Below are positions 1 through 64,000 of a stretch of DNA of 64,000 nt, one piece after another (position 1 is the stretch's first letter; the number at the start of each line of letters is the position of its first letter). The notes beneath the pieces were generated by a model. That model was given only the letters and a program-made list of their open reading frames with translations, made no database searches and was not told where the DNA came from. Source of the DNA: Clostridiaceae bacterium (GTDB lineage: Bacteria; Bacillota; Clostridia; DSM-8532); the NCBI GenBank assembly GCA_012728095.1, contig JAAYFU010000031.1, positions 1 through 64,000 of the forward strand. Direction: 5' to 3'. The translations under genes and the position numbers were made by a program.

Positions 1-177
1 CGTAATTTCCCCCATAACCAGAACCATGCCAGTCGTTACGGCAGTTTCGCATGCAACACGGCCGTATGGATCCTTTTCAAGAATAGCGTCCAAGACCGCA
101 TCGGATATTTTATCGCATATTTTATCGGGATGCCCTTCGGTAACCGATTCTGATGTGAATAATTTTTTTACCGCCAT
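1..177 (-). CDS. metK: S-adenosylmethionine synthetase (5' part only)
   Basis: N-terminal 59 residues of methionine adenosyltransferase, which makes SAM from ATP and methionine in the cytosol. The reverse strand reads [20 protein letters not shown], the family's ATP/methionine-binding N-terminus (TSESVxEGHPDK), and goes on through [13 protein letters not shown] and [19 protein letters not shown]. The gene runs off the window at base 1, so the catalytic lysine region and C-terminus are not visible. An S-box riboswitch and its terminator lie directly upstream, so expression should fall when SAM is plentiful. The ORF track misses it because the frame is cut by the window edge. Confidence 0.97.
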
Positions 178-269
178 TATTATCTCTCCTTTTGCGTTAA
201 GAAATGCTTTGTTTGTAGCCCGCTAATAGTATACCTGTTTTTTTATCCAAAGAAGAATATACCCTAAAA

Positions 270-300
270 AAAGATATAAAAAAACTCTTCAAATGAAGAG
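270..300 (-). terminator. Riboswitch-controlled intrinsic terminator of metK
   Basis: On the minus strand CTCTTC-ATTT-GAAGAG forms a 6-bp stem followed at once by TTTTTTTATATC. It lies between the S-box aptamer and the metK start, the expected place for the expression platform. Confidence 0.85.
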
Positions 301-313
301 AATAAAAAATAAT

Positions 314-418
314 GCTCCTCATCTGTCAGGAAAAATCCTGCGGGAATTGGCACCATGGCTTTTTGTGCCGGTTGCCGGGTTTCATCGGGCCCTGTCCCTC
401 TACCTCTCTTGATAAGGT
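314..418 (-). ncRNA. SAM-I (S-box) riboswitch
   Basis: Read on the minus strand, this stretch shows the S-box hallmarks in order: CTTATCAAGAGAGGTAGAGG, then GGGCCCGATGAAACCCGGCA, a G-C rich stem, TGGTGCCAATTCC, and a closing arm CTGACAGATGAGGAG that pairs back toward the start. This is the known SAM-binding aptamer of Firmicutes methionine genes. It sits between an upstream promoter region and metK and is followed by an intrinsic terminator, so it most likely works by premature transcription termination when SAM is bound. Confidence 0.95.
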
Positions 419-460
419 CTTTATTAACTTAGAAAAAGAATAACATACATATATTTAAAC

Positions 461-500
461 GTCAAGGACGTTGACAAACTGTCAATTTTGTAAATATAAT
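461..500 (+). promoter_or_regulatory. Sigma-A promoter with overlapping inverted repeats
   Basis: TTGACA (471-476) and TATAAT (495-500) are perfect consensus boxes with an 18-nt spacer, placed upstream of the 134-residue ORF. The -35 box is also the left half of TTGACA-AAC-TGTCAA (471-485), a perfect inverted repeat, and GTCAA at 461-465 adds a third half-site in register. The half-sites recur every 10 bp, about one DNA turn, which looks like a repressor operator. The boxes are seen directly; the operator role is inference. Confidence 0.75.
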
Positions 501-536
501 TGAATAAAGTAAAATAACAGCAAGGGAGTCATGTAA

Positions 537-941
537 ATGAATAAGATGAAAGAAACAACTTTAGACAGCTTCCAATATGCTGTAGAAGAGCTTTTGGTCC
601 GAAATAAAAGTATCCTGGACCAAATGTCAAAACTGGAAGATTCCAACGCACGTATCAACAGAACCATTTCCAAAGCAGTAACCCATTGCGGATGTATAAA
701 GATAAACGCCTCCAAGCAGGAATATCCGGAAGATATAGAATACTCAAAAATGAAAGATTATATGAGTTCCCATTTGGAAGGAAAACTATGTCCCAACTGC
801 CAGGACCTGCTTGAAAAAGATATAGGAAGACACCTTTTTTACCTGACAACACTATGCAATAACCTGGACCTCAATTTATACGATATAATTCTGAAAGAAT
901 CCGAGAGGCTTCGGCTTTTTGGGAAATACAATCTAAGATAA
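537..941 (+). CDS. Small Cys-rich, MazG-like conserved protein
   Basis: 134-residue cytosolic protein with no signal or membrane segment. The N-terminal half is a predicted helix (residues 1-48). Two Cys pairs follow, CGC at 51-53 and CPNC at 85-88, which could hold a zinc ion. The C-terminal part (about 92-130, EKDIGRHLFYLTTLC and LNLYDII) resembles the last helices of all-alpha NTP pyrophosphohydrolases of the MazG type, but I cannot see the full EExxE acidic set, so catalysis is doubtful. Start choice: AAGGGA lies 9 nt before ATG 537, while the earlier ATG at 531 is followed at once by TAA. The strong promoter upstream carries a possible operator. The 3' end overlaps the end of radA by 9 bases in convergent orientation. 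The family is not firmly recognised. Confidence 0.7.
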   Translation: MNKMKETTLDSFQYAVEELLVRNKSILDQMSKLEDSNARINRTISKAVTHCGCIKINASKQEYPEDIEYSKMKDYMSSHLEGKLCPNCQDLLEKDIGRHLFYLTTLCNNLDLNLYDIILKESERLRLFGKYNLR

Positions 942-2294
942 TGCCTCCGACAGGGCTTCTTCAACTGTTGAAACCATAATAATATCTATTTCATTTTTTA
1001 AACCAGGAACAGTTTTCATATTCATTATGGGTACAATAGCTCTTTTAAATCCAAGCCTGAGGCTTTCTGTAATTCGTTTGTCCATTTGGTTAACAGCTCT
1101 TACTTCTCCTGTTAAGCCTACCTCTCCGAAAAATACGGTAGAGGGGTCTATTTTTTTATTCCGGAAACTTGATGCAATAGCTGCCACAACTCCCAAATCA
1201 GCGGCAGGTTCATCCAGTTTGAAGCCGCCGGCTACATTAATGTATGCATCGAATGAGCTTAGCTGCATCCCCACTTTCTTTTCCAGTACGGCCATAAGCA
1301 TGGCCAGACGGTTATAATCCATACCGGTAGCTTGTCTTCTGGGCATTCCGAAGCTGGTGGGACATACTAACGCCTGGACTTCCACCAGCATTGGCCGTGA
1401 ACCCTCAATAAGTCCTACAACAACTGATCCCGGCTCATCGGTACTTCTCCCCTCCAACATAATTGAAGACGGATTAGCTACATCCAGCAGGCCCTTTGAG
1501 GTCATCTCAAAAATTCCTATCTCATTAGTGGAACCAAAACGGTTTTTTACCGCTCTCAATATTCTGAAATCCAGATGACGCTCGCCTTCAAAGTATAAAA
1601 CCGTGTCCACCATGTGTTCCAAAACCCGCGGCCCCGCAATGGCTCCTTCCTTTGTTACATGACCAACTACGAAAACAGTAATGCCGTTTTTCTTAGAGAT
1701 ACGCAAAATCCTGGCTGTCACATCCCTGACTTGGCTTACGCTGCCGGGAGCCGAGGCCAAGTTCTCGCTGTAAATTGTCTGAATTGAATCTATAACAACA
1801 AAATTGGGTTTTTCTTTTAATATTAAAGCCTCTATTTTCTCATATGATGTTTCAGAGGCCATATAAATAGTGTCCCTTACCGCATTTAGCCTGTCAGCCC
1901 TCATTTTGATCTGGCCTACCGACTCTTCCCCCGATATATAAAGAACACGATTGGATTGCGCTATTTGAGCGCATATCTGTAAAATCAAGGTGGATTTGCC
2001 TATACCCGGCTCTCCTCCAATAAGAATCAGGGAGGCAGGCACAATACCTCCCCCCAAGACTCTGTCCAGTTCATTACTTCCGGTTTTTATCCTGCTCACT
2101 GCCAGGACTTCAACTTCAGAGAGCGGAGTAACTTGAGGCAACGTCAAATCAAGGATTCCTGTCAGTTTAGGAGCATCCTCAAAAACCTCTTCAATCAGTG
2201 TATTCCATTTTAAGCAGGAAGGACATTTGCCCATCCATCCGCTGCTCTCATATCCGCATTCACTGCAAACATACTTGCTGCGAAATTTTGCCAT
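933..2294 (-). CDS. radA: DNA repair protein RadA (Sms)
   Basis: 453-residue RecA-like ATPase that helps process recombination intermediates by driving branch migration. Domains in order: an N-terminal four-Cys zinc finger (C10, C13, C24, C27; CSECG and CPSC), a RecA-type core with Walker A GGEPGIGKST at 93-102 and Walker B-like FVVIDS near 165-170, the RadA-specific KNRFG motif at 250-254, and a C-terminal Lon-protease-like domain (around 300-450, with EPAADLGVVAAIASS) that lacks protease activity in the family. The length is normal. It is the last gene of a probable cysE-cysS-radA operon, 27 nt after cysS. Its 3' end overlaps the convergent 134-residue ORF. Confidence 0.97.
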   Translation of the reverse strand: MAKFRSKYVCSECGYESSGWMGKCPSCLKWNTLIEEVFEDAPKLTGILDLTLPQVTPLSEVEVLAVSRIKTGSNELDRVLGGGIVPASLILIGGEPGIGKSTLILQICAQIAQSNRVLYISGEESVGQIKMRADRLNAVRDTIYMASETSYEKIEALILKEKPNFVVIDSIQTIYSENLASAPGSVSQVRDVTARILRISKKNGITVFVVGHVTKEGAIAGPRVLEHMVDTVLYFEGERHLDFRILRAVKNRFGSTNEIGIFEMTSKGLLDVANPSSIMLEGRSTDEPGSVVVGLIEGSRPMLVEVQALVCPTSFGMPRRQATGMDYNRLAMLMAVLEKKVGMQLSSFDAYINVAGGFKLDEPAADLGVVAAIASSFRNKKIDPSTVFFGEVGLTGEVRAVNQMDKRITESLRLGFKRAIVPIMNMKTVPGLKNEIDIIMVSTVEEALSEALS

Positions 2295-2321
2295 TTTTTG
2301 CTCCTCTTTTGTATCAGGCCG

Positions 2322-3716
2322 TCATTTTGATATTCTTTTCCATTTTACTCCCTGGGGTGTATCCTGAAGCTCAATACCCATTTGTTTCAGCTTATCTCGT
2401 ATCTCGTCAGCCCGCTTCCAGTTTTTCTCTTTACGTGCCTGTTGTCTTTCTTCTATAAGCTGCTCAATTTCACTGTCCAATTCCGGTTCTGCATCATTCT
2501 TTTTCCCGGCATCTTCAATCCCAAGCCCGAAAATGCTGTCCATCTTCAGAAGCAGCTCATATATGTCCTTTGATTTATCGGGGTATCTGACCATATTCCA
2601 GGCAATCCCCAAAGCTTTTGGAATGTTTAAGTCGTCGTTTATGGCATCCTCGAACTCGGTTAAAAAGGCAGTCAAAACATCCATCGGAATCTCTGCCGAG
2701 CCTTCTTTATGCTGCAGGGCGCCTTCAATGAACCGGCCGTATGATACCTGTGACGCCTGCATTACATCCCATGTAAAATTAAGCTTGTTTCTGTAATGGG
2801 CATTTAAACACATATATCTGAAAGCCAGGGGATTGTATCCTTTTTCCTTTAAGTCCGAAATAGTGTATGTGTTGCCGAGACTTTTTGACATCTTCCCGTT
2901 ATTGACCATCATGAATTCGCCATGCAGCCAGTATCTGACGGCAGGTTTCCCTAACAGGGCCTCTGACTGGGCAATTTCATTTTCATGATGGACAGGTATA
3001 TGATCCACTCCCCCGGTGTGGATATCAAACGTATCACCAAGATACTTCCTGCTCATAGCTGAACATTCTATATGCCAACCCGGGTAACCCATGCCCCAGG
3101 GACTTTCCCACTGCATTATATGTTCCTTTGGAGCCTTTTTCCAAAGCGCGAAATCTGCAGGATGGCGTTTTTCGTCATTTACCTCGACCCTGGCTCCGGC
3201 CATCTGCTCTTCAAGGTTCAGACGCGACAGCTTTCCGTAATCTTTAAACTTTGATATGTCAAAGTAAATACCATCGCTGGTTTCATAGGCATATCCTTTT
3301 TCCATCAGTCCCTCTACAAACTCTATCATTTCCTTAATATGCTCCGTAGCCTTCGGAATCACTTCGGGCGTCTCAATGTTAAGAGCGGCTATGTCCTTCA
3401 TGAAAGCGGCAGTGTAATATTCAGCAATCTCCCAGGGAGTCTTTTTCTGTTCCCTGGCCCCTTTCACCATTTTATCCTCGCCCTCATCCTCATCGGAAAC
3501 AAGATGTCCTACATCGGTAATGTTCATAGCGCCGTAAAGCTCATATCCGTTATACTTAAGCGTTCTTCTGAGGATATCCATAAACACATAGGTCCTTAAA
3601 TTGCCTATATGCGCATAGTTATACACAGTAGGACCGCAGGAATACATTCTTACCCTGTTACCCTCAAGTGGAACAAATTCTTCCTTCTGTCTTGTCAGCG
3701 TATTATAAAGCCTCAT
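2322..3716 (-). CDS. cysS: Cysteinyl-tRNA synthetase
   Basis: 464-residue class I aminoacyl-tRNA synthetase that charges tRNA-Cys. It shows the HIGH-type motif AHIGN at about 35-39, KMSKS at 275-279, and the zinc ligands expected for this enzyme: C27 (YSCGPTVYN), C218 (GWHIECSAMS) and the HHENE segment near 243-247. A DALR-type C-terminal helical domain with the usual charged tail completes it. It starts 12 nt after cysE on the same strand, the conserved Firmicutes pairing of cysteine synthesis with cysteine charging. I searched the leader of the operon for a T-box and found none. Confidence 0.97.
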   Translation of the reverse strand: MRLYNTLTRQKEEFVPLEGNRVRMYSCGPTVYNYAHIGNLRTYVFMDILRRTLKYNGYELYGAMNITDVGHLVSDEDEGEDKMVKGAREQKKTPWEIAEYYTAAFMKDIAALNIETPEVIPKATEHIKEMIEFVEGLMEKGYAYETSDGIYFDISKFKDYGKLSRLNLEEQMAGARVEVNDEKRHPADFALWKKAPKEHIMQWESPWGMGYPGWHIECSAMSRKYLGDTFDIHTGGVDHIPVHHENEIAQSEALLGKPAVRYWLHGEFMMVNNGKMSKSLGNTYTISDLKEKGYNPLAFRYMCLNAHYRNKLNFTWDVMQASQVSYGRFIEGALQHKEGSAEIPMDVLTAFLTEFEDAINDDLNIPKALGIAWNMVRYPDKSKDIYELLLKMDSIFGLGIEDAGKKNDAEPELDSEIEQLIEERQQARKEKNWKRADEIRDKLKQMGIELQDTPQGVKWKRISK

Positions 3717-3728
3717 ATATTCCTCTCC

Positions 3729-4448
3729 TTATTTTTGTGTTTCTCCTTCTTTTTCTTTATTGTCTTTATTTTTCGTTTCAATGCCGAGACTGCTCTTAAT
3801 CGCTTTAAGAGCTTCCTCGTATGCTGAAAGTTCAGCTTTCAACTTTTCAATTTCCAGCCTCATTTTGCAAAATTCCTGGGACACGGGGTCCGGAATATGT
3901 ATCTGGTCCAATTCAAAGCTTTGACGTATTTTCTCTCCGGAACGTTTTACCGCTCTTCCCGGCACGCCCACAACCGTGGTATCAGGCTCGACCTCTCTCA
4001 ATACAACAGCATTGGCTCCAATCTTCGCATTGTCTCCTATTTTCATGGGACCTAAAATCTTTGCTCCTGCACTGATAAGCACGTTGTTGCCAACGGTAGG
4101 ATGGCGCTTTCCTTTATCCTTACCTGTTCCGCCAAGAGTCACACCGTGGTAGATCGTGCAGTAATCACCGATTTCAGCGGTCTCTCCGATAACAACGCCC
4201 ATGCCATGGTCAATAAAAAGGCATTTTCCGATTTTTGCACCCGGATGTATTTCAATGCCGGTTTTATGCCGTGCATACTGAGAAATACCGCGAGCAATAA
4301 AATACATTCCCCGCTTATGAAACCAATGAGCTATTCTATGCATCCGCACAGCCTTATAACCCGGATATTGAAAAATTACCTGCCAGACGCTTCTGGCTGC
4401 AGGATCTCTTTCCACTATTGATTTCGCTTCTTCGTACCATCTAAACAT
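3729..4448 (-). CDS. cysE: Serine O-acetyltransferase
   Basis: 239 residues. It acetylates L-serine from acetyl-CoA, the first step of cysteine synthesis. The N-terminal helices (1-60) are followed by a left-handed beta-helix of hexapeptide repeats. Family motifs are present: GIEIHPGAKIGK, LFIDHGMGVVIGETAEIG with the catalytic Asp-His, and the GGTGKDKGKRHPTVG loop. The C-terminal 60 residues are a charged, probably coiled tail (KLKAELSAYEEALKAIKSSL) longer than in enteric CysE. It is the first gene of cysE-cysS-radA. No T-box is visible upstream; the leader instead holds AT-rich palindromes. Confidence 0.96.
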   Translation of the reverse strand: MFRWYEEAKSIVERDPAARSVWQVIFQYPGYKAVRMHRIAHWFHKRGMYFIARGISQYARHKTGIEIHPGAKIGKCLFIDHGMGVVIGETAEIGDYCTIYHGVTLGGTGKDKGKRHPTVGNNVLISAGAKILGPMKIGDNAKIGANAVVLREVEPDTTVVGVPGRAVKRSGEKIRQSFELDQIHIPDPVSQEFCKMRLEIEKLKAELSAYEEALKAIKSSLGIETKNKDNKEKEGETQK

Positions 4449-4794
4449 AAAATCTACCCTATAAAAAGGAAATCCTGTTTAAATAATAATACATCTTAAA
4501 GTCTGACACAAGCGGAAGCTGTATTTTTCAGCATTGCTCAGCAATTGCTTATATTATATTATAATATAATGTAATATAAGTATAAGCCGGATAAGCAGGA
4601 ATAAGCTTTAGTTTGTCTTCCATAATCAATTCTTTCAGGATGCGTAATAATATTAAAATGTTATTATTGTTTATGCATCCGGTTACAGTTTATCGAAAAA
4701 AATTTAAAGAAAAAATTATAATTTTGTAACCAAATAATTTGTTAATTCGTCAAAGTAGTAAAAAACAAAATTGTATAGGAGGATAATAGTACCT
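4449..4794. promoter_or_regulatory. Divergent intergenic region with AT-rich palindromes
   Basis: This gap separates cysE (minus) from the NEW3 gene (plus) and holds no gene. About 100 nt upstream of cysE (roughly 4550-4590) lies a nearly perfect AT palindrome with arms CTTATATTA and TAATATAAG, inside a wider GCTTATA/TATAAGC pair. A second hairpin at 4638-4680 pairs GGATGC with GCATCC and AATAATA with TATTATT around a 9-nt loop. Neither is followed by a T-run, so both look more like protein-binding sites or cruciforms than terminators. AGGAGG at 4777-4782 serves the plus-strand gene. Roles are inference. Confidence 0.5.
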
Positions 4795-5976
4795 ATGATA
4801 AAAAGAACCTTTAACAAAAAACTTAAATTAGCTTTATTATTAGTTTTGACCTTTATTTTCACTTTTTCAATGATGCCTGTTAATAAAGCATCAGCAGCGA
4901 AGGCTCTCTCACTTTTCACTACATATCCCAGTATAGCGACGAGACCCGGTGAAAACGTAGAAACCGGCATTTCAATTACCAATAATACCGATACCGACAT
5001 GCTGGTCAACCTTAGATTTGCTTCTTTGCCGGAAGGTTGGTCAGCATACATTGAGGGTGGCGGAAAAATCATTGACAAGATTTATGTAGGTAAAAATACT
5101 CAAACATTCAGTCTTACCGTTAAGATTCCTAATGATGTTCAGCAAGGAAGATACACCGTCACCCTGGAAGCTTCATCCGGCAATATAAGTGACAGGTTAA
5201 ATCTTGAGTATTTTATAAAAGATGATATTGACAACGAAGGTCAGCTTAGGGCCACCTATACCGAATTAAAAGGCTCCAGCGACACAACTTTTGAGTTTGA
5301 GGTGAAACTTACCAATAATAAAAATGAAGCCCAGACCTATAGTCTTGGAGCCGATGTTCAGAGAGGCTGGCAAGTAAAATTCTCCGCCCAGTATGACACC
5401 AAGCAGATAGCCAGTATCTCAGTCGAACCAAATTCAACTTCTACATTGAAGGTGTCAGTCGTGCCTCCGGCAAATGTACAGGCAGGAGAATACATCATTC
5501 CCATTGCTGCAGTTTCGGCTGTCGATAATCTTGCCACTGAGCTTAAAGTGATAATCACAGGCAGTTATGCGATGGAAGTAACCACTCCTACCGGCAGGCT
5601 TAACGCTGAGACAACGGCAGGTAAGAAAACACCGATAGATATTCAGATCCAAAATACCGGAAGCACTGAACTCAGAGGTATTAAACTGACATCGTGGAAA
5701 CCGAATGGTTGGGATGTAGAATTCGAAAAGGATACAATAGACAGTATTGCCCCGGGTGAATCAACAACCGTTAAGGCTTATATTACATCAGATGAAAAAG
5801 CAATTGCCGGTGACTACGTTGTAAGTATTTATGCCGAAACACCGGAAGTAAAGGATTCTGCTGAATTCAGGGTTATGGTAAAGACCTCCACAATTTGGGG
5901 ACTGGTAGGAGTAGGGGTGATTGCTCTTCTGGCTGCAGGTTTGTACTGGATATTCAAAACTTACGGGAGACGATGA
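4795..5976 (+). CDS. NEW3-domain membrane-anchored protein of an ABC exporter operon
   Basis: 393 residues. A signal peptide (MIKRTFNKK then LALLLVLTFIFTFSMMPV, cut near ASA-AKA) leads to an extracellular region of about three immunoglobulin-like NEW3/alpha-galactosidase-associated repeats. Each has a segment of the type NNTDTDMLVNLRF...LPEGW...PNDVQQGRYTVTLEAS. A C-terminal helix (IWGLVGVGVIALLAAGLYWIF) and basic KTYGRR tail anchor it in the membrane. The track start at 4771 is a TTG that overlaps the AGGAGG itself; ATG 4795, 12 nt after it, is preferred. It is followed 3 nt later by an ABC ATPase and permease, an arrangement known for COG1470-type proteins. It may bind or present the exported substrate, but the substrate is unknown. 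Confidence 0.8.
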   Translation: MIKRTFNKKLKLALLLVLTFIFTFSMMPVNKASAAKALSLFTTYPSIATRPGENVETGISITNNTDTDMLVNLRFASLPEGWSAYIEGGGKIIDKIYVGKNTQTFSLTVKIPNDVQQGRYTVTLEASSGNISDRLNLEYFIKDDIDNEGQLRATYTELKGSSDTTFEFEVKLTNNKNEAQTYSLGADVQRGWQVKFSAQYDTKQIASISVEPNSTSTLKVSVVPPANVQAGEYIIPIAAVSAVDNLATELKVIITGSYAMEVTTPTGRLNAETTAGKKTPIDIQIQNTGSTELRGIKLTSWKPNGWDVEFEKDTIDSIAPGESTTVKAYITSDEKAIAGDYVVSIYAETPEVKDSAEFRVMVKTSTIWGLVGVGVIALLAAGLYWIFKTYGRR

Positions 5977-5979
5977 AAA

Positions 5980-6936
5980 ATGGAAAATAAAAATGTAGTA
6001 ATCAAGACCCAGGGCCTTACGAAAAAATATAAGGATTTGACCGCTGTAAACCGTCTTGATTTGGAAATCTACGAAGGCGAAATTTTTGGTCTCCTGGGAC
6101 CCAACGGAGCGGGTAAAACCACTACCATACTAATGCTTCTGGGGATGACCGAACCTACTGAAGGGTTTGCAGAAATTAACGGCCTTAATACAACAAAAGA
6201 TACCCTTAAGATTAAAAGAACCGTTGGTTATCTTCCGGATCACGTGGGTTTTTATGAAGATATGACCGGCAGGGAAAATCTTAGATTTACCGGAAGGTTA
6301 AACGGTATTGACGAAAATGAGATTGAAACCAGGATCAATGATCTGCTTGAAAGAGTCAATCTTTCAAAAGCCGGCGATAAGAAAGTCGGTACATATTCAA
6401 GGGGTATGAAGCAAAGACTTGGTATCGCCGACACGCTTATGAAAGATCCAAAAATAATTATTCTGGATGAACCTACCCTCGGTCTTGATCCTCAGGGAAT
6501 CAATGATATCCTGAACCTTATTGTTGAGCTTGCCCGCAAGGATAAAAGAACAGTACTGATATCTTCACACCTTTTGCACCAGGTTCAGAAAATATGTGAC
6601 AGGGTTGGGATTTTTGTAGGTGGTGAATTATTAGCCTGCGGTCCCATAGATACCCTGGGAGAAATGGTGTTCAAAGATAAAGAATTGACTCTTGAACTGA
6701 GTGTCTCTCCTGTCGACGATAAGTTGACGGAGTTGATAAAATCCGTTAATGAGGACGTAAAAATACGTACCGAGGAAAACAAGATATTCGTGGAATCGAA
6801 GGAAGACATAAGAAAGGCACTTGTAAAAGCGTTAAGCGACAATAATTACGATCTTTTGTACTTAAAGCAGAGCGGCAGGGATTTGGACGAGATTTACAGG
6901 CAGTACTTTCTTGAAAAGGAAGGGGTGAAAAAATGA
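5980..6936 (+). CDS. ABC transporter ATP-binding protein (ABC-2 export type)
   Basis: 318-residue cytoplasmic ATPase. It shows Walker A GPNGAGKTT near 40-48, the Q-loop region GYLPDHVGFYEDMT, an ABC signature in the YSRGMKQRLG form (first Ser-Arg-Gly instead of LSGGQ, common in drug and lantibiotic exporters), Walker B IIILDEPTLGLDPQG, and the switch His in SSHLL. The C-terminal 90 residues are the extra domain of CcmA/NatA-like subunits. ATG 5980 lies just after the NEW3 stop codon with GGGAG upstream, and the gene overlaps the permease by 4 nt (ATGA), so the three are translationally coupled. Confidence 0.92.
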   Translation: MENKNVVIKTQGLTKKYKDLTAVNRLDLEIYEGEIFGLLGPNGAGKTTTILMLLGMTEPTEGFAEINGLNTTKDTLKIKRTVGYLPDHVGFYEDMTGRENLRFTGRLNGIDENEIETRINDLLERVNLSKAGDKKVGTYSRGMKQRLGIADTLMKDPKIIILDEPTLGLDPQGINDILNLIVELARKDKRTVLISSHLLHQVQKICDRVGIFVGGELLACGPIDTLGEMVFKDKELTLELSVSPVDDKLTELIKSVNEDVKIRTEENKIFVESKEDIRKALVKALSDNNYDLLYLKQSGRDLDEIYRQYFLEKEGVKK

Positions 6937-7877
6937 AGTCAAATAGTTTACGGGTATTATACAATAAAGAACTGGCGGATCACCTTAACAGCAAAAGATT
7001 CATTATTATATTGGCCCTGGTTGCAATAACCGGAATAACTGCCATCTATGCCGCCGCATATGGCATTAGTTCGGCGGTTGAACAGGAAAATAACTCCTTC
7101 GTATTCCTCCGGCTGTTTACTGCGTCCGGGAATTCAATCCCTTCCTTTATTTCGTTTATTTCTTTCTTAGGACCGCTAATCGGTTTAGCTCTTGGATTCG
7201 ATTCAATAAACGGCGAAATAAACAGAGGGTCCTTAAGCAGGCTGTTGGCACAGCCAATCCCGAGGGATACCGTCATAAACGGAAAATTCCTTGCGGGTGT
7301 ATCCATTATAACTTTAATGGTATTTTCCATGGGTTTGGCTGTCGGAGGACTTGGAATAATTATGATAGGCGTTCCCCCGACTGCCGATGAAATACTTCGT
7401 ATACTTGTATTCCTGGTTTTAACGGTACTATATATCTCTCTTTGGCTTGCAATATCACAGCTCTTTTCGCTGCTACTGCGGCAGACTGCGACTTCTGCCC
7501 TTGCATGCATTGCGTTATGGTTGTTCCTTTCGGTTTTCGTTGGACTTCTGTCGGGCGCCATTGCCGAGGTTCTTTACCCGGCAGCAAAAGCAACGACGGT
7601 TGAAGTTTTGCTTAGAAAAAGCAAGCTTAAACTTATGCTGGACAGGATATCGCCGTCCACCGTTTATAATGAGGCTGTGGTAACAATGCTCAATCCGGGC
7701 GTAAGAACCTTGGGATTTATAACCCAGGATCAACTGGTGGGCGCCATTGCAGGCAGTTTACCATTTTTACAGAGTTTGCTGCTGATATGGCCTCATTTTA
7801 TAACTTTAATAGCTGTAACAATGATCTGCTTCGCAGTATCCTATGTATTTTTTATGAAGCAGGAAATCAGGATGTAA
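6933..7877 (+). CDS. ABC-2 type transporter permease
   Basis: 314-residue integral membrane protein, partner of the preceding ATPase. The N-terminus is cytoplasmic (KELADHLNSKRF) with a first helix at about 22-45. A cluster of hydrophobic segments covers roughly 65-90, 115-145, 155-205 and 280-305, giving about six helices with the large extracellular loop after helix 1 typical of NosY/YhaP-like exporters. The segment GLALGFDSINGEINRGSLSRLLAQPIPRD is the coupling region common to this family. The substrate cannot be read from sequence; the NEW3 partner suggests an envelope role. Confidence 0.9.
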   Translation: MKSNSLRVLYNKELADHLNSKRFIIILALVAITGITAIYAAAYGISSAVEQENNSFVFLRLFTASGNSIPSFISFISFLGPLIGLALGFDSINGEINRGSLSRLLAQPIPRDTVINGKFLAGVSIITLMVFSMGLAVGGLGIIMIGVPPTADEILRILVFLVLTVLYISLWLAISQLFSLLLRQTATSALACIALWLFLSVFVGLLSGAIAEVLYPAAKATTVEVLLRKSKLKLMLDRISPSTVYNEAVVTMLNPGVRTLGFITQDQLVGAIAGSLPFLQSLLLIWPHFITLIAVTMICFAVSYVFFMKQEIRM

Positions 7878-7911
7878 TAAAGCCTCGCTGCACAGAATAA
7901 TTTAAAAACAT

Positions 7912-7942
7912 GCCTGTCGGCTCAATCATTGGGCCGGCAGGC
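7912..7942. terminator. Strong hairpin between permease and sigma factor genes
   Basis: GCCTGTCGG and CCGGCAGGC form a 9-bp stem (one G-T pair), extended by CTCAAT/ATTGGG. On the plus strand it is followed by AAATATC, not a T-run; on the minus strand TGTTTTTAAATT follows. It may attenuate readthrough from the exporter operon into the sigma factor operon. Confidence 0.45.
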
Positions 7943-7962
7943 AAATATCAGCATGATGAGCT

Positions 7963-8523
7963 ATGAGAGTAGTGAAAAATATATCAACTGAAGACATCCG
8001 GTATGAAAATAAGTCGGATAAGGAAAAACAACTGGAATACCTGATGCTCAGGTTTGGCAAAAAGGTATATCAGTTAGCCTACTATTATTTAAGAGACAGG
8101 CAACAAGCTGAGGATATATACCAGGAGGTTTTTCTCAGGGTATATGAAAACCTGGACAGATTCAGGCAGGAAAGCAACTACTATACCTGGATATACAGGA
8201 TAACCGTTAATCTTTGTAAGGATTACTTTAAATCGGCTGTCTTCAGGAAAATTGTAACCGCAGGTATATCAAATGATTTAAGTAAATCCTGGCGCGAGAG
8301 CAATAAGCTTTTTGAAGAAGTAGAAGGCGGTGAAGTATTCAGCCTCGTGTTGGATCTTCCCAAAAAATACAGAGTGCCCTTATGTCTGCATTATATCGAT
8401 GATTTATCGGTATCGGAAATAGCCAATATACTTAATATAAGCGAAAATAACGTAAAAGTACGGCTTTACAGGGGAAGAGAAAAGCTAAAATCATTATTAT
8501 CCGGGAGAAATATAAATGAATGA
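7963..8523 (+). CDS. ECF-family RNA polymerase sigma factor
   Basis: 186 residues. Region 2 spans about 28-95 (YYLRDRQQAEDIYQEVFLRVYENLDRF and YYTWIYRITVNLCKDYF, the core-binding and -10 melting segments). Region 4 is at about 125-180 (LPKKYRVPLCLHYIDDLSVSEIANILNISENNVKVRLYRGREKLKSLL), a helix-turn-helix that reads the -35 element. It recruits RNA polymerase to a stress or envelope regulon. The next gene overlaps it by 8 nt and encodes a single-span membrane protein, the usual sigma/anti-sigma pairing. The Shine-Dalgarno site at the chosen start is weak, so the start could be a little downstream. Confidence 0.9.
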   Translation: MRVVKNISTEDIRYENKSDKEKQLEYLMLRFGKKVYQLAYYYLRDRQQAEDIYQEVFLRVYENLDRFRQESNYYTWIYRITVNLCKDYFKSAVFRKIVTAGISNDLSKSWRESNKLFEEVEGGEVFSLVLDLPKKYRVPLCLHYIDDLSVSEIANILNISENNVKVRLYRGREKLKSLLSGRNINE

Positions 8524-9517
8524 CAAGTTGAAAGAAATAATCAAGGATGAATCGAACAGATTTTTCTCCGACTTTAACAATCAAAAAATGAGTAATGCTG
8601 TCTTTTACAGAATAAGAAATCATCATAAAAAGAGCAGGAGGAAGCTTGCGAAATCCGATATTGGTTTTAATTATGCCGTGGTATCAAGGATTTCAGTGAT
8701 CCTGGCATGCTTTGTCCTTTTAATTACTTCTGCTTTCTTATTAAGAAATAAAGCGCTTTATGAAAACGACAAGAATGAAATGATAGGAGAACCTGTTTCC
8801 CAGCAAAGAATAAACTTCAGCGATTCAGGTTTTGAAGATAACTGGATTACCTTTTTCAAGATAAACAAACCGGATAAAGTACCGCAGAATAATTTGCTTG
8901 CCGTATTATGGGAAACCGGGAAAAACGGTGATTATCAAATGGCATACAGCAGTATGTTCGAAAACAGCAGTAAGCCGGAACTGGTCAGAATAATTGATTT
9001 CGACAATGAACAGCCGTCAATGATGGTTATTTCGACCAAAAACCCCGAAAAGCAGTTTATTCATTACAGGGTAATAGGATATTCGGACAGCAAGATTATC
9101 GCCTTCATGGAACAGGATTATGTAACGGGGGGTGAAATCTCGATTATTGACGGAGTAATAAAAGAAACCCGCCTTATGCCTGACGCCGGTCTTGATAAAA
9201 ATTCAGACGGTCATTTGCATAAAGTGGTTACATATTATATACCTTATCAAATAAATAAAACGGGAGACATCTTTACAACTGTGCAAAATCTTATAATAAA
9301 TAAAGGTGATTATATTGCGGTTATGGGTAATGAGAACACTCCCGTGGAAACATTGAATTCAGACCTTCTTATTGATTGGAAGCCGGAAAATGAACTTATT
9401 AATTACAATATGAACACAAAATACTTCCGAACCGAAAACGCCGGACAGGAGGAAATATATATCCGGCCGTTGAACAGTAGCGGACAGGGCCGGAAAATCT
9501 CCGTTCTGATACAATAG
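8516..9517 (+). CDS. Probable anti-sigma factor, single-span membrane protein
   Basis: 333 residues. A cytoplasmic N-terminal segment (1-50, rich in Lys and Arg) precedes one membrane helix at about 54-76 (VVSRISVILACFVLLITSAFLL) and a large extracellular domain of 255 residues. No zinc-binding HxxxCxxC anti-sigma motif is visible. The assignment rests on topology and the 8-nt overlap with the ECF sigma gene. The outer domain has a repeated ITFFKINKP / EQPSMMVIS type of beta-rich sequence and no catalytic motif I recognise, so it may be a sensor. The 3' end faces coaW across a dispersed repeat. Confidence 0.6.
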   Translation: MNDKLKEIIKDESNRFFSDFNNQKMSNAVFYRIRNHHKKSRRKLAKSDIGFNYAVVSRISVILACFVLLITSAFLLRNKALYENDKNEMIGEPVSQQRINFSDSGFEDNWITFFKINKPDKVPQNNLLAVLWETGKNGDYQMAYSSMFENSSKPELVRIIDFDNEQPSMMVISTKNPEKQFIHYRVIGYSDSKIIAFMEQDYVTGGEISIIDGVIKETRLMPDAGLDKNSDGHLHKVVTYYIPYQINKTGDIFTTVQNLIINKGDYIAVMGNENTPVETLNSDLLIDWKPENELINYNMNTKYFRTENAGQEEIYIRPLNSSGQGRKISVLIQ

Positions 9518-9569
9518 CTCAAATAAGGCGGGCGGTTTATCCCAATCATAAACCTTACGCCCAACTTCC

Positions 9570-9652
9570 GGTGTCATCCTGAACGAAACGAAGTGGAGTG
9601 AAGGATCTTTTATGTTAACACTAAGATTCTTCGCGACGCTCAGAATGACACC
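9570..9652. repeat. Dispersed palindromic repeat, copy 1
   Basis: Starts GGTGTCATCCTGAACG and ends CTCAGAATGACACC, so the outer arms GGTGTCAT/ATGACACC are inverted repeats. Inside are GAAGTGGAGTGAAGGATCTT and AAGATTCTTCGC, which also pair. The element lies exactly between two convergent genes. The same core occurs at about 17.3, 27.2, 50.1, 55.8 and 61.56 kb. Confidence 0.85.
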
Positions 9653-9660
9653 ATATTTAA

Positions 9661-10497
9661 TTATATCTCTCTAGTCTTTGCTCCCGGGGTAACCATAGCG
9701 GCTCCGGCCGCAGTGGCAAACTCGGCATGATCCGGTATATGAAAAACCACTCCGAATAATTTGGTCAGCTCATCGAATATTTTTCTTGCCTGCGGCACGT
9801 TTGCCAGATTGCCTGTAAGTACCACATCTTTAACTTTTTCGTTTCTGGAAGCAAATACTGCCATCATGCCGATAGTCTGAAATACGAGATTGATGATTCC
9901 CAAGGCAATATCGGCATTTGTGGCGCGATCGATTATTTTCCCGAAATTTGACGCGGTGGTTTCCCCCGTCAATTCACCGACATTGTCATGGGAAATGTCG
10001 GCTATCGTAAGATCAACATGTTTTAAATCTCCGCCCTTAGCCATATCAATAATATCATTGAAATTCCTTACATTCAGCATGCGGCTGGAAAGTCCCAGCA
10101 GAGTGCCTCCGCCTACTCCTGTGCCTCCAATATGATATGCCTTATCCTTATCAGCCATTACATAGGCAGTACCCGTTCCCATGCTTACTATTATCGCCCT
10201 TTCCAATCTGCTCAGGAACAGTCCTCCCATGCCTATAGCCAGAAATTCGTCCACCTTGTATGTCGGAATCCCGAATATTCTCTCCTCAATAAATGTCGCT
10301 CCCACTCCGGTTATCATTATTCTGCCGATATCGTCAAGCTGCAGCTTATTCTCATTCAAAAACCTGCCGAAAGCGCCATATACTGATGAAACAGGATCAT
10401 TAGCCTTTACCAGGAGGGGACTGGACAATTCTTTCTGATCATAACCGACAATTTTGGTAGTGCTGCCTCCGACATCGATCCCAATAATTTTACTCAC
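9661..10497 (-). CDS. coaW: Type II pantothenate kinase
   Basis: 278 residues of the actin-like (ASKHA) fold. It phosphorylates pantothenate with ATP, the first step of coenzyme A synthesis. It shows the phosphate-1 motif GIDVGGSTTK at 5-14, ITGVGAT, the phosphate-2 region VSMGTGTAYVM, the family stretch GGTGVGGGTLLGLS and a late glycine motif LTGNL. This matches staphylococcal-type CoaW rather than CoaA or CoaX. The start is GTG with GGAG upstream. It lies 17 nt after a pantothenate-type ECF S component on the same strand, so uptake and phosphorylation are paired. Confidence 0.9.
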   Translation of the reverse strand: MSKIIGIDVGGSTTKIVGYDQKELSSPLLVKANDPVSSVYGAFGRFLNENKLQLDDIGRIMITGVGATFIEERIFGIPTYKVDEFLAIGMGGLFLSRLERAIIVSMGTGTAYVMADKDKAYHIGGTGVGGGTLLGLSSRMLNVRNFNDIIDMAKGGDLKHVDLTIADISHDNVGELTGETTASNFGKIIDRATNADIALGIINLVFQTIGMMAVFASRNEKVKDVVLTGNLANVPQARKIFDELTKLFGVVFHIPDHAEFATAAGAAMVTPGAKTREI

Positions 10498-10514
10498 AAT
10501 TATTCAACTCCAAA

Positions 10515-11111
10515 CTACATTTTTTGAGTCTTTGCATAGCGAAAATAAGCCGACGCGACAGGCATGGTGATAAGTCCGCTGACTATAGCCTCAGCTATCG
10601 CATTTGTGGTAAATACCGATAACACAATCGCGCCAAAGGGCATCCCCGCTTTTTCAACCAATTCTTTTGCATAAACCAGGTAAAGCATCAAAAAAACCAA
10701 TGCCGTATTTGTAAGGCTTCCTGCAATACCCCCGATAAAAGTACTTACAGCGTTGTTGACAGGCTGTTTTTTTATCAGTCTGGCCAGGCCGGCATAAATT
10801 AAATATGCCGCGACCCCTATAAACATCCTTGGCAGAACTGAAATAAGGGGATTCATAAAGAATGGATCAAGAATGGTTACAGGCCGTGTAAGAGCATGTA
10901 TCCACCCGACGATTCCCAGTGCGGTTCCCATAATGAAACCGGCTGCCGGTCCTAATACAATACCTGTGATTATGGTGGGGATGTGAATGATTGTTGCGCT
11001 GATTGCCCCTAGCGGAATCATTCCTAAGGGCGTCATGTCCATGATGATTGTAATGCCAAGCATCAGTCCCAGAAATGCAAGGCTTCTCGGATTTTTAAAC
11101 AGTTTTTTCAT
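10515..11111 (-). CDS. ECF transporter S component, pantothenate type
   Basis: 198-residue membrane protein with about six helices that captures a vitamin and works with the shared energizing module (EcfA-EcfT). The sequence MDMTPLGMIPLGAISATIIHIPTIITGIVLGPAAG and the later DPFFMNPLISVLPRMFIG are typical of the COG4684/PanT group. The start is taken at MKKLFKNP because GGAGGT lies 5 nt upstream; the six extra residues on the ORF track include the Shine-Dalgarno site. Pairing with coaW supports pantothenate as the ligand, which remains inference. The energizing module is encoded at 53-55.6 kb in this window. Confidence 0.85.
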   Translation of the reverse strand: MKKLFKNPRSLAFLGLMLGITIIMDMTPLGMIPLGAISATIIHIPTIITGIVLGPAAGFIMGTALGIVGWIHALTRPVTILDPFFMNPLISVLPRMFIGVAAYLIYAGLARLIKKQPVNNAVSTFIGGIAGSLTNTALVFLMLYLVYAKELVEKAGMPFGAIVLSVFTTNAIAEAIVSGLITMPVASAYFRYAKTQKM

Positions 11112-11426
11112 TTTTACCTCCGTTCTCATTCCCTCATGGGGATATGATTCGAAATTGTGTTTTTATTATATTTTGTCCGGCTTAGTGAAAATACCGGCAC
11201 GATTAATATAGCATAATAACAAACTTGAAAACAATAACACATGATGACTGAAAATGCCTTTTTGCGCCGTCATTTTTTGTTAATTATATATTAGATAATT
11301 CTTAAATCAATAGTTAAAATAAAATATGTCAGCAAGGACATTGCGCAATTAAAATATTTGTTGTATTTCCACGATATTGAACGAAATATATGATAAAATA
11401 GAGAAAAACAACTAAGGTGATTAGTT
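11112..11426. promoter_or_regulatory. Divergent promoter region, pantothenate genes / lipid kinase
   Basis: A gap of 315 bp without a gene. On the minus strand TTGTTT (11229-11234), an 18-nt spacer and TATATT (11205-11210) form a likely sigma-A promoter for the pantothenate operon, giving a leader of about 90 nt. AAGGTGA at 11414-11420 is the ribosome site of the plus-strand lipid kinase. A TGATAAAAT box sits shortly before it without a convincing -35 element. No riboswitch signature was seen. Confidence 0.55.
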
Positions 11427-12320
11427 TTGCTTCATGTTTTTATAATCAATCCTGTTGCCGGCAAAGGCCGTTCCCTGCAAATGGTTGAGGTTATAAGGCG
11501 CCGGTTTGAGGATTTTATTGATTCATTTAAGATTTACATAACAGAAAGACCGGGACATGCAACAGAAATTGCCCGGAATATTGCAGCCACCGGCGATGCT
11601 GTCAGAGTATACTCGGTCGGAGGAGACGGCACCCTTAACGAAGTCGTTAACGGAATAGCAGGTTTCCATAATGTCGAGCTTGGTATAATACCTTGCGGGT
11701 CCGGCAATGATGTGGCACGTCATCTTTATTCTGTGCTTGATCCTGTGAAACTTATCATAGAATTGCCTTTATCAGCTTCAACAGTCACAGATTTAGGCAG
11801 GCTCAACGAAAAATATTTTATTAACATCGCATCGGTAGGCTTTGACGCTGAGGTTACCTTGAACAGTCGGTATTTTAAGAGGTTTCCGTGTGTAACGGGT
11901 TCAATGTCCTATATTTGGGCCGTTTTAGCGACTTTGATAAAGTGCAGAAAGTATAAGCTTAAAATTAAACTGGATGATAAAGCGCCAATTGAGAAAGAGT
12001 TATTATTGGCTATCTTCGCCAACGGTTCCTACTATGGAGGAGGCATGAAGGCCGCTCCCAGCGCTGAAATGGATGACGGAAAAATTGATTTTTATTTGAT
12101 AGATTCGCTTCCCCGCCGGAAGATTCTGAAATTTTTCCCTCTGTTTCAAAGGGGAGAACATGAAAGTATGAAAGAAGTAAGCCTGTCAAAAGGAACAAAG
12201 GCAACAGTGGAAAGTGACGAACCTTTCGCCGTCAATATTGACGGCGAAACAAGCCTTGAAACACACATAACCGTTGAATTGCTTCCCAGATATATAAAAG
12301 TGCTTATTCCACGGGAATAA
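11427..12320 (+). CDS. Diacylglycerol/lipid kinase family protein (DagK/YegS type)
   Basis: 297 residues. It phosphorylates a lipid such as diacylglycerol or undecaprenol at the inner membrane face. The N-terminal catalytic domain shows INPVAGKGRS, the nucleotide-binding GGDGTLNEVVNGI near 70-82 and PCGSGNDVARHL. The C-terminal beta domain contains the FANGSYYGGGMKAAPSAEMDDG stretch of the DagK family. The start is TTG, 6 nt after AAGGTGA; the next in-frame ATG would delete the essential first strand. The 3' end overlaps the convergent cysQ gene by 17 nt, so the two mRNAs are antisense at their ends. Confidence 0.9.
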   Translation: MLHVFIINPVAGKGRSLQMVEVIRRRFEDFIDSFKIYITERPGHATEIARNIAATGDAVRVYSVGGDGTLNEVVNGIAGFHNVELGIIPCGSGNDVARHLYSVLDPVKLIIELPLSASTVTDLGRLNEKYFINIASVGFDAEVTLNSRYFKRFPCVTGSMSYIWAVLATLIKCRKYKLKIKLDDKAPIEKELLLAIFANGSYYGGGMKAAPSAEMDDGKIDFYLIDSLPRRKILKFFPLFQRGEHESMKEVSLSKGTKATVESDEPFAVNIDGETSLETHITVELLPRYIKVLIPRE

Positions 12321-13089
12321 TAAGTTTATTCTTTTCGTTGTTGAGCAAATAAAAGCCCTGAGGATTTTCGGGGTTTTTCTTGTTATAGGTAAAAGGTTTT
12401 CCGTCCATCCCCGAAAAAATCCCTCCTGCTTCCCTTACTATTATTTCCATAGCTGCCGTATCCCATTCCATGGTACGCCCGAACCTGTAATAAGCCTCAA
12501 CATCGCCCCTGGCAAGAAGACATCCCTTATATGCGCTGCCTGCTACTATAACGTTTTTTATGTTATTTATCTCAATTAGCTTATCCAATAGCTCGGAATG
12601 ATGGGTTCGGCTCCTGGCCAGCCTGATATCGCCTGTCCTTTCTGATACATGTAGGCGTTTCTCCTGGCCGTTTATTAGGGAAAATGCTCCTTTCCCTTTC
12701 CAACCATAGTAGAGTTCCTTATAAACAGGCACATATATAACCCCTCCAATTGGCTTTCCCCATTCAGTAAAGGCAATGTTCACCGTGAACTCATCATTCC
12801 CCCTGATGAACTCTCTGGTGCCGTCAAGCGGGTCTATTATAAAGCAGTATCTTTTATCAAGCCTTGAGAGGTCATCAGCCGATTCCTCGGCCAGGATTCC
12901 CATTTCGGGAAAGGCTTTGTTAAGTCCGCTTATAATGAGTTCATTGGCTGTTTTGTCAGCTTTGGTTACCGGGGTTCTGTCCCCTTTGTATTCTATCGGG
13001 ATTTCTTTCTTATAATGCTTTAGTATCTCTTCTCCCGCAGTAACGGACAGTTTCTTTATTGTTTCAAGTACATGATCTGAATCTACCAA
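12304..13089 (-). CDS. cysQ: 3'(2'),5'-bisphosphate nucleotidase / inositol monophosphatase family
   Basis: 261 residues of the Li-sensitive, Mg-dependent phosphatase fold. Metal ligands are visible: the Glu pair in GILAEESADD (near 66-75), the DPLDGTREF motif at about 86-94 and WDTAAMEI with the last Asp near 214. GTREF (rather than GTxNF) points to the CysQ branch, which removes 3'-phosphoadenosine phosphate left by sulfate activation. An inositol phosphatase cannot be excluded. It is 12 nt downstream of the DUF3343 gene and closes an operon with an amino acid importer, in keeping with sulfur metabolism. Confidence 0.85.
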   Translation of the reverse strand: MVDSDHVLETIKKLSVTAGEEILKHYKKEIPIEYKGDRTPVTKADKTANELIISGLNKAFPEMGILAEESADDLSRLDKRYCFIIDPLDGTREFIRGNDEFTVNIAFTEWGKPIGGVIYVPVYKELYYGWKGKGAFSLINGQEKRLHVSERTGDIRLARSRTHHSELLDKLIEINNIKNVIVAGSAYKGCLLARGDVEAYYRFGRTMEWDTAAMEIIVREAGGIFSGMDGKPFTYNKKNPENPQGFYLLNNEKNKLIIPVE

Positions 13090-13100
13090 GCCTTCATCTC

Positions 13101-13358
13101 CTATACGATTCTTATGTATTTTTTGCGGCCATTACGTTGTTCTATTCTATATACCTCTTTTACCTGGAAACCATGGGCTGCGCTTACGCTGAGCACCTGG
13201 TTCAAATACTGCTCAGGAAACAGGAGGCAGTAGCCGCATCCGGTCTTAGTAACCTTGCAGGGAGTTGAGATGACCTGAAAGATAATACCTTTTTGCTCAA
13301 ACACCCGGCATATTCTGTAAGCATAATTCCCGGAATCATAAAGTGCTATACAATCCAC
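13101..13358 (-). CDS. DUF3343 protein, putative Se/S carrier-like
   Basis: 85 residues from the GTG start I prefer. The ORF track begins six codons earlier at a TTG without a clear ribosome site, whereas family members begin close to DCIALYDS. The small alpha-beta protein carries the paired Cys pattern STPCKVTKTGCGYCLLF, which fits PF11823, a family proposed to carry sulfur or selenium. One Cys lies before a TxTGCGYC loop, resembling a persulfide site. The assignment is from the motif only. It sits between an amino acid ABC importer and CysQ on the same strand, so a role with cyst(e)ine-derived sulfur is an inference from context. Confidence 0.7.
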   Translation of the reverse strand: MDCIALYDSGNYAYRICRVFEQKGIIFQVISTPCKVTKTGCGYCLLFPEQYLNQVLSVSAAHGFQVKEVYRIEQRNGRKKYIRIV

Positions 13359-13450
13359 AGTTTCTACCTGTAACAAGTATGTTCATAGTATATGCTATTC
13401 TTCATACCACGAAGGTGTCACAAAGTGCCGGTAAGGAAAAACACAGCGTT

Positions 13451-14239
13451 TTATCTGCCTTCATTGTATCGGGCCAGGAACTGCCTGGTTCGCTCTTCTT
13501 TGGGGTTATCAAACACTTCCTCGGGCGTTCCCTGCTCCACAATTACACCGTCATCCATAAATATGATCCTATCGGCAACATCCCTGGCAAAACTCATTTC
13601 ATGAGTTACGATAATCATAGTTGTGTTTCGCTCTGCCAAGTTCCGGATAACTTTCAGCACTTCACCCGTAAGTTCAGGGTCTAAAGCGGAGGTAGGCTCA
13701 TCGAAACACAAAATATCAGGATTTAATGCCAGAGCGCGGGCAATGGCTACCCGCTGCTGCTGTCCGCCGGATATCTGATGAGGGTAAAAATTAAGCTTAT
13801 CCGAAAGTCCCACCTGGGCCAGAAGCCTTTTTCCGTTTTCCTGTATCTCTTCCATAACAGCCTTTTTATTCTTTTTATAATCCGGCCTCTCTTTTGCAAG
13901 AAGTTCCGCTGCCAGTGTTACGTTCTTCAGAACCGTATACTGGGGAAACAGGTTAAAATTCTGAAAAACCAGTCCGAAATGGAGGCGTTTTTTACGTACC
14001 TCGCTCTCCTTCTGTGTACTGGGGTCCATTGCATCAAAAATAACCTTATCATTTACAATAATAGTTCCTTTATCGGGTTTCTCCAAAAAATTCAGGCAAC
14101 GCAGCAATGTGGTTTTTCCACTGCCGGAAGAACCGATTATTGCCAGTGCCTCGCCTTTTTCCAATGAAAAATTAATCCCATGCAATACCCGAAGGGAATC
14201 AAAACGCTTTTCCAAATCTCTTACTTCCAGAACCGCCAT
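13451..14239 (-). CDS. Polar amino acid ABC transporter ATP-binding protein
   Basis: 262-residue cytoplasmic ATPase of the GlnQ/TcyC group (PAAT). It shows Walker [10 protein letters not shown] near 36-44, signature [15 protein letters not shown], Walker [16 protein letters not shown], switch His in [11 protein letters not shown], and [11 protein letters not shown], the tail signature of this group. The segment at 65-115 is longer than in GlnQ (an insert with [25 protein letters not shown] preceded by PSTQKESEV). It lies 15 nt after its permease gene. Confidence 0.93.
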
Positions 14240-14254
14240 TAAAAGCCCCCACCT

Positions 14255-14917
14255 TTATGCACGAAAATAGCTTAGTTTCTTTTCCAGGTAGTCAAACAAC
14301 ACTGTCAATACCCCTATGAAAACAAGGAAATAAATGCCTGTGGCGAAAAGCGGCCAAATAAGCCCTTTGCTGCTGTACTCTCCTGCCATCATGATGATTT
14401 CCTTATTGGCAATGATGCGGGCAAGAGAGGTATCCTTGACCAGTGTCATTACCTCATTCCCAACAGGCGGAATAATCCGCTTAATTACCTGAAGAAGCGT
14501 TACCTTGAAGAAAATCTGCCCCTTTGTCATTCCCAATACCTGCCCGGCTTCATATTGTCCTTTCGGTATGCTTTCAATACCGCCCCGATAAATCTCGGAA
14601 AAGTAGCAGGCATAATTAATGACAAAAGCTACTGTTGCGGCTGCGAAACGTCCTGCATCGCCATTCGGCCAGGAAAAAGACATACCTATAAGACCCGGTC
14701 CGAAAAAAATAATAATAAGCTGCAGCATCAGCGGTGTTCCGCGGATAACCCAAACAAAAGTCCGCATCAGCCAGCGAAGCGGCTTAAATCGGCACATGGA
14801 TCCAAATGCAATCAACAGTCCAAGGGGCAGCGAAAATAATAATGTTAAAACAAAGAGTCTGCAATTTATTAAGAAGCTCTCCGACAGGCGGCTGATAATC
14901 ACCGAAATCTGATTCAT
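14255..14917 (-). CDS. Polar amino acid ABC transporter permease
   Basis: 220 residues with five to six membrane helices (about 14-36, 52-75, 85-105, 150-165, 185-210). The HisM/GlnP signature is present: TFVWVIRGTPLMLQLIIIFFG followed by the coupling motif EIYRGGIESIPKGQYEAGQVLGM. This segment docks on the ATPase. The gene is second in the operon after the binding protein, separated from it by 96 nt. Confidence 0.93.
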   Translation of the reverse strand: MNQISVIISRLSESFLINCRLFVLTLLFSLPLGLLIAFGSMCRFKPLRWLMRTFVWVIRGTPLMLQLIIIFFGPGLIGMSFSWPNGDAGRFAAATVAFVINYACYFSEIYRGGIESIPKGQYEAGQVLGMTKGQIFFKVTLLQVIKRIIPPVGNEVMTLVKDTSLARIIANKEIIMMAGEYSSKGLIWPLFATGIYFLVFIGVLTVLFDYLEKKLSYFRA

Positions 14918-15013
14918 ATTTCGTTACCTCATTATGAATACACTATAGATACAATGAGGCAGAGCTTTTTCACTCTGCCCCTTCTAAAATCAAACATAAA
15001 TATTGTACATATT

Positions 15014-15811
15014 TTACTCTGACAATTCCAGTCCGTATTTTTCGGCTAATTTGCCCATAGTACCGTCGGCAACCATTTCATCAAAAATCTTGTTGACTTC
15101 TGCACAAATATCTGAACCTTTCCGGAATGCAACTCCATAATCCTCTTCTGCCAGGTAATCAACAATCTTTATATCCTCATAGTTGGTACCTTTACCGGTC
15201 ATGGTCTTGGCCAGAGTCAGGTCCAAAACCGCCGCGTCCGCAGTTCCTGCTTTTACTTCCATCAAGCATTCTGTCTGAAGGGTCTTGGGAACATAATTTG
15301 CCTGTTTCAAATTTTCGTCTTCCTTAACAACATCTTCCCCGGCGGAACCCTGTTCGGCAACTACTGTCTTGCCTATCAGGGATGCTGTGCCCTCATAGGC
15401 TGTGCCTTCCTTCACCAGGACCACCTGGGCATTCTTTACATAAGGTTTTGTTATTTCCATGGTGGCCTTTCGTTCATCATTGATCGTCAGACCGTTCCAT
15501 ATACAGTCAATTGACTTGGCATTCAACTCAACCTCTTTTGTATCCCAGTTTATCTCAACAAATTCCGGCTTCAGACCGAGTTTTTCACAGACAATAATGG
15601 CCAGTTCCGTATCAAAGCCTGTAAATTCGCCATTCTCATCCGTATAGTTCATGGGAGCATAAACAGTATAGCCAATTATAAGTTTGCCGTTTGCCTTAAC
15701 ATAAGCAAGGTCACTGTCGCCTGCATTGGTACTGGTTTTTTGCGCCCTGCTGCAGGCTGCAAAAGAAATAACCATTGTTAATATCAAAAGTATTGACAAT
15801 AATTTTTTCAT
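15014..15811 (-). CDS. Amino acid ABC transporter substrate-binding lipoprotein
   Basis: 265 residues. MKKLLSILLILTMVISFAAC is a lipoprotein signal with the modified Cys at 20. The mature SBP_bac_3 domain shows GKLIIGYTVYAPMNYTDENGEFTGFDTELA (the amino acid-binding N-terminal motif), WNGLTINDERK and the C-terminal DEMVADGTMGKLAEKYG. The acidic/aromatic pocket would suit a polar amino acid; cystine is plausible given the downstream DUF3343 and cysQ, but it is not proven. ATG 15811 is chosen because GGAGG precedes it; the TTG on the ORF track lies next to that site. Confidence 0.92.
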   Translation of the reverse strand: MKKLLSILLILTMVISFAACSRAQKTSTNAGDSDLAYVKANGKLIIGYTVYAPMNYTDENGEFTGFDTELAIIVCEKLGLKPEFVEINWDTKEVELNAKSIDCIWNGLTINDERKATMEITKPYVKNAQVVLVKEGTAYEGTASLIGKTVVAEQGSAGEDVVKEDENLKQANYVPKTLQTECLMEVKAGTADAAVLDLTLAKTMTGKGTNYEDIKIVDYLAEEDYGVAFRKGSDICAEVNKIFDEMVADGTMGKLAEKYGLELSE

Positions 15812-15826
15812 TTTCTTATCCTCCAA

Positions 15827-15876
15827 TTTAACGCATTAAACAAATAATATTATATCACGTTAAAGAGATAAAGCAA
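15827..15876 (-). promoter_or_regulatory. Promoter and possible operator of the amino acid importer operon
   Basis: Minus-strand boxes TTGCTT (15871-15876) and TATAAT (15849-15854) are 16 nt apart. Two 7-bp arms, TTTAACG at 15858-15864 (minus reading) inside the spacer and CGTTAAA at 15827-15833 just after the start point, are perfect inverted repeats flanking the -10 box. This is a good site for a repressor that blocks RNA polymerase. The operator role is inferred. Confidence 0.6.
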
Positions 15877-15918
15877 TAAGGCATAGTATAAAACTTTTAA
15901 CGAAAAAAGCCGGTCTCC

Positions 15919-15948
15919 TTGACATGGTTTATCTCAGTGTCGTATAAT
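15919..15948 (+). promoter_or_regulatory. Consensus promoter of the tRNA-Arg gene
   Basis: TTGACA (15919-15924) and TATAAT (15943-15948) with an 18-nt spacer, about 45 bp before the tRNA. Both boxes are perfect. Confidence 0.85.
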
Positions 15949-15993
15949 ATCAAGTGCGCAATTGCCGGGCATTTATGTATAAATAAGCTATAT

Positions 15994-16070
15994 GCGCCCG
16001 TAGCTCAGCAGGATAGAGCACAAGTTTCCTAAACTTGGTGTCGCACGTTCGAATCGTGTCGGGCGTACCA
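15994..16070 (+). tRNA. tRNA-Arg (anticodon CCT)
   Basis: 77-nt cloverleaf: acceptor GCGCCCG paired with CGGGCGT (one G-T at the end), D arm GCTC..GAGC, anticodon stem CAAGT/ACTTG around loop TTCCTAA, T arm GCACG-TTCGAAT-CGTGT, and an encoded ACCA end. The anticodon CCT decodes AGG. It has its own consensus promoter and terminator, so it is a single-gene unit. Confidence 0.96.
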
Positions 16071-16101
16071 GGGTTTCAAAGCTTTTTGAAACCCTTTTTT
16101 T
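16071..16101 (+). terminator. Intrinsic terminator of tRNA-Arg
   Basis: GGGTTTCAAA-GCTT-TTTGAAACCC, a perfect 10-bp stem directly after the CCA end, followed by seven T residues. Confidence 0.93.
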
Positions 16102-16256
16102 ATGTCCATGCTGCGCTTCAAGTCGCGCGGCAGCCGCCTGATAACCGCTGAAATAAATTGAAATATATAAAGCTGTCATATAAAATGTAATAGAAAACTA
16201 CTGATTAGTTATTAATTTTATTTACCGGATATTAACCCGAGAGGAGACTGAATACA

Positions 16257-17288
16257 ATGAGTTCAATGAAAGCTGCCGTTGTTGAGTTAGATGGCTCTTT
16301 AAAAATTCGCACGGTTCCCGTTCCTAAAATCAACCCGTACCAGGTACTTGTAAAAATGAAGTACGGCGCGACTTGTACAGGAACAGATTTGCGTCTTATG
16401 GAGAAAGGACACCCCGAACCTGTAATTTATCCATCCATACTTGGCCATGAAAGTGTTGGACGGGCTATTGAAATCGGCGATAAAGTAACCACATTCAAAC
16501 CAGGAGACTTGATTTCCCGTGTAGGCGCGCCGGCCATGCCTGAACTTGGTCTTGGTATTTGTTTTGGAGGTTTTGCACAATATGGAGTTGCCACTGATTA
16601 TGTTGCAATGGAGAGAGACGGAATACCACGTTCCGAATGGGAAAACGCGAGGGTTCAGAAAGTAATACCTGCCGATATAGACGAGAAAGTCGCTCCGATG
16701 ATGATAACCTGGCGCGAGACCCTCAGCTATGCCACACGACTTGGAGTAAAAGAAAGCGATAACGTATTAATATTGGGATCCGGCGGCAATGCCCTTGCTT
16801 TTGTCAGGCACTGTGTTTATGTAAAAGCCAGGGTAGTCACAATCGGAAGTATTACGCGAGGTAATCTCTTTATAAAAGCTGGCGCTATTGCAAATATAGA
16901 TTATAAATCGGATAGAATTTATGAACAGCTTAAGGCCTTGTTCCCCGACGGTATAGATTACATTATTGACGCAATTGGTTATTCCCGTAATACGAATATT
17001 GCTCTGCCGCTGTTAAAAGAAAAAGGGGTCATAGGAGTTTACGGCTGGCACTCCAGGGCGGATTACGGTATCAATCCGTTTAAGGCAAATCATTCGTTTA
17101 TTGTATATTGTGATGGATATGACGAACCTGAAACGCATGATGAAGTAATAAAGCGTATCCGCGAAGGTTTCCTGGATGCTTCTTTATGGTACGATATGGA
17201 TAATCCTGTTCCTCTTGACAATATTGCAGAAGCTTATGCCGACCTTAAGGAACATAAGGCGATAAAGTACTTGATTGACCTGACATGA
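16257..17288 (+). CDS. Zinc-type alcohol dehydrogenase-like oxidoreductase (MDR)
   Basis: 343 residues of the medium-chain dehydrogenase fold. The GroES-like N-terminal domain has the catalytic zinc candidates C40 (TCTGTDLRL) and H64-E65 (LGHESVG). A Rossmann domain begins near 165 (VLILGSGGNALAFVRH), with GSGGNA in place of the usual GxGxxG. The four-Cys structural zinc loop of most zinc ADHs is absent, the region after GDLI instead reading SRVGAPAMPELGLGICFGGFAQY. The substrate is unknown; sugar or polyol dehydrogenases are the nearest in style. GAGGAG precedes ATG 16257. It stands alone between the tRNA and a repeat cluster. Confidence 0.82.
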   Translation: MSSMKAAVVELDGSLKIRTVPVPKINPYQVLVKMKYGATCTGTDLRLMEKGHPEPVIYPSILGHESVGRAIEIGDKVTTFKPGDLISRVGAPAMPELGLGICFGGFAQYGVATDYVAMERDGIPRSEWENARVQKVIPADIDEKVAPMMITWRETLSYATRLGVKESDNVLILGSGGNALAFVRHCVYVKARVVTIGSITRGNLFIKAGAIANIDYKSDRIYEQLKALFPDGIDYIIDAIGYSRNTNIALPLLKEKGVIGVYGWHSRADYGINPFKANHSFIVYCDGYDEPETHDEVIKRIREGFLDASLWYDMDNPVPLDNIAEAYADLKEHKAIKYLIDLT

Positions 17289-17308
17289 AGCACACCCGTT
17301 ACCGCAGA

Positions 17309-17493
17309 TGTCATCCTAAGCGAAGCGAATTCTCCACTGTCATCCTGAGCGAAACGAAGTGGAGCGAAGGATCTTATATAATAACACAAAGATTCTTCGC
17401 TGATGCTCAGAATGACAGGGGAGATTAAGATTCTTCGCTGATGCTCAGAATGACAGGGGAGAGTAAGATTTTTCGCTGATGCTCAGAATGACA
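17309..17493. repeat. Dispersed repeat, copy 2, with a 38-bp tandem triplication
   Basis: Begins TGTCATCCTAAGCGAAGCGA, then a second TGTCATCCTGAGCGAAACGA and GAAGGATCTT. The right half AAGATTCTTCGCTGATGCTC plus AGAATGACAGGGGAGA is repeated three times, starting at 17389, 17427 and 17465 (period 38 bp), the last copy with one T change. It fills the gap between two convergent genes. Confidence 0.88.
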
Positions 17494-17535
17494 TGCTTAT
17501 GGTTCCCGGGTTATTGTTGATTCGTAATGTTTGCA

Positions 17536-19104
17536 TTAATTTACTGTTTCCAGGTTATTTAAAATACCCGCTGAAAACATAAAGAGCGTTACTGCCAAAA
17601 CAAAGCTCCAACCGGCCAAAGCGCATATCATAAAAAATTCGTTTTCGGTAATCAACAAAACTATTGCGGATGCTACACCGCCTGGAATAATTATTAATAT
17701 ATTTACTAATACTTTGACAAAAAGCAATAATCCTTTGCTATGAATCCTTCCAAACAGTCTGCGGGTTAAAATATCACTGTAAGTATAAACCGCACCGGAC
17801 AAAGTGTATGCGATTATACAACTTACAACATTTACTAACTGCGCTTTAAAGAGGATCCCCGACAGAGCGAACAAAAATATGCCGTCAATAAGATTCTTTG
17901 TATGCTCGGCAAGTGTTGCAAAAAAGAGCTTCTGATATGGTGAGGCCGGAATCAGAAAGATATAGTGTTTTTCCAGCTCTGTACCCAGTCTCCCCTGCAT
18001 TTGCAGTAGCAACAGCATATAAAGCGCAAAGAAGAGAACCATTGATAATGAAACCTCCTGGACTCCCTTAGGCATAGCCAGCCTGAACATGATCGCGGCT
18101 ATAATGACCGATACTGATGATCTGTCAAAAAAAAGCACATAAGCAGTTTTCCTGAGTTCCAATAAATGCTTGAAGAACAGTGCGCTGGCTCCGGTACCGG
18201 ACAGTTTTTGCTTGACACTGTCCCTGACTTTTAGCCCGAAAGTCAAATTTTTGCCTTCGCGTTTTGCTTTCCTGGCCGCTTCAAAAAACTCCGTGCCTTC
18301 CAGGACATCCTCATAATAATCAAGAATGGCACGGTATAGTCCGATAATGGTTCCCAGAATAAGAAACACCATTCCTAATAATCCTACCCAGAACTCGGTG
18401 GTAAAGCCATTAACGGAAGCATTGGCAATCGAGCTTGTCCATCCGATTACTGGAAAGTACCTGGCTATTGGATTATTAAAGACATTACCGATGGTTACTA
18501 CAACATTGCGTGTACTGAAAAGGCTTATTAAGACCACACCGGCTATCAGCAATGCCATCACGTCGAGAGCCCTTTTAAGGATTTTCTTTCTTCCTGACTT
18601 TTTTGCCGCCCATGAGTACATAACCATACTAATCAGCGGGTATGAGAGGGCATAAAAAACAGTTGCAAGCAATATCATCCATGCGCCGTAATGCTTCATA
18701 TCAAAGTTGTTCTTTAGGTTTGGAATCTGGCACAGGGCTACAAAAAGAAAAATAAGCGTTCCACCCAACTGCTTGATAAAGCCATAAAGCAAAATATGGT
18801 TTGGCTTTATCGGAGCGGTAAAGGTCAAATTCACATCTGACAATCTAAAATAAGTACTACCTTTTTCAATTCCTAATTTCAATGTCGTATAGTACATAAA
18901 TATAAATACAATGGTTACTATTCCGGTATATAAATCATTAGAGCCACGCCTTATTAAACCTGAGGGCATTACGAAAGAAACGATTAACATGGATATAACA
19001 AAAACAGCGATAAATAGATAGCCAATAAGCAGAACGGGTTTCTTTAAAACTTCTTTTGTGCGATTTTTAAGAGTTTTCCTCATAATAAATAACAAGGGAC
19101 TCAT
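17536..19104 (-). CDS. ABC exporter permease, large membrane subunit
   Basis: 522 residues with about eleven to twelve hydrophobic segments (for example LLIGYLFIAVFVISMLIVSFVM at 25-46, ILLATVFYALSYPLISMVMY, VMALLIAGVVLISLF, FWVGLLGMVFLILGTIIGLY). It resembles the 'putative ABC exporter' family in which one long protein replaces two ABC-2 half permeases. A cytosolic loop at 265-300 (ARKAKREGKNLTFGLKVRDSV) splits the two halves. The start overlaps the stop codon of its ATPase by 4 nt. Substrate unknown. Confidence 0.82.
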   Translation of the reverse strand: MSPLLFIMRKTLKNRTKEVLKKPVLLIGYLFIAVFVISMLIVSFVMPSGLIRRGSNDLYTGIVTIVFIFMYYTTLKLGIEKGSTYFRLSDVNLTFTAPIKPNHILLYGFIKQLGGTLIFLFVALCQIPNLKNNFDMKHYGAWMILLATVFYALSYPLISMVMYSWAAKKSGRKKILKRALDVMALLIAGVVLISLFSTRNVVVTIGNVFNNPIARYFPVIGWTSSIANASVNGFTTEFWVGLLGMVFLILGTIIGLYRAILDYYEDVLEGTEFFEAARKAKREGKNLTFGLKVRDSVKQKLSGTGASALFFKHLLELRKTAYVLFFDRSSVSVIIAAIMFRLAMPKGVQEVSLSMVLFFALYMLLLLQMQGRLGTELEKHYIFLIPASPYQKLFFATLAEHTKNLIDGIFLFALSGILFKAQLVNVVSCIIAYTLSGAVYTYSDILTRRLFGRIHSKGLLLFVKVLVNILIIIPGGVASAIVLLITENEFFMICALAGWSFVLAVTLFMFSAGILNNLETVN

Positions 19105-19811
19105 CCGGCCTCTCCCTCCCCCTCGGTTTTGGAGAAAAAGACATGTTCCAGGGATTCACCATTTAAAGCCATGTCATCCCTTGTACTGTTAAAAACTATT
19201 TCACCTTTATTCATTATGAGTGCCTTGTCCCACACATCGGCAATGGAATCAAGAATATGAGTACTTATCAGAACAGCGCATCCGGAGTCTTTTAACTCAA
19301 AAAATATTTCCTTGAGCTCTTTTATGGCTTTTGGATCGAGACCAATCATGGGCTCGTCAAACATTATCATACGCGGTTTAATCAAAAGGGCGCAACATAT
19401 GCTTACCTTCTGCTGCATGCCTTTTGACAGATCTTTACCTACCTTGTTCTTTTTATCATCCATGTCAAAGCGTGCTAAAAGCTTCTCAGCTGTGTCGTTC
19501 CAGTCCTGTAAATCATAAGCTCTGGCAATAAACTCCAAATGATCCCAAACGCTCAGGGAATCATACAGTGCCGGCGTTTCAGGCACATATCCGAATACTC
19601 GCTTTGCTTCGATACTTTTGTTAGGCTTGCCGTCTATTGTGATTTCGCCGTCAAACCGCAAGAGGCCGGCAATTGACTTAATAGTTGTACTTTTGCCTGC
19701 TCCGTTGGGGCCTATTAATACTCCAATCTCACCGCTGCCGATTTCAAAAGAGACTTTATTCACTGCCAAAACCTTATCATATTTCTTCGTTAAATTCTTA
19801 ACTTTTAACAT
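19101..19811 (-). CDS. ABC transporter ATP-binding protein
   Basis: 236 residues. It shows Walker A GPNGAGKSTT near 35-44, signature LSKGMQQKVSICCAL (the SKGM variant found in exporter ATPases), Walker B MIMFDEPMIGLDPKA and switch His STHILDS. The acidic C-terminal tail is short. It is the first gene of a two-gene exporter operon with the 522-residue permease. No binding protein is nearby, which fits an exporter. Confidence 0.93.
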   Translation of the reverse strand: MLKVKNLTKKYDKVLAVNKVSFEIGSGEIGVLIGPNGAGKSTTIKSIAGLLRFDGEITIDGKPNKSIEAKRVFGYVPETPALYDSLSVWDHLEFIARAYDLQDWNDTAEKLLARFDMDDKKNKVGKDLSKGMQQKVSICCALLIKPRMIMFDEPMIGLDPKAIKELKEIFFELKDSGCAVLISTHILDSIADVWDKALIMNKGEIVFNSTRDDMALNGESLEHVFFSKTEGEGEAG

Positions 19812-20058
19812 GTTAACCTCCCGACGTGGCAGCCGGAATCTATATAATTAATTTCAGGCACCAAAACACTTTTTATACTTTTTTTGTTTACTTATGAAAT
19901 GGAAAGTAAAACATTTTTCATATCATATCATAATTTGTTATCATTTGCAAATGGCTGAAACCCAGTATCATTGCGGATCATAAAAATCATTCTGATATTT
20001 GAAACCAACACTTGTGTATGGTATACAAAATGCGGACATTGTCCACAAAATAAAAAAC

Positions 20059-20607
20059 CTACATTCCTTGTTGAAGTGAACCCATTTTTTTAATGTGAGC
20101 TTTATTAAGCAATTTCGCTTTTTTTGTTTTAATGATTTTCGCGGGTATACCAGCTATTGTTACGTTAGACGGAAATTCATCGAGAACCACCGAGTTTGCC
20201 CCAACCACCACATTATCGCCGATTTTATTCAAAACGCAGCATCCTGAAAAAAGGCATACATTGTCACCTATCATTTTTTCTCTATTATTCACGGCAGAGC
20301 CTATTGTAACATTTTGAAAGATTTTAAGGTTTTCACCTATGCGAACATTCCCTATTACTATCCCCACCGAATGGTATATTTTAAATCCCTTGCCAATGAT
20401 TGCTTCTGGGGATATGTCGCATGAGTGTAATGCAATATTTAAGCTCCAAATCATTGTAGCCAAAGGTTTCATCTTGTGCATATATAACCACGAACTTAGT
20501 CTATAAAGAAAAACTGCTCGGTGTGTATTTCTAGTAATGAATATCCCACATAATACTTTTATAAAGCCTAATAAACCCATGTTTTCAAAGTCTTGAAAAA
20601 TATACAT
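20059..20607 (-). CDS. Serine acetyltransferase-like hexapeptide acyltransferase
   Basis: About 182 residues. The N-terminal half is helical with a hydrophobic LGFIKVLCGIFIT segment. The C-terminal half is a left-handed beta-helix with CysE-like ISPEAIIGKGFKIYHSVGIVIGNVRIG, where the CysE catalytic LFIDHGMG equivalent is FKIYHSVG: the His remains and the Asp is Tyr. It also has IGDNVVVGANSVV and IAGIPAKII. Loss of the Asp suggests a different acceptor, such as a sugar or polysaccharide. GTAGGG lies 9 nt before ATG 20607; the track start at 20631 has no such site. It stands alone, with no cysteine or capsule genes nearby. Confidence 0.75.
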   Translation of the reverse strand: MYIFQDFENMGLLGFIKVLCGIFITRNTHRAVFLYRLSSWLYMHKMKPLATMIWSLNIALHSCDISPEAIIGKGFKIYHSVGIVIGNVRIGENLKIFQNVTIGSAVNNREKMIGDNVCLFSGCCVLNKIGDNVVVGANSVVLDEFPSNVTIAGIPAKIIKTKKAKLLNKAHIKKMGSLQQGM

Positions 20608-20793
20608 GACATAATTCCCTACAAAATACATATTATTACATTAAGTATTATACATGGGATTGTAATATTATGCAATTATTATTAAAAATATACAGTTACT
20701 ATATAGCGTCTGTCGAACCTCCTAAATGGTCCAACCCATTAACATCATTTTGTTCTGACATGATACGGTTTAATATTACTGGAAAAGATATCT

Positions 20794-21288
20794 TCACAGA
20801 CTTCCGCAGCACTTTTTATATTTTTTCCCGCTTCCGCAGGGGCACGGGTCGTTCCTTCCCACCTTTGTTCTGACCGCGCGATGATCCTCGTTATACTGTT
20901 TTCTTATAGACGCGCGTTCCTCGGCTGTCAACAAATCGTTCCATTCCTCAAGCCCATACAGCCAATGGGCCTTCGCAGCAAGCATGTTATAGTAGAGCTT
21001 ATAGAGGATTATTGCTTTGTCGATTTCGCTTTCTTCTGTCAAAGTTTCCAGATCCAGTTTACTGTCAAGACTTGTATTAATACCATCCAGAAACCCCATA
21101 AAGGTAACGGTGTCCATATCATATTCTTTTGCCAGCTCGTCTATCCTTCCTGTCAGGCTGGTGGTTCCTGTTGAGAGAATTTTTTTATAGGCTTGTTTTT
21201 CTTTTTCCAGGTAATTTTCAATAAATTCCTGGTTTTCTTTTGTATATTGATTTTCCAGTTTCTCCTGCCAAACTTTAAATAAACTCAT
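20794..21288 (-). CDS. SEC-C metal-binding motif protein
   Basis: 164 residues starting at [15 protein letters not shown] lies just upstream, whereas the 16 extra residues of the track span that site. A helical region (1-140, [34 protein letters not shown]) precedes a C-terminal SEC-C zinc motif, [20 protein letters not shown], as at the end of SecA. These domains help proteins touch the ribosome or SecB in other bacteria. It is immediately downstream of argS on the same strand. The exact role is unknown. Confidence 0.85.
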
Positions 21289-21335
21289 TGCATTCTCCTC
21301 CAATAGTATACACTTTTGCCCCTTAAAATGTCTCA

Positions 21336-23030
21336 TTACATTTTTTCCGGCGCATCTATTTTTATCAGTTCAAGTATGTTTTTTATCACAATCCTGGTAC
21401 AATCCACAAGTATAATCCTGGCATTCATCAGTTCCTCGTCCTCGCCCATGACCCGGCAGGCATTATAAAAACTGTGGAAATGCGCCGCAACATCCATAAC
21501 ATAACGCGTTAAGCGGCTTGGCTCCAGGCTTTTGGCCGAAAGAACTATCTCTTCGGGATATTCCGAAAGCTTCCGTATAAGCTCAATCTCTTCTTTTTCT
21601 TTCAATAATGTGAGATTTACAGAATCAACAGGTTTCGGCTCTATTCCTTCTTCCTTAAGTTTTTTAAGAAGGCTGCAAATACGGGCATGGGCATATTGTA
21701 CATAGAATACGGGATTATCATTTGACTGTTTGACAGCCAAATCCAAATCGAAATCCAAATGGCTCCCGGCAGTTTTAAGATTAAAGAAGAAACGGGCGGC
21801 GTCCCTGCCGACTTCTTCAAGCAGATCCTCCAGTGAGATGGCTTTCCCTGTTCTTTTTGACATACGTGCCAGCTCACCGTTACGGTAAAGCCTTACCAAC
21901 TGGAACAGGACAACCTCCAGCCTGTCCTTGCTAATGCCGAAAGGCTCCATTGCCGCCTTCATTCTTGCAACATGCCCATGATGGTCCGCGCCCCATAAAT
22001 CTATGGCCCAGTCAAAACCGCGGGTTATGAATTTATTGTAGTGATAAGCTATATCGGCTGCCATATATGTGGCGACCCCATTGTTCCTTACCAGGACCTC
22101 GTCTTTTTCAAGTCCGAGCTTTTCTCCGTTTAACCAGATTGCCCCGTCTTTTTCCAATGTATAGCCTTTCTCGGTAAGATAATCAATGGCTTTCTTAACC
22201 GCTCCGCTTTCATGCAATGACTTTTCCGAAAACCAGACATCATAGGTAATTCCGTAAGCTTCCAGGGTTTCACGAATTTTCTTTATGTTTTTTGGAAGGG
22301 CATAATCCACCAGTGCTTTTCGTCTCTCCTCCGGTGATTTATTAAGAAGGATATCCCCGTATTCTTCATAATAGGATTTGGCATGCTCTATTATATCTTC
22401 ACCGTGATACCCGTCTTCAGGAAATTCCACCTTATCTTCTCCCAGTACTATTTGAAGATAACGAGCCTCCAGCGATATGCCGAATTTTTCGATCTGGTTG
22501 CCGGCATCATTTATATAGAACTCTTTTGTAACATCATAACCTGCTTTCTTCAGCACGCTGGCCAGGCAATCTCCCAGGGCGCCGCCCCTGGCATTGCCCA
22601 TATGAAGAGGTCCGGTGGGATTGGCGCTTACATATTCCACGTTTACCTTGATTCCTTTTCCTAAATCTACCTCTCCGTACTTATCCCTTTTTTCCTGGAT
22701 AATACGCAACGCGTCATAGAGCCAGTCTTTTTTCAGGTAAAAATTTAAGAATCCCGGTCCTGCGACTTCTGTTCTTTCAATATATGTTCCGGAAAAATCA
22801 AACTCGGAGACTAAAAGTTCAGCTATCTTTCTCGGAGGCATCTTAGCCTGTTTGGAAACCTGCATTGCAATATTTGTAGAGAAGTCTCCAAAGCTTCGTT
22901 CACGCGGAATTTCAATAAATATATCCTCAATTTGGATATTGGGCAGACTTCCTTTCTTTTCACACGCAACGAATGCTTCTTTAACAACCTTAAAGATCTG
23001 CTCCCGTATTTTGTCAAAGATATTGTTCAT
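21336..23030 (-). CDS. argS: Arginyl-tRNA synthetase
   Basis: 564 residues from [13 protein letters not shown], the usual ArgS beginning; the track adds five upstream residues. Class I enzyme that charges tRNA-Arg and needs the tRNA for activation. Domains: Add1 N-terminal domain (1-105), the HIGH-type [17 protein letters not shown] near 120-136, a catalytic core with YVQYAHARI, a KMSKS-like [10 protein letters not shown], and a DALR anticodon domain at the C-terminus ([21 protein letters not shown]). It follows the DUF1934 gene by 32 nt, a conserved neighbourhood in Clostridia. Confidence 0.97.
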
Positions 23031-23062
23031 TGTCCAAAACCCCATTCCGTTTTCCTGCGTAA

Positions 23063-23491
23063 TTAATTTTTTCGTTCACTGACGCTTACATAAAGCCTGT
23101 TTCTTCCGCCATATGAACGATTATATTCAAGTATATAATCAACCTTGATGTCACCGCCGGATTCACTTAAGTTGACATCTACATTTTTTGCCGTTATACC
23201 CAGCATGACACTTCCGTATTTAGTATTATAGTCTGAAAGATGAGTTTTACCTTTTTCAAAAAACATCGTAGTATCAACATTACCGTGTCTTGTAAGCGTC
23301 ACCGAGTTTTTGCTGACCCTCAGCGTTGTGGTGGTACCGTCAAGACCGGTAATTTCACTCTCTTTATAACTTATAACATAGTCATCGTTTTCCTTATAGA
23401 GAATCCCTTCGGTGACAAAGCACATACTGTCGGATTCTCCGGAAGAATCATCCATTATGCTGTTGACTGTAATTAAAACCTGTTTTTCCAC
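23063..23491 (-). CDS. DUF1934 (YwiB-like) beta-barrel protein
   Basis: 142 residues, all-beta pattern of a calycin-like barrel. Features include QVLITVNSIMDDSSGESDSMCFVTEGILY, the KENDDYVISYKESEITGLDGTTTTLRV core and GKTHLSDYNTKYGSVMLGITAK, typical of DUF1934. No catalytic motif. It lies 2 nt after ddl and just before argS, matching the usual ywiB-argS pairing. Function unknown. Confidence 0.9.
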   Translation of the reverse strand: MEKQVLITVNSIMDDSSGESDSMCFVTEGILYKENDDYVISYKESEITGLDGTTTTLRVSKNSVTLTRHGNVDTTMFFEKGKTHLSDYNTKYGSVMLGITAKNVDVNLSESGGDIKVDYILEYNRSYGGRNRLYVSVSERKN

Positions 23492-23493
23492 GT

Positions 23494-24618
23494 TTACTTC
23501 CTTTCATATGAGCGTGTTTTTTGGCGGTAATTTTCAAGTGCCAATTCAATAAGTCTCGTTATCAGCTCCGTATAAGGAATGCCGCTGGCCTCCCACAGCT
23601 TTGAGTACATACTGATATCGGTAAAGCCCGGCATTGTATTTATCTCATTTAATACCACTCTACCCGATTCTTCAACAAAAAAGTCCACTCGTGAAAGCCC
23701 TGAGCAGCCTAATGCCTTAAAAGCTTTAACGGCATACTCTCTTACCTGCTCCATTATACTCGGCTCAATGTCGGCAGGAATTATTGTAACTGATTTGCCG
23801 TCGATATATTTGGCATTATAGTCATAAAACTCATTGCTGGGAAGGATTTCTCCAACCGTTGACGCTATAGGGTTATCATTGCCTAAAACTGCGCATTCCA
23901 CTTCTCTTCCCTTAATAAATTCTTCAATTAGAATTTTGGCGTCATATTCGGCGGCGTATTGAAGAGCTGACATTAGGTCATCAGGTCTTTTTACCTTACT
24001 TACACCTACTGATGAACCGGCATTGGCAGGCTTTACAAAACACGGCCAACCGAACTTTTCAGTAACTTTGCCCAGAATATCTTCAATTTTTTCATTAATT
24101 TCGGATCTCATTACTACTATATAATCAGCCTGGGGAATACCGGCATTGGCAAAAACCAATTTGGAAAAAGCTTTATCCATACCGGCGGCTGATGCCAATA
24201 TATTGCATCCAACATACGGGACATCTGCAAGCTGAAGCAGGCCCTGCACCGAACCGTCCTCGCCGTTTGGACCGTGGAGAACGGGAAACACAACATCAAC
24301 CGTTTCGCCGCTATTATCCTTGTCATCATAATTAATCAGCGCCCTTAAAGTTGGAACATTTTCGATATAACGGCTTAATAAACCTGCGTTTTTTCTTTCC
24401 CGGAGCTGTCTCCGGGCTATTTCCTCCCACTGTCCTGAACCTATTAAGCTGATATCTCCTTCATATTTAAGCCATTCGCCTTTTTTTGTTATTCCTATAG
24501 TCTGTATTTCAAAACGACTCCTGTCAATATTCTCAAGAACGCATTGGGCAGATATTCTTGAAACTTCATGTTCCGAGGACTGACCTCCGAACAGAACGGT
24601 TATTCTTATTTTACTCAC
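23494..24618 (-). CDS. ddl: D-alanine--D-alanine ligase
   Basis: 374 residues of ATP-grasp fold that joins two D-alanines for peptidoglycan precursors. It shows VLFGGQSSEHEVSRISA at the N-terminus, VFPVLHGPNGEDGSVQGLLQ, the substrate/ATP region PCFVKPANAGSSVGVSKV, EEFIKGREVECAVLG and metal ligands in VLNEINTMPGFTDISMYSKLWEASG. The omega-loop Tyr-type segment YDYNAKY indicates D-Ala rather than D-Lac specificity. GTG start with GGAGG upstream. A GGGGAG/CTCCCC hairpin without a T-run (24645-24664) lies just upstream. Confidence 0.96.
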   Translation of the reverse strand: MSKIRITVLFGGQSSEHEVSRISAQCVLENIDRSRFEIQTIGITKKGEWLKYEGDISLIGSGQWEEIARRQLRERKNAGLLSRYIENVPTLRALINYDDKDNSGETVDVVFPVLHGPNGEDGSVQGLLQLADVPYVGCNILASAAGMDKAFSKLVFANAGIPQADYIVVMRSEINEKIEDILGKVTEKFGWPCFVKPANAGSSVGVSKVKRPDDLMSALQYAAEYDAKILIEEFIKGREVECAVLGNDNPIASTVGEILPSNEFYDYNAKYIDGKSVTIIPADIEPSIMEQVREYAVKAFKALGCSGLSRVDFFVEESGRVVLNEINTMPGFTDISMYSKLWEASGIPYTELITRLIELALENYRQKTRSYERK

Positions 24619-24724
24619 TTTATAACCTCCACGAATGGTTACAAGGGGAGTATTTATGCTCCCCTAAATATGGTTTTGATTAACACCTTACTTCTTCCAA
24701 TAAATTATACTTTACCCTCCTGCA

Positions 24725-25414
24725 TCATTCAAGCGGATCTTCTTCTTCCGGGCTTTCAAGAATTATACTTTCGTCAATGTTCCCTACAGGTGAAAGGCCG
24801 TTGTCTTCAGGCAGCACCAAACCTACTTCTTTATTTACGACAGCATCGTTCCTAGGAAAGTCGCTGTTTAATGTAACATTGTCTTTAAAATTCTTAGTCG
24901 TCTTACCGTTTATCGTGATTTTAACCCTTTCAATTTCCTTCATTTCGGTAAGAGTGTTGACAATTGAATAAATTGTAAGTTCGGCAAGAGTTTTCCCACC
25001 TGGGTGGTTCTCTATAAATTCTTTGGTAAAGTCAACAGTGGCAATCCTATCGGCAATTGTAACCGGACTTCGTAAAGAAGTACCTTCAGGAATAAGAGGA
25101 GTAAGCCCTTCTGCTTTCGGCCCCTTTATCAGCTCTTTAACCAAAACTGAAGCTAGCGTTTCGGCGCCCTTTTTCGCTTCCTTGATGTCAACATAACGTA
25201 TCTCCTTTATCAGTTTGGTTTGCTGCTCATCACCAAAATATAGGATCACCGGCACCTTTTCGTTGAGTACGGCCGCTTCTTCTTCGTCAATGGACAGGCT
25301 GCTTGCAGGTGTCAGATCCTCTTCAATATTTTCTTTACTGGTTTCAGTCGAGCCACAGGAACACATCATAAGTGTCAAAACCATTATAACAGCTATAACT
25401 CTGAATTTTTTCAT
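24725..25414 (-). CDS. GerMN-domain lipoprotein
   Basis: 229 residues. MKKFRVIAVIMVLTLMMCSC is a lipoprotein signal with Cys20 as the probable lipid site. One GerMN (sporulation/germination) domain covers about 55-170: VPVILYFGDEQQTKLIKEIRYV, VLVKELIKGPKAEGLTPLIPEGT, VATIDFTKEFIEN-type strand and LTIYSIVNTLTEMKEIERVKITING. GerM in Bacillus helps cell-envelope changes during sporulation and germination, but many Clostridia have additional GerMN lipoproteins of unknown role. ATG 25414 follows GAGGTG; the GTG on the track is within that site. An acidic C-terminal tail ends the protein. Confidence 0.87.
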   Translation of the reverse strand: MKKFRVIAVIMVLTLMMCSCGSTETSKENIEEDLTPASSLSIDEEEAAVLNEKVPVILYFGDEQQTKLIKEIRYVDIKEAKKGAETLASVLVKELIKGPKAEGLTPLIPEGTSLRSPVTIADRIATVDFTKEFIENHPGGKTLAELTIYSIVNTLTEMKEIERVKITINGKTTKNFKDNVTLNSDFPRNDAVVNKEVGLVLPEDNGLSPVGNIDESIILESPEEEDPLE

Positions 25415-25526
25415 AATGCACACCTCATGTCTGAATCCATTTTTATGTTTATGAACGGAAATAACCTTTTATTCTCTCAATATTCTATTATTGTTTTTTT
25501 ACGTTTCTCTTTACAAAACAAAGCTA

Positions 25527-25561
25527 TTGATGTAATATTATACATAATTTAGCATATTACA
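25527..25561. promoter_or_regulatory. 31-bp inverted repeat in the promoter of the HTH gene
   Basis: TGTAATAT (25531-25538) and ATATTACA (25554-25561) are perfect inverted arms separated by 15 bp. The left arm overlaps a -35-like TTGATG (25527-25532) and the right arm overlaps a weak -10 TAGCAT. It is 40 bp before a small helix-turn-helix gene and shared with the divergent GerMN gene, so autoregulation is plausible. Inferred. Confidence 0.5.
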
Positions 25562-25598
25562 ACCTTTTTCAACCATTTGTGAAACGGGAGAAATTGCC

Positions 25599-25814
25599 AT
25601 GAATAACAGGTTAAACAGGGAGAAAATCAGAGAACTCATGAATAGCCGTTATATGGGCAACTATAACAGATTCAGCAGGGAACTTGGAGTAGATCCGGCG
25701 CATCTATACAGATTCTTAAATACAGGCATAGGCGGCGGGAAAAAAATAATTTTCAGTTTAATGAATTACTGTGAAAGAAATAATCTGGATTACAAAAAAT
25801 TCATTGATTTATAG
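25599..25814 (+). CDS. Small helix-turn-helix protein (Cro/C1-like)
   Basis: 71 residues. The segment REKIRELMNSRYMGNYNRFSRELGVDPAHLYRFLNTG reads as two helices of a DNA-binding helix-turn-helix (first helix at about 20-28, recognition helix at 32-40), followed by GGGKKIIFSLMNYCERNNLDYKKFI, as in XRE-type regulators. No effector domain is present. GGGAG lies upstream of ATG 25599. A 31-bp inverted repeat in its promoter suggests that it controls itself and perhaps the divergent lipoprotein gene. Not recognised as a named protein. Confidence 0.7.
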   Translation: MNNRLNREKIRELMNSRYMGNYNRFSRELGVDPAHLYRFLNTGIGGGKKIIFSLMNYCERNNLDYKKFIDL

Positions 25815-25928
25815 CCGTTTTTATTGCAATTTGCTCCTGACATGTTGCACTAAACAGAAAAAATAATTTAATAATTTTTTGTTGTTTTTATGCTTATATA
25901 AAGAATTTTAATTGTTTATAATGAACAC

Positions 25929-26068
25929 GTGAAGAGCAAAGGATAAGAAAAACCCATAGCAAATAATGAAGGCAATAACGAAAAAATAAAACGCAGCAAT
26001 TAACGTAGTTAGATATACCCCTTTATTATCCCCTTTTATTCGCTCCTTTTGGAGCGGCGCATTTTTTT
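25929..26068 (+). ncRNA. Candidate small RNA or long 3' UTR after the HTH gene
   Basis: No ORF fits this gap. TTTATAAT ends at 25922 (weak -35 TTATAT 17 nt upstream), then a purine-rich stretch GAAGAGCAAAGGATAAGAAA, and the region ends in a clear terminator at 26041-26068. The product could be a ~140-nt RNA or only the 3' UTR of the HTH mRNA. No known RNA family was recognised. Confidence 0.3.
26041..26068 (+). terminator. Intrinsic terminator
   Basis: CGCTCC-TTTT-GGAGCG stem, then GCGCA and seven T residues. It ends the HTH transcript or the candidate small RNA. Confidence 0.8.
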
Positions 26069-26097
26069 AATTTATATAGATTCCTCCTTTATTACGG

Positions 26098-26125
26098 AAA
26101 AGACGGATTTTCATCCGTCTTTTTT
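26098..26125. terminator. Bidirectional terminator at the end of the flavoprotein gene
   Basis: AAAAGACGGAT-TTTC-ATCCGTCTTTT, an 11-bp perfect stem with T-runs on both sides. It includes the last codons and stop of the minus-strand reductase gene. Confidence 0.88.
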
Positions 26126-26998
26126 CGTTTCTCTGACATAATCGATTATTTGTCTTGAAGCAATGGCCCCCTGCCCCACGGCGACCGCAATCTGTTTAAA
26201 CACTCCTGTACAGTCTCCTGCGGCAAACAAGCCGGGAATATTGGTCTCCATTTTATCATTTACAATAATGTTTTTTCCCTCCATGGCAATACCCATTTTA
26301 AGCGCAAAACTGGAGGATGAAGCGCTTCCATAGGCTATGAAAAGACCGTCTGTTTTTTCTCTGCTGCCGTCTTCAAAAATTATCTCTTCGATTCTTTCGT
26401 TTCCCTGAAATTCCTTGATTTTTAACGTATTAATCCTGAATTTATCAAGGCTCGTTTTAAGGCTTTCTGAAACCATTAAAGGCATGTTATTTGTATATAA
26501 GGTTATATCCTGGGTAAACGCCGTTAGCTCCTTTGCCTCATGAACAGCGTAATCGGTATATCCCAGGACTCCGACTTTTTTATTGCGGAAGAAAAAACCA
26601 TCGCATGTGGTACAGTAGCTTATGCCGTTTCCTTCAAACCGCTTAAGGTTTTTAATGGGCACCGTAACAACCGGAGCCCCTGTTGCAATCAGTACGGTTG
26701 TTGCCTCATATTCGCCGTTCACTCCGGTTACTTTAAAAATTTCGGTTTTCTCAATATCAACCACTTCATCTTCGATGATTTCGGCTCCAAGCCTGAGAGC
26801 CTGGGCCACTCCTGTTTCCATCAGTTCTTTTCCGCTGACAGGTTCTGCAAATCCATAGTAATTTTCTATTTTATCAGCCTTTAACAGCATGCTGTCAGAT
26901 TTCCCGATAACCAATGTCCTTAAATTAGCTCTGGTGGTATAAATAGCACAAGATATCCCTGCAGGCCCTTTCCCGATAACTATAACATCGTATATCAT
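26111..26998 (-). CDS. Thioredoxin reductase-like FAD/NAD(P)H flavoprotein
   Basis: 295 residues from ATG 26998 (GGGAGG lies 8 nt upstream; the GTG of the track is one codon earlier). The FAD motif VIGKGPAGISCAIYT sits at the N-terminus, with GKGPAG in place of GGGPAG. A redox-active CTTC is near 130 (SYCTTCDGFFFRNKKVGVLG), then a second nucleotide site GVLGYTDYAVHEA that lacks the normal GGGxxA, and the FAD closing motif NIPGLFAAGDCTG. The altered NAD(P)H motif suggests a ferredoxin- or other-partner enzyme rather than a classic TrxB. No thioredoxin gene lies beside it. Confidence 0.85.
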   Translation of the reverse strand: MIYDVIVIGKGPAGISCAIYTTRANLRTLVIGKSDSMLLKADKIENYYGFAEPVSGKELMETGVAQALRLGAEIIEDEVVDIEKTEIFKVTGVNGEYEATTVLIATGAPVVTVPIKNLKRFEGNGISYCTTCDGFFFRNKKVGVLGYTDYAVHEAKELTAFTQDITLYTNNMPLMVSESLKTSLDKFRINTLKIKEFQGNERIEEIIFEDGSREKTDGLFIAYGSASSSSFALKMGIAMEGKNIIVNDKMETNIPGLFAAGDCTGVFKQIAVAVGQGAIASRQIIDYVRETKKDG

Positions 26999-27179
26999 CA
27001 CTTTATCCTCCCTTCTGGTCTTTACCTAATTATTACCCATTATAACAAAAGAATATTAATATTATTTTAAATCTTCCTCCCACGGGCCGCTCATATATTT
27101 CAATCATGTAACCGCTCAGCGGTCTTTCCTCTGAAGAGAATCGGCTTATCTCAATGAGAAACCTTGTGCCCGCATATCA

Positions 27180-27376
27180 ATGTAATCCTGTGCGAAGCGC
27201 AGTAACTATAATGTCATTCTGAACGAGCGAAGCGAAGTGAAGAATCTTTTATTGTTAACACATAAGATCCTTCGCTAACGCTCAGGATGACCGTTTGGTC
27301 AGATTCTTCGCTTACGCTCAGAATGACATGGGAGGTGTTATCCTGAGCGAAGTGTAAGCGGAGCTGAAAGATCTTA
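27180..27376. repeat. Dispersed repeat, copy 3
   Basis: ATGTCATTCTGAACGAGCGA, AAGTGAAGAATCTT, then TAAGATCCTTCGCTAACGCT followed by CAGGATGACC, AGATTCTTCGCTTACGCTCA with GAATGACA, and a flipped TTATCCTGAGCGAAGTG. Several half-elements are nested in both orientations. It lies between the reductase start and the 3' end of the Tad-like operon. The rest of this 400-bp gap shows no gene. Confidence 0.85.
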
Positions 27377-27405
27377 GTCAATAATTAATTGTCATTTTTG
27401 ATTTT

Positions 27406-28407
27406 TTACGGACGGCAGTTGGGACAGGGAAAATATCCTTCGGCGGCTGTTTCGTACGCGTTGGAAAAATAAGCTATACTGTCCCGGTTGAATCCGGGAT
27501 CCGAAACAACGGTGTTTTGTAGAAATTCACAATCACTTCTGCAATAATATAAGATCCCCTGGTAAGTATAGCCGGTTAAAGGGGCTCTTCTTATGACTCT
27601 TGCTCCCCCGAGGGCATAATGCTTATAGTTCTTGCCGGTAAGGACAGGAAAGCCCTGGGCATAAACTATGATACCCTCGTCGGTAAGAGCTCTTTTCCAG
27701 TCCGCATCATCTATTGACGGAAATTCCAGTTTAACCGAGAAGCTTTTCCCCAATGTCCATTGGTTATAATAATCCATATATGCCATGATTTTTTCTTCAA
27801 CAGAGTTTTTAACTGCCGCTAAGCGTAGATTCTCAAAGGTCTGTTTATCTTTAAAGTAAGAGATTTCTTCTTCAAATTCGCTGTAATCGCCTTCTCTAAG
27901 GGTCTGGTCAGCAATATCAAAAATATAGATTTTATTCTCAAGAGTATAACGAATGATAAATCTGTCGGATAAAACTTCTCCGATATAGTGCTGCATGGGG
28001 AACCATACATGTTTAATCTCGTTTTGCCCGTTTATGTTTTTATATTCATCGAGGGCATATAATGTAAACCCTTCACTTTCAAGAAAAACCAGGACCGGTA
28101 TGCAGGCATCCACCCTCGCCATTAATGACTGATTGCCCTTCGCGTTAAAGGAATGGTATACAGTGTCAAAAAAAACTTCAGCGGCAAGCTGCTTGGCTTC
28201 TGTAAATCTTACGTTACCTGCATATGTAAGCCCCGTTCCTTTGTTTGACAGGATGAATGCGGCATCGACGGCTGCATTGTCGATTATATTGTCATAGTAA
28301 TATCTTAATTTATTATCCTGTATCGCCGTTTCAGTTTCCTGGGCACTTATGAAAATGAAGGGAGAAATGATAATTACAAACATGATTGCGAAACTAGTAA
28401 GCTTCAT
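27406..28407 (-). CDS. Secreted or membrane-anchored protein of the Tad-like locus
   Basis: 333 residues from ATG 28407 (GGGAGGA 10 nt upstream; the track TTG start spans that site). The N-terminal hydrophobic segment SFAIMFVIIISPFIFISA, followed by QETETAIQ, acts as a signal peptide or anchor. The rest is hydrophilic and outside the cell: DNIIDNAAVDAAFILSN, a beta-rich middle part and a C-terminal CPNC pair (YFPCPNCRP). Earlier Cys (YYCRSDCEF) could form disulfides. DNAAVDAA following a hydrophobic stretch is reminiscent of TadE/TadG-like minor pilins. It overlaps the preceding gene by 14 nt and is the last gene of the operon. Confidence 0.6.
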   Translation of the reverse strand: MKLTSFAIMFVIIISPFIFISAQETETAIQDNKLRYYYDNIIDNAAVDAAFILSNKGTGLTYAGNVRFTEAKQLAAEVFFDTVYHSFNAKGNQSLMARVDACIPVLVFLESEGFTLYALDEYKNINGQNEIKHVWFPMQHYIGEVLSDRFIIRYTLENKIYIFDIADQTLREGDYSEFEEEISYFKDKQTFENLRLAAVKNSVEEKIMAYMDYYNQWTLGKSFSVKLEFPSIDDADWKRALTDEGIIVYAQGFPVLTGKNYKHYALGGARVIRRAPLTGYTYQGILYYCRSDCEFLQNTVVSDPGFNRDSIAYFSNAYETAAEGYFPCPNCRP

Positions 28408-28948
28408 TTCTAACCATTCCTCCCGCGCGAACAAATATGGCAGGGTAATCAGTATTCCTGAACAGTATCATGTCCCGAACCGCTGTTGCCATTGTTTTAC
28501 CCTTGTTTTGTACTTCGACAAAAAAAAGATCTCCCATACTCATATCATAGCGCCGGGATTTATCATGTGCCGGCAGCGTCGGATTATCCGGGTACAGGAC
28601 ACCCAAAATGTCATTTTCACCATATTTTATATGGGTTATCTCATATTCGCCGGTGAAGCTTAAATTGCCGTTAATCTGTTTATATATCGGATTAACCGAC
28701 CTTTTTATATGTGAAAGTCTGATTGTATAAGTGTTTCCCGTTGAGTTGACACGATTTGTGAATTCCATGTACATATCGGGTGTTATATACCCTGTGTCCC
28801 TGCAGGCATCAACGAACCTGTTACATTCTGCCAGAACGACATTGTAGGCGATATCATCCTGCCTGTCCAGGACAGTCATCAACGGAAAAAGAAACATTAA
28901 TACAGCGCATAATAAAAACGCTAACACATTCCAGAAAGCTCTGTCCAT
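28394..28948 (-). CDS. Pseudopilin-like single-span protein of the Tad-like locus
   Basis: 184 residues. A short N-terminus MDRAFWN is followed at once by a hydrophobic helix (VLAFLLCAVLMFLFPLMTVL, 8-27) and a soluble domain of about 155 residues. RQDDIAYNVVLAECNRFVDACRDTGYITPDMY is an amphipathic helix, as in TadE-like pilins and class III pilins. No prepilin-peptidase G-x-x-x-x-E site is seen before the helix, so it may stay unprocessed. It lies 13 nt after the previous gene. Function inferred from context. Confidence 0.55.
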   Translation of the reverse strand: MDRAFWNVLAFLLCAVLMFLFPLMTVLDRQDDIAYNVVLAECNRFVDACRDTGYITPDMYMEFTNRVNSTGNTYTIRLSHIKRSVNPIYKQINGNLSFTGEYEITHIKYGENDILGVLYPDNPTLPAHDKSRRYDMSMGDLFFVEVQNKGKTMATAVRDMILFRNTDYPAIFVRAGGMVRNEAY

Positions 28949-28961
28949 GCCTCCTCCTTTG

Positions 28962-29384
28962 CTATCGCAAGATATATTTGACTTTTATTATTCGTCCCGA
29001 ATTGTCCTTATCAAACTCAATGTCATAGAATAAAGCATGGTTTACATCCGATATTTCAACATTGGCCGCATCTCTTCCGCAAATACATATTTCTGCATTG
29101 CTCTGGTACGAGGATTCAATTGAATCGGAATACAACCTGAGCACTTCACTGTTTTTCACAAGTCTTTTGGCTTCCAGAAGCTGATGTATTACCTCTGTCC
29201 CTTTTATTGGATATTCTCCTTTTCCTCCGGTTACGGCAACCATCCTGTCATCGTTAATAAGCGCACTGCTTTGGGCAATATAATCCCGGTAATTGTTATA
29301 ATCAGAAAAGTAAAACGTTAAAGCCAATCCAAGCAGAACGACTGCCAGATCCAGGTATAATACTCTTTCAATATTACCGCTCAT
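28962..29384 (-). CDS. Small single-span protein of the Tad-like locus
   Basis: 140 residues. MSGNIERVLYLDLAVVLLGLALTFYF gives one N-terminal membrane helix at about 8-26, then a soluble domain with FSDYNNYRDYIAQSSALIND and CICGRDAANVEISDVNHALFYDIEF (a CxC pair). The size and topology are like minor pilins or pseudopilins. It is 2 nt downstream of the 192-residue gene and 13 nt before the 184-residue one. No family recognised. Confidence 0.5.
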   Translation of the reverse strand: MSGNIERVLYLDLAVVLLGLALTFYFSDYNNYRDYIAQSSALINDDRMVAVTGGKGEYPIKGTEVIHQLLEAKRLVKNSEVLRLYSDSIESSYQSNAEICICGRDAANVEISDVNHALFYDIEFDKDNSGRIIKVKYILR

Positions 29385-29386
29385 AA

Positions 29387-29965
29387 TCAGTCCTTCTGTG
29401 CAAAAATCACGCCACGAATTTTTAAGTTTGTATCGTATATCAAGTGGGATATAAACTTTCCGGAGGGATTGATATACCTGGATGTAAGGTTGGGATTCTC
29501 ACAGTCTCTTCTTTCTGCGTCCATAACAGTTTTGCTGACACTGGTTAGAAGTTCTCCGCTGTTTACCGACAGTATTACGCACCGGTTGTCAATCCGCAGC
29601 GTGCCGTTCGTTTTTGATATGTACTGGTTATAGTCTGAGATGTTCAGGCCTGTTCCGGCGGAAAGGTCCAGGTTTACAGGATTCCCGCCATTGGATCCCA
29701 GGGTTGCCACAAGGATGATAACTTCGCCGCTTCTGCCTGAAAAAGTTCCCAGGGCTGACAATACATCATCACCCTTTACTTCCTTTCCGTCATATATTCT
29801 GAATTCTTCTTCCGCCATGCTTTGGGATATTGACCCTATACGGTCATTGGCCAAACTGCTTACTTCTTTCATTCCGCCGAAAATACTCAGCCCTATGGTA
29901 ACGACTGCAATAAAGAGAAGAATTGAAACTCCCATCCAAAGCGCTTTAGATAAATTACCTTCCAT
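29387..29965 (-). CDS. Pilin-like single-span protein of the Tad-like locus
   Basis: 192 residues. MEGNLSKALWMGVSILLFIAVVTIGLSIFGGM has an N-terminal helix at 8-31, then RIGSISQSMAEEEFRIYDGKEV and a beta-rich soluble domain with a central ALGTFSGRSGEVIILVATLGSNGG stretch. The layout (short leader, long hydrophobic helix, globular C-terminus) is that of a class III/Flp-like or TadE-like pilin. No clear peptidase site is visible. It is encoded 24 nt after the platform protein gene. Confidence 0.5.
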   Translation of the reverse strand: MEGNLSKALWMGVSILLFIAVVTIGLSIFGGMKEVSSLANDRIGSISQSMAEEEFRIYDGKEVKGDDVLSALGTFSGRSGEVIILVATLGSNGGNPVNLDLSAGTGLNISDYNQYISKTNGTLRIDNRCVILSVNSGELLTSVSKTVMDAERRDCENPNLTSRYINPSGKFISHLIYDTNLKIRGVIFAQKD

Positions 29966-29989
29966 AGCCTTGCCTCCCGTAAATTTTAT

Positions 29990-32023
29990 TTATATTTGCA
30001 TTATTTGTTTATAAAATGCCGCAATACTGTTCATTCCGGACACAATCATCGGTATTATCAGGTAAAGAATAATCATCATATATACCGGCAAAAAACCTAT
30101 CATATTACCCAGGTTTTTCTTTCTCTCGACTATTCTTTCATTGGTATCTTTTCGGGTTTCGCGATTGAAATTCATTTCGTTTTCCAACTCTTCGAAGGCC
30201 TTTGCCACTTCCAAGTCCGAGCTGGCCAGCTGAAGGTTGTCTATTATAGCCAGTAAAGGCGGAAAACCAACCTCGGCTTTAAGTTCTTCCAACGCTTCAT
30301 AAGGTCCGGAACTGAAGTTCAGTATGCATTTTTGCAAGGGTTCTTTAAAATGAACCGAGAAAGCCTCCATCCATTCCAGGATCTCATGAACGTGAACCCT
30401 GTTCATATGCATCAGCATAAGAATAATTGTTTGGAACTGTGTAACTTCATCTTCCATATCAATCCTTCTTGCCTTTGCCATAATAGCAAGGCTGATGACA
30501 GGAACCCAATATCCCGCGATAAAAAGTAAGATACATACAATTAGCTGCCACCACCAGAATATATTGCGGGAGAGCGTATGGATCTTTTTATTAATTCTTT
30601 CATGGGCAGCTGTCAGTTCCTGTTTGGTTAATTGCCCGTCTTCAATCAGTCTTTCAAGTACCTGGTTCTCGTCCGGGTTTTTACCCAGGCTTAAAATAAT
30701 CTTCCTGTCAAAATCTGCGATATTTTTAAGCCTTTCATATTCCTGGTCCGATAGTTTTCCACCCAGAAAACCGTCAGGCATCTGTGGCAAATACAGGACA
30801 GAATACCTTGTGTATGCGTTTAACCCTAAAAACATGCAAATGCCGGAAATAAACGCGATAAGCCCGATAAGAAGCCTGCGGACATACAGGGTGTATATGT
30901 TCAAAGGCGCCATAGCGCTTTTTATAAGCTCCGTCAAATACTGCCGCTTTTTTGAGTACTGCCGGGGCACCAGTCGGTCCACGACCGGATGAAGCAGTTT
31001 TTCATATATCCGTTCTTCAAATGATTTTTTAACATATCCGATATTGATATGATCATCAAAACGCTGAAGTTTTCTTAAAATCATATAGCAGACAACTGAA
31101 GAAAAAACGACTCCAATACCCAGGACAATGCCCAACCTGCTGGAATAGAATGATTCCAGAGGCGCGAAGCTGCCTGCCGCCCAGTTTCTCAGGGGTTTTA
31201 AGAAAAACAAAGGAAGAAGGGATATTGTGGTAAGGCTTTTCAAAGCGTACTTTAGCTTTTCCCGCTTGTATAATTCAGCCTTGATTTCGCTGCCCAGATA
31301 TGCTATGCACCGTACAAAGACCGAACTTCCATTGACAACCGTGTCTCCGTATTCCTTGGTAATGAAAACTATACCTGCAAGCATTTTAAAATATTTATTG
31401 GGAGCCGTTTCATAATACTTTTCCAGTTCCGCTTCCACATCCTTGGAAAAAAGAATGTCATTAATCCGCTCGGCCTGGGTATAAACTTCGAAAGTCCCTT
31501 TCCGGTTCAGAAGTTCACAAGCTTCCAGGTTTGCGTCCTCGACCGATTTATGCTCATAATATTTATGTCTGAGAAATTCCAGATATTTAATCTGCTGTTT
31601 AAGAAGTCTGTCCTGAAGATTGCTTATGTACAAATCTATAATTGTGTCCGCGATAAAAGACAAAAGTATCGCAAATAATATCATGATCAAAAAGTCGCGG
31701 GTAAGTATCCAGAAAATGATAACAACAGAAACATACGCCGCCGCTGAAAACAAAAGAAGGATAACAGCAGTTTTTCTGATATTTCTTTCATCAGAGACAG
31801 TATAGATTTCAAGTCTTTTCCTGATATTCAGCAGAAGCTTTTTTAATACGGGAATTCTGCTGAATCTGCGGTACAGTAAAATATAAAATGTCGGATATTT
31901 TTCCCCTATTTGTCTTAAGTTTTTATCCAGTTTATTCCGCTTCTTTGCATAAACCAGGTTTGCCATTATCAATAAGAACGCGAGAAAGAAACAGAAAACT
32001 CCGATTATGCCATATGTATTCAA
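29990..32023 (-). CDS. Fused TadB-TadC-like inner-membrane platform protein
   Basis: 677 residues. In other Tad systems, TadB and TadC are two T2SF-domain proteins of about 300 residues. Here one chain seems to hold both. The first half has helices at 5-27, 85-107, 110-135 and 275-320 with RLLKQQIKYLEFLRHKYYEHKSVEDANLEACELL, a T2SF-like cytosolic region. The second half has helices near 385-410 and 495-520, then EDEVTQFQTIILMLMHMNRVHVHEILEWMEAFSVHF, the other T2SF-like region, and a last helix (VYMMIILYLIIPMIVSGM). It would be the membrane base on which the ATPase acts. The gene overlaps the ATPase gene by 4 nt. Confidence 0.7.
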   Translation of the reverse strand: MNTYGIIGVFCFFLAFLLIMANLVYAKKRNKLDKNLRQIGEKYPTFYILLYRRFSRIPVLKKLLLNIRKRLEIYTVSDERNIRKTAVILLLFSAAAYVSVVIIFWILTRDFLIMILFAILLSFIADTIIDLYISNLQDRLLKQQIKYLEFLRHKYYEHKSVEDANLEACELLNRKGTFEVYTQAERINDILFSKDVEAELEKYYETAPNKYFKMLAGIVFITKEYGDTVVNGSSVFVRCIAYLGSEIKAELYKREKLKYALKSLTTISLLPLFFLKPLRNWAAGSFAPLESFYSSRLGIVLGIGVVFSSVVCYMILRKLQRFDDHINIGYVKKSFEERIYEKLLHPVVDRLVPRQYSKKRQYLTELIKSAMAPLNIYTLYVRRLLIGLIAFISGICMFLGLNAYTRYSVLYLPQMPDGFLGGKLSDQEYERLKNIADFDRKIILSLGKNPDENQVLERLIEDGQLTKQELTAAHERINKKIHTLSRNIFWWWQLIVCILLFIAGYWVPVISLAIMAKARRIDMEDEVTQFQTIILMLMHMNRVHVHEILEWMEAFSVHFKEPLQKCILNFSSGPYEALEELKAEVGFPPLLAIIDNLQLASSDLEVAKAFEELENEMNFNRETRKDTNERIVERKKNLGNMIGFLPVYMMIILYLIIPMIVSGMNSIAAFYKQIMQI

Positions 32024-33894
32024 ACTCTCACCCCGCTTTCCAGGTTGAAATGCAAGTTTAGGAAATCGTCGAATTGCCGTGCATCTTCGGCTGTCATGGC
32101 GCGTTTCATCCTCTCTGTCCTTTCTTTTGAAACAGGGTTGACCACAACATACCGGCCATTTCTGAATTCAATAATATTGCGGCACTCAAATATCCTTTTA
32201 TCGGTCATCTTCTTATAATACTCAGCGGTTGTTTCCATGAAAGAAGCTGTTTTATCAGTTATATTCTTTTCATAAACAAAATTGTCAGGCAGTGGCGTAT
32301 CCTTTAGTTCAACTATTTCTGTGATTCGTTCAATATATCTTTTGCCTTCGTAATCTCTTGCAAGATGTATGTCAAAATCAAGGACCGAAACCACCTGCTG
32401 TTCGGCTATTTTTTCATTTGTGAACATTTCGCATTTCAATAATGAATTCCGGAGAGAATAAACCAGATCCCGCGTAGTTTTTGCATGATGGGTAAAAAGA
32501 GTAAACAGCGAAGCCACCTGGGCCATCTGTATCATCCATGCCGCTACCGGATCGGTTGCCACTTCTCCCAGTATGTTCACGCTGCCGTCTGTCTTTTTCT
32601 GAATATCAAGTCCCATTTGCCCCGAAATAGTTTCAGTCTCTCTGAAGGACAGGATATTTCTTCTAGGGTATAAACGTCTTAGATTCAGTTCAAAAGCCAT
32701 TTCCTGGATACGAAGTGTTAAGGTGGCATAAATATGTTCAATCATGGCCATAAGCATTGTGGTTTTCCCGCTTCCCTGCTGCCCGGTCACGGCTGTTATC
32801 ATCCCGCCCTTTACTATGTATTTGATCAGGTTTATGGGCAAATTGGCATTCTCATCCTGAATAAGCATTTCCAACGTTACATTTTTAATGTAAAATTTGC
32901 GGACAAAAAAAGCCCAGGATTCAGAAAACGGCGGCCGTACCACAAGGACACGGCTTCCGTCCTTCATCTCGTTTACCCTGTAGCCTGTAGCCTCTGAAAG
33001 CTGGCCTCCCCGATTGTAACGGTATATTATCTGGCATACCCTTTTTAGCTCGCTTTCACTTTCAAAGCTTAAAAAATCAAGTTTTATGGATTTGCCTTTA
33101 TAGAAAATCCATACGCTTTCATAGTTTTTCTGGTAACTTGCGGCAATATCCATTTGCTGCCGGAAGTTCGAAAAATCAAAATGGTCCGTGGTTACCCCGG
33201 AAACTCCGGCAGATACGCCGTCAATATTCATATCCCTGATTTCATCTATGACGCCTAACCCTTTATATTGTTCATACACCGCCTGGGTGATAACCTCGAG
33301 TTTGTCTTCCTTCGTGAGGATAAAACCCATCCTGTCATAAATATGCTCAATCTCCTGCCTGGATATAAAATAACAATATTCTCCATCCTCGTTCTTTTTC
33401 AGTTTATCCAGCTCAAACTCATCAATTATATACGAAAGCGCATCGGCTCCATGTTTCTTCTTCATCATGTGAAGTAGAATTGCAAACTTATGCTTTGTTG
33501 ACAGAAGGTATGGATTATTGAAAGGAATGATTAAATTGAGCTTTTCATCAGGGATATAGGCATGAAGAATATCATAAATTAAAGCCTTGACAAACTGTTT
33601 ATCCACAATGGAGCCGTGCATACATACCTTGAGCGCTTTTTTAAGTTCCGCCCTTTTATTGGCTTGCTTTTTAAACTCCACCTCGTTGAGGCCAAGCTCA
33701 AATAAATTAGTTCTTGTTATCTCGTTAATGCAATCCCTGACATATTCGATAAGTCCCGGAATTGTGTACTTCTGGGGATCTTCATTTTCGCCTGTCTCCA
33801 TATGGTACTTTCTTGATACAAAGAAAAAGTACAGGGATATACCCAGGCCAAGCAGTATTAAAATGAGCATTACCAGGTTTATGGCAAACGGCAA
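32020..33894 (-). CDS. CpaF/TadA-like secretion ATPase with N-terminal membrane anchor
   Basis: 624 residues. A hydrophobic N-terminal segment (NLVMLILILLGLGISLYFFFV, 6-26) is unusual for this normally soluble family. An N-terminal helical domain (about 45-340) is followed by the RecA-like core. Walker A is TGQQGSGKTT near 395. An Asp/Glu-box-like region FRETETISGQMG and a Walker B-like NILGEVATDPVAAW come next, where CpaF has GEVRGxEA. The His-box is THHAKTTRDL in place of T-x-HANS. It should power assembly or export at the membrane. Its 3' end overlaps the platform gene and its 5' end overlaps the MinD-like gene by 16 nt. Confidence 0.75.
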   Translation of the reverse strand: MPFAINLVMLILILLGLGISLYFFFVSRKYHMETGENEDPQKYTIPGLIEYVRDCINEITRTNLFELGLNEVEFKKQANKRAELKKALKVCMHGSIVDKQFVKALIYDILHAYIPDEKLNLIIPFNNPYLLSTKHKFAILLHMMKKKHGADALSYIIDEFELDKLKKNEDGEYCYFISRQEIEHIYDRMGFILTKEDKLEVITQAVYEQYKGLGVIDEIRDMNIDGVSAGVSGVTTDHFDFSNFRQQMDIAASYQKNYESVWIFYKGKSIKLDFLSFESESELKRVCQIIYRYNRGGQLSEATGYRVNEMKDGSRVLVVRPPFSESWAFFVRKFYIKNVTLEMLIQDENANLPINLIKYIVKGGMITAVTGQQGSGKTTMLMAMIEHIYATLTLRIQEMAFELNLRRLYPRRNILSFRETETISGQMGLDIQKKTDGSVNILGEVATDPVAAWMIQMAQVASLFTLFTHHAKTTRDLVYSLRNSLLKCEMFTNEKIAEQQVVSVLDFDIHLARDYEGKRYIERITEIVELKDTPLPDNFVYEKNITDKTASFMETTAEYYKKMTDKRIFECRNIIEFRNGRYVVVNPVSKERTERMKRAMTAEDARQFDDFLNLHFNLESGVRV

Positions 33895-34694
33895 CTTTTA
33901 TCGCACCCCTCAACAATGTACTCACAGAGCCGGTTCAAAGCGCTGAATATCTCTTTTTCTTCGCCGCGTTTTGTATTTCGGTTAAATGCGACATATTCAT
34001 ATACTCTTCCGGTGTTCAAAGCATCCAATAAATGTGAACTATTGGGAATTTCAAAAACGTAATTTCTCTTTATTCCAAATTTTCTTGCAAGGTTGGCTCC
34101 CGTTATGCCACTGTTCTTTTCATATCGCGCCAAAACAAATGCAGCCTGTTTTTGCCCTAAAAACTCATACTCATTAAAAAGGGCGGCCAGGTCATCCAGT
34201 AATAAACTGTTCTGATTTACACAAAACACTATTATGTCCGAATTTTTAAGAAGACTTAAACTGTTGTTTACTTTAATACCGCTGTGAACATCCAGTATTA
34301 TAAGGTCATAAAACTCTTTCGCCAGGCCGAGTACGCTTAAGAAAAGCTCCTGGTCTTCCTGCGGCATTATTTGCTTTTTCTCGGATCCCAAAAGCAAGTC
34401 CATCCTGTGATTTTTCAGGACCGAATATGTATAATCCGCAATCATTTCCGGCTTAAGTCTTCCGTTTTTCACGAGTCTTAACAGCGCATCGATTCCCTGG
34501 TTATTCAGTCTTCCGAAACTGTTACTCTGTTTTGGCTTTTTAAACAAATAACCTTCTATAGCGTTTTTTTCTGTTTGGTTATGAGCAATCAACGTTTTTA
34601 AAGCCGTATTCTGTGCTATGAATGAGGCCACTGCTGCCGTGGTAGTGCTTGTCGCTCCCTGTCCGTGCATGTTTGACCAGAAGGAAACCTGCAT
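33879..34694 (-). CDS. CpaE/MinD-like protein with degraded P-loop
   Basis: 271 residues. MQVSFWSNMHGQGATSTTTAAVASF is positioned like the deviant Walker A (KGGxGKT) of MinD/ParA proteins, but the catalytic Lys is missing (HGQGATSTT). The rest of the fold is kept: FYDLIILDVHSGI (Walker B-like), NSDIIVFCVNQNSLLLDDL, and FVLARYEKNSGITGANLARKFG. CpaE proteins localise Tad machines to the cell pole, and some lack the ATP site. It sits between the CpaF-like gene and a second MinD-like gene, so a scaffolding role is likely (inference). Confidence 0.65.
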   Translation of the reverse strand: MQVSFWSNMHGQGATSTTTAAVASFIAQNTALKTLIAHNQTEKNAIEGYLFKKPKQSNSFGRLNNQGIDALLRLVKNGRLKPEMIADYTYSVLKNHRMDLLLGSEKKQIMPQEDQELFLSVLGLAKEFYDLIILDVHSGIKVNNSLSLLKNSDIIVFCVNQNSLLLDDLAALFNEYEFLGQKQAAFVLARYEKNSGITGANLARKFGIKRNYVFEIPNSSHLLDALNTGRVYEYVAFNRNTKRGEEKEIFSALNRLCEYIVEGCDKSCRLP

Positions 34695-34695
34695 C

Positions 34696-35343
34696 CTATT
34701 TCATCCTTTCAGCTCTTCTTAACACTTCTTTTGCCGCTTTTGAATCCAAAGAAAAAATATATTGGATTGTTTTTCTGAGGGAATTTTTGATAGGCAAAGA
34801 CAGATTCCTTACAACTAATTTGTTTGAATACTGACTTTCAATCATCACAATACGGTTTTTTTCCTCAAAGTATATTTCATCGGTTCCGGCAATCCTGGTG
34901 AAGCTTGGTAAACTATGCTCCCAGTAGCTGTTTAAAAAATGACTTCCTATTTTGCAGTACTCCATAATATTAAGATAGATAATATAGATATTTAATGACG
35001 GGTGCGCCCAGGTGTATTCTTCGGCTAATTTTATACAGCTTTCAAGCTTGCCCCTGGTTGTTTCGCTAATTGCTATTACCTTAAAATCCTCCGGAATATC
35101 CATATATTCTTCCGCATCAATAAAATTGCCGTTATTTTCCGAAATCTTTGACAAAGGGTTTTCCCCGTCTTTAAGCAGCACAAAATCAATCCCGCAATAT
35201 TCATAACTATCGGCGACTTCATCAAATGAATATGCCTTTTTTGACAATACGGTTATTTTTGCGTGGCATGACACTATTTTAGCAAGGCATAGTATTAAAA
35301 AACGCTTTTCCTCGGTACTCTCTCCCAGAAACACTACATTCAT
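34696..35343 (-). CDS. Unrecognised cytosolic protein, possible degenerate MinD-like fold
   Basis: 215 residues without signal or membrane segments. MNVVFLGESTEEKRFLILCLAKIV starts like a beta strand plus P-loop helix, but no Gly-rich ATP site remains. It is followed by HAKITVLSKKAYSFDE, IDFVLLKDGE and a C-terminal helix (SLRKTIQYIFSLDSKAAKEVLRRAERMK). The spacing to the next gene is 1 nt. It may be a third ATP-free MinD relative. I do not recognise a family; conserved position in an operon is the only clue. Confidence 0.5.
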   Translation of the reverse strand: MNVVFLGESTEEKRFLILCLAKIVSCHAKITVLSKKAYSFDEVADSYEYCGIDFVLLKDGENPLSKISENNGNFIDAEEYMDIPEDFKVIAISETTRGKLESCIKLAEEYTWAHPSLNIYIIYLNIMEYCKIGSHFLNSYWEHSLPSFTRIAGTDEIYFEEKNRIVMIESQYSNKLVVRNLSLPIKNSLRKTIQYIFSLDSKAAKEVLRRAERMK

Positions 35344-35354
35344 ATGAAGCCCTC

Positions 35355-36287
35355 CTAAAGATTATCTTCCACACTCGTTTCGGTTCCCGATTCAAAGGTT
35401 TTGCTTTCGGGAATATCATGGAGAATTTGAACATTATTATCATTGAACACTTTGTTTCTCCCTGAATACTGGTGATCCTCATTTATTCTTTCCTCAAACA
35501 GCCGGCGGTTACGGGTCTCCAGCTCTGTAACGGCTTTATTGATAATATTGGGATTTTCCAGGATCAATTTTTGAACGTCTAAATTCACCGGATAAGTTAT
35601 AGCCGCCTGATCCTGGATATCCGGAGCTATATATGGCACGGCATATAGTATTGTTCCTTCCACGATACTTGCGTCGACAATGGCGCTGGCCATTCTCAGT
35701 ATCTCTTCTTCGCCGGCATGAAACCATATTATGTTTCTTTGAGCATTTTCCGATCTTTCCAAATCGGTAACCTGCTTCTTGGAAAGGACAATATAATCCA
35801 GCCCGTTTGGAAACATGATCCTGATGTCTATGAATTCATTTTTCTGAAGTTTTTGCGGAAGGTTTAAAACCGAGTATTCCATTAGTCTCATATCATGGGG
35901 ATAATCCTGTTTTCCATATAAAAGTGATTCGGTTATTACCGTATTGGACAGGATATCGCATCTTATCACCTTTCCGACAGCCAGAGAAGGATCGGTTACT
36001 GCATCTGCCGGTTTAAGACTTTCGCTTATCTCAGCCGGAGCAATGTCTTTATCCTGTAAAATATCTCCTGATTTTTTATCTGTCGTGATTTTATATACCA
36101 GACTTGTAGGATTATTCTGCCTGTATTCTTCCAATGCCAATTGCCTGATTTGCAGCTTTTCCTGTTCGGTCAACCGATATGTATTATTACGGTAATATAA
36201 ATAGCCTGCTGCCAAAACTGCCAATGAAAGAGAAAGGCCTGCAATAAAACCCAGTAGAATCCTGTAACGCTGTGGCCTTGAAATCAC
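35355..36287 (-). CDS. CpaB/SAF-domain-like protein of the Tad-like locus
   Basis: 310 residues from the GTG at 36287. AGGAGG lies 7 nt upstream, so the 14 extra residues on the track precede the true start. One membrane helix (RILLGFIAGLSLSLAVLAAGYLYY) at about 8-31 is followed by a coiled segment and a SAF/CpaB-like domain outside the membrane. The domain contains SGDILQDKDIAPAEI, GKVIRCDILSNTVITESLL and LPQKLQKNEFIDIRIMFPNGLDYIVLSKK, matching the CpaB scheme (promote, then release through a beta-clip). In Tad pili CpaB/RcpC guides assembly. It is preceded by the kinase gene with a gap of 17 nt. Confidence 0.7.
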   Translation of the reverse strand: MISRPQRYRILLGFIAGLSLSLAVLAAGYLYYRNNTYRLTEQEKLQIRQLALEEYRQNNPTSLVYKITTDKKSGDILQDKDIAPAEISESLKPADAVTDPSLAVGKVIRCDILSNTVITESLLYGKQDYPHDMRLMEYSVLNLPQKLQKNEFIDIRIMFPNGLDYIVLSKKQVTDLERSENAQRNIIWFHAGEEEILRMASAIVDASIVEGTILYAVPYIAPDIQDQAAITYPVNLDVQKLILENPNIINKAVTELETRNRRLFEERINEDHQYSGRNKVFNDNNVQILHDIPESKTFESGTETSVEDNL

Positions 36288-36304
36288 CTTTTTACCTCCT
36301 TGTC

Positions 36305-37723
36305 TCATAATTGCCCTGCTAATTTGCATATTTCATTAAGCACAACCCCTATACGCTTATGATCTTCCGTATTCAGATAAAAAGGATTACTGACGGTTGA
36401 ATAAAGGACCAGCCTGTTGGAGCCCAGAAGTTTTTTTAATTTTTGATGTTCATAACTTTGAGAAATATTTGCCGTATAAATCCATTCTTCTTTTGCAAGC
36501 GATTCAATTTTTTGGTGGCATTCCGAAAAAAGGCTATACTTCCAGGGTACATTCGGACATACTATAATCCTGATATCAGCATGATTAAACTGGATCATTT
36601 TTCTTTCGGTATTCAATTGTCCGAGATCAAGGATTATCGCATCGATGCCTTTTCTGGATACCACTCCGAAATCTGGCGCATTGGGATAGAAAACCAGGTT
36701 ATTCGCTTCGAACCGGTTTTCGCTTTGGAGCTTTACCTCTCCCAGCTCATCCAGATACTCTCTCATTCTGTCAAAATCCCCGCTGGAATTGAGTTCAACC
36801 AATACAGAACTGACTTTGTTACTTGATAAGTATTTTCCTATGGCAAGGCACAGAGACGTTACACCGCTGGCAGGAAGCAAAGAGGCAATTGCTATTACTC
36901 CCTTAAAGCTTTTTTCTGCTTTTCTATTGTAAAAAAACAATCTTTCGGGAATTATCATCCTGCCAAGTTCTTCAATTGCTTCTTCGCAGTTCTGAAACCT
37001 TTTGCCGGGATCGGTTTGTGCAAGTTTCAGGATAAAATGAATATATCTTTGTGCAATACCCGCTTTCTTTAGTACGTCTTTCAATTTCTCAGACCCCTGT
37101 TTTACAGGATGGATTCCCGTAGCAAGATGGAAAATGGTCATCCCCAGACTGTACAAGTCTGTTCTCTGGTCAGTCTGTCCGACTCCATACTGCTCAGGGG
37201 CCGCGTAACCTTGGGTTCCTATGTAGACTGTATCTTCTGTCTTTTCTTTGGTGTAATACCTGGCGGCTCCAAAGTCAACAAGCCTTAGTTGGCCTATGTC
37301 ATCCACTATCAGATTTGCAGGTTTTAAATCTCCGTATATTATGGGAGGATTCCTGCTGTGAAGATATTTTAATACATCCAGCAGATCTCTCGTCCATTTA
37401 AGAAGCGTTTTTTCAGGTATTTTCCCCTGGTATTCCAAAACCTTAAGTAAATTTGAGCCGGGAATGTAGTCCATTACTATGTAGTAATTATCCTCATCCT
37501 CTGTTAAATCGGCTATCCTGGGCAGCATAGGATGACTGAGATTTTTCAGTATATCTATTTCCTCCATATCAACCGAAAGGCGGGGGCTGTTTTTATACAA
37601 AACCTTAATAGCCCAGAAATTGTTCAATACTATGTTTTCTGCCAAATATACAGCCGAAGTGCCCCCTTCGCCAAGAAAGTCAATTATTCTGTATTTGTCG
37701 GCTATTATTCTATCTTTCATCAT
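36305..37723 (-). CDS. Ser/Thr protein kinase fused to a CpaE/ParA-like domain
   Basis: 472 residues from ATG 37723 (AGGTGAGG is 7 nt upstream; the track TTG start includes that site). Residues about 1-265 are a Hanks-type kinase: glycine loop FLGEGGTSAVYLAEN, AIKVLYK with the ATP-anchoring Lys, a catalytic loop YGDLKPANL where the usual HRD is YGD, DFGAARYY, and the activation loop GTQGYAAPEQYG with a regulatory Thr/Tyr region. From 275 on comes a MinD/CpaE-like domain (KGVIAIASLLPASGVTSLCLAIGKYL, VSSVLVELNSSGDF, IDAIILDLGQL) without the Walker Lys. The kinase may phosphorylate pilus or secretion partners. It is the first gene of the operon. Confidence 0.8.
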   Translation of the reverse strand: MMKDRIIADKYRIIDFLGEGGTSAVYLAENIVLNNFWAIKVLYKNSPRLSVDMEEIDILKNLSHPMLPRIADLTEDEDNYYIVMDYIPGSNLLKVLEYQGKIPEKTLLKWTRDLLDVLKYLHSRNPPIIYGDLKPANLIVDDIGQLRLVDFGAARYYTKEKTEDTVYIGTQGYAAPEQYGVGQTDQRTDLYSLGMTIFHLATGIHPVKQGSEKLKDVLKKAGIAQRYIHFILKLAQTDPGKRFQNCEEAIEELGRMIIPERLFFYNRKAEKSFKGVIAIASLLPASGVTSLCLAIGKYLSSNKVSSVLVELNSSGDFDRMREYLDELGEVKLQSENRFEANNLVFYPNAPDFGVVSRKGIDAIILDLGQLNTERKMIQFNHADIRIIVCPNVPWKYSLFSECHQKIESLAKEEWIYTANISQSYEHQKLKKLLGSNRLVLYSTVSNPFYLNTEDHKRIGVVLNEICKLAGQL

Positions 37724-37729
37724 TATAAC

Positions 37730-37772
37730 GACCTCACCTGACAATGAAACTATGTTTTCTACGGGTGAGGTC
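37730..37772 (-). promoter_or_regulatory. Hairpin that can mask the ribosome site of the kinase gene
   Basis: On the minus strand GACCTCACC pairs with GGTGAGGTC in a perfect 9-bp stem (ten with a G-T) with a loop of about 25 nt. The right arm contains AGGTGAGG, the Shine-Dalgarno site of the first operon gene. When folded, translation would be blocked, so a trans-acting RNA, protein or temperature change could open it. It could also be a DNA operator. Confidence 0.55.
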
Positions 37773-37873
37773 TTTTAACCGATACATCCGGATAATAAGC
37801 CTGACCCGTTACAGATGGGGAAATTTATATTATCGTTATAAAGCTGCACTTTAATTACCGATGACTGTTAATT

Positions 37874-37902
37874 ATTGTAACATTTTGTTGAATTTAATAC
37901 AA
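37874..37902 (-). promoter_or_regulatory. Likely sigma-A promoter of the Tad-like operon
   Basis: Minus-strand TTGTAT (37897-37902) and TACAAT (37874-37879) with a 17-nt spacer, giving a leader of about 145 nt that carries the ribosome-masking hairpin. Confidence 0.6.
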
Positions 37903-37941
37903 TAGTAAAATTTTATACTGAATAATATTTTTATTTTGTCA

Positions 37942-37982
37942 GAAAAACAAAATCAGCCGAAAGACTTTATTCATTCGGCTGA
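37942..37982 (-). terminator. Intrinsic terminator of the hisI-hisE operon
   Basis: Minus-strand TCAGCCGAA pairs with TTCGGCTGA across a 12-nt loop, then TTTTGTTTTTC. It lies just after hisE and before the promoter of the Tad-like operon. Confidence 0.85.
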
Positions 37983-38001
37983 TTGATAAATGTGTTTAAT
38001 T

Positions 38002-38289
38002 TTATCTTCGCTTTTTAAGCTCTTCCATTACATCATTCCATTCAAGCCTCTGATCCACCAAAAGAACCGTAAGGTGATACAAGAGATCGGCTATCTCGTA
38101 CCGAATTTCATCCGGAGAACCGTTCTTGGCTGCGATTATTACCTCTGAGGCCTCTTCTCCTATTTTCTTGCAGATTTTGTCTATACCTTTGTCAAATAAG
38201 TAATTCGTATAGGATCCCTCTTTAGGATTAACCTTTCTGTCAACGACAACATTAAAAATTTCGTCCAAAATACTGAATTTCTCGCTCAT
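38002..38289 (-). CDS. hisE: Phosphoribosyl-ATP diphosphatase
   Basis: 95 residues of the all-alpha NTP pyrophosphohydrolase fold. It removes pyrophosphate from phosphoribosyl-ATP (second step of histidine synthesis). It shows KEGSYTNYLFDKGIDKICKKIGEEASEVIIAAKN with the EExxE metal site (GEEASEVIIA) and ELxYHL-type YEIADLLYHLTVLLVDQRLEW. It lies 44 nt after hisI and is separate from it, whereas many bacteria fuse the two. No other his gene is in the window. Confidence 0.95.
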   Translation of the reverse strand: MSEKFSILDEIFNVVVDRKVNPKEGSYTNYLFDKGIDKICKKIGEEASEVIIAAKNGSPDEIRYEIADLLYHLTVLLVDQRLEWNDVMEELKKRR

Positions 38290-38333
38290 AACATATTCCT
38301 TTCCATTGTTAGTCTGAATTCGTCAAAAGCATC

Positions 38334-38663
38334 TCATTCAATGCTTCTGAAAAAGCAGGTCCTGTTTCCGGTATGACATGCGGCTCCTTCCTGGATTACT
38401 TTTGCTAAAAGAGTATCCCCGTCACAGTCTATGGAAATGGAAACCAAATTCTGAAAATGACCTGATGTTTCTCCCTTCATCCATAGGGTTTTACGACTTC
38501 TGCTGTAATAAACCATCCTTTTCTTTTCGAGTGTCTGCCTTAAAGCTTCTTCGTTCATCCAGGCCAGCATCAGTACCTCTCCTGTATTATAATCCTGGGT
38601 AATCACAGGAACCAGGCCTTTTTCGTTGTATGAAACGGCATTAATAAAGGATTCCTTATCCAT
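38334..38663 (-). CDS. hisI: Phosphoribosyl-AMP cyclohydrolase
   Basis: 109 residues. It opens the adenine ring of phosphoribosyl-AMP (third step of histidine synthesis). Family motifs: [47 protein letters not shown], and metal ligands in [13 protein letters not shown] and the two Cys of [13 protein letters not shown]. First gene of a two-gene unit with hisE. Confidence 0.96.
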
Positions 38664-38818
38664 AATTCAGCTCCCGGCTTAAGTTTTAAGTATAATCATT
38701 TTAATGTTTCTTCAATATTGTACCATTATATATCAATTCTTTTAAGCTTTAACCCTGAATTTACCCATCAATAAACAAATTGTTTTTTCCGGCATTCAAT
38801 CCCTGAAATAACGGCATG

Positions 38819-39304
38819 TTACACCTCAATGCCTGTATAATTCAATAATATTTCCCTTATATATTCCGGAAAACTGCAAGTATAGATTAAATTAAGAAGA
38901 CTACTGCTTTGCCTGAGAGACATAATTAATTGTCGATTGGTTATAAGGTTTTCCTCAAATGCTGCCGCCAATTCATCCAGGTCAATGATTTCAACCCTCC
39001 CGTCCGGCATTACTTTAATATCGGTAAGCAAATCATATAAATAATAAGTATCGGCATCTTCGTCAAATTGGACATTAACTATATCACAATACCAATACAG
39101 GATTTTATCGTCCTGTCCAAAAAAAGCGCTTATTTTCCAACCCTTATCCAGAAAAACACATGAAATACCGCTGGTTATATCTTCTCTGGGTTTAATGGGA
39201 AGCCACTTTGTAATGAGATGTTTTTCGTCGCGATATAGTATTTTATCCGATGATAAATCAATAGTCTCAGGAGGAATATATCTGATACGGTATATTTTTG
39301 TCAT
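38819..39304 (-). CDS. DUF402 family protein
   Basis: 161 residues. The DUF402 core is clear: LYWYCDIVNVQFDEDADTYYLYDLLTDIKVMPDGRVEIIDLDELAAAFEENLIT. The family has a beta-barrel with metal ligands (the Asp/Glu positions in YCDIV, DLLTDI and DLDELAAA) and some members are nucleoside phosphatases. The N-terminus (YRIRYIPPETIDLSSDKILY) supplies the rest of the barrel. Monocistronic. The catalytic role in this protein is not proven. Confidence 0.85.
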   Translation of the reverse strand: MTKIYRIRYIPPETIDLSSDKILYRDEKHLITKWLPIKPREDITSGISCVFLDKGWKISAFFGQDDKILYWYCDIVNVQFDEDADTYYLYDLLTDIKVMPDGRVEIIDLDELAAAFEENLITNRQLIMSLRQSSSLLNLIYTCSFPEYIREILLNYTGIEV

Positions 39305-39442
39305 CTATTACACCTCAATGACTTTTTATTAATTATACATTAAAATTAACCAAAAACAATATACACTACAATTTTAAGGCTATAATTGGGTAATATGTTA
39401 TAATCTAAAACAAGAAATTGTTTAAGGGTGGTTATTCTACAA

Positions 39443-39805
39443 ATGAAAACGGTACCCATGGATTTAAAGGAAAAGGTTAAACCGTCCGCGATTGCCAGGC
39501 CTGAAAAGAAATCCTGCAAAAACTGCATCAAGGGTAAACACATAGGTATCACCAATGATATTCTCTGCCGTGAGAAGGGCATAGTTTCCGAGGATTATTG
39601 CTGTTCTTCCCACCAGTATTTTATACTGGATGATTTTAAAAAACTTGATTTTTATCGTTGCTGTGACTGCGAATTCTTTAAGTTTTATCCTCATGAGTAC
39701 ATAAATACATATGGCGTTTGCGAAATGTTTTCGGTCAGGAAATGCGATGGCAGTATAAAAAAAGCATGCTCCAGGTTTGTTCGCCGAAAGGAATATATGA
39801 TATGA
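39443..39805 (+). CDS. Cys-rich protein of unknown function
   Basis: 120 residues from ATG 39443, with AAGGGTGG upstream; the track starts five codons earlier at a poorer site. Eleven Cys appear in groups: CKNC near 25, LCRE, YCCSS, YRCCDCEFF, VCEMF, KCDGS and ACSRF. This suggests one or two bound zinc or iron-sulfur centres. There is no membrane segment. It is transcribed alone and ends in a bidirectional terminator facing malic enzyme. Family not recognised. Confidence 0.65.
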   Translation: MKTVPMDLKEKVKPSAIARPEKKSCKNCIKGKHIGITNDILCREKGIVSEDYCCSSHQYFILDDFKKLDFYRCCDCEFFKFYPHEYINTYGVCEMFSVRKCDGSIKKACSRFVRRKEYMI

Positions 39806-39846
39806 AAAAGAGGCTGTCACATTTTTTGAGACAGCCTCTTTATTTT
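39805..39846. terminator. Bidirectional terminator
   Basis: AAAGAGGCTGTC pairs with GACAGCCTCTTT across a loop of about 10 nt, followed by TATTTT on the plus strand and by an A-run (T-run on the minus strand). It serves the Cys-rich gene and the convergent malic enzyme gene. Confidence 0.92.
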
Positions 39847-39860
39847 AAGAAGTTATTTTC

Positions 39861-41036
39861 TTATATTCTTGCTACGCCTGATTTTCTTGCGGCTTCTGCC
39901 ACTGCTTCAGCAACCGCCATTCCTACCCTTGGATCAAAAGCCGCAGGAATGATGTAATCCGGACTCAGTTCCTCATCACTGATAAGGCCGGCCAATGCGT
40001 ATGCCGCGGCTATTTTCATTTCATCGTTTATATCTCTTGCCCTGACATCAAAAGCTCCCCGGAAAATTCCCGGAAATGCCAGGACATTATTAATCTGATT
40101 AGGATAGTCGCTCCTTCCTGTTGCTACAATCCTGGCCCCTGCCTCTATCGCTTCCTCCGGGAAAATTTCAGGAGTAGGATTTGAACAGGCAAATACAATT
40201 GCGTCTTTTGCCATACTCTTTACCATATCTTTTGTTACAACCTTTGGAGCCGACACACCTATAAACACATCAGCGCCTACCATCAGTTCGGCAAGGGATC
40301 CGGCCTTTCTTTCCCTGTTTGTGACAAGCGAAATCTCTTCCTTTATCGGGTTCATACCTTCTTTGCGGCCTTCATATATAGAACCGTTTCTGTCACAGAG
40401 GGTAATATTCTTAAACCCATCGCTTAAAAGAAGCTTTGCAATGGAAATTGCAGCCGCGCCGGCGCCGTTAATTACCACTTTCACATTTTCTTTTTTCTTA
40501 TTGACAATTTTCAGGGCATTAATAAGACCCGCCAGTGTAACTATGGCAGTTCCGTGCTGGTCGTCATGAAAAATCGGAATATCGCATTTTTCCTTAAGTT
40601 TTCTTTCTATCTCAAAACATCTGGGAGCGGAGATATCTTCCAGGTTAACCCCGCCAAAGCTGCCGCTTATTAAATATATGGTATTGACAATTTCATCCAC
40701 ATCTTTTGATTTAATGCACATGGGAAAAGCATCCACATTACCGAATTTTTTGAACAATACGCATTTTCCCTCCATTACCGGCATACCGGCCTCAGGACCG
40801 ATATCGCCGAGCCCCAGCACAGCCGAACCATCGGTAACGACAAGGCATAAATTATGACGTCTTGTCAGTTCATAGCTTTTGTTGATATCCTTTTGAATTT
40901 CAAGACACGGCTGTGCAACACCTGGGGTATAAGCAAGTGATAAATTTTCTTTGTTGTCAACGGGAACGGTAGCGATGACCTCAATTTTCCCTTTCCATTC
41001 TTTGTGCAGTCTCAATGACTCTTTTGCATAATCCAT
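39861..41036 (-). CDS. NAD(P)-dependent malic enzyme
   Basis: 391 residues, the short bacterial form without the phosphotransacetylase-like tail of MaeB. It converts malate to pyruvate and CO2 with NAD(P)H. Motifs: SLAYTPGVAQPCLEI, VTDGSAVLGLGDIGPEAGMPVMEGK with Lys for catalysis, the metal site DISAPRCFEIERKL and IPIFHDDQHGTAIV, the cofactor fold VVINGAGAAAISIAKLLL, and FACSNPTPEI. In cluster III clostridia this enzyme carries flux from PEP to pyruvate by the malate shunt, an inference here. It has its own promoter. Confidence 0.94.
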   Translation of the reverse strand: MDYAKESLRLHKEWKGKIEVIATVPVDNKENLSLAYTPGVAQPCLEIQKDINKSYELTRRHNLCLVVTDGSAVLGLGDIGPEAGMPVMEGKCVLFKKFGNVDAFPMCIKSKDVDEIVNTIYLISGSFGGVNLEDISAPRCFEIERKLKEKCDIPIFHDDQHGTAIVTLAGLINALKIVNKKKENVKVVINGAGAAAISIAKLLLSDGFKNITLCDRNGSIYEGRKEGMNPIKEEISLVTNRERKAGSLAELMVGADVFIGVSAPKVVTKDMVKSMAKDAIVFACSNPTPEIFPEEAIEAGARIVATGRSDYPNQINNVLAFPGIFRGAFDVRARDINDEMKIAAAYALAGLISDEELSPDYIIPAAFDPRVGMAVAEAVAEAARKSGVARI

Positions 41037-41073
41037 AAATTCACCTCATATTATGCCAAGCGGAATTAGGTTT

Positions 41074-41102
41074 ATTTTACTAAAATATTATATAATAAAC
41101 AA
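41074..41102 (-). promoter_or_regulatory. Likely promoter of malic enzyme
   Basis: Minus-strand TTGTTT (41097-41102) and TAAAAT (41074-41079) with a 17-nt spacer, about 40 bp before the malic enzyme start. Confidence 0.55.
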
Positions 41103-41189
41103 GACCACAAAAAAAAACGATAAATATATTCCCTTTTCCCCGAAAACCGCCCAGGAGAGAAAATATCCCATAACCAACCAAATAATTAC

Positions 41190-41336
41190 ATTAACATCAG
41201 GCAAGCCTCTGATTATGTCGTAACCGTAAAATCCGGTCCGATTTGCCTGAACACTGTCGAATCAGTGTTAATACGATATAAGACAAAAGACGATTCTGTC
41301 CCCCATTATCTTCAGAACAGAACCGTCTTTTTTATT
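41190..41336 (+). ncRNA. Candidate structured RNA between rpoC and malic enzyme
   Basis: No gene fits. On the plus strand CAGGCAA (41198-41204) pairs with TTGCCTG (41243-41249), AACACTG-TCGAAT-CAGTGTT (41250-41269) is a perfect 7-bp hairpin placed directly after it, and a strong terminator (TTTTTT on the plus side) ends the block. No plus-strand gene upstream explains the terminator's strong plus-side T-run. A TATAAT at 41091 gives a possible plus promoter. It could be a small RNA or only rpoC 3'-end structure read from the other strand. Confidence 0.35.
41285..41336. terminator. Terminator after rpoC, active on both strands
   Basis: AAAGACG-ATTCTGT pairs with ACAGAACCGTCTTT (one A-C mismatch) across a 17-nt loop. 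T-runs: TTTTTTATTT on the plus side, TTTTGTCTT on the minus side. It closes the rpoBC operon. Confidence 0.87.
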
Positions 41337-41360
41337 TATTTGCCGGTTTAATAGTTTTGA

Positions 41361-44300
41361 TTATTGTGCCGAGGCTTCACCAACAATGTCCACTTCAATA
41401 TCCCGGTATCTTGCAAGACCTGTGCCTGCCGGAATAAGCTTGCCGATAATAATATTTTCCTTCAGACCGATTAATGGATCTATTTTGCCTTTTATAGCGG
41501 CTTCTGTCAGAACCCTGGTAGTCTCCTGGAATGATGCGGCCGATAAGAAGGACTCAGTTGCAAGGGACGCCTTGGTAATACCCAGGAGCGCACGCTTGCC
41601 AGATGCGGGTCTTAGGCCTTTTTCCACAGCCTGTTTGTTTTTCTCTTCATATTCGAACATATCAACAAGGCTGCCCGGCAGCATATCGGTATCGCCGGAA
41701 TCATCAATTTTTACCTTGCGAAGCATCTGGCGGACAATAACCTCAATATGCTTATCGTTTATATCAACTCCCTGGAGCCTGTAAACCTTCTGAACTTCCT
41801 GCAGCAGATATCTTTGTACAGCCTGGACTCCTTTAATCTTCAAGATATCGTGAGGATTGACCGATCCATCGGTAAGCTCGTCACCGGCTTCTATCTGATC
41901 TCCGTCCATAACCTTAATTGAAGAACCATAAGGAATAAGGTATGTCTTGACTTCACCGGTTTCATTATTGACGACCTCGATTTCCCTCTTCTTCTTGGAT
42001 TCCTTTATATGAACTATACCTGCTATTTCAGACACTATTGCCAATCCTTTGGGCTTACGTGCCTCAAAAAGCTCTTCCACACGAGGCAGACCTTGCGTAA
42101 TGTCTTCACCGGCAACGCCTCCTGTATGGAAAGTACGCATTGTAAGCTGAGTTCCCGGCTCGCCTATCGACTGAGCGGCGATAAAGCCTACAGCTTCACC
42201 GACATTACATTTTTCGCCATTTGCCAGGTTAATGCCATAGCATTTGGAGCAAACGCCTATTCTGGAACGGCAGGTTAATACCGAACGGATCCTTATCTTC
42301 TTATATCCGGCTTTCTCGATCCTTTCAGCAATATCTTCGGTTATAAGCTGATCCTTTCCAATTATAAGCTCTCCGGTATTCGGATCCTTGATATCATCAG
42401 CCGAATAACGTCCGGTCATGCGCTCGACCAGCCCTTCTATTGTTTTTCCGCTGATTATGATAGGCGATATCTCAATACCGTCATCGGTACCGCAATCCTC
42501 TTCGCGAACAATAACCTCCTGGGCGACGTCAACCAGACGACGTGTGAGGTATCCTGAGTCGGCGGTACGCAGAGCCGTATCTGCCAGACCTTTTCTTGCT
42601 CCGTGAGTTGATATGAAGTATTCCAGAACGTTAAGGCCTTCACGGAAGTTCGATCTGATGGGTATCTCGATTGTCTCACCTGAGGTGTCTGCCATGAGTC
42701 CGCGCATACCTCCCAATTGCCTGATCTGGTTAATATTACCGCGGGCACCCGACTGGGACATCATGTAAACAGGATTGAAACGGTCCAGTGAGGCAATCAA
42801 AGCATTCTTAATATCCTCAGTGGTTTTGTTCCAGGCCGAAATAATGGCTCTTTTACGTTCTTCCTTGTTTAACAGACCATTTTTATAATGCCTTTCAATT
42901 TCATCGACTTTTTTATCGGTTTCTTCCAAATATTTCTGTTTGACTTCGGGTATGGTCATGTCCGTAATACCTATGGTTATAGCACCCTTTGTCGAGTACT
43001 TGAATCCAAGGGTTTTAATTTTATCTAGAACCTCGGCTGTCTTATGAGAACCGTTTACACGGATGCAGCGCTCAATAATCTTACCCAGTTCCTTCTTGCC
43101 GACCAGGAAATCTATTTCAAAACTAAACATGGTTTCCGGATTTGTTCTGTCAACAAATCCAAGGTTCTGGGGAATGGCTTCGTTGAATATGATTTTGCCT
43201 ACGGTTGTTTCAACAACCTTGCTTTTCATAACGCCGTCAACTTCTCTTTTCACTTTGACCTTAATACGGGCATGCAGGCTGAGCGCATTACACTGATAAG
43301 CCATTACGGCTTCCTCAGGACTGCTGAAAGCCTTGCCCTCGCCTATGACGTCGTTGATAACATTTCCGTTCTCGTCATATTCAGCTTTCTTTTCTATGGT
43401 AAGGTAGTAACTGCCTAATACCATATCCTGGGTAGGAACGGTAACCGGCTTGCCATCCTGGGGCTTCAGCAGGTTGTTGGCTGAAAGCATAAGAATACGG
43501 GCTTCAGCCTGGGCTTCGGCTGACAAGGGCACGTGAACGGCCATCTGGTCCCCGTCAAAGTCAGCATTGTAGGCAGTACAAACCAGGGGATGGAGTTTAA
43601 TGGCGCGACCTTCTACCAATACAGGTTCAAATGCCTGAATACCGAGCCTGTGCAGTGTAGGAGCACGGTTCAAAAGCACGGGATGGCCTTTTATAACCTC
43701 TTCCAAAACGTCCCATACTTCGGGTTTCACACGTTCAACCATGCGCTTGGCGCTCTTTATATTATGGGCCAGTCCGCCTTCAACAAGCCTCTTCATAACG
43801 AAAGGCTTGAAAAGCTCCAATGCCATCTCTTTGGGAAGGCCACACTGGTATATTTTAAGTTCAGGACCTACCACGATAACCGAACGTCCTGAGTAGTCAA
43901 CACGCTTTCCTAAAAGGTTTTGACGGAAACGACCCTGTTTTCCCTTCAACATGTCCGACAGCGACTTCAACGGACGGTTGCCGGGACCTGTTACGGGACG
44001 GCCGCGGCGGCCGTTATCAATAAGAGCGTCAACTGCTTCCTGCAGCATACGCTTTTCGTTTCTGACTATTATCTCAGGAGCTCCCAAATCCAGCAATCTC
44101 TTAAGACGGTTATTGCGATTTATAACTCTTCTGTAAAGATCATTTAAGTCAGATGTCGCAAAACGTCCGCCGTCCAGCTGGACCATGGGACGAAGTTCGG
44201 GAGGTATAACCGGAATTACATCCAGGATCATCCACTCGGGTTTATTTCCTGACTGCCTGAATGCCTCTACCACTTCAAGGCGTTTTATGGCGCGAATTTT

Positions 44301-44906
44301 CTTTTGTCCGTTGGAGTTCTCGATCTCTTCCCTCAGCTCGGCTGCAGTAGCATCAAGATCCATATTCTGCAGGAGCTCTTTTATTGCTTCAGCGCCCATG
44401 CCGGCCCTGAAATTGCTTCCGAACTTTTCAATACTTTCGCGATATTCTTTCTCGTTCAATACCTGTTTATGCGCAAGAGGGGTGCTTCCGGGATCGATAA
44501 CAACGTACGCGGCAAAATAAAGCACCTTTTCAAGGGCCCTTGGAGACATGTCCAAAAGAAGGCCCATGCGGCTTGGTATGCCTTTGAAATACCATATATG
44601 AGAAACAGGAGCGGCCAGTTCAATATGACCCATTCGCTCACGACGCACTTTTGAACGGGTAACTTCCACACCGCATCTGTCGCAGATTATTCCCTTATAT
44701 CTGACACGCTTATACTTACCGCAATGACACTCCCAGTCTCTGGTAGGACCAAAGATCCTTTCGCAGAATAAACCGTCACGTTCGGGTTTTAAAGTCCTGT
44801 AGTTTATGGTTTCAGGCTTTTTAACCTCTCCTCTTGACCATTCACGGATTTTCTCCGGGGAGGCGAGACCTATTTTTATAGCATCAAAATTGTTTAATTC
44901 AAACAT
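41361..44906 (-). CDS. rpoC: RNA polymerase beta' subunit
   Basis: 1181 residues, normal for Firmicutes. N-terminal zinc site [22 protein letters not shown] (60-81), [17 protein letters not shown], active-site [12 protein letters not shown] binding the catalytic Mg, SGARGN in the bridge/trigger region, second zinc site [17 protein letters not shown], and [15 protein letters not shown] (trigger-loop flank). It forms the catalytic centre with RpoB. It starts 14 nt after rpoB with AGGAGG. The usual neighbours rpl7ae, rpsL, rpsG and fusA do not follow; a terminator ends the unit. Confidence 0.98.
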
Positions 44907-44920
44907 CGCCCGTCTACCTC

Positions 44921-47900
44921 CTATATTTCATCATCGTCAATAATCTCATCATCGTCATCCAGACCGAGGATTTGACCTACACTGTCCTCGTCAAGTTCCG
45001 CATCTTCCGGCAGATCGCCGAGATCCATCGAATCAAGTTCAAACTCATCGTCAATGATATTCTGTGCTTCCTCATCCTCCAGGTCAATATAGGACATGGT
45101 TTCATCTTCACGCCCTTCGATATTGACGTCAAGTTCATCCAGTTCATCGTCAACCGATTCTTTAATTTCAATTTCTTCATGCCGGTCGCTGAATACCTTA
45201 ACGTCCAGGGCAAGGCTCTGGAGCTCCTTCATAAGAACCTTGAAGGATTCCGGGATTCCGGGTTCAGGAACATTTTCACCCTTTACTATTGCTTCATAGG
45301 TTTTAACACGTCCAACCACATCGTCAGATTTTACAGTAAGAACTTCCTGGAGGGAATAAGCCGCACCATACGCAGCCAAAGCCCAAACTTCCATCTCGCC
45401 GAAACGCTGTCCGCCGAACTGGGCTTTTCCTCCCAACGGCTGCTGGGTTACCAGTGAATACGGACCTGTTGAACGGGCATGAATCTTATCATCAACCAGG
45501 TGAGCCAGTTTAAGATAATACATATAACCTACTGCAACACGGTTATCGAAAGGCTCTCCGGTTCTTCCGTCATACAGAATAGTCTTGCCGTCTCTTGGAA
45601 GCCCGGCCTTTTCAAGAGTTTCAAAAATATCCTCTTCTCTTGCTCCGTCAAATACGGGAGACGCGATCTTCCAGCCAAGAACCTTTGCGGCATAACCCAA
45701 ATGAACTTCCAGCACCTGTCCGATATTCATACGGGAAGGAACGCCCAGGGGATTCAACACTATCTGCAAAGGCGTGCCGTCAGGCAGGAAAGGCATGTCC
45801 TCTATCGGGAGAATCCTGGAAATAACGCCTTTATTCCCGTGGCGTCCTGCCATTTTGTCTCCCACAGAAATTTTTCTCTTCTGAGCAATATAAACACGCA
45901 CAAGCATATTTACACCGGGAGGCAGCTCATCGCCGTTTTCCCTGGTAAATACCTTGACATCCACAACAATACCCGATTCGCCATGAGGAACCCTTAATGA
46001 AGTATCCCTCACTTCACGGGCTTTTTCGCCGAATATGGCCCTCAGCAGCCTTTCTTCGGCAGTAAGCTCGGTTTCTCCCTTAGGCGTAACCTTGCCCACC
46101 AGGATATCGCCGGAGCGAACCTCCGCTCCTATTCTGATGATTCCGCGTTCGTCCAGATCCTTCAGGGAATCTTCACCGACATTGGGTATATCACGGGTGA
46201 TTTCTTCGGGACCCAGTTTTGTGTCACGGGCTTCTGATTCGTATTCCTCTATATGAATCGATGTATAAACATCATCACGTACAAGTTCTTCGGAAATCAG
46301 GATAGCGTCCTCGTAGTTATAACCTTCCCAGGTCATAAATCCTACAAGAACGTTCTTGCCAAGAGCAAGTTCGCCGTTATCCGTAGACGGACCGTCGGCA
46401 ATAATATCTCCGGCCTGTACTTTATCCCCTTTTCTGACAATAGGCCTCTGGTTAATACAGGTTCCCTGGTTGGAACGCTTATATTTTAACAATTTATAAT
46501 AATCTTTCTGTCCGTCGTTTGTTCTGACTATGATTTCACTGGCTGTTACTTTCTCTACAATACCGTCATTTTTCGCTACCACACACACGCCGGAGTCTTT
46601 AGCCGCGCGGTATTCTATACCCGTACCTACTATGGGAGCCTCAGGCTTAATAAGCGGCACAGCCTGACGCTGCATGTTTGACCCCATCAGCGCACGGTTG
46701 GCGTCGTCATTTTCCAGGAAAGGAATCAATGCGGTGGCGACTGAAACCAACTGCTTCGGAGAAACATCCATATAGTCTATCTTTTCTTTATCAACTTCCA
46801 GGATTTGATCCAGATAGCGGCAGCCTACACGCTTGCTGATAAAGTATCCGTTTTCATCCAAAGGCTCGTTTGCTTCCGCCACCATATAGTTATCCTCTTC
46901 ATCGGCGGTCATGTATTCGGTTATGTCGGTTACACGTCCATTAATTACCTTACGGTAAGGCGCTTCAATAAAGCCATATTCATTTACACGCGCATATGTG
47001 CTTAAAGAGCCTATAAGACCGATATTGGGACCTTCAGGAGTCTCTATCGGACACATGCGCCCGTAGTGAGAATGGTGAACGTCACGAACTTCGAAACTTG
47101 CCCGGTCACGGGAAAGACCACCGGGTCCCAATGCGCTTAAACGACGCTTATGGGTCAACTCTGCCAGGGGGTTTGTCTGGTCCATAAACTGAGATAACTG
47201 GCTGGACCCAAAGAACTCTTTTATAGCAGCAGCCACAGGACGGATATTTATAAGAGCCTGGGGAGTAACCGCATCAATATCCTGTATGGTCATTCGCTCC
47301 CTTACGACTCTTTCCATACGGGCAAGCCCTATACGGAACTGGTTTTGAAGAAGTTCTCCGACAGAACGCAGACGACGGTTGTCTAAATGGTCAATATCAT
47401 CGATATTGCCTATTCCGTGGTCAAGATTCAGAATATAATTGACAGTTGCGACTATGTCTTCCTTGGTAATGTTTTTGGGCATTAAAGCATCGTGATTATC
47501 CTTAAGAACTGCGATAAGCCGTGTTTGATCGGCATCTTTGTTCTCTTCCAGGATAGTCATAAGTACGTCATACCGAACCTTCTCATTTATTCCGGCCAAT
47601 GCAGGATCAAATGGAATATAGTCTTTAATATCAACTGTCATATTACCTATAACTTTTACAATTTTGCCTTCTACATTGATATGGACGATATTTATGCCGG
47701 AATTCTGGATTTTCCATGCCATTTCCTCTTTTATTTCCTCACCGGCTTTTACCAGGATTTTATTACTTTTTATATCCTTAATATCCTCAGCAGCTATCTG
47801 ATTACGGATACGATTTGCCAATGCCAACTTTTTATTAAACTTATAACGCCCTACATTAGACAGGTCATACCGTCTGGGATCAAAGAACAAATTGTTTAAT

Positions 47901-48661
47901 AAAGTAGAGGCGCTTTCTTCGGTTGGTGGTTCTCCTGGACGTAAGCGTTTGTATACTTCGAACAAACCTTCTTCTCTGCTCTTGGTTCCGTCTTTGGCTA
48001 TGGTAGCCAGTAACTTGGGCTCTTCACCCAACAGGCCGATCAGCTCGGCATCGGTCCCATATCCCAATGCGCGCAAAAATTGAGTAATAGGCAGTTTTCT
48101 TGTCCTGTCAATCCTTACGTAAATGACTTCCGATGAATCCGTTTCATACTCAAGCCATGCTCCCCTGTAGGGAATTACTGTATTTGAAAAAAGATTGTTT
48201 CCGTGCTTATCCTTCTCTTTGGAGTAATATACGCCGGGGGAACGAACCAACTGACTTACGATAACACGCTCTGCACCGTTTATAACAAAGGTGCCTGTTT
48301 CGGTCATCAGAGGAAAGTCTCCCATAAAGATTTCCTGCTCTTTAACCTCGCCGGTTTCCTTATTGATAAGGCGAACCTTAACTTTTAAAGGTGCCGAATA
48401 GGTTGTGTCTCTTTCTTTGCACTCTTCAACCGAATACTTAATATTATCGGTTTCCAGGGTGTAATCGATGAATTCCATTATCAGATTACCGGTGTAATCA
48501 GTAATGGGGGATACATCTCTTAATACCTCTCTTAAGCCCTCTTTTAGAAAATGCTGGTATGAGTTCTTTTGAATCTCAATCAGATTTGGCATATCAAGGA
48601 CTTCCTTGATGCGGGCAAAACTCATTCTTTTCGTTCTGCCCAGTTGAACTTCATGGACCAT
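44921..48661 (-). CDS. rpoB: RNA polymerase beta subunit
   Basis: 1246 residues, first gene of the rpoB-rpoC operon. Rifampicin-region signature [72 protein letters not shown] with catalytic-centre Lys, and the C-terminal [37 protein letters not shown]. The last 60 residues are highly acidic ([16 protein letters not shown]... and [14 protein letters not shown]). The rif-region residues are wild type in appearance (no obvious resistance change in the D-H-S positions). rplJ/rplL are not upstream. Confidence 0.98.
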
Positions 48662-48942
48662 TAATAATCACCTCGTATGAACCGCATATTTTGGTGTAAA
48701 AGACATAAAAATATAGATGGGGAAACGAATCCATTCTGGTAAAAATTAATTTTGTCAGGTTATTGACTCGTGTATAAGCTCCAAGGTATCATTCTCCCGA
48801 TCTATTATTTTAATCTTAAAGATTATTGACATGTATTGTATCATTCATACAATTGTGCTATTATATTATCAAAATAACAGTACAGATGCACAATAAAAAA
48901 GCACATAATACAATACCTGTATATATAATAATGCAGTTTTTA

Positions 48943-48985
48943 ATTGTAACATATGGGTTGCCTAAAGTCAACCAATAATATTGGT
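48943..48985 (-). promoter_or_regulatory. Sigma-A promoter of rpoBC with a flanking palindrome
   Basis: Minus-strand TTGACT (48966-48971) and TACAAT (48943-48948) with a 17-nt spacer. Transcription would begin near 48936, giving a leader of about 275 nt before rpoB. The palindrome ACCAATA-A-TATTGGT (48971-48985) touches the -35 box, a possible operator site. The remaining leader holds a TTGTAT/ATACAA hairpin and no gene. Confidence 0.7.
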
Positions 48986-49023
48986 TTTTTGAAAAACATT
49001 TTCATTTTCTTTTATGTTTATGT

Positions 49024-49281
49024 TTATTCCACTTTGATTTCAAATCTCTCAAAAAAGACCGGATTTATAAATTGATCAGCATTAAAGGAGGTCCTTCGGT
49101 ATCTGACGTACTCGCGGGTATTTTTTGACAGCCAAATAGGCACCTCAATTTTTAACAGGCTGCAAACCCCGACAAGACTTTTTTCCAATCTGTCCTGGTA
49201 TGAACCTTCATTGTCGTCAACCTCGTAAACCTGTTCCGATAATGTTATTGTCCCTTTTATAAGTTTTCCTACTATACGCAT
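49024..49281 (-). CDS. Small conserved protein downstream of truA
   Basis: 85 residues, no membrane segment. MRIVGKLIKGTITLSEQVYEVDD is beta-like, followed by SYQDRLEKSLVGVCSLLKIEVPIWLSKNTREYVRYRRTSF, a helical and basic region. It starts 15 nt after truA with AAGGAG, so it is in the same transcript. I recognise no domain; a nucleic-acid role is possible because of the basic stretch but is not shown. Confidence 0.6.
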   Translation of the reverse strand: MRIVGKLIKGTITLSEQVYEVDDNEGSYQDRLEKSLVGVCSLLKIEVPIWLSKNTREYVRYRRTSFNADQFINPVFFERFEIKVE

Positions 49282-49296
49282 ATAATACTCCTTTAA

Positions 49297-50031
49297 TTAA
49301 TAGAAAACCTCCATTAAATACAAACCCTGGGGTGGGGCAGTCATGCCTATTGAATTGCGCTGCTGATTATCTAAGGCCTGTTCAATTATTTCCGGTTCAA
49401 AACGTCCTTTCCCTATGTCTACCATGGTGCCCACCATGATTCTTACCATGTTGTAAAGAAAACCGTCTCCCTTTATGTCATATATCAAAAATTGCCCATT
49501 CTTTTGCCATTGGGAATAAAAAACAGTCCGGTCAAATGTCTTGGCGTTGTGTCCTGCGGCGCAGAACGCTTTAAAGCATTTATGCCCTATAAAATAACCG
49601 GACGCCTTTACCATGGCTTCAAAATCCAGTCTTTCCGGGACATGCCACGCTTTTTTGGATAATAACGCCGATTTCTGGGGTCTGTTTATTATTACATACC
49701 TGTAATGCTTACCCTTGGCCGAAAACCGTGCATGGAAACCGGCATCTGCTTCTTCGGACGATATTACGGCAACATTGTCGGGAAGATATGCATTCAGGGC
49801 CGGAGTAAATTTTTCTGCCGGAATGGTTGAGTTGGTCACGAAGTTGGCTACCTGTCCGCAGGCGTGTACTCCTGCGTCCGTCCTTCCCGCTCCCACAGGC
49901 ATAACGTCCTCTCCCGTAAGCTTTTTTATGGCTTTTGACAGGACTTCCTGTACAGAAAGAGCATTTTTCTGGTACTGCCATCCATGGTAGCCAGAACCGT
50001 CATATTCAATCACAAGTTTTATGTTTCTCAT
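49297..50031 (-). CDS. truA: tRNA pseudouridine(38-40) synthase
   Basis: 244 residues. It makes pseudouridine at positions 38-40 of the tRNA anticodon arm. Catalytic Asp is in VGAGRTDAGVHACGQVANF; other family parts are YDGSGYHGWQYQ and the end region GDGFLYNMVRIMVGTMVDIGKGR. In many Firmicutes truA follows ecfT and precedes rplM-rpsI. Here it is separated from ecfT by three genes and a repeat, and rplM-rpsI are absent. Confidence 0.96.
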   Translation of the reverse strand: MRNIKLVIEYDGSGYHGWQYQKNALSVQEVLSKAIKKLTGEDVMPVGAGRTDAGVHACGQVANFVTNSTIPAEKFTPALNAYLPDNVAVISSEEADAGFHARFSAKGKHYRYVIINRPQKSALLSKKAWHVPERLDFEAMVKASGYFIGHKCFKAFCAAGHNAKTFDRTVFYSQWQKNGQFLIYDIKGDGFLYNMVRIMVGTMVDIGKGRFEPEIIEQALDNQQRNSIGMTAPPQGLYLMEVFY

Positions 50032-50099
50032 GCCTTAACCTCTGTCCAGCAACTGTCACTTATTGCATGTTTTCATCATGAGTGTCTATTGTGATTCCG

Positions 50100-50245
50100 T
50101 AAGACAAAGAATCTTTTTACGTTGACGTTTAAAGATCCTTCGACTCCGCTGTTCTTCGCTCAGGATGACTTTCCCCTGTCATTCTGAGCGTCAGCGAAAA
50201 ATCTTTTGGATAGATTCTTAAGCTCAGCTTTGCGATCATCAGGAT
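50100..50245. repeat. Dispersed repeat, copy 4 (degraded)
   Basis: Parts AAAGAATCTT, AAAGATCCTTCGACTCCGCT, TTCTTCGCTCAGGATGAC, CTGTCATTCTGAGCGTCAGC and AAAAATCTTTT are arranged as alternating inverted halves. It lies between truA and the 3' end of the glucokinase gene. Confidence 0.8.
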
Positions 50246-50261
50246 AATACCAAGGTATATT

Positions 50262-51215
50262 TTATATCCTCTTGGAAATAAGAGCCGCGCCTACAATGCC
50301 GGCATCATTTCCCATTTGGGCGGCAACAATTTGGGTGTTTTTCAAATCTCCGATAAAGAACGTTCTTCCCTTCATCTTTTCCCTCAGCGGGGTCAGAAGG
50401 TTCTCTCCTTCTTTTGAAACGCCGCCCCCGATTGCAATAACATCAGGCTGGAATATGTTCACTATGTTGGCAAGGCCTTCGGCCAGTATATCAATATATT
50501 CGTCAATTACCTCAATAGCGGTTTCATCGCCCATCCTGGCAGCGTCAAACGCTGTCTTTGCATCTATCTTATCAAGATCACCGCCTACAAGCTCTAAAAT
50601 CTTCGACGAAGGATTCTTAACAACCGCTGCTTTTGTTTGTCTGATAAGGGCGGTAGCGGATGAATAAGCCTCCCAGCAGCCTTTTCTTCCGCAGGTACAG
50701 GCTTCTCCGTTCATCTTCAGGACCATGTGGCCTAATTCAGCAGCAGCACCGTTTGCCCCGATATAAAGCTTATTATTGATTATAATACCCCCGCCTATAC
50801 CGGTTCCGATGGTAATAAGCACCGCATAATCCAAACCTTTAGCGACTCCCGCAACACTTTCGGCAATAGCCGCACAGTTGGCATCATTCTCGACATAGAT
50901 CGGCACCGGGATAACTTTCCGGATAGCTTCCCTGATAGCTACATACCTGAAGCCTAAATTGAAGTTTGCAATAATAATGCCGCGTTCCCTGTCCAGCGAG
51001 CCGGGACTTCCTATCCCTACGCTGTATATGTCATTCTCAGAAAGGTTTTCATCACTCAGTAGTTTTTTTATTAGTAAACATATGTCGTTAACTATTTCTT
51101 CGCTTTTCCTGGTTCTGCCGGTAGGAATGCTGTCCTTTTTAATGATTTTCCCCTCTTCGTCCACTATTCCCCCTTTGATTTGAGTACCTCCAAGGTCTAT
51201 TCCGATATAATACAT
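50262..51215 (-). CDS. ROK-family glucokinase
   Basis: 317 residues from ATG 51215 (AAAGGAGG upstream). It phosphorylates glucose with ATP. ATP site IGIDLGGTQIKGGIVDEEG, substrate-binding Asn-Asp in VPIYVENDANCAAIAESVAGVAKG, GTGIGGGIII, ROK zinc signature CTCGRKGCWEAYSS, and IAIGGGVS. It lacks an N-terminal DNA-binding domain, so it is a kinase, not a ROK repressor. Monocistronic with its own promoter. Confidence 0.93.
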   Translation of the reverse strand: MYYIGIDLGGTQIKGGIVDEEGKIIKKDSIPTGRTRKSEEIVNDICLLIKKLLSDENLSENDIYSVGIGSPGSLDRERGIIIANFNLGFRYVAIREAIRKVIPVPIYVENDANCAAIAESVAGVAKGLDYAVLITIGTGIGGGIIINNKLYIGANGAAAELGHMVLKMNGEACTCGRKGCWEAYSSATALIRQTKAAVVKNPSSKILELVGGDLDKIDAKTAFDAARMGDETAIEVIDEYIDILAEGLANIVNIFQPDVIAIGGGVSKEGENLLTPLREKMKGRTFFIGDLKNTQIVAAQMGNDAGIVGAALISKRI

Positions 51216-51250
51216 GATAACCTCCTTTATTAACAACGGCAGGATCAGCC

Positions 51251-51296
51251 TTAATTAAATTTAATTAAATTATATGATATAATAAAGCATAGTCAA
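51251..51296 (-). promoter_or_regulatory. Glucokinase promoter with an 18-bp palindrome
   Basis: Minus-strand TTGACT (51291-51296) and TATAAT (51269-51274), 16-nt spacer. Immediately after the -10 box is the perfect palindrome TTAATTAAATTTAATTAA (51251-51268), covering the start point, a likely repressor-binding site. Confidence 0.65.
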
Positions 51297-51335
51297 GTTT
51301 GTCATTATTGAATAAATCAACGGAAGGCAGTATTT

Positions 51336-51884
51336 ATGATATACGGAAAAAATGTAATACTTCGCACTATATATCCGCACGAGATAGAACATGTTTATGA
51401 ACTTATTGCCCATATTAATTCCAAGGGACCGTATTGGCACCTTAATATCCCGTCTGCCCAGGAATTTATTAATGAATATAATCGCACGGGGTTCTGGAGT
51501 ATAGACGAAGGGCGCATGTTAATACTCTCCACCCAGGAAGAATACATGGGCGAGATCCTTTATTTCAAAGGTCTGGATTACCAATCCGGATATGAAGTCG
51601 GTTATGAGCTTTTTGATCCAAGATTTGAAGGCAAGGGTTATATGAGTGAGGCACTACTGTTATTCTGCGCCTATCTCTTTTCTATCCGTCCCATTAACCG
51701 TATCCAGGTAAACGTCATGGAAGAAAATATCGGAAGCGCAAGGGTCGCCGAAAAGTGCGGATTTACATACGAAGGCACCATGAGGAAGGCAACCTTTAAC
51801 CGGGGGAAATATCACAATCTGCGGCTTTATTCGCTTCTGCGCGAAGAATGTCCAACTTTGCATGAACTGTTAAGAAAGCCTTGA
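51336..51884 (+). CDS. GNAT N-acetyltransferase (RimJ/RimL type)
   Basis: 182 residues. Acetyl-CoA enzyme of the ribosomal-protein/aminoglycoside-like group. It has an N-terminal strand NVILRTIYPHEI, the EVGYELFDPRFEGKGYMSEALLLFCAYLF motif A region binding CoA, then INRIQVNVMEENIGSARVAEKCGFTYEGTMRKA, the motif B signature. Acceptor is unknown. GGAAGG lies upstream of ATG 51336. Divergent from glucokinase. Confidence 0.87.
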   Translation: MIYGKNVILRTIYPHEIEHVYELIAHINSKGPYWHLNIPSAQEFINEYNRTGFWSIDEGRMLILSTQEEYMGEILYFKGLDYQSGYEVGYELFDPRFEGKGYMSEALLLFCAYLFSIRPINRIQVNVMEENIGSARVAEKCGFTYEGTMRKATFNRGKYHNLRLYSLLREECPTLHELLRKP

Positions 51885-51978
51885 AATAACTACATTTATG
51901 GTTAACTGAATTAAATTGAAACAAAAGGTTCAAAATATTAGCCGGACTCATTATTCATGTCGGAAGGACTGAATTGCC

Positions 51979-52665
51979 ATGGTCATACAGCTAATAATAA
52001 GAACCTTTTTTGTTTATATCGTAGTTGTAATTACCATGCGTATTATGGGAAAACGGCAGATAGGCCAAATACAGCCGTTTGAATTCGCCATTGCGGTCAT
52101 GATTTCGGATCTTGCCGCAATCCCCCTGGCTGATGAGAGTAAAGATATATATCATGCCCTTGTGCCTATTGCGGTTCTGGTGGTGTGCCAGCTTTCGATT
52201 TCTTTTTTATCAATTAAAGGGGTACGTATAAGAGAAATTATTTGCGGAAAACCGGCGGTTCTTATCCGTGCCGGCAAAATACTGGAAAAAAATATGCGTA
52301 AGGAATTGTATACTATTAACGACCTGATGGAGCAGTTAAGATTCAATAGTATCCAGAGCGTTGATGATGTTGAGTATGCGATTCTTGAAACTAACGGTCA
52401 GTTAAGTGTACTGTTGAAACCGAATAAACGGGCATTAACCCCTGAGGATCTCAATATGAATCCTCCGGCAGAGTCTTTCGACTACGACATCATTATTGAC
52501 GGAAAACTTATAGGCAGAACTTTGGAACGCCTTCATATAAAAAGGGAATGGTTGGACAATGCTTTAAAGGAATATGGGATAAATGATTATAAACAGGTCT
52601 TTTATGCCTCGGTAGACAATAATTTGAAACTGTTTGTTCAAAAAAAAGGAGAATACCTGGAATAA
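51979..52665 (+). CDS. DUF421 (YetF/YrbG-like) membrane protein
   Basis: 228 residues. N-terminal membrane helices (about 2-20, 35-55, 60-78) precede a cytosolic DUF421 domain. Family signs: TMRIMGKRQIGQIQPFEFAIAVMISDLAAIPLAD, and PAVLIRAGKILEKNMRKELYTINDLMEQLRFNSIQSVDDVEYAILETNGQLSVL. Such proteins are linked to spore or envelope functions in Bacillus (YetF, YrbG), role undefined. GNAT and this gene lie on the same strand 94 nt apart. Confidence 0.88.
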   Translation: MVIQLIIRTFFVYIVVVITMRIMGKRQIGQIQPFEFAIAVMISDLAAIPLADESKDIYHALVPIAVLVVCQLSISFLSIKGVRIREIICGKPAVLIRAGKILEKNMRKELYTINDLMEQLRFNSIQSVDDVEYAILETNGQLSVLLKPNKRALTPEDLNMNPPAESFDYDIIIDGKLIGRTLERLHIKREWLDNALKEYGINDYKQVFYASVDNNLKLFVQKKGEYLE

Positions 52666-52677
52666 AAGCCGCATCAT

Positions 52678-52926
52678 TTACCGATTGGATCTTAATAAGC
52701 TCTCAACAATTGCTCTCATAATCTCTATCTCTATTTTTTTCACATCAATTTTATCGATTATTTTTTTAACACTTTCAGGGTAATCAATCGTAACCTTTGG
52801 CGGCTTTCTGTCTACCGGCATCACTTCGACAAATTTATATTTGCCGTCGTTATATGAGACCCTTACCATGAAATGGGGATCAAAGCTCTCATTTCTTATT
52901 ACTTCTGCTCTAATTTCCGTATTCAA
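52678..52926 (-). CDS. Small protein of unknown function downstream of ecfT
   Basis: 82 residues from a TTG with GGAGG 7 nt upstream. TEIRAEVIRNESFDPHFMVRVSYNDGKYKFVEVMPVDRKPPKVTIDYPESVKKIIDKIDVKKIEIEIMRAIVESLLR contains a beta part followed by a C-terminal helix. No recognised domain or membrane segment. It lies about 100 nt after ecfT on the same strand. Confidence 0.55.
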   Translation of the reverse strand: MNTEIRAEVIRNESFDPHFMVRVSYNDGKYKFVEVMPVDRKPPKVTIDYPESVKKIIDKIDVKKIEIEIMRAIVESLLRSNR

Positions 52927-53032
52927 GGCAATTCCTCCGTTAATAAATTATACTTCCTCAATTATTTTATCGTAATTTTTAACTTAAATACTTACTTAAA
53001 ATGAATCAATCATCTCTATAAATGTTCATGTT

Positions 53033-53833
53033 TCAAGGCAATAAACGGCCGCTGAATATTACGCCCAACAGGGCGATTCCCGCTAAACTGACTGAAAGGT
53101 CCAGCTTTGAATAGTGAATTTCCTTAAGCCTTGTTCTCCCTTTCCCTCCGCGATAGCACCTGGATTCCATTGCTTCGGCCAGTTCGTCGGCTCTCTTGAA
53201 AGCGCTTACAAATAATGGAACCAGTACCGGAATGAAACTTTTTATTCGTGAAAAAATACTGCCTGTATCGAAATCTGCGCCTCGTGACGCCTGGGCTTTC
53301 ATTATGCGACTGGTTTCGTCAAGTAATGTGGGTATAAATCTCAGGGCTATTGACATCATCATTGCTATTTCATGGGCAGGAACGCCTATTTTCTCAAAAG
53401 GTTTCAATAGTTTTTCTATCCCGTCGGTCATGGTCATGGGAGTTGTCGTAATGGTCACCAGCGATGCCGTTATCACCAGCATTAAAAGCCTCAGAAACAG
53501 TTTTATTGCTGCGAAAATTCCCTCGTAAGTTACTTTTACCGGTCCAAACGCAAAAATGGGGGTTCCGCCTGTAAAGAATATATTCAATATTGCGGTTAAG
53601 GTCAGAATGAATAATAAAGGTTTGACCCCCTTTACTGACTGTTTTAAGGGAATTCCGCTTATTAACAGGAGCATCAGGGTGAATAATCCCATCATCAAAT
53701 ATTCAGACCATGATTCTATCAAGAATGTGGCCGCCATCAGCAATATGGTCCAGAATATTTTTGTCCTGGGATCAAGGCGATGAAGTATTGAGTTGCCGGG
53801 AATATATTGACCGAGCGTAATATTGTTTATCAT
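53033..53833 (-). CDS. ecfT: ECF transporter T component
   Basis: 266-residue membrane protein that couples ATPases to S components. Helices: TILLMAATFLIESW, MMGLFTLMLLLISGI, LLFILTLTAILNIFF, LLMLVITASLVTIT and a C-terminal one (LDLSVSLAGIALLGVIFS). It has the two Ala-Arg-Gly coupling motifs: SRIMKAQASRGADF and ADELAEAMESRCYRGG. Its start codon overlaps the stop codon of ecfA. It serves the pantothenate-type S component at 10.5 kb and others elsewhere. Confidence 0.95.
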   Translation of the reverse strand: MINNITLGQYIPGNSILHRLDPRTKIFWTILLMAATFLIESWSEYLMMGLFTLMLLLISGIPLKQSVKGVKPLLFILTLTAILNIFFTGGTPIFAFGPVKVTYEGIFAAIKLFLRLLMLVITASLVTITTTPMTMTDGIEKLLKPFEKIGVPAHEIAMMMSIALRFIPTLLDETSRIMKAQASRGADFDTGSIFSRIKSFIPVLVPLFVSAFKRADELAEAMESRCYRGGKGRTRLKEIHYSKLDLSVSLAGIALLGVIFSGRLLP

Positions 53834-55605
53834 TATGCCTTACCCCCTGCGCCCGAATTTATCATATTTATAATAAACTCCTTTGCCTCATCGACTGTCA
53901 ATACATTCTGCGGAACATCGTAACCCGAATTATGGAGTTCCCTGAATAATTCAGTTATTTTAGGTATATCAAGATTATATTTTTTCAATTCTTCGTATCT
54001 TGAAAAAACTTTTGCGGTAGTATCACAAAAAACCAGTCTGCCTTTGTTCATTACTGCTACACGATGGCAGAAAGCCGCAATTTCTTCCATGTTATGAGAT
54101 ATTATTATTATTGTGGTTCCTTCTTCCCGGTTAAGTCTTGAAAGTAGCCTGAAAACTTCCGAGCTGCCCTGGGGATCCAATCCTGCAGTGGGCTCATCGA
54201 GTACCAGTACTTTTGGTTTCATTACCAAAACACCGGCAATTGCCACCCTTCGTTTTTGGCCGCCCGAAAGCTCGAAAGGTGATTTTTCAAGAAGTTCAGG
54301 AGATATTCCCAGGATATCAATAACATGGAAAACTCTTTTCTTTATTTCTTCATCATCTAAACCCAATTTAGTCAGCCCAAAAATTATGTCTTTATATACC
54401 GTCTCTTCAAACAGCTGATGCTCAGGATATTGAAAGATAAGCCCAACTTTTTGTCTGAGTTCCTTAAGATTATTTCCTTCTGCCTTTAGCCCATCAACCT
54501 CTACGGAACCTGAAGTAGCTTTCAATATACCGTTAAAATGCTGAACCAGCGTAGATTTTCCTGAACCGGTCTGTCCTATGATTCCCAGGATTTCTCCTTT
54601 GTTTACGGTCAGATTAATATCATATAGCGCCTTTTGTTCAAAAGTCGTTCCAGGCATATAAACATGACTTAAATCCCGAACCTTAATTATCGGATTTTCC
54701 GGTTTGCATTCTCTTTCGGTATGGCACCATGCTGAATCGGAATTATCCCTGTTTTTTCTTTTAATAAAATCTTTCAGGATATCAACCATTTCATTTGCAT
54801 TTAACGGAAGCTTGTCCATTCTTACGCCGTTTTTTCTTAAGTCATAGGCAAGAGCGGTTATTTGCGGCACATTAAGTCCTACTTTTCTTATTTGCTCGAC
54901 ATTCTCAAAAATCTGCCTGGGAGTTCCGGTTAATACAAGTCTGCCGTTCTCCATGACCATAACTATATTTGCCTCTACAGCTTCCTCCATATGGTGCGTA
55001 ATATGAACTATGGTAATGCCTTTTTCCCGGTTAAGTTTTTTTAAAACCTCCATTACCTCTTTACGGCCACGGGGATCCAGCATGGATGTTGCTTCATCAA
55101 GAACAATGCACTTTGGTTCCATTGCAAGTATGCCTGCTATTGCAATTCTTTGTTTCTGTCCTCCTGAAAGCATATGGGGTGAATAACCGCTGTATTCCTC
55201 CATGCCGACCATCTTAAGGGATTGGTCAACTCTTTTCCTTATCTCTTCGGGTGAAATCCCCAAATTCTCAGGGCCGAAGGCCACATCTTCTTCGACCGTT
55301 GTAGCAACAATCTGATTGTCAGGATTCTGAAAAACCAATCCCAGGGTTTTTCTTACTTCCCATATCAGTTCATCATTGCTGGTATCAATGCCGTCAATAA
55401 TAACAGTACCTTTTACGGGAATCAAAAGCCCGTTCAACAATCTTGCCAGTGTTGATTTCCCGGAACCATTGCGTCCCAGCACAACAACAAACTGACCTTG
55501 CCTTATAGACATGGAAATCCCTTTAACAGCCTGTACGGCAATGTCTCCCTCATTTTGCGCCATATATTCATAATAAACATCATCTGTTTTAATAATCGCA
55601 CTCAT
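53833..55605 (-). CDS. Fused ECF transporter ATPases A1 and A2
   Basis: 590 residues, containing two complete ATPase domains where the usual locus has two genes of about 280 residues each. Domain 1: GRNGSGKSTLARLL, LSGGQKQRIAIAGILAMEP, CIVLDEATSMLD, THHMEEA. Linker at about 265-310 (NANEMVDILKDFIKRKNRDNSDSAWCHTERECKPENPI, with two Cys). Domain 2: GQTGSGKSTLVQHFNG, LSGGQKRRVAIAGVLVMKP, VLVLDEPTAGLDPQG, ISHNMEE. Both look active. It should form a forced A1-A2 pair with EcfT. Confidence 0.93.
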   Translation of the reverse strand: MSAIIKTDDVYYEYMAQNEGDIAVQAVKGISMSIRQGQFVVVLGRNGSGKSTLARLLNGLLIPVKGTVIIDGIDTSNDELIWEVRKTLGLVFQNPDNQIVATTVEEDVAFGPENLGISPEEIRKRVDQSLKMVGMEEYSGYSPHMLSGGQKQRIAIAGILAMEPKCIVLDEATSMLDPRGRKEVMEVLKKLNREKGITIVHITHHMEEAVEANIVMVMENGRLVLTGTPRQIFENVEQIRKVGLNVPQITALAYDLRKNGVRMDKLPLNANEMVDILKDFIKRKNRDNSDSAWCHTERECKPENPIIKVRDLSHVYMPGTTFEQKALYDINLTVNKGEILGIIGQTGSGKSTLVQHFNGILKATSGSVEVDGLKAEGNNLKELRQKVGLIFQYPEHQLFEETVYKDIIFGLTKLGLDDEEIKKRVFHVIDILGISPELLEKSPFELSGGQKRRVAIAGVLVMKPKVLVLDEPTAGLDPQGSSEVFRLLSRLNREEGTTIIIISHNMEEIAAFCHRVAVMNKGRLVFCDTTAKVFSRYEELKKYNLDIPKITELFRELHNSGYDVPQNVLTVDEAKEFIINMINSGAGGKA

Positions 55606-55716
55606 AATACCATCCTGAAAGCAACGGGTATTCAGACTTCCTGCTGTTTGATCTCTGGTTTCCAGCTCCCAGTCTCAAATCTCTTGATCGGAAAAACTCC
55701 TTCCTCCCGGAGCTGA

Positions 55717-56011
55717 CGAAAAGATTCTTCGCTTAGTTCAGAATAACAAAAGGCTCCCGGCACTGAGAAAAAGATTCTTTGACGCTCGGAATGACAGAAA
55801 GATGTCATCCACAGTGGAACACAACCCTTTATTGTCATCCTGAGCGGGCCCCGGTTGTCATCCTGAACGGAACGAAGTGGAGTGAAGGATCTTATATGTT
55901 AACACGTAAGATCCTTCGCTGCGCTCAAGATGACCGTTTGGTCAGATTCTTCGCTGGCGCTCCGAATGTCGAAACGCCGCAGCCTCCAACCTCTAACTTC
56001 CAACCTCCATA
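55717..56011. repeat. Dispersed repeat, copy 5, compound array
   Basis: Three or more partial units: AAAAGATTCTTCGCTTAGTT, AAAGATTCTTTGACGCTCGG, AATGACAGAAAGATGTCATC, TTGTCATCCTGAGCGGG and TGTCATCCTGAACGGAACGA plus GAAGGATCTT, then AAGATCCTTCGCTGCGCTCA, AGATTCTTCGCTGGCGCTCC and the tail CTCCAACCTCTAACTTCC. It lies between ecfA and rplQ. The preceding stretch from 55606 has no gene. Confidence 0.85.
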
Positions 56012-56016
56012 AAGCG

Positions 56017-56052
56017 AATAATGGAGAACGGCACACTCCGTTCTCCATTATT
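56017..56052 (-). terminator. Perfect 15-bp hairpin ending the rplQ transcript
   Basis: AATAATGGAGAACGG-CACACT-CCGTTCTCCATTATT. It lies 21 nt after the rplQ stop. There is no long T-run, though the minus-strand side reads CCATTATT. Probably the 3' end of the ribosomal operon. Confidence 0.75.
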
Positions 56053-56073
56053 ATAAGCAATCGCTCTTTCGAA

Positions 56074-56601
56074 TTAAACCAATTCAAGTATGACAACTTC
56101 GGCACCGTCGCCACGTCTTGCCCCAAGCCTGTAAATTCGGGTATAACCGCCTTTTCTGTCCTTATACTTTGGAGCAATCTCATCAAATAATTTGTTTGTC
56201 AGGCTTATGGTCTTCCCATTTTCATCCTTTACTCTGTAGACCCAGTTCATGATGAGACGTCTTGCAGCTAATCTTGAGGGACTGTCAACTGTTTTAAGCT
56301 CAGTCTTGGTTTCTCTCTCAACTACCTCATATTTATTCCCGTTCTTTGAAGTTACGGTCTTTAGAACTTTACGTCCCTTGCTGTCTGTTACCGGAGCGCT
56401 GATTGTTACATTTTTTGATGCTGTAAAATTATCACATTCTTTAACGGCAAGAGAAATTAATTTCTCCGCTATGTTTTTTACTTCCTTTGCTCTGGTTTCG
56501 GTTGTCTCAATACGACCGTACTGGATCAGAGAGGTTACCAGGCTCTTTAATATCGCCTTACGTTGGTCTGTAGGTCTTCCTAACTTTCTATAAGCAGGCA
56601 T
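56074..56601 (-). CDS. rplQ: 50S ribosomal protein L17
   Basis: 175 residues; most bacterial L17 proteins have 115-130. The N-terminal L17 part is standard ([49 protein letters not shown]). Then comes an insertion of about 55 residues ([58 protein letters not shown] in part), and the standard end ([32 protein letters not shown]). Last gene of the ribosomal block. Confidence 0.95.
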
Positions 56602-56628
56602 TACGTTTCCTCCCCTTATGCATTACTG

Positions 56629-57573
56629 TTAATCATCACTGCTCGCAAGCTTTAAATTCAGAGCTTCAAGCTTTGATACAACTTCTTCAAGTGATTTACG
56701 TCCAAGATTCCTGACCTTCATCATTTCTTCCTCAGTCTTGCTTATAAGATCGTCAACGGTATTAATACCGGCTCTCTTCAAGCAGTTATAAGAACGAACT
56801 GACAGGTCAAGCTCCTCAATTGTCATCTCAAGAATCTTGTCTTTTTCGGGTTCTCCCTTTTCGACAAGCACCTCTGTATTCTTAGCCCTATCTGTTAAGT
56901 TAATAAATAGATTGAGATGATCGCTTAAGATTTTGGCACCTAGACTAATTGCTTCATCGGGTCTTAAAGAACCATCCGTCCATACCTCTATGCTCAGCTT
57001 GTCATAATCCGTTACCTGGCCGACACGTGTGTCTTCCACAGTATAATTAACCTTTTTAACCGGCGTATAAATGGAATCTACCGGTATTACACCTATGGGC
57101 TGATTCGGCAGTTTATTCTTTTCAGCCGGCGCATACCCGCGTCCATGATTAACATTGATTTCCATAAACAATCTCCCGGGACCGCTTAGCGTGGCTATAT
57201 GCAGATCCGGATTCAATATCTCAACATCCGCATCGGGTTTAATATCTGCAGCCGTGATTTCACCCTCACCCTCGAAATCAATATACAGTGTTTTGGGATG
57301 ATCACAGAAGAGTTTCAAACGAAGCTCTTTAATGTTGAGGATAATTTCTGTCATATCTTCAATTACACCGGGTATGGTAGTGAACTCATGAAGCACACCG
57401 TCAACCTTTATGGATGTAACGGCCGCACCTGGCAGTGAGGAAATCAGAATCCTTCTTAAAGAATTACCCAGAGTTATGCCATAACCTCTTTCCAAAGGCT
57501 CTATGACAAACTTCCCGTATCTGCTGTCCTCACTCTCTATACACTCAATCCTAGGTTTTTCTATTTCGATCAT
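56629..57573 (-). CDS. rpoA: RNA polymerase alpha subunit
   Basis: 314 residues. N-terminal dimer domain [50 protein letters not shown]-terminal DNA-binding domain with [54 protein letters not shown]. It assembles RNA polymerase and contacts UP elements and activators. It lies between rpsD and rplQ, as usual in Firmicutes. Confidence 0.98.
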
Positions 57574-57621
57574 CAGTCAACCCTCCTTGGGTTATTTTAA
57601 TAAACGGCAAATGGCATTCAA

Positions 57622-58248
57622 TTACTTGGAGTACAACTCAACAATGAGATGTTCCTGAATATTAAGATCAATATCGTCTCTCTCAGGTAAAGCCACAACC
57701 TTACCCTTAAGATTTTCCTGATCCACTTCAAGCCATTTGGGAACTACCTTAGCGCCTGTAACGTCAAGAATTTCCTTAAAGCGTGGCGACTTTTTGCTGT
57801 TTTCGTTTACTTCAATGGTGTCACCCACTTTAACAATGTAGGACGGAATATTGACCTTCTTTCCGTTTAACTTAAAATGCCCGTGAGTAACAAGCTGACG
57901 TGCTTCGGCCCTGGTTGTTCCGAATCCCATTCTATATACTACATTATCCAGCCTGGTTTCAAGCAAACGAAGCAGGTTTTCACCTGTAACACCCTTTTTG
58001 CGGTTTGCAATTTCAAAATATTTTCTAAACTGGCTCTCTAACAAGCCATAAAACCTCTTGGCCTTTTGTTTCTCGCGAAGCTGAATTCCATATTCGGACA
58101 ACTTCTTTCTCTGGGCGCCATGCTGGCCGGGCGCATACGGCCTTCTGGCTATTGCGCATTTATTTGTATAGCATCTTTCTCCCTTTAAGAAAAGCTTTTG
58201 CCCTTCCCTCCGGCAGAGTTTGCACGATGCATCCGTATATCTTGCCAT
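57622..58248 (-). CDS. rpsD: 30S ribosomal protein S4
   Basis: 208 residues. Cys-bearing N-terminus ([32 protein letters not shown]), a four-Cys zinc form (C8, C11, C26, C31-type spacing), then the S4 RNA-binding domain [39 protein letters not shown]. It is an early 16S rRNA-assembly protein and in some bacteria a translational repressor of its operon. In the alpha operon here between rpsK and rpoA. Confidence 0.98.
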
Positions 58249-58265
58249 CTATCCTTACACCTCCA

Positions 58266-58664
58266 TTAAACTCTTCTTCTCTTAGGCGGTCTGCATCCAT
58301 TATGAGGAATGGGAGTTACATCCTTAATGGAACTAACCTCTAATCCAGCCGCCTGAAGAGCACGGATTGCCGCCTCACGACCGGATCCCGGGCCTTTTAC
58401 GTAAACCGCTACTGTTTTAAGACCATGCTCCATAGCAGCCTTTGCAGCTGCCTCAGCAGCCTGCTGAGCAGCGAAAGGAGTACTCTTCTTGGAGCCTCTG
58501 AATCCAAGTCCACCGGCGCTTGCCCATGAAATAGCATTACCCTGGACGTCGGTTAAGGTCACGATGGTATTGTTAAAAGAAGAACGAATGTGGGCTATGC
58601 CACGTTCGATATTTTTCTTTTCTTTTCTTTTTCTGGACCTTCTAACAACTTTAGCTGCTGCCAT
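58266..58664 (-). CDS. rpsK: 30S ribosomal protein S11
   Basis: 132 residues. Basic N-terminus [63 protein letters not shown] and the end [17 protein letters not shown] are diagnostic. It binds 16S rRNA in the platform near the Shine-Dalgarno helix. Confidence 0.98.
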
Positions 58665-58683
58665 TTATATAACGACCTCCCGA

Positions 58684-59052
58684 TTATTTCTTCTTGTTGG
58701 CAATAGTCTTTCTTGGGCCTTTACGGGTTCTCGCATTGGTCTTTGTTCTCTGACCACGAACCGGCAACCCCATTCTATGCCTAATTCCGCGATAACACCT
58801 TATATCTGTAAGGCGTTTTATGTTAAGCGCAATCTCTCTCCTGAGATCACCCTCTACTGTGTATCCTTTTTCAATAGTGTCTCGGAGCTTCGCGATCTCA
58901 TCATCGGTAAGATCACGCACACGTGTATCCGGGTTAATTCCCGTTTTTGCCAATATTTCATTTGAACGGGTCCTTCCTATCCCGAAGATATACGTAAGGC
59001 CGATTTCTACTCTTTTATCTCTTGGCAAGTCAACACCTGCAATACGAGCCAA
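58684..59052 (-). CDS. rpsM: 30S ribosomal protein S13
   Basis: 122 residues. [51 protein letters not shown] and the end [28 protein letters not shown]. The start is TTG, with GGAGGTG 7 nt upstream; no ATG exists there. The gene is preceded by an unusually long 200-nt gap with two hairpins. Confidence 0.98.
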
Positions 59053-59146
59053 ATTACTACACCTCCGATTGGTATCTGTCTAACTTTTCAGTATTTTCAG
59101 ATTCTTTACAATTTTGAACATCTATAATAAAAACTCTCCTACTTTT

Positions 59147-59254
59147 TCATGACAAATATTCATTTGTCATGACCAGCCGCTTTTCAGAGAATTTGTATAC
59201 CAGATAACATGTATGCAACCGGCAGGAGCATTAAGCTGCCGGCTGCTATGTTAT
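59147..59254 (-). promoter_or_regulatory. Structured leader between rpmJ and rpsM
   Basis: Two strong hairpins in a 200-nt gap where ribosomal genes are normally separated by 10-30 nt. Hairpin A: TCATGACAAAT-ATTC-ATTTGTCATGA (59147-59172), a perfect 11-bp stem. Hairpin B: outer ATAACAT/ATGTTAT and inner CTGCCGG/CCGGCAG arms (59204-59254). B begins at the rpmJ stop. Neither has a T-run. This could be an RNA that binds a ribosomal protein such as S4 or S13, or a processing site. Confidence 0.5.
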
Positions 59255-59367
59255 TAACCTTGTCTTTGTTTATGCTTCGGGTTTTCGCATATAACCATAA
59301 CCCGTCTTTTTCTGCGGATAATCTTGCATTTCTCGCAAATTCTTTTAACTGATGGTTTTACCTTCAT
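59254..59367 (-). CDS. rpmJ: 50S ribosomal protein L36
   Basis: 37 residues, absent from the ORF track because of its size: [20 protein letters not shown]...[13 protein letters not shown]. Zinc ligands: C11, C14, C27 and H32, the C+ form of L36. It starts at ATG 59367 with GGAGGG-type sequence upstream, 33 nt after infA. Confidence 0.97.
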
Positions 59368-59400
59368 GATTGACCCTCCTGTCATCTATGCCTTCCCGAT

Positions 59401-59619
59401 TTACTTGCCTCTCCATGTGATACGTCCGCGAGAAAGGTCATACGTTGACATTTCAACTGTCACCTTATCGCCCGGAAGAATACGGATGTAATTCATTCTA
59501 AGTTTACCCGATATATGAGCAAGAATTACATGACCATTCTCGAGCTGAACCTTAAAATTCGCATTTGGAAGGGCTTCCAATACCGAACCTTCAAGTTCAA
59601 TTACGTCTTCCTTTGACAA
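59401..59619 (-). CDS. infA: Translation initiation factor IF-1
   Basis: 72 residues of OB fold: [72 protein letters not shown]. It binds the 30S A site during initiation. TTG start with GAGGGGG upstream. Confidence 0.98.
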
Positions 59620-59645
59620 TCCAATACCCCCTCGCTTACTGTATG

Positions 59646-59921
59646 CTAATCGTTATTTTTAGTCAAATAATTGTTTATAGCTTTCTGAAGATCAGCATTA
59701 AGCAACTTCTTCTTCATCTCAACCAAAGCTTTGATTTCCTCAGCTGTACTGTTAGTTATATTCAGATGTTTGAGCTTCTTTTTCTTAGGGTTTTCAACCC
59801 GTCTGTATTCGCCATCCGCAATCAAGACATGCTGGTCATCATATATACCTATGATTATAAACAGTCTGCCCTTGTCTCTGCCTGATTTTGACCAGGCATA
59901 ACGACCTATTACCGTATCCAA
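59646..59921 (-). CDS. KOW-domain RNA-binding protein (L14e-like)
   Basis: 91 residues from a TTG at 59921, preceded by AGGGGA. The track uses an ATG twelve codons earlier with no ribosome site; I prefer the TTG. KOW motif: [51 protein letters not shown]. Proteins of this type between map and infA in Firmicutes resemble archaeal L14e and probably act on the ribosome. A C-terminal helix follows ([22 protein letters not shown]). Confidence 0.87.
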
Positions 59922-59990
59922 GTATTCTTCCCCTATCCTGATTTTTAATAAAGTCATAATAGACGAAAAATGCTTAATCTCACGCTTTGA

Positions 59991-60010
59991 GGCTTTTTTG
60001 CAAAAAAGCC
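59991..60010. repeat. 20-bp perfect palindrome between map and the KOW gene
   Basis: GGCTTTTTTG joined directly to CAAAAAAGCC. It sits in the 160-nt gap between the map stop and the KOW gene. It is too close-looped for a classic terminator on either strand, but can form a cruciform or hairpin with a 2-4 nt loop. Confidence 0.6.
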
Positions 60011-60083
60011 AACAACTGCGCCAATTATATATTTTATAACAATTTTAAGTCTATTTCAAGATTATTGACTTATTTTCTTGATA

Positions 60084-60851
60084 TTAATATAATCTGGTCA
60101 ATATTTCCGGACCATTTGGCGTAATTGCAATTGTATTTTCGTAATGAGCCGATAATTTCCCGTCGGCTGTAACGACAGTCCATTGATCATCCAGGACTTT
60201 CACGCGCCATGTACCCATGTTAATCATCGGTTCTATGGCAAGTGTCATTCCGTTTGACAATCTTACGCCTTTTTCGCGGGTAGCGTAATTAGGAACTTGT
60301 GGTTCTTCATGCATTTCCGTTCCTATACCATGACCCACAAAATCGCGGACGACACTATAACCTTTTCCTTCGGCATATTCCTGGATGGCTGTCGATATAT
60401 CTTTTATCCTGTTGCCTTCGACAGCTTTCTCCATTCCGCGCTTAAATGCCTCCTCGGTATGAAGAATCAAATCTCTGGCTTCCTGAGAAACATTACCAAC
60501 CGGGAACGTTCTTGCCGCATCACCGTGATAACCGCCAAAAACAGCTCCTACATCAATGCTGATAATGTCTCCTTCTTTTAATACCGTATTACCAGGAATT
60601 CCGTGTATTACCACATTATTGACCGACGTGCATATTGAACCTGGAAAATCCATACCGCCGTATGCGTTAGGAAACCCCTTAAAAGACGGTATAGCGCCTT
60701 CCCTGGTAATAATTATTTCAGCCTCTTTGTCAAGTTCAATAGTTGTTATTCCCGGCTCGATCAATTCTGCCATCCGTTTCAGGACTAAAGCCACTATTTC
60801 GCCCGCTCGTCTCATTTTATCCAACTCGCGTTGAGATTTAATGACAATCAT
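60084..60851 (-). CDS. map: Methionine aminopeptidase, type I
   Basis: 255 residues. It removes N-terminal Met from new proteins. Metal ligands: D in ISIDVGAVFGGYHGDAARTF (two Asp), H in VGHGIGTEMHEEP, E in LAIEPMINMG and E in TVVTADGKLSAHYENTIAI. No N-terminal extension. Classic spc-operon place, 20 nt after adk. Confidence 0.98.
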   Translation of the reverse strand: MIVIKSQRELDKMRRAGEIVALVLKRMAELIEPGITTIELDKEAEIIITREGAIPSFKGFPNAYGGMDFPGSICTSVNNVVIHGIPGNTVLKEGDIISIDVGAVFGGYHGDAARTFPVGNVSQEARDLILHTEEAFKRGMEKAVEGNRIKDISTAIQEYAEGKGYSVVRDFVGHGIGTEMHEEPQVPNYATREKGVRLSNGMTLAIEPMINMGTWRVKVLDDQWTVVTADGKLSAHYENTIAITPNGPEILTRLY

Positions 60852-60871
60852 TTCAATCCTCTTATTCCAAT

Positions 60872-61516
60872 CTATTTGTTTTGCAAGCTGTCCAATATCT
60901 CCCGCGTGGTAACCTCAATCGGTTTAGAACCGTCAAAATTCTTAAGCAGACCTTTCTTTTGATAATAATCTACCAACGGGCTGGTTTGTTGATGATAGGT
61001 CTTAAGTCTCTCTTTTATAGTTTCTTCCTTATCGTCATCCCTTATATAAAGAGAATTGTTGCAGACATCACAGATCCCTTCAACCTTCGGCGGATTGTTT
61101 TTAATGTGATATGTCCTGCCGCAGGAACACATCCTTCTTCCGGACAACCTATTTATAATTACGTCGTCATCCACCGTAATGTTTATTACAGCTTCAATTT
61201 TCCTGCCGAATTTTTCAAGCATCTCGTCAAACATCAGTGCCTGAGGAATTGTTCTTGGAAAGCCGTCCATAATGAATCCAGGCTCGCAGTCTTTTTCATT
61301 TAATCTGCTTGCCACAATATCGACAGTTACATCGTCCGGAACAAGCTTTCCTGCATCAATATAACTTTTTGCCAGTAAACCGAGGTCTGTTCCGCCTTTG
61401 ATATGAGCCCTGAAAATATCTCCTGTTGAGATGTGAGGTATTTTCAAAGTAGCCGACAAAACAGCTGCCTGAGTACCTTTACCTGCGCCCGGCGGACCTA
61501 AAAGTATGATTCTCAT
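60872..61516 (-). CDS. adk: Adenylate kinase
   Basis: 214 residues. It balances AMP, ADP and ATP. P-loop GPPGAGKGTQ at 7-16, AMP site HISTGDIFRAHI, GFPRTIPQA, and a zinc-bearing LID with four Cys (MCSCGRTYHIKNNPPKVEGICDVCN), the Gram-positive form. It lies 168 nt from secY (with a repeat between), much wider than the normal gap. Confidence 0.98.
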   Translation of the reverse strand: MRIILLGPPGAGKGTQAAVLSATLKIPHISTGDIFRAHIKGGTDLGLLAKSYIDAGKLVPDDVTVDIVASRLNEKDCEPGFIMDGFPRTIPQALMFDEMLEKFGRKIEAVINITVDDDVIINRLSGRRMCSCGRTYHIKNNPPKVEGICDVCNNSLYIRDDDKEETIKERLKTYHQQTSPLVDYYQKKGLLKNFDGSKPIEVTTREILDSLQNK

Positions 61517-61558
61517 AATATCTTCCTCAATAACCTATATTAATTACAATTTAACCAA

Positions 61559-61627
61559 TTGAATGGTTCGCTTACGCTCAGAATGACAAAATACCGCCGT
61601 CTCCAACCTCTAACTTCCGACCTCTAT
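61559..61627. repeat. Dispersed repeat, copy 6 (right end plus tail)
   Basis: TCGCTTACGCTCAGAATGAC, then CCGTCTCCAACCTCTAACTT and CCGACCTCTATT. The tail CTCCAACCTCTAACTTCC is shared with copy 5. It lies within the spc operon between secY and adk. Confidence 0.75.
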
Positions 61628-61638
61628 TTGGGGTACAA

Positions 61639-61666
61639 AAGCGGATGGGACCGAAATCATCCGCTT
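61639..61666 (-). terminator. Hairpin after secY
   Basis: AAGCGGATG-GGACCGAAAT-CATCCGCTT, a 9-bp stem. On the minus strand TTTTG follows, so it may partly stop transcription between secY and adk. Confidence 0.6.
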
Positions 61667-61684
61667 AAGTACCATCAATTTTTA

Positions 61685-62974
61685 TTATTCAAGAAAACCT
61701 TTATAATGTCTCATCATCAGCTGTGCTTCTATTTGTTCAGCCGTTTCAAGAGCTACACCCACCATAATCAGCAGTGAAGTTCCTCCAAACCCTATCGGCA
61801 CCCCTGTTAAAATCTGCATTAAGGATGGGAGTACGGTTATTATTGCCAGGAAGAATGCTCCGAACCACGTAATGCGGTTAAGAACCTTGGCGATGTAATC
61901 GCTTGTTGGTTTTCCCGGACGGATTCCCGGTATAAAACCACCGTTCTTACGTACATTATTGGCAACTTCTATTGGATTAAACGCCATTATGGTATAGAAG
62001 AACGTAAAGAATATAACAAGTAACGCCATTACCACCATATACAACGGATTTGAACTGAAATCTCTCAGGCTGATCAGGAACTTGTTTGTTGTATTCGGTG
62101 CTACAAGGCCTATAATTGTCGGAATGAAAGCCAGGATGGATGAAGCGAAAATAATCGGCATAACTCCGGCCAAATTAACCTTAATCGGTATATGAGTGCT
62201 TTGACCACCATACATTTTACGCCCTACAACACGCTTTGCATACTGTACCGGTATTCTTCTTTCTGCCTGAGTTACAAAAATTACGAATACCACTACCACA
62301 ATAAACATCAATACAATTCCCAGCATTATAAGCACGCCAACTGCAAGACGTCCTTCGCTCGCATATGCCCTGACTATATTATAGAGTGTACTAAACGCTC
62401 TCGGGCCTCTGGAAATAATGTTAACAAAAATAATAAGCGAAATACCATTTCCAATGCCATACTCATTAATCTGTTCACCCAGCCACATTATGAAAGCTGT
62501 TCCTGCTGTCAGTGATAAAGTTATGGTAAGATATGACAACATGCCGTGTCTTGTTATTGCATTTCTAAAACCAATATACATAAAGGTCGCCTGCAGGAAG
62601 CCCAATATAACTGCGCCGTATCTTACCCATTGAGCCAGCTTCTTTCTTCCTTCTTCGCCTTCTTTCTGCATTCTTTCAAGGGCAGGAATGGCGACTGTCA
62701 GGAGTTGAACTATAATAGAGGCATTAATATACGGTGTTATTGACATTGCGAATATACTGGCATTTTCGAAAGCGCCGCCGCCTATTATGTTCATGAAACC
62801 AAAAAGCCCGCCTGCCTGGCTGGCCATGCCGGCAAGGACACTTTTGTCCATACCGGGGATGGGTACATAAACTCCTAAACGATATACCAACAGCAACAGA
62901 AATGTTGCAATTAATTTCTTCCTTATATCAACAACACGCCAAGCGCTTTTAATAGGGGCGAAGATACTCTCCAT
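61685..62974 (-). CDS. secY: Protein translocase subunit SecY
   Basis: 429 residues with ten membrane helices: channel of the Sec system. N-terminal SAWRVVDIRKKLIATFLLLLVYRLGVYVPIPG, plug-helix region LFGFMNIIGGGAFENASIFAMSITPYINASIIVQLL, YAKRVVGRKMYGGQSTHIPIKVNLAGVMPIIFA, and NPIEVANNVRKNGGFIPGIRPGKPTSDYI, which contacts ribosome and SecA. Start 1 nt after rplO stop. Confidence 0.98.
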   Translation of the reverse strand: MESIFAPIKSAWRVVDIRKKLIATFLLLLVYRLGVYVPIPGMDKSVLAGMASQAGGLFGFMNIIGGGAFENASIFAMSITPYINASIIVQLLTVAIPALERMQKEGEEGRKKLAQWVRYGAVILGFLQATFMYIGFRNAITRHGMLSYLTITLSLTAGTAFIMWLGEQINEYGIGNGISLIIFVNIISRGPRAFSTLYNIVRAYASEGRLAVGVLIMLGIVLMFIVVVVFVIFVTQAERRIPVQYAKRVVGRKMYGGQSTHIPIKVNLAGVMPIIFASSILAFIPTIIGLVAPNTTNKFLISLRDFSSNPLYMVVMALLVIFFTFFYTIMAFNPIEVANNVRKNGGFIPGIRPGKPTSDYIAKVLNRITWFGAFFLAIITVLPSLMQILTGVPIGFGGTSLLIMVGVALETAEQIEAQLMMRHYKGFLE

Positions 62975-62975
62975 C

Positions 62976-63416
62976 CTAAATCACCTCAGCCTTTCCTCCT
63001 AAAGCTTCTATCTTTTCGGCAGCTGTCTTTGTGAATCTGGCAGCTTTGACAGTAAGCTTTTTAGTAAGGGTACCGTTCCCAAGAACGACAATTCCGTCAT
63101 TGACTTTGCTGATAATGCCATTTTCTTTTAACAGTTCCGCAGTAACTTCGGTGCCGTTTTCAAAACACTCAAGATCTGAAAGCTTAACTTCCGTATATTT
63201 TTTCCTGAACTCGTAGTTATTGAAACCTCTCTTTGGTATTCTTCTGAATAGCGGCATCTGCCCGCCTTCAAAACCGGGTCTTACACCACCGCCTGATCTG
63301 GCGTTTTGACCTTTGTGGCCTCTGCCTGCGGTTTTGCCGTTTCCTGAACCGATTCCTCTTCCTTTGCGCTTTGGAGCCTGTTTAGGTGCTCCCGGTTTTA
63401 ATTCATACAGGTTCAC
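62976..63416 (-). CDS. rplO: 50S ribosomal protein L15
   Basis: 146 residues from GTG 63416 (reading [42 protein letters not shown]). The track begins three codons earlier within the AGGAGGTG site, so the second GTG is the probable start. L15 joins late in 50S assembly. Between rpmD and secY. Confidence 0.97.
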
Positions 63417-63430
63417 TGGTTGCACCTCCT

Positions 63431-63610
63431 TTATATTTCTTCAACTTCAACCAGGTGTGATACTTTATTGATCATACCACGTATCTGGGCGTTGTCTTTC
63501 TGTATAACGCTTTGCCCTATTTTGCGAAGACCAAGGGCAATTACAGTAGCCTTCTGATCTTCTTTGGATGCTATTGTACTCTTCTTTAGAGTTATTTTCA
63601 AATTGCCCAT
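63431..63610 (-). CDS. rpmD: 50S ribosomal protein L30
   Basis: 59 residues, not on the ORF track: [40 protein letters not shown] and the end [14 protein letters not shown]. Diagnostic L30 pattern GLRKIGQSV...[13 protein letters not shown] 63610 with AGGAGG upstream. Located between rpsE and rplO. Confidence 0.97.
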
Positions 63611-63622
63611 GAAAGCTACCTC

Positions 63623-64000
63623 CTATCCTAAGATTTCCTCAACGGTTTTGCCTCTTAGCTTCGCTACCGTTTCTACCGTCTTTAACTGGGAAAGACCGTC
63701 TATAGTAGCGCGAACCATATTTGTCGGATTATTTGAGCCTAATGATTTCGTATATATATCACTGATTCCGGCAAGCTCCAGGACCGCTCTGACAGGCCCG
63801 CCGGCAATAACACCGGTACCTTCCTTGCCTGGTTTCAGCAATACCTTTCCTGCTCCGAATTCCCCTATTGCCTCATGAGGAATCGTGGTTCCAACCCTTG
63901 GAACAAAAATAAGGTTCTTCTTTGCATCCTCTATTCCTTTACGAATAGCATCCGGAATTTCTGTAGCTTTCCCACTTCCTACTCCTACATGACCGTTTTC
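63623..64000 (-). CDS. rpsE: 30S ribosomal protein S5 (3' part only)
   Basis: C-terminal 125 residues; the 5' end lies beyond base 64000. It reads [58 protein letters not shown]... The [41 protein letters not shown] stretch is the S5 signature. S5 is at the decoding centre and mRNA entry. The track shows only a shorter internal start at 63841. Confidence 0.98.

Follow-up and report, generated by a model that had tools for sequence, protein, structure and literature searches.

A ten-gene operon led by a protein kinase encodes a very divergent relative of the bacterial Tad pilus machine, and across hundreds of genomes its genes appear and disappear together with a family of giant secreted proteins (DUF5704) that share one tail and swap their heads, which suggests that the machine exists to handle those proteins. 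The operon lies on the minus strand of a 64,000-nucleotide stretch of DNA (the window; positions 1 to 64,000 of contig JAAYFU010000031.1, assembly GCA_012728095.1, Clostridiaceae bacterium) and spans positions 27406-37744. An earlier note, made from the sequence alone, described ten closely spaced minus-strand genes with Tad-like parts behind a kinase-CpaE fusion, without TadV, secretin or an obvious Flp, and this observation is confirmed. All ten open reading frames are present, with spacing between successive genes of -25, +11, +1, -16, -4, +24, +2, +13, and -14 nt. Gene 10 more likely starts at ATG 28407, where a ribosome-binding site (GGGAGGAAT) lies just upstream, than at TTG 28434, the start of the longest open reading frame. 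In comparison with two congeners, dN/dS is 0.03-0.18 for nine genes and 0.29-0.32 for gene 8 wherever dS can be computed, indicating purifying selection.

Coordinates and assignments of the ten genes of the operon in the window
Gene	Position	Strand	Assignment
1	36305..37744	-	Ser/Thr protein kinase (res. 18-250) fused to a degenerate CpaE/MinD-like domain (res. ~280-479)
2	35355..36329	-	One-TM SAF-domain protein, CpaB/RcpC-like
3	34696..35343	-	CpaE-like protein without Walker A
4	33879..34694	-	CpaE/TadZ-like protein with deviant Walker A (HGQGATST)
5	32020..33894	-	CpaF/TadA-type motor ATPase with conserved N-terminal TM helix
6	29990..32023	-	Fused TadB-TadC-like platform, 677 aa
7	29387..29965	-	Candidate major pilin-like subunit, no leader
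8	28962..29384	-	Fast-evolving paralogue of gene 7, candidate minor subunit
9	28394..28948	-	Conserved one-TM extracytoplasmic protein of unknown fold; specific marker of the system
10	27406..28407	-	Predicted 55-residue N-terminal helix, alpha/beta body, C-terminal Ada-like four-Cys mini-domain; candidate minor/tip subunit

Searches with known families and profile-profile comparisons identify the core components, although several matches are weak. The kinase is of the Hanks type (PF00069, E=1.9e-45), and its catalytic Lys, Asp, DFG, and APE motifs are conserved in 43-45 of 45 homologs, while the window copy has Gly in place of the Arg that precedes the catalytic Asp (YGD for YRD). The C-terminal domain of gene 1, gene 3, and gene 4 are three related CpaE/MinD-like domains (gene 4 versus the gene 1 C-domain, 96%; gene 3 versus the gene 1 C-domain, 90-95%; gene 1 C-domain versus a classic CpaE, 90%; unrelated controls below 1%), whose Walker A is deviant (gene 1 C-domain and gene 4) or missing (gene 3); the Pfam match of gene 4 (PF13614, E=9.5e-4) falls below the cut-off. 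Gene 2 contains a SAF domain (PF08666, E=3.2e-6), with a CpaB match (TIGR03177, E=0.0017) that is below the cut-off; RcpC forms a dodecameric ring of suitable bore in Pseudomonas (PMC12307814). Gene 5 matches TIGR03819 at E=2.2e-9, below the equivalog cut-off, and its profile finds the solved CpaF structures (PDB 8rkd and 9e24) at E~1e-18 (best 9e-19); the Walker A, GEV, and His-box residues are invariant, and a TM helix precedes the ATPase in all but the sister-family member (locus L039 of genome G032). Gene 6 is not recognized as T2SSF by hmmscan, nor are any of 16 platform proteins searched in this way, but profile-profile comparison with hhalign ties its N-half to classic TadB/TadC at 92-95% and its C-half at 27-61%, against 9% or less for reversed controls and 1% or less for unrelated proteins. 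Genes 3, 7, 8, 9, and 10 have no convincing Pfam or TIGRFAM family, no credible Pfam match was found in any of 41 members of the gene 9 family (which is conserved as one family), and PDB profile searches with genes 6, 7, 9, and 10 returned nothing significant.

The four small proteins are pilin-like only in architecture. Gene 7 is modeled by AF2 (pLDDT 82) as one helix from residue 3 to 56 followed by a beta domain, and gene 8 is its paralogue by profile comparison (98.7%). The model of gene 10 has a pLDDT of 86.5, and a Foldseek search gave a local match of its C-terminus to N-Ada (1u8b; probability 1.00 over 59 residues, but E=0.13), with four Cys in Clostridia and mostly two or fewer in Bacilli. 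Neither model has a significant Foldseek match in the PDB for gene 7 or for the body of gene 10, nor does gene 7 match viral models. Comparisons with hhalign also reject genes 7-10 as TadE (probability 1.3% or less against a TadE sequence, with Pfam likewise negative) and reject a relationship of gene 7 to gene 9 or 10. Gene 7 appears to lack a prepilin leader: in 37 of 39 relatives a Shine-Dalgarno sequence stands 6-13 nt before a Met that is followed by six to ten residues and then the TM helix, and only 1 of 45 has anything resembling a G..xxxE site. By contrast, the Flp pilin of the ordinary Tad locus in the same genome has a textbook KKGQG-MVEYG site. The Ada-like end of gene 10, together with a VirB11/TrbB similarity of the motor, could alternatively point to a DNA-uptake or conjugation-related machine whose gene 10 binds DNA. 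This is considered very unlikely, since the metal-site cysteines are lost in most Bacilli, no DNA-processing or uptake gene was seen at the loci, and the partner genes (see below) encode surface proteins.

The operon is Tad-like but not a classic member of the Flp/Tad systems. No Flp, TadE, secretin, or TadV lies in the operon; absence of a secretin is expected in monoderms. The window's genome nevertheless contains two ordinary Tad loci on another contig (C70), one with Flp (the only Flp_Fap match in the genome) and TadE, and one with TadE proteins, DUF5702, and a DUF6382-FHA protein, as well as one A24 peptidase far away on contig C65. In the CpaF tree, the CpaF of this operon falls in a deep, long-branched clade separate from all classic CpaF (support 0.998). 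A24 peptidases were found in 25 of 33 relatives and none was found in five otherwise good relatives (G010, G025, G028-G030), but independence from a prepilin peptidase cannot be read from these absences because A24 is common, the relatives are mostly MAGs, and divergent A24 proteins may be missed. A co-occurrence test with A24 across 399 genomes of the phylum was uninformative (355 of 399 positive). Since most genomes contain an A24 peptidase, processing at a non-canonical site cannot be excluded. One alternative is that the operon is an ordinary monoderm Tad pilus diverged in sequence, with genes 7 and 8 as pilins processed by the distant A24 peptidase and DUF5704 as merely a linked surface protein. 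In favor of this view, the core parts match Tad one for one, A24 is frequent among relatives, and monoderm Tad systems often lack TadV locally and lack the secretin (PMC6916266, PMC6668835). However, the coexistence of ordinary Tad loci with Flp/TadE in the same genome, the lack of a prepilin or Flp motif in gene 7, the fused platform, the membrane-anchored motor, the three CpaE-like domains, and the near-exclusive co-occurrence with DUF5704 make this explanation unlikely, though more likely than the other alternatives.

The operon is conserved over long evolutionary distances. Thirty of 33 genomes of the window's order have a close gene 5 homolog, the three without one being two incomplete genomes (G002 and G016) and G032, which has the divergent L039 version. 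Within the window's family, 21 of 24 relatives' loci show all ten genes in order, and the other three are cut by contig ends, so that the arrangement is not due to chance. A scan of named genomes returned 233 relatives in Bacilli as well as Clostridia (e.g., Thermoclostridium caenicola, Paenibacillus, Saccharibacillus, Tumebacillus, Alkaliphilus, and Vallitaleaceae), with the same gene order. The kinase is absent in 8 of 80 loci (it is missing in Tumebacillus and five other loci), so it is read as a regulator rather than a core part, and kinase and CpaE domain are separate genes in loci L078, L083, and L084.

Clustering of the flanking genes exposed a recurrent pair, consisting of an SLH (PF00395) or copper-amine-oxidase-N (CuAO-N; PF07833) protein of 300-400 aa followed by a secreted protein of about 1100-1250 aa with DUF5704 (PF18964). 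The pair is found in distant taxa, downstream of gene 10 in Tumebacillus, Paenibacillus rubinfantis, P. gallinarum, and clostridial SKW257 (downstream loci L075, L080, L081, L082, L096, and L127), inside the cassette in a Vallitaleaceae genome (L078), and just upstream of the kinase in the window's own genus (L045/L065). Amongst 250 Paenibacillaceae genomes, the cassette marker (gene 9) and DUF5704 occur together in 134, the cassette alone in 5 (four of them weak hits), DUF5704 alone in 1, and neither in 110 (Fisher p 1e-63, not corrected for phylogeny). The single genome with DUF5704 alone (G632) still has a gene 10 remnant next to its DUF5704. In 399 genomes of the phylum, DUF5704 was found only in cassette carriers, and at least 41 cassettes in 38 genomes lie within 10 kb of a DUF5704 gene. 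Paralogues within one genome differ in the N-terminal fifth to third (about 20-65% identity per tenth) but are 83-100% identical in the C-terminal third, in both Bacilli and Clostridia (genomes G554, G131, G375, and G026); in the complete genome G026, two copies at distant sites differ essentially only in the first ~220 residues. In the window's genome, the family appears only as two 41-codon 3' ends at the ends of contigs C3 and C59, not next to this cassette, as would be expected if near-identical copies had collapsed in assembly, although this is an inference. No paper naming DUF5704 was found in the literature searched.

In a few genomes the cassette is associated with a type VII secretion system (T7SS), raising the alternative that the machine carries LXG/RHS toxins or other T7SS effectors through the wall. 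EssC, WXG100, and RHS/LXG genes directly follow the cassette in loci L128 and L129 and in genome G554 and flank it in L102; in G554, the DUF5704 pairs alternate with RHS/LXG-type toxin genes beside a T7SS. Tad pilus genes have also been reported next to T7SSg and T7SSh (Garrett et al. 2024, PMC11217815). However, only 3 of 80 cassette loci carry EssC, and no WXG100 gene was found in 32 of 33 genomes of the window's order, including the window's own, so a T7SS accessory is rejected as the general function and this explanation is very unlikely.

The explanation that best fits these data, held with moderate confidence, is that the operon encodes a complete single-membrane, Tad-derived, type IV filament-like (pseudopilus-type) machine. 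In this view, a membrane-tethered CpaF hexamer drives the fused platform, which moves or polymerizes unprocessed pilin-like subunits (gene 7 major, gene 8 minor, and genes 9 and 10 as larger minor or tip parts) into the wall zone, inside or next to a ring of the SAF protein, while three CpaE-like domains, one tethered to a presumably active Ser/Thr kinase, place and gate the machine. Its dedicated client would be the pair of secreted wall proteins, the giant DUF5704 protein having a constant C-terminus, by which the pair would be recognized, and an exchangeable N-terminal head, and the machine would push, anchor, or display this pair at or beyond the cell wall and S-layer. Gene content, homologies, conservation, neighborhood, co-occurrence, and the head/tail pattern are demonstrated by the analysis, whereas filament formation, the lack of processing, phosphorylation and kinase control, and the role of DUF5704 as client rather than partner are inferred. 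Weighing against this model are the lack of a fold match for gene 7 and the body of gene 10, the missing kinase in some loci, the presence in the window's genome of only two 41-codon 3' ends of DUF5704, both at contig ends and not next to this cassette, the A24 peptidase in most genomes, and what looks, on our reading, like an ordinary signal peptide at the start of the DUF5704 proteins, which may need no machine to cross the membrane. The interpretation in the earlier note, of a kinase-regulated, single-membrane Tad relative that exports or builds something other than a classic Flp pilus, is partly supported: a kinase-led, secretin-free relative that does not build a classic Flp pilus is borne out, while the "something other" is most likely the DUF5704 proteins, which could not have been seen in the note because no intact copy is assembled in this genome. 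More tentatively, the operon may represent a distinct class of type IV filament machine that works without prepilin processing, is switched by a kinase, and is dedicated to launching or presenting giant wall-anchored DUF5704 proteins whose heads are exchanged between paralogues (an interchangeable-head surface weapon or adhesin), and is coupled by some Paenibacillus to T7SS/RHS toxin arrays. Widespread Bacillota, including culturable Paenibacillus and Saccharibacillus, carry this undescribed Tad-derived machine, in some genomes in addition to ordinary Tad loci. Leaderless pilin-like subunits would challenge the rule that type IV filaments need prepilin peptidase, and the near-exclusive link to DUF5704 gives the machine a testable purpose, and a family of unknown function a context, in organisms where gene deletion is feasible.

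Amongst known systems, studies of monoderm Tad pili and a survey of type IV filaments (PMC6916266, PMC6668835) do not, in the parts consulted, describe such a system, and the generic model of the survey requires recognizable platform and pilin profiles, which these proteins would probably fail. The Tad genes beside T7SSg/T7SSh in Acetivibrio and Paenibacillus (PMC11217815) very probably include this cassette, given its position next to EssC in L128, L129, and G554, but are noted there only as "Tad pilus genes", with no description of the divergence, the kinase, or DUF5704 in the parts consulted, and WXG100 genes are absent from nearly all of the window's order. A study of Paenibacillus motility observed pilus-like loci without pilin (PMC5072692). 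The monoderm Tad/Flp (type IVc) pilus (e.g., Bifidobacterium breve, Micrococcus luteus) shares the CpaF/TadA motor, the TadB/TadC-type platform, TadZ/CpaE, and the absence of a secretin, whereas here the platform is fused, the motor is membrane-anchored, a SAF protein is kept, three CpaE-like domains and a kinase are present, Flp, TadE/F, and TadV are lacking in the locus, the candidate subunits appear leaderless, and DUF5704 is a partner. The Kil system of Myxococcus (contact-dependent killing; PMC8460266) is likewise a divergent Tad machine with phospho-signaling parts (FHA on the KilF ATPase) and provides a precedent for such a link, but it is diderm, with a secretin and Flp-type pilin, has FHA domains rather than a kinase, and has a different cargo. 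The sister-family version in L039 retains kinase-CpaE, CpaB, CpaE, and CpaF in the same order, but is very divergent, lacks gene 3, lies beside a classic Tad locus, and has two separate TadB and TadC candidates in the place of the two platform halves, although their own profile link to TadB/TadC is weak.

Paralogues of DUF5704 with a hypervariable N-terminus and a near-identical C-terminus, each located behind its own SLH or CuAO-N gene, were observed in the genomes designated G026, G554, and G131, a pattern that looks like head swapping by recombination or gene conversion. In genome G554 (loci L215-L217) and at the loci L128 and L102, the cassette is followed directly by T7SS genes (EssC, WXG100, VWA) and by RHS/LXG-type toxin genes that alternate with SLH-DUF5704 pairs. 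Amongst the 80 cassette loci from the scan of named genomes, five of the eight loci lacking the kinase have SLH/CuAO-DUF5704 directly downstream, whereas most of the kinase-containing loci do not; the kinase may matter where the client genes lie elsewhere. A relative of the cassette from gut Clostridia (locus L106) also lacks the kinase and contains four gene 7-like proteins (MENASKAL...), perhaps representing a gut subtype. Between trxB and the operon, the window contains a dispersed palindromic repeat (GATGACCGTTTGGTCAGATTCTTCGC...; translated as VILSVSEES/VILSVSEGS), copies of which are found elsewhere in the window.

Coordinates of the additional features observed at the cassette loci, at related loci, and within the window
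Feature	Locus	Genome and contig	Position
DUF5704 paralogue	L200	G026	5876-9481
DUF5704 paralogue	L201	G026	5599-9180
DUF5704 paralogues	L215, L216	G554
DUF5704 paralogue(s)	L218	G131
Cassette followed by T7SS and toxin genes	L215-L217	G554, C1	5634000-5693999
Cassette followed by T7SS and toxin genes	L128		16965-21888
Cassette followed by T7SS and toxin genes	L102
Second ordinary Tad locus	L034	G000 (genome of the window), C70	3750-14461
Sister-family version of the cassette	L039	G032	1-7518
Dispersed palindromic repeat	window	G000	27211-27329; 55929; 61567
Cassette relative without kinase	L106	gut Clostridia

The second ordinary Tad locus in the genome of the window ends with a DUF6382-FHA protein, placing a phosphothreonine reader in the same genome as the kinase-led machine. 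The sister-family version of the cassette is very divergent, with separate TadB and TadC candidates and no gene 3, and is found directly beside a classic Tad locus.
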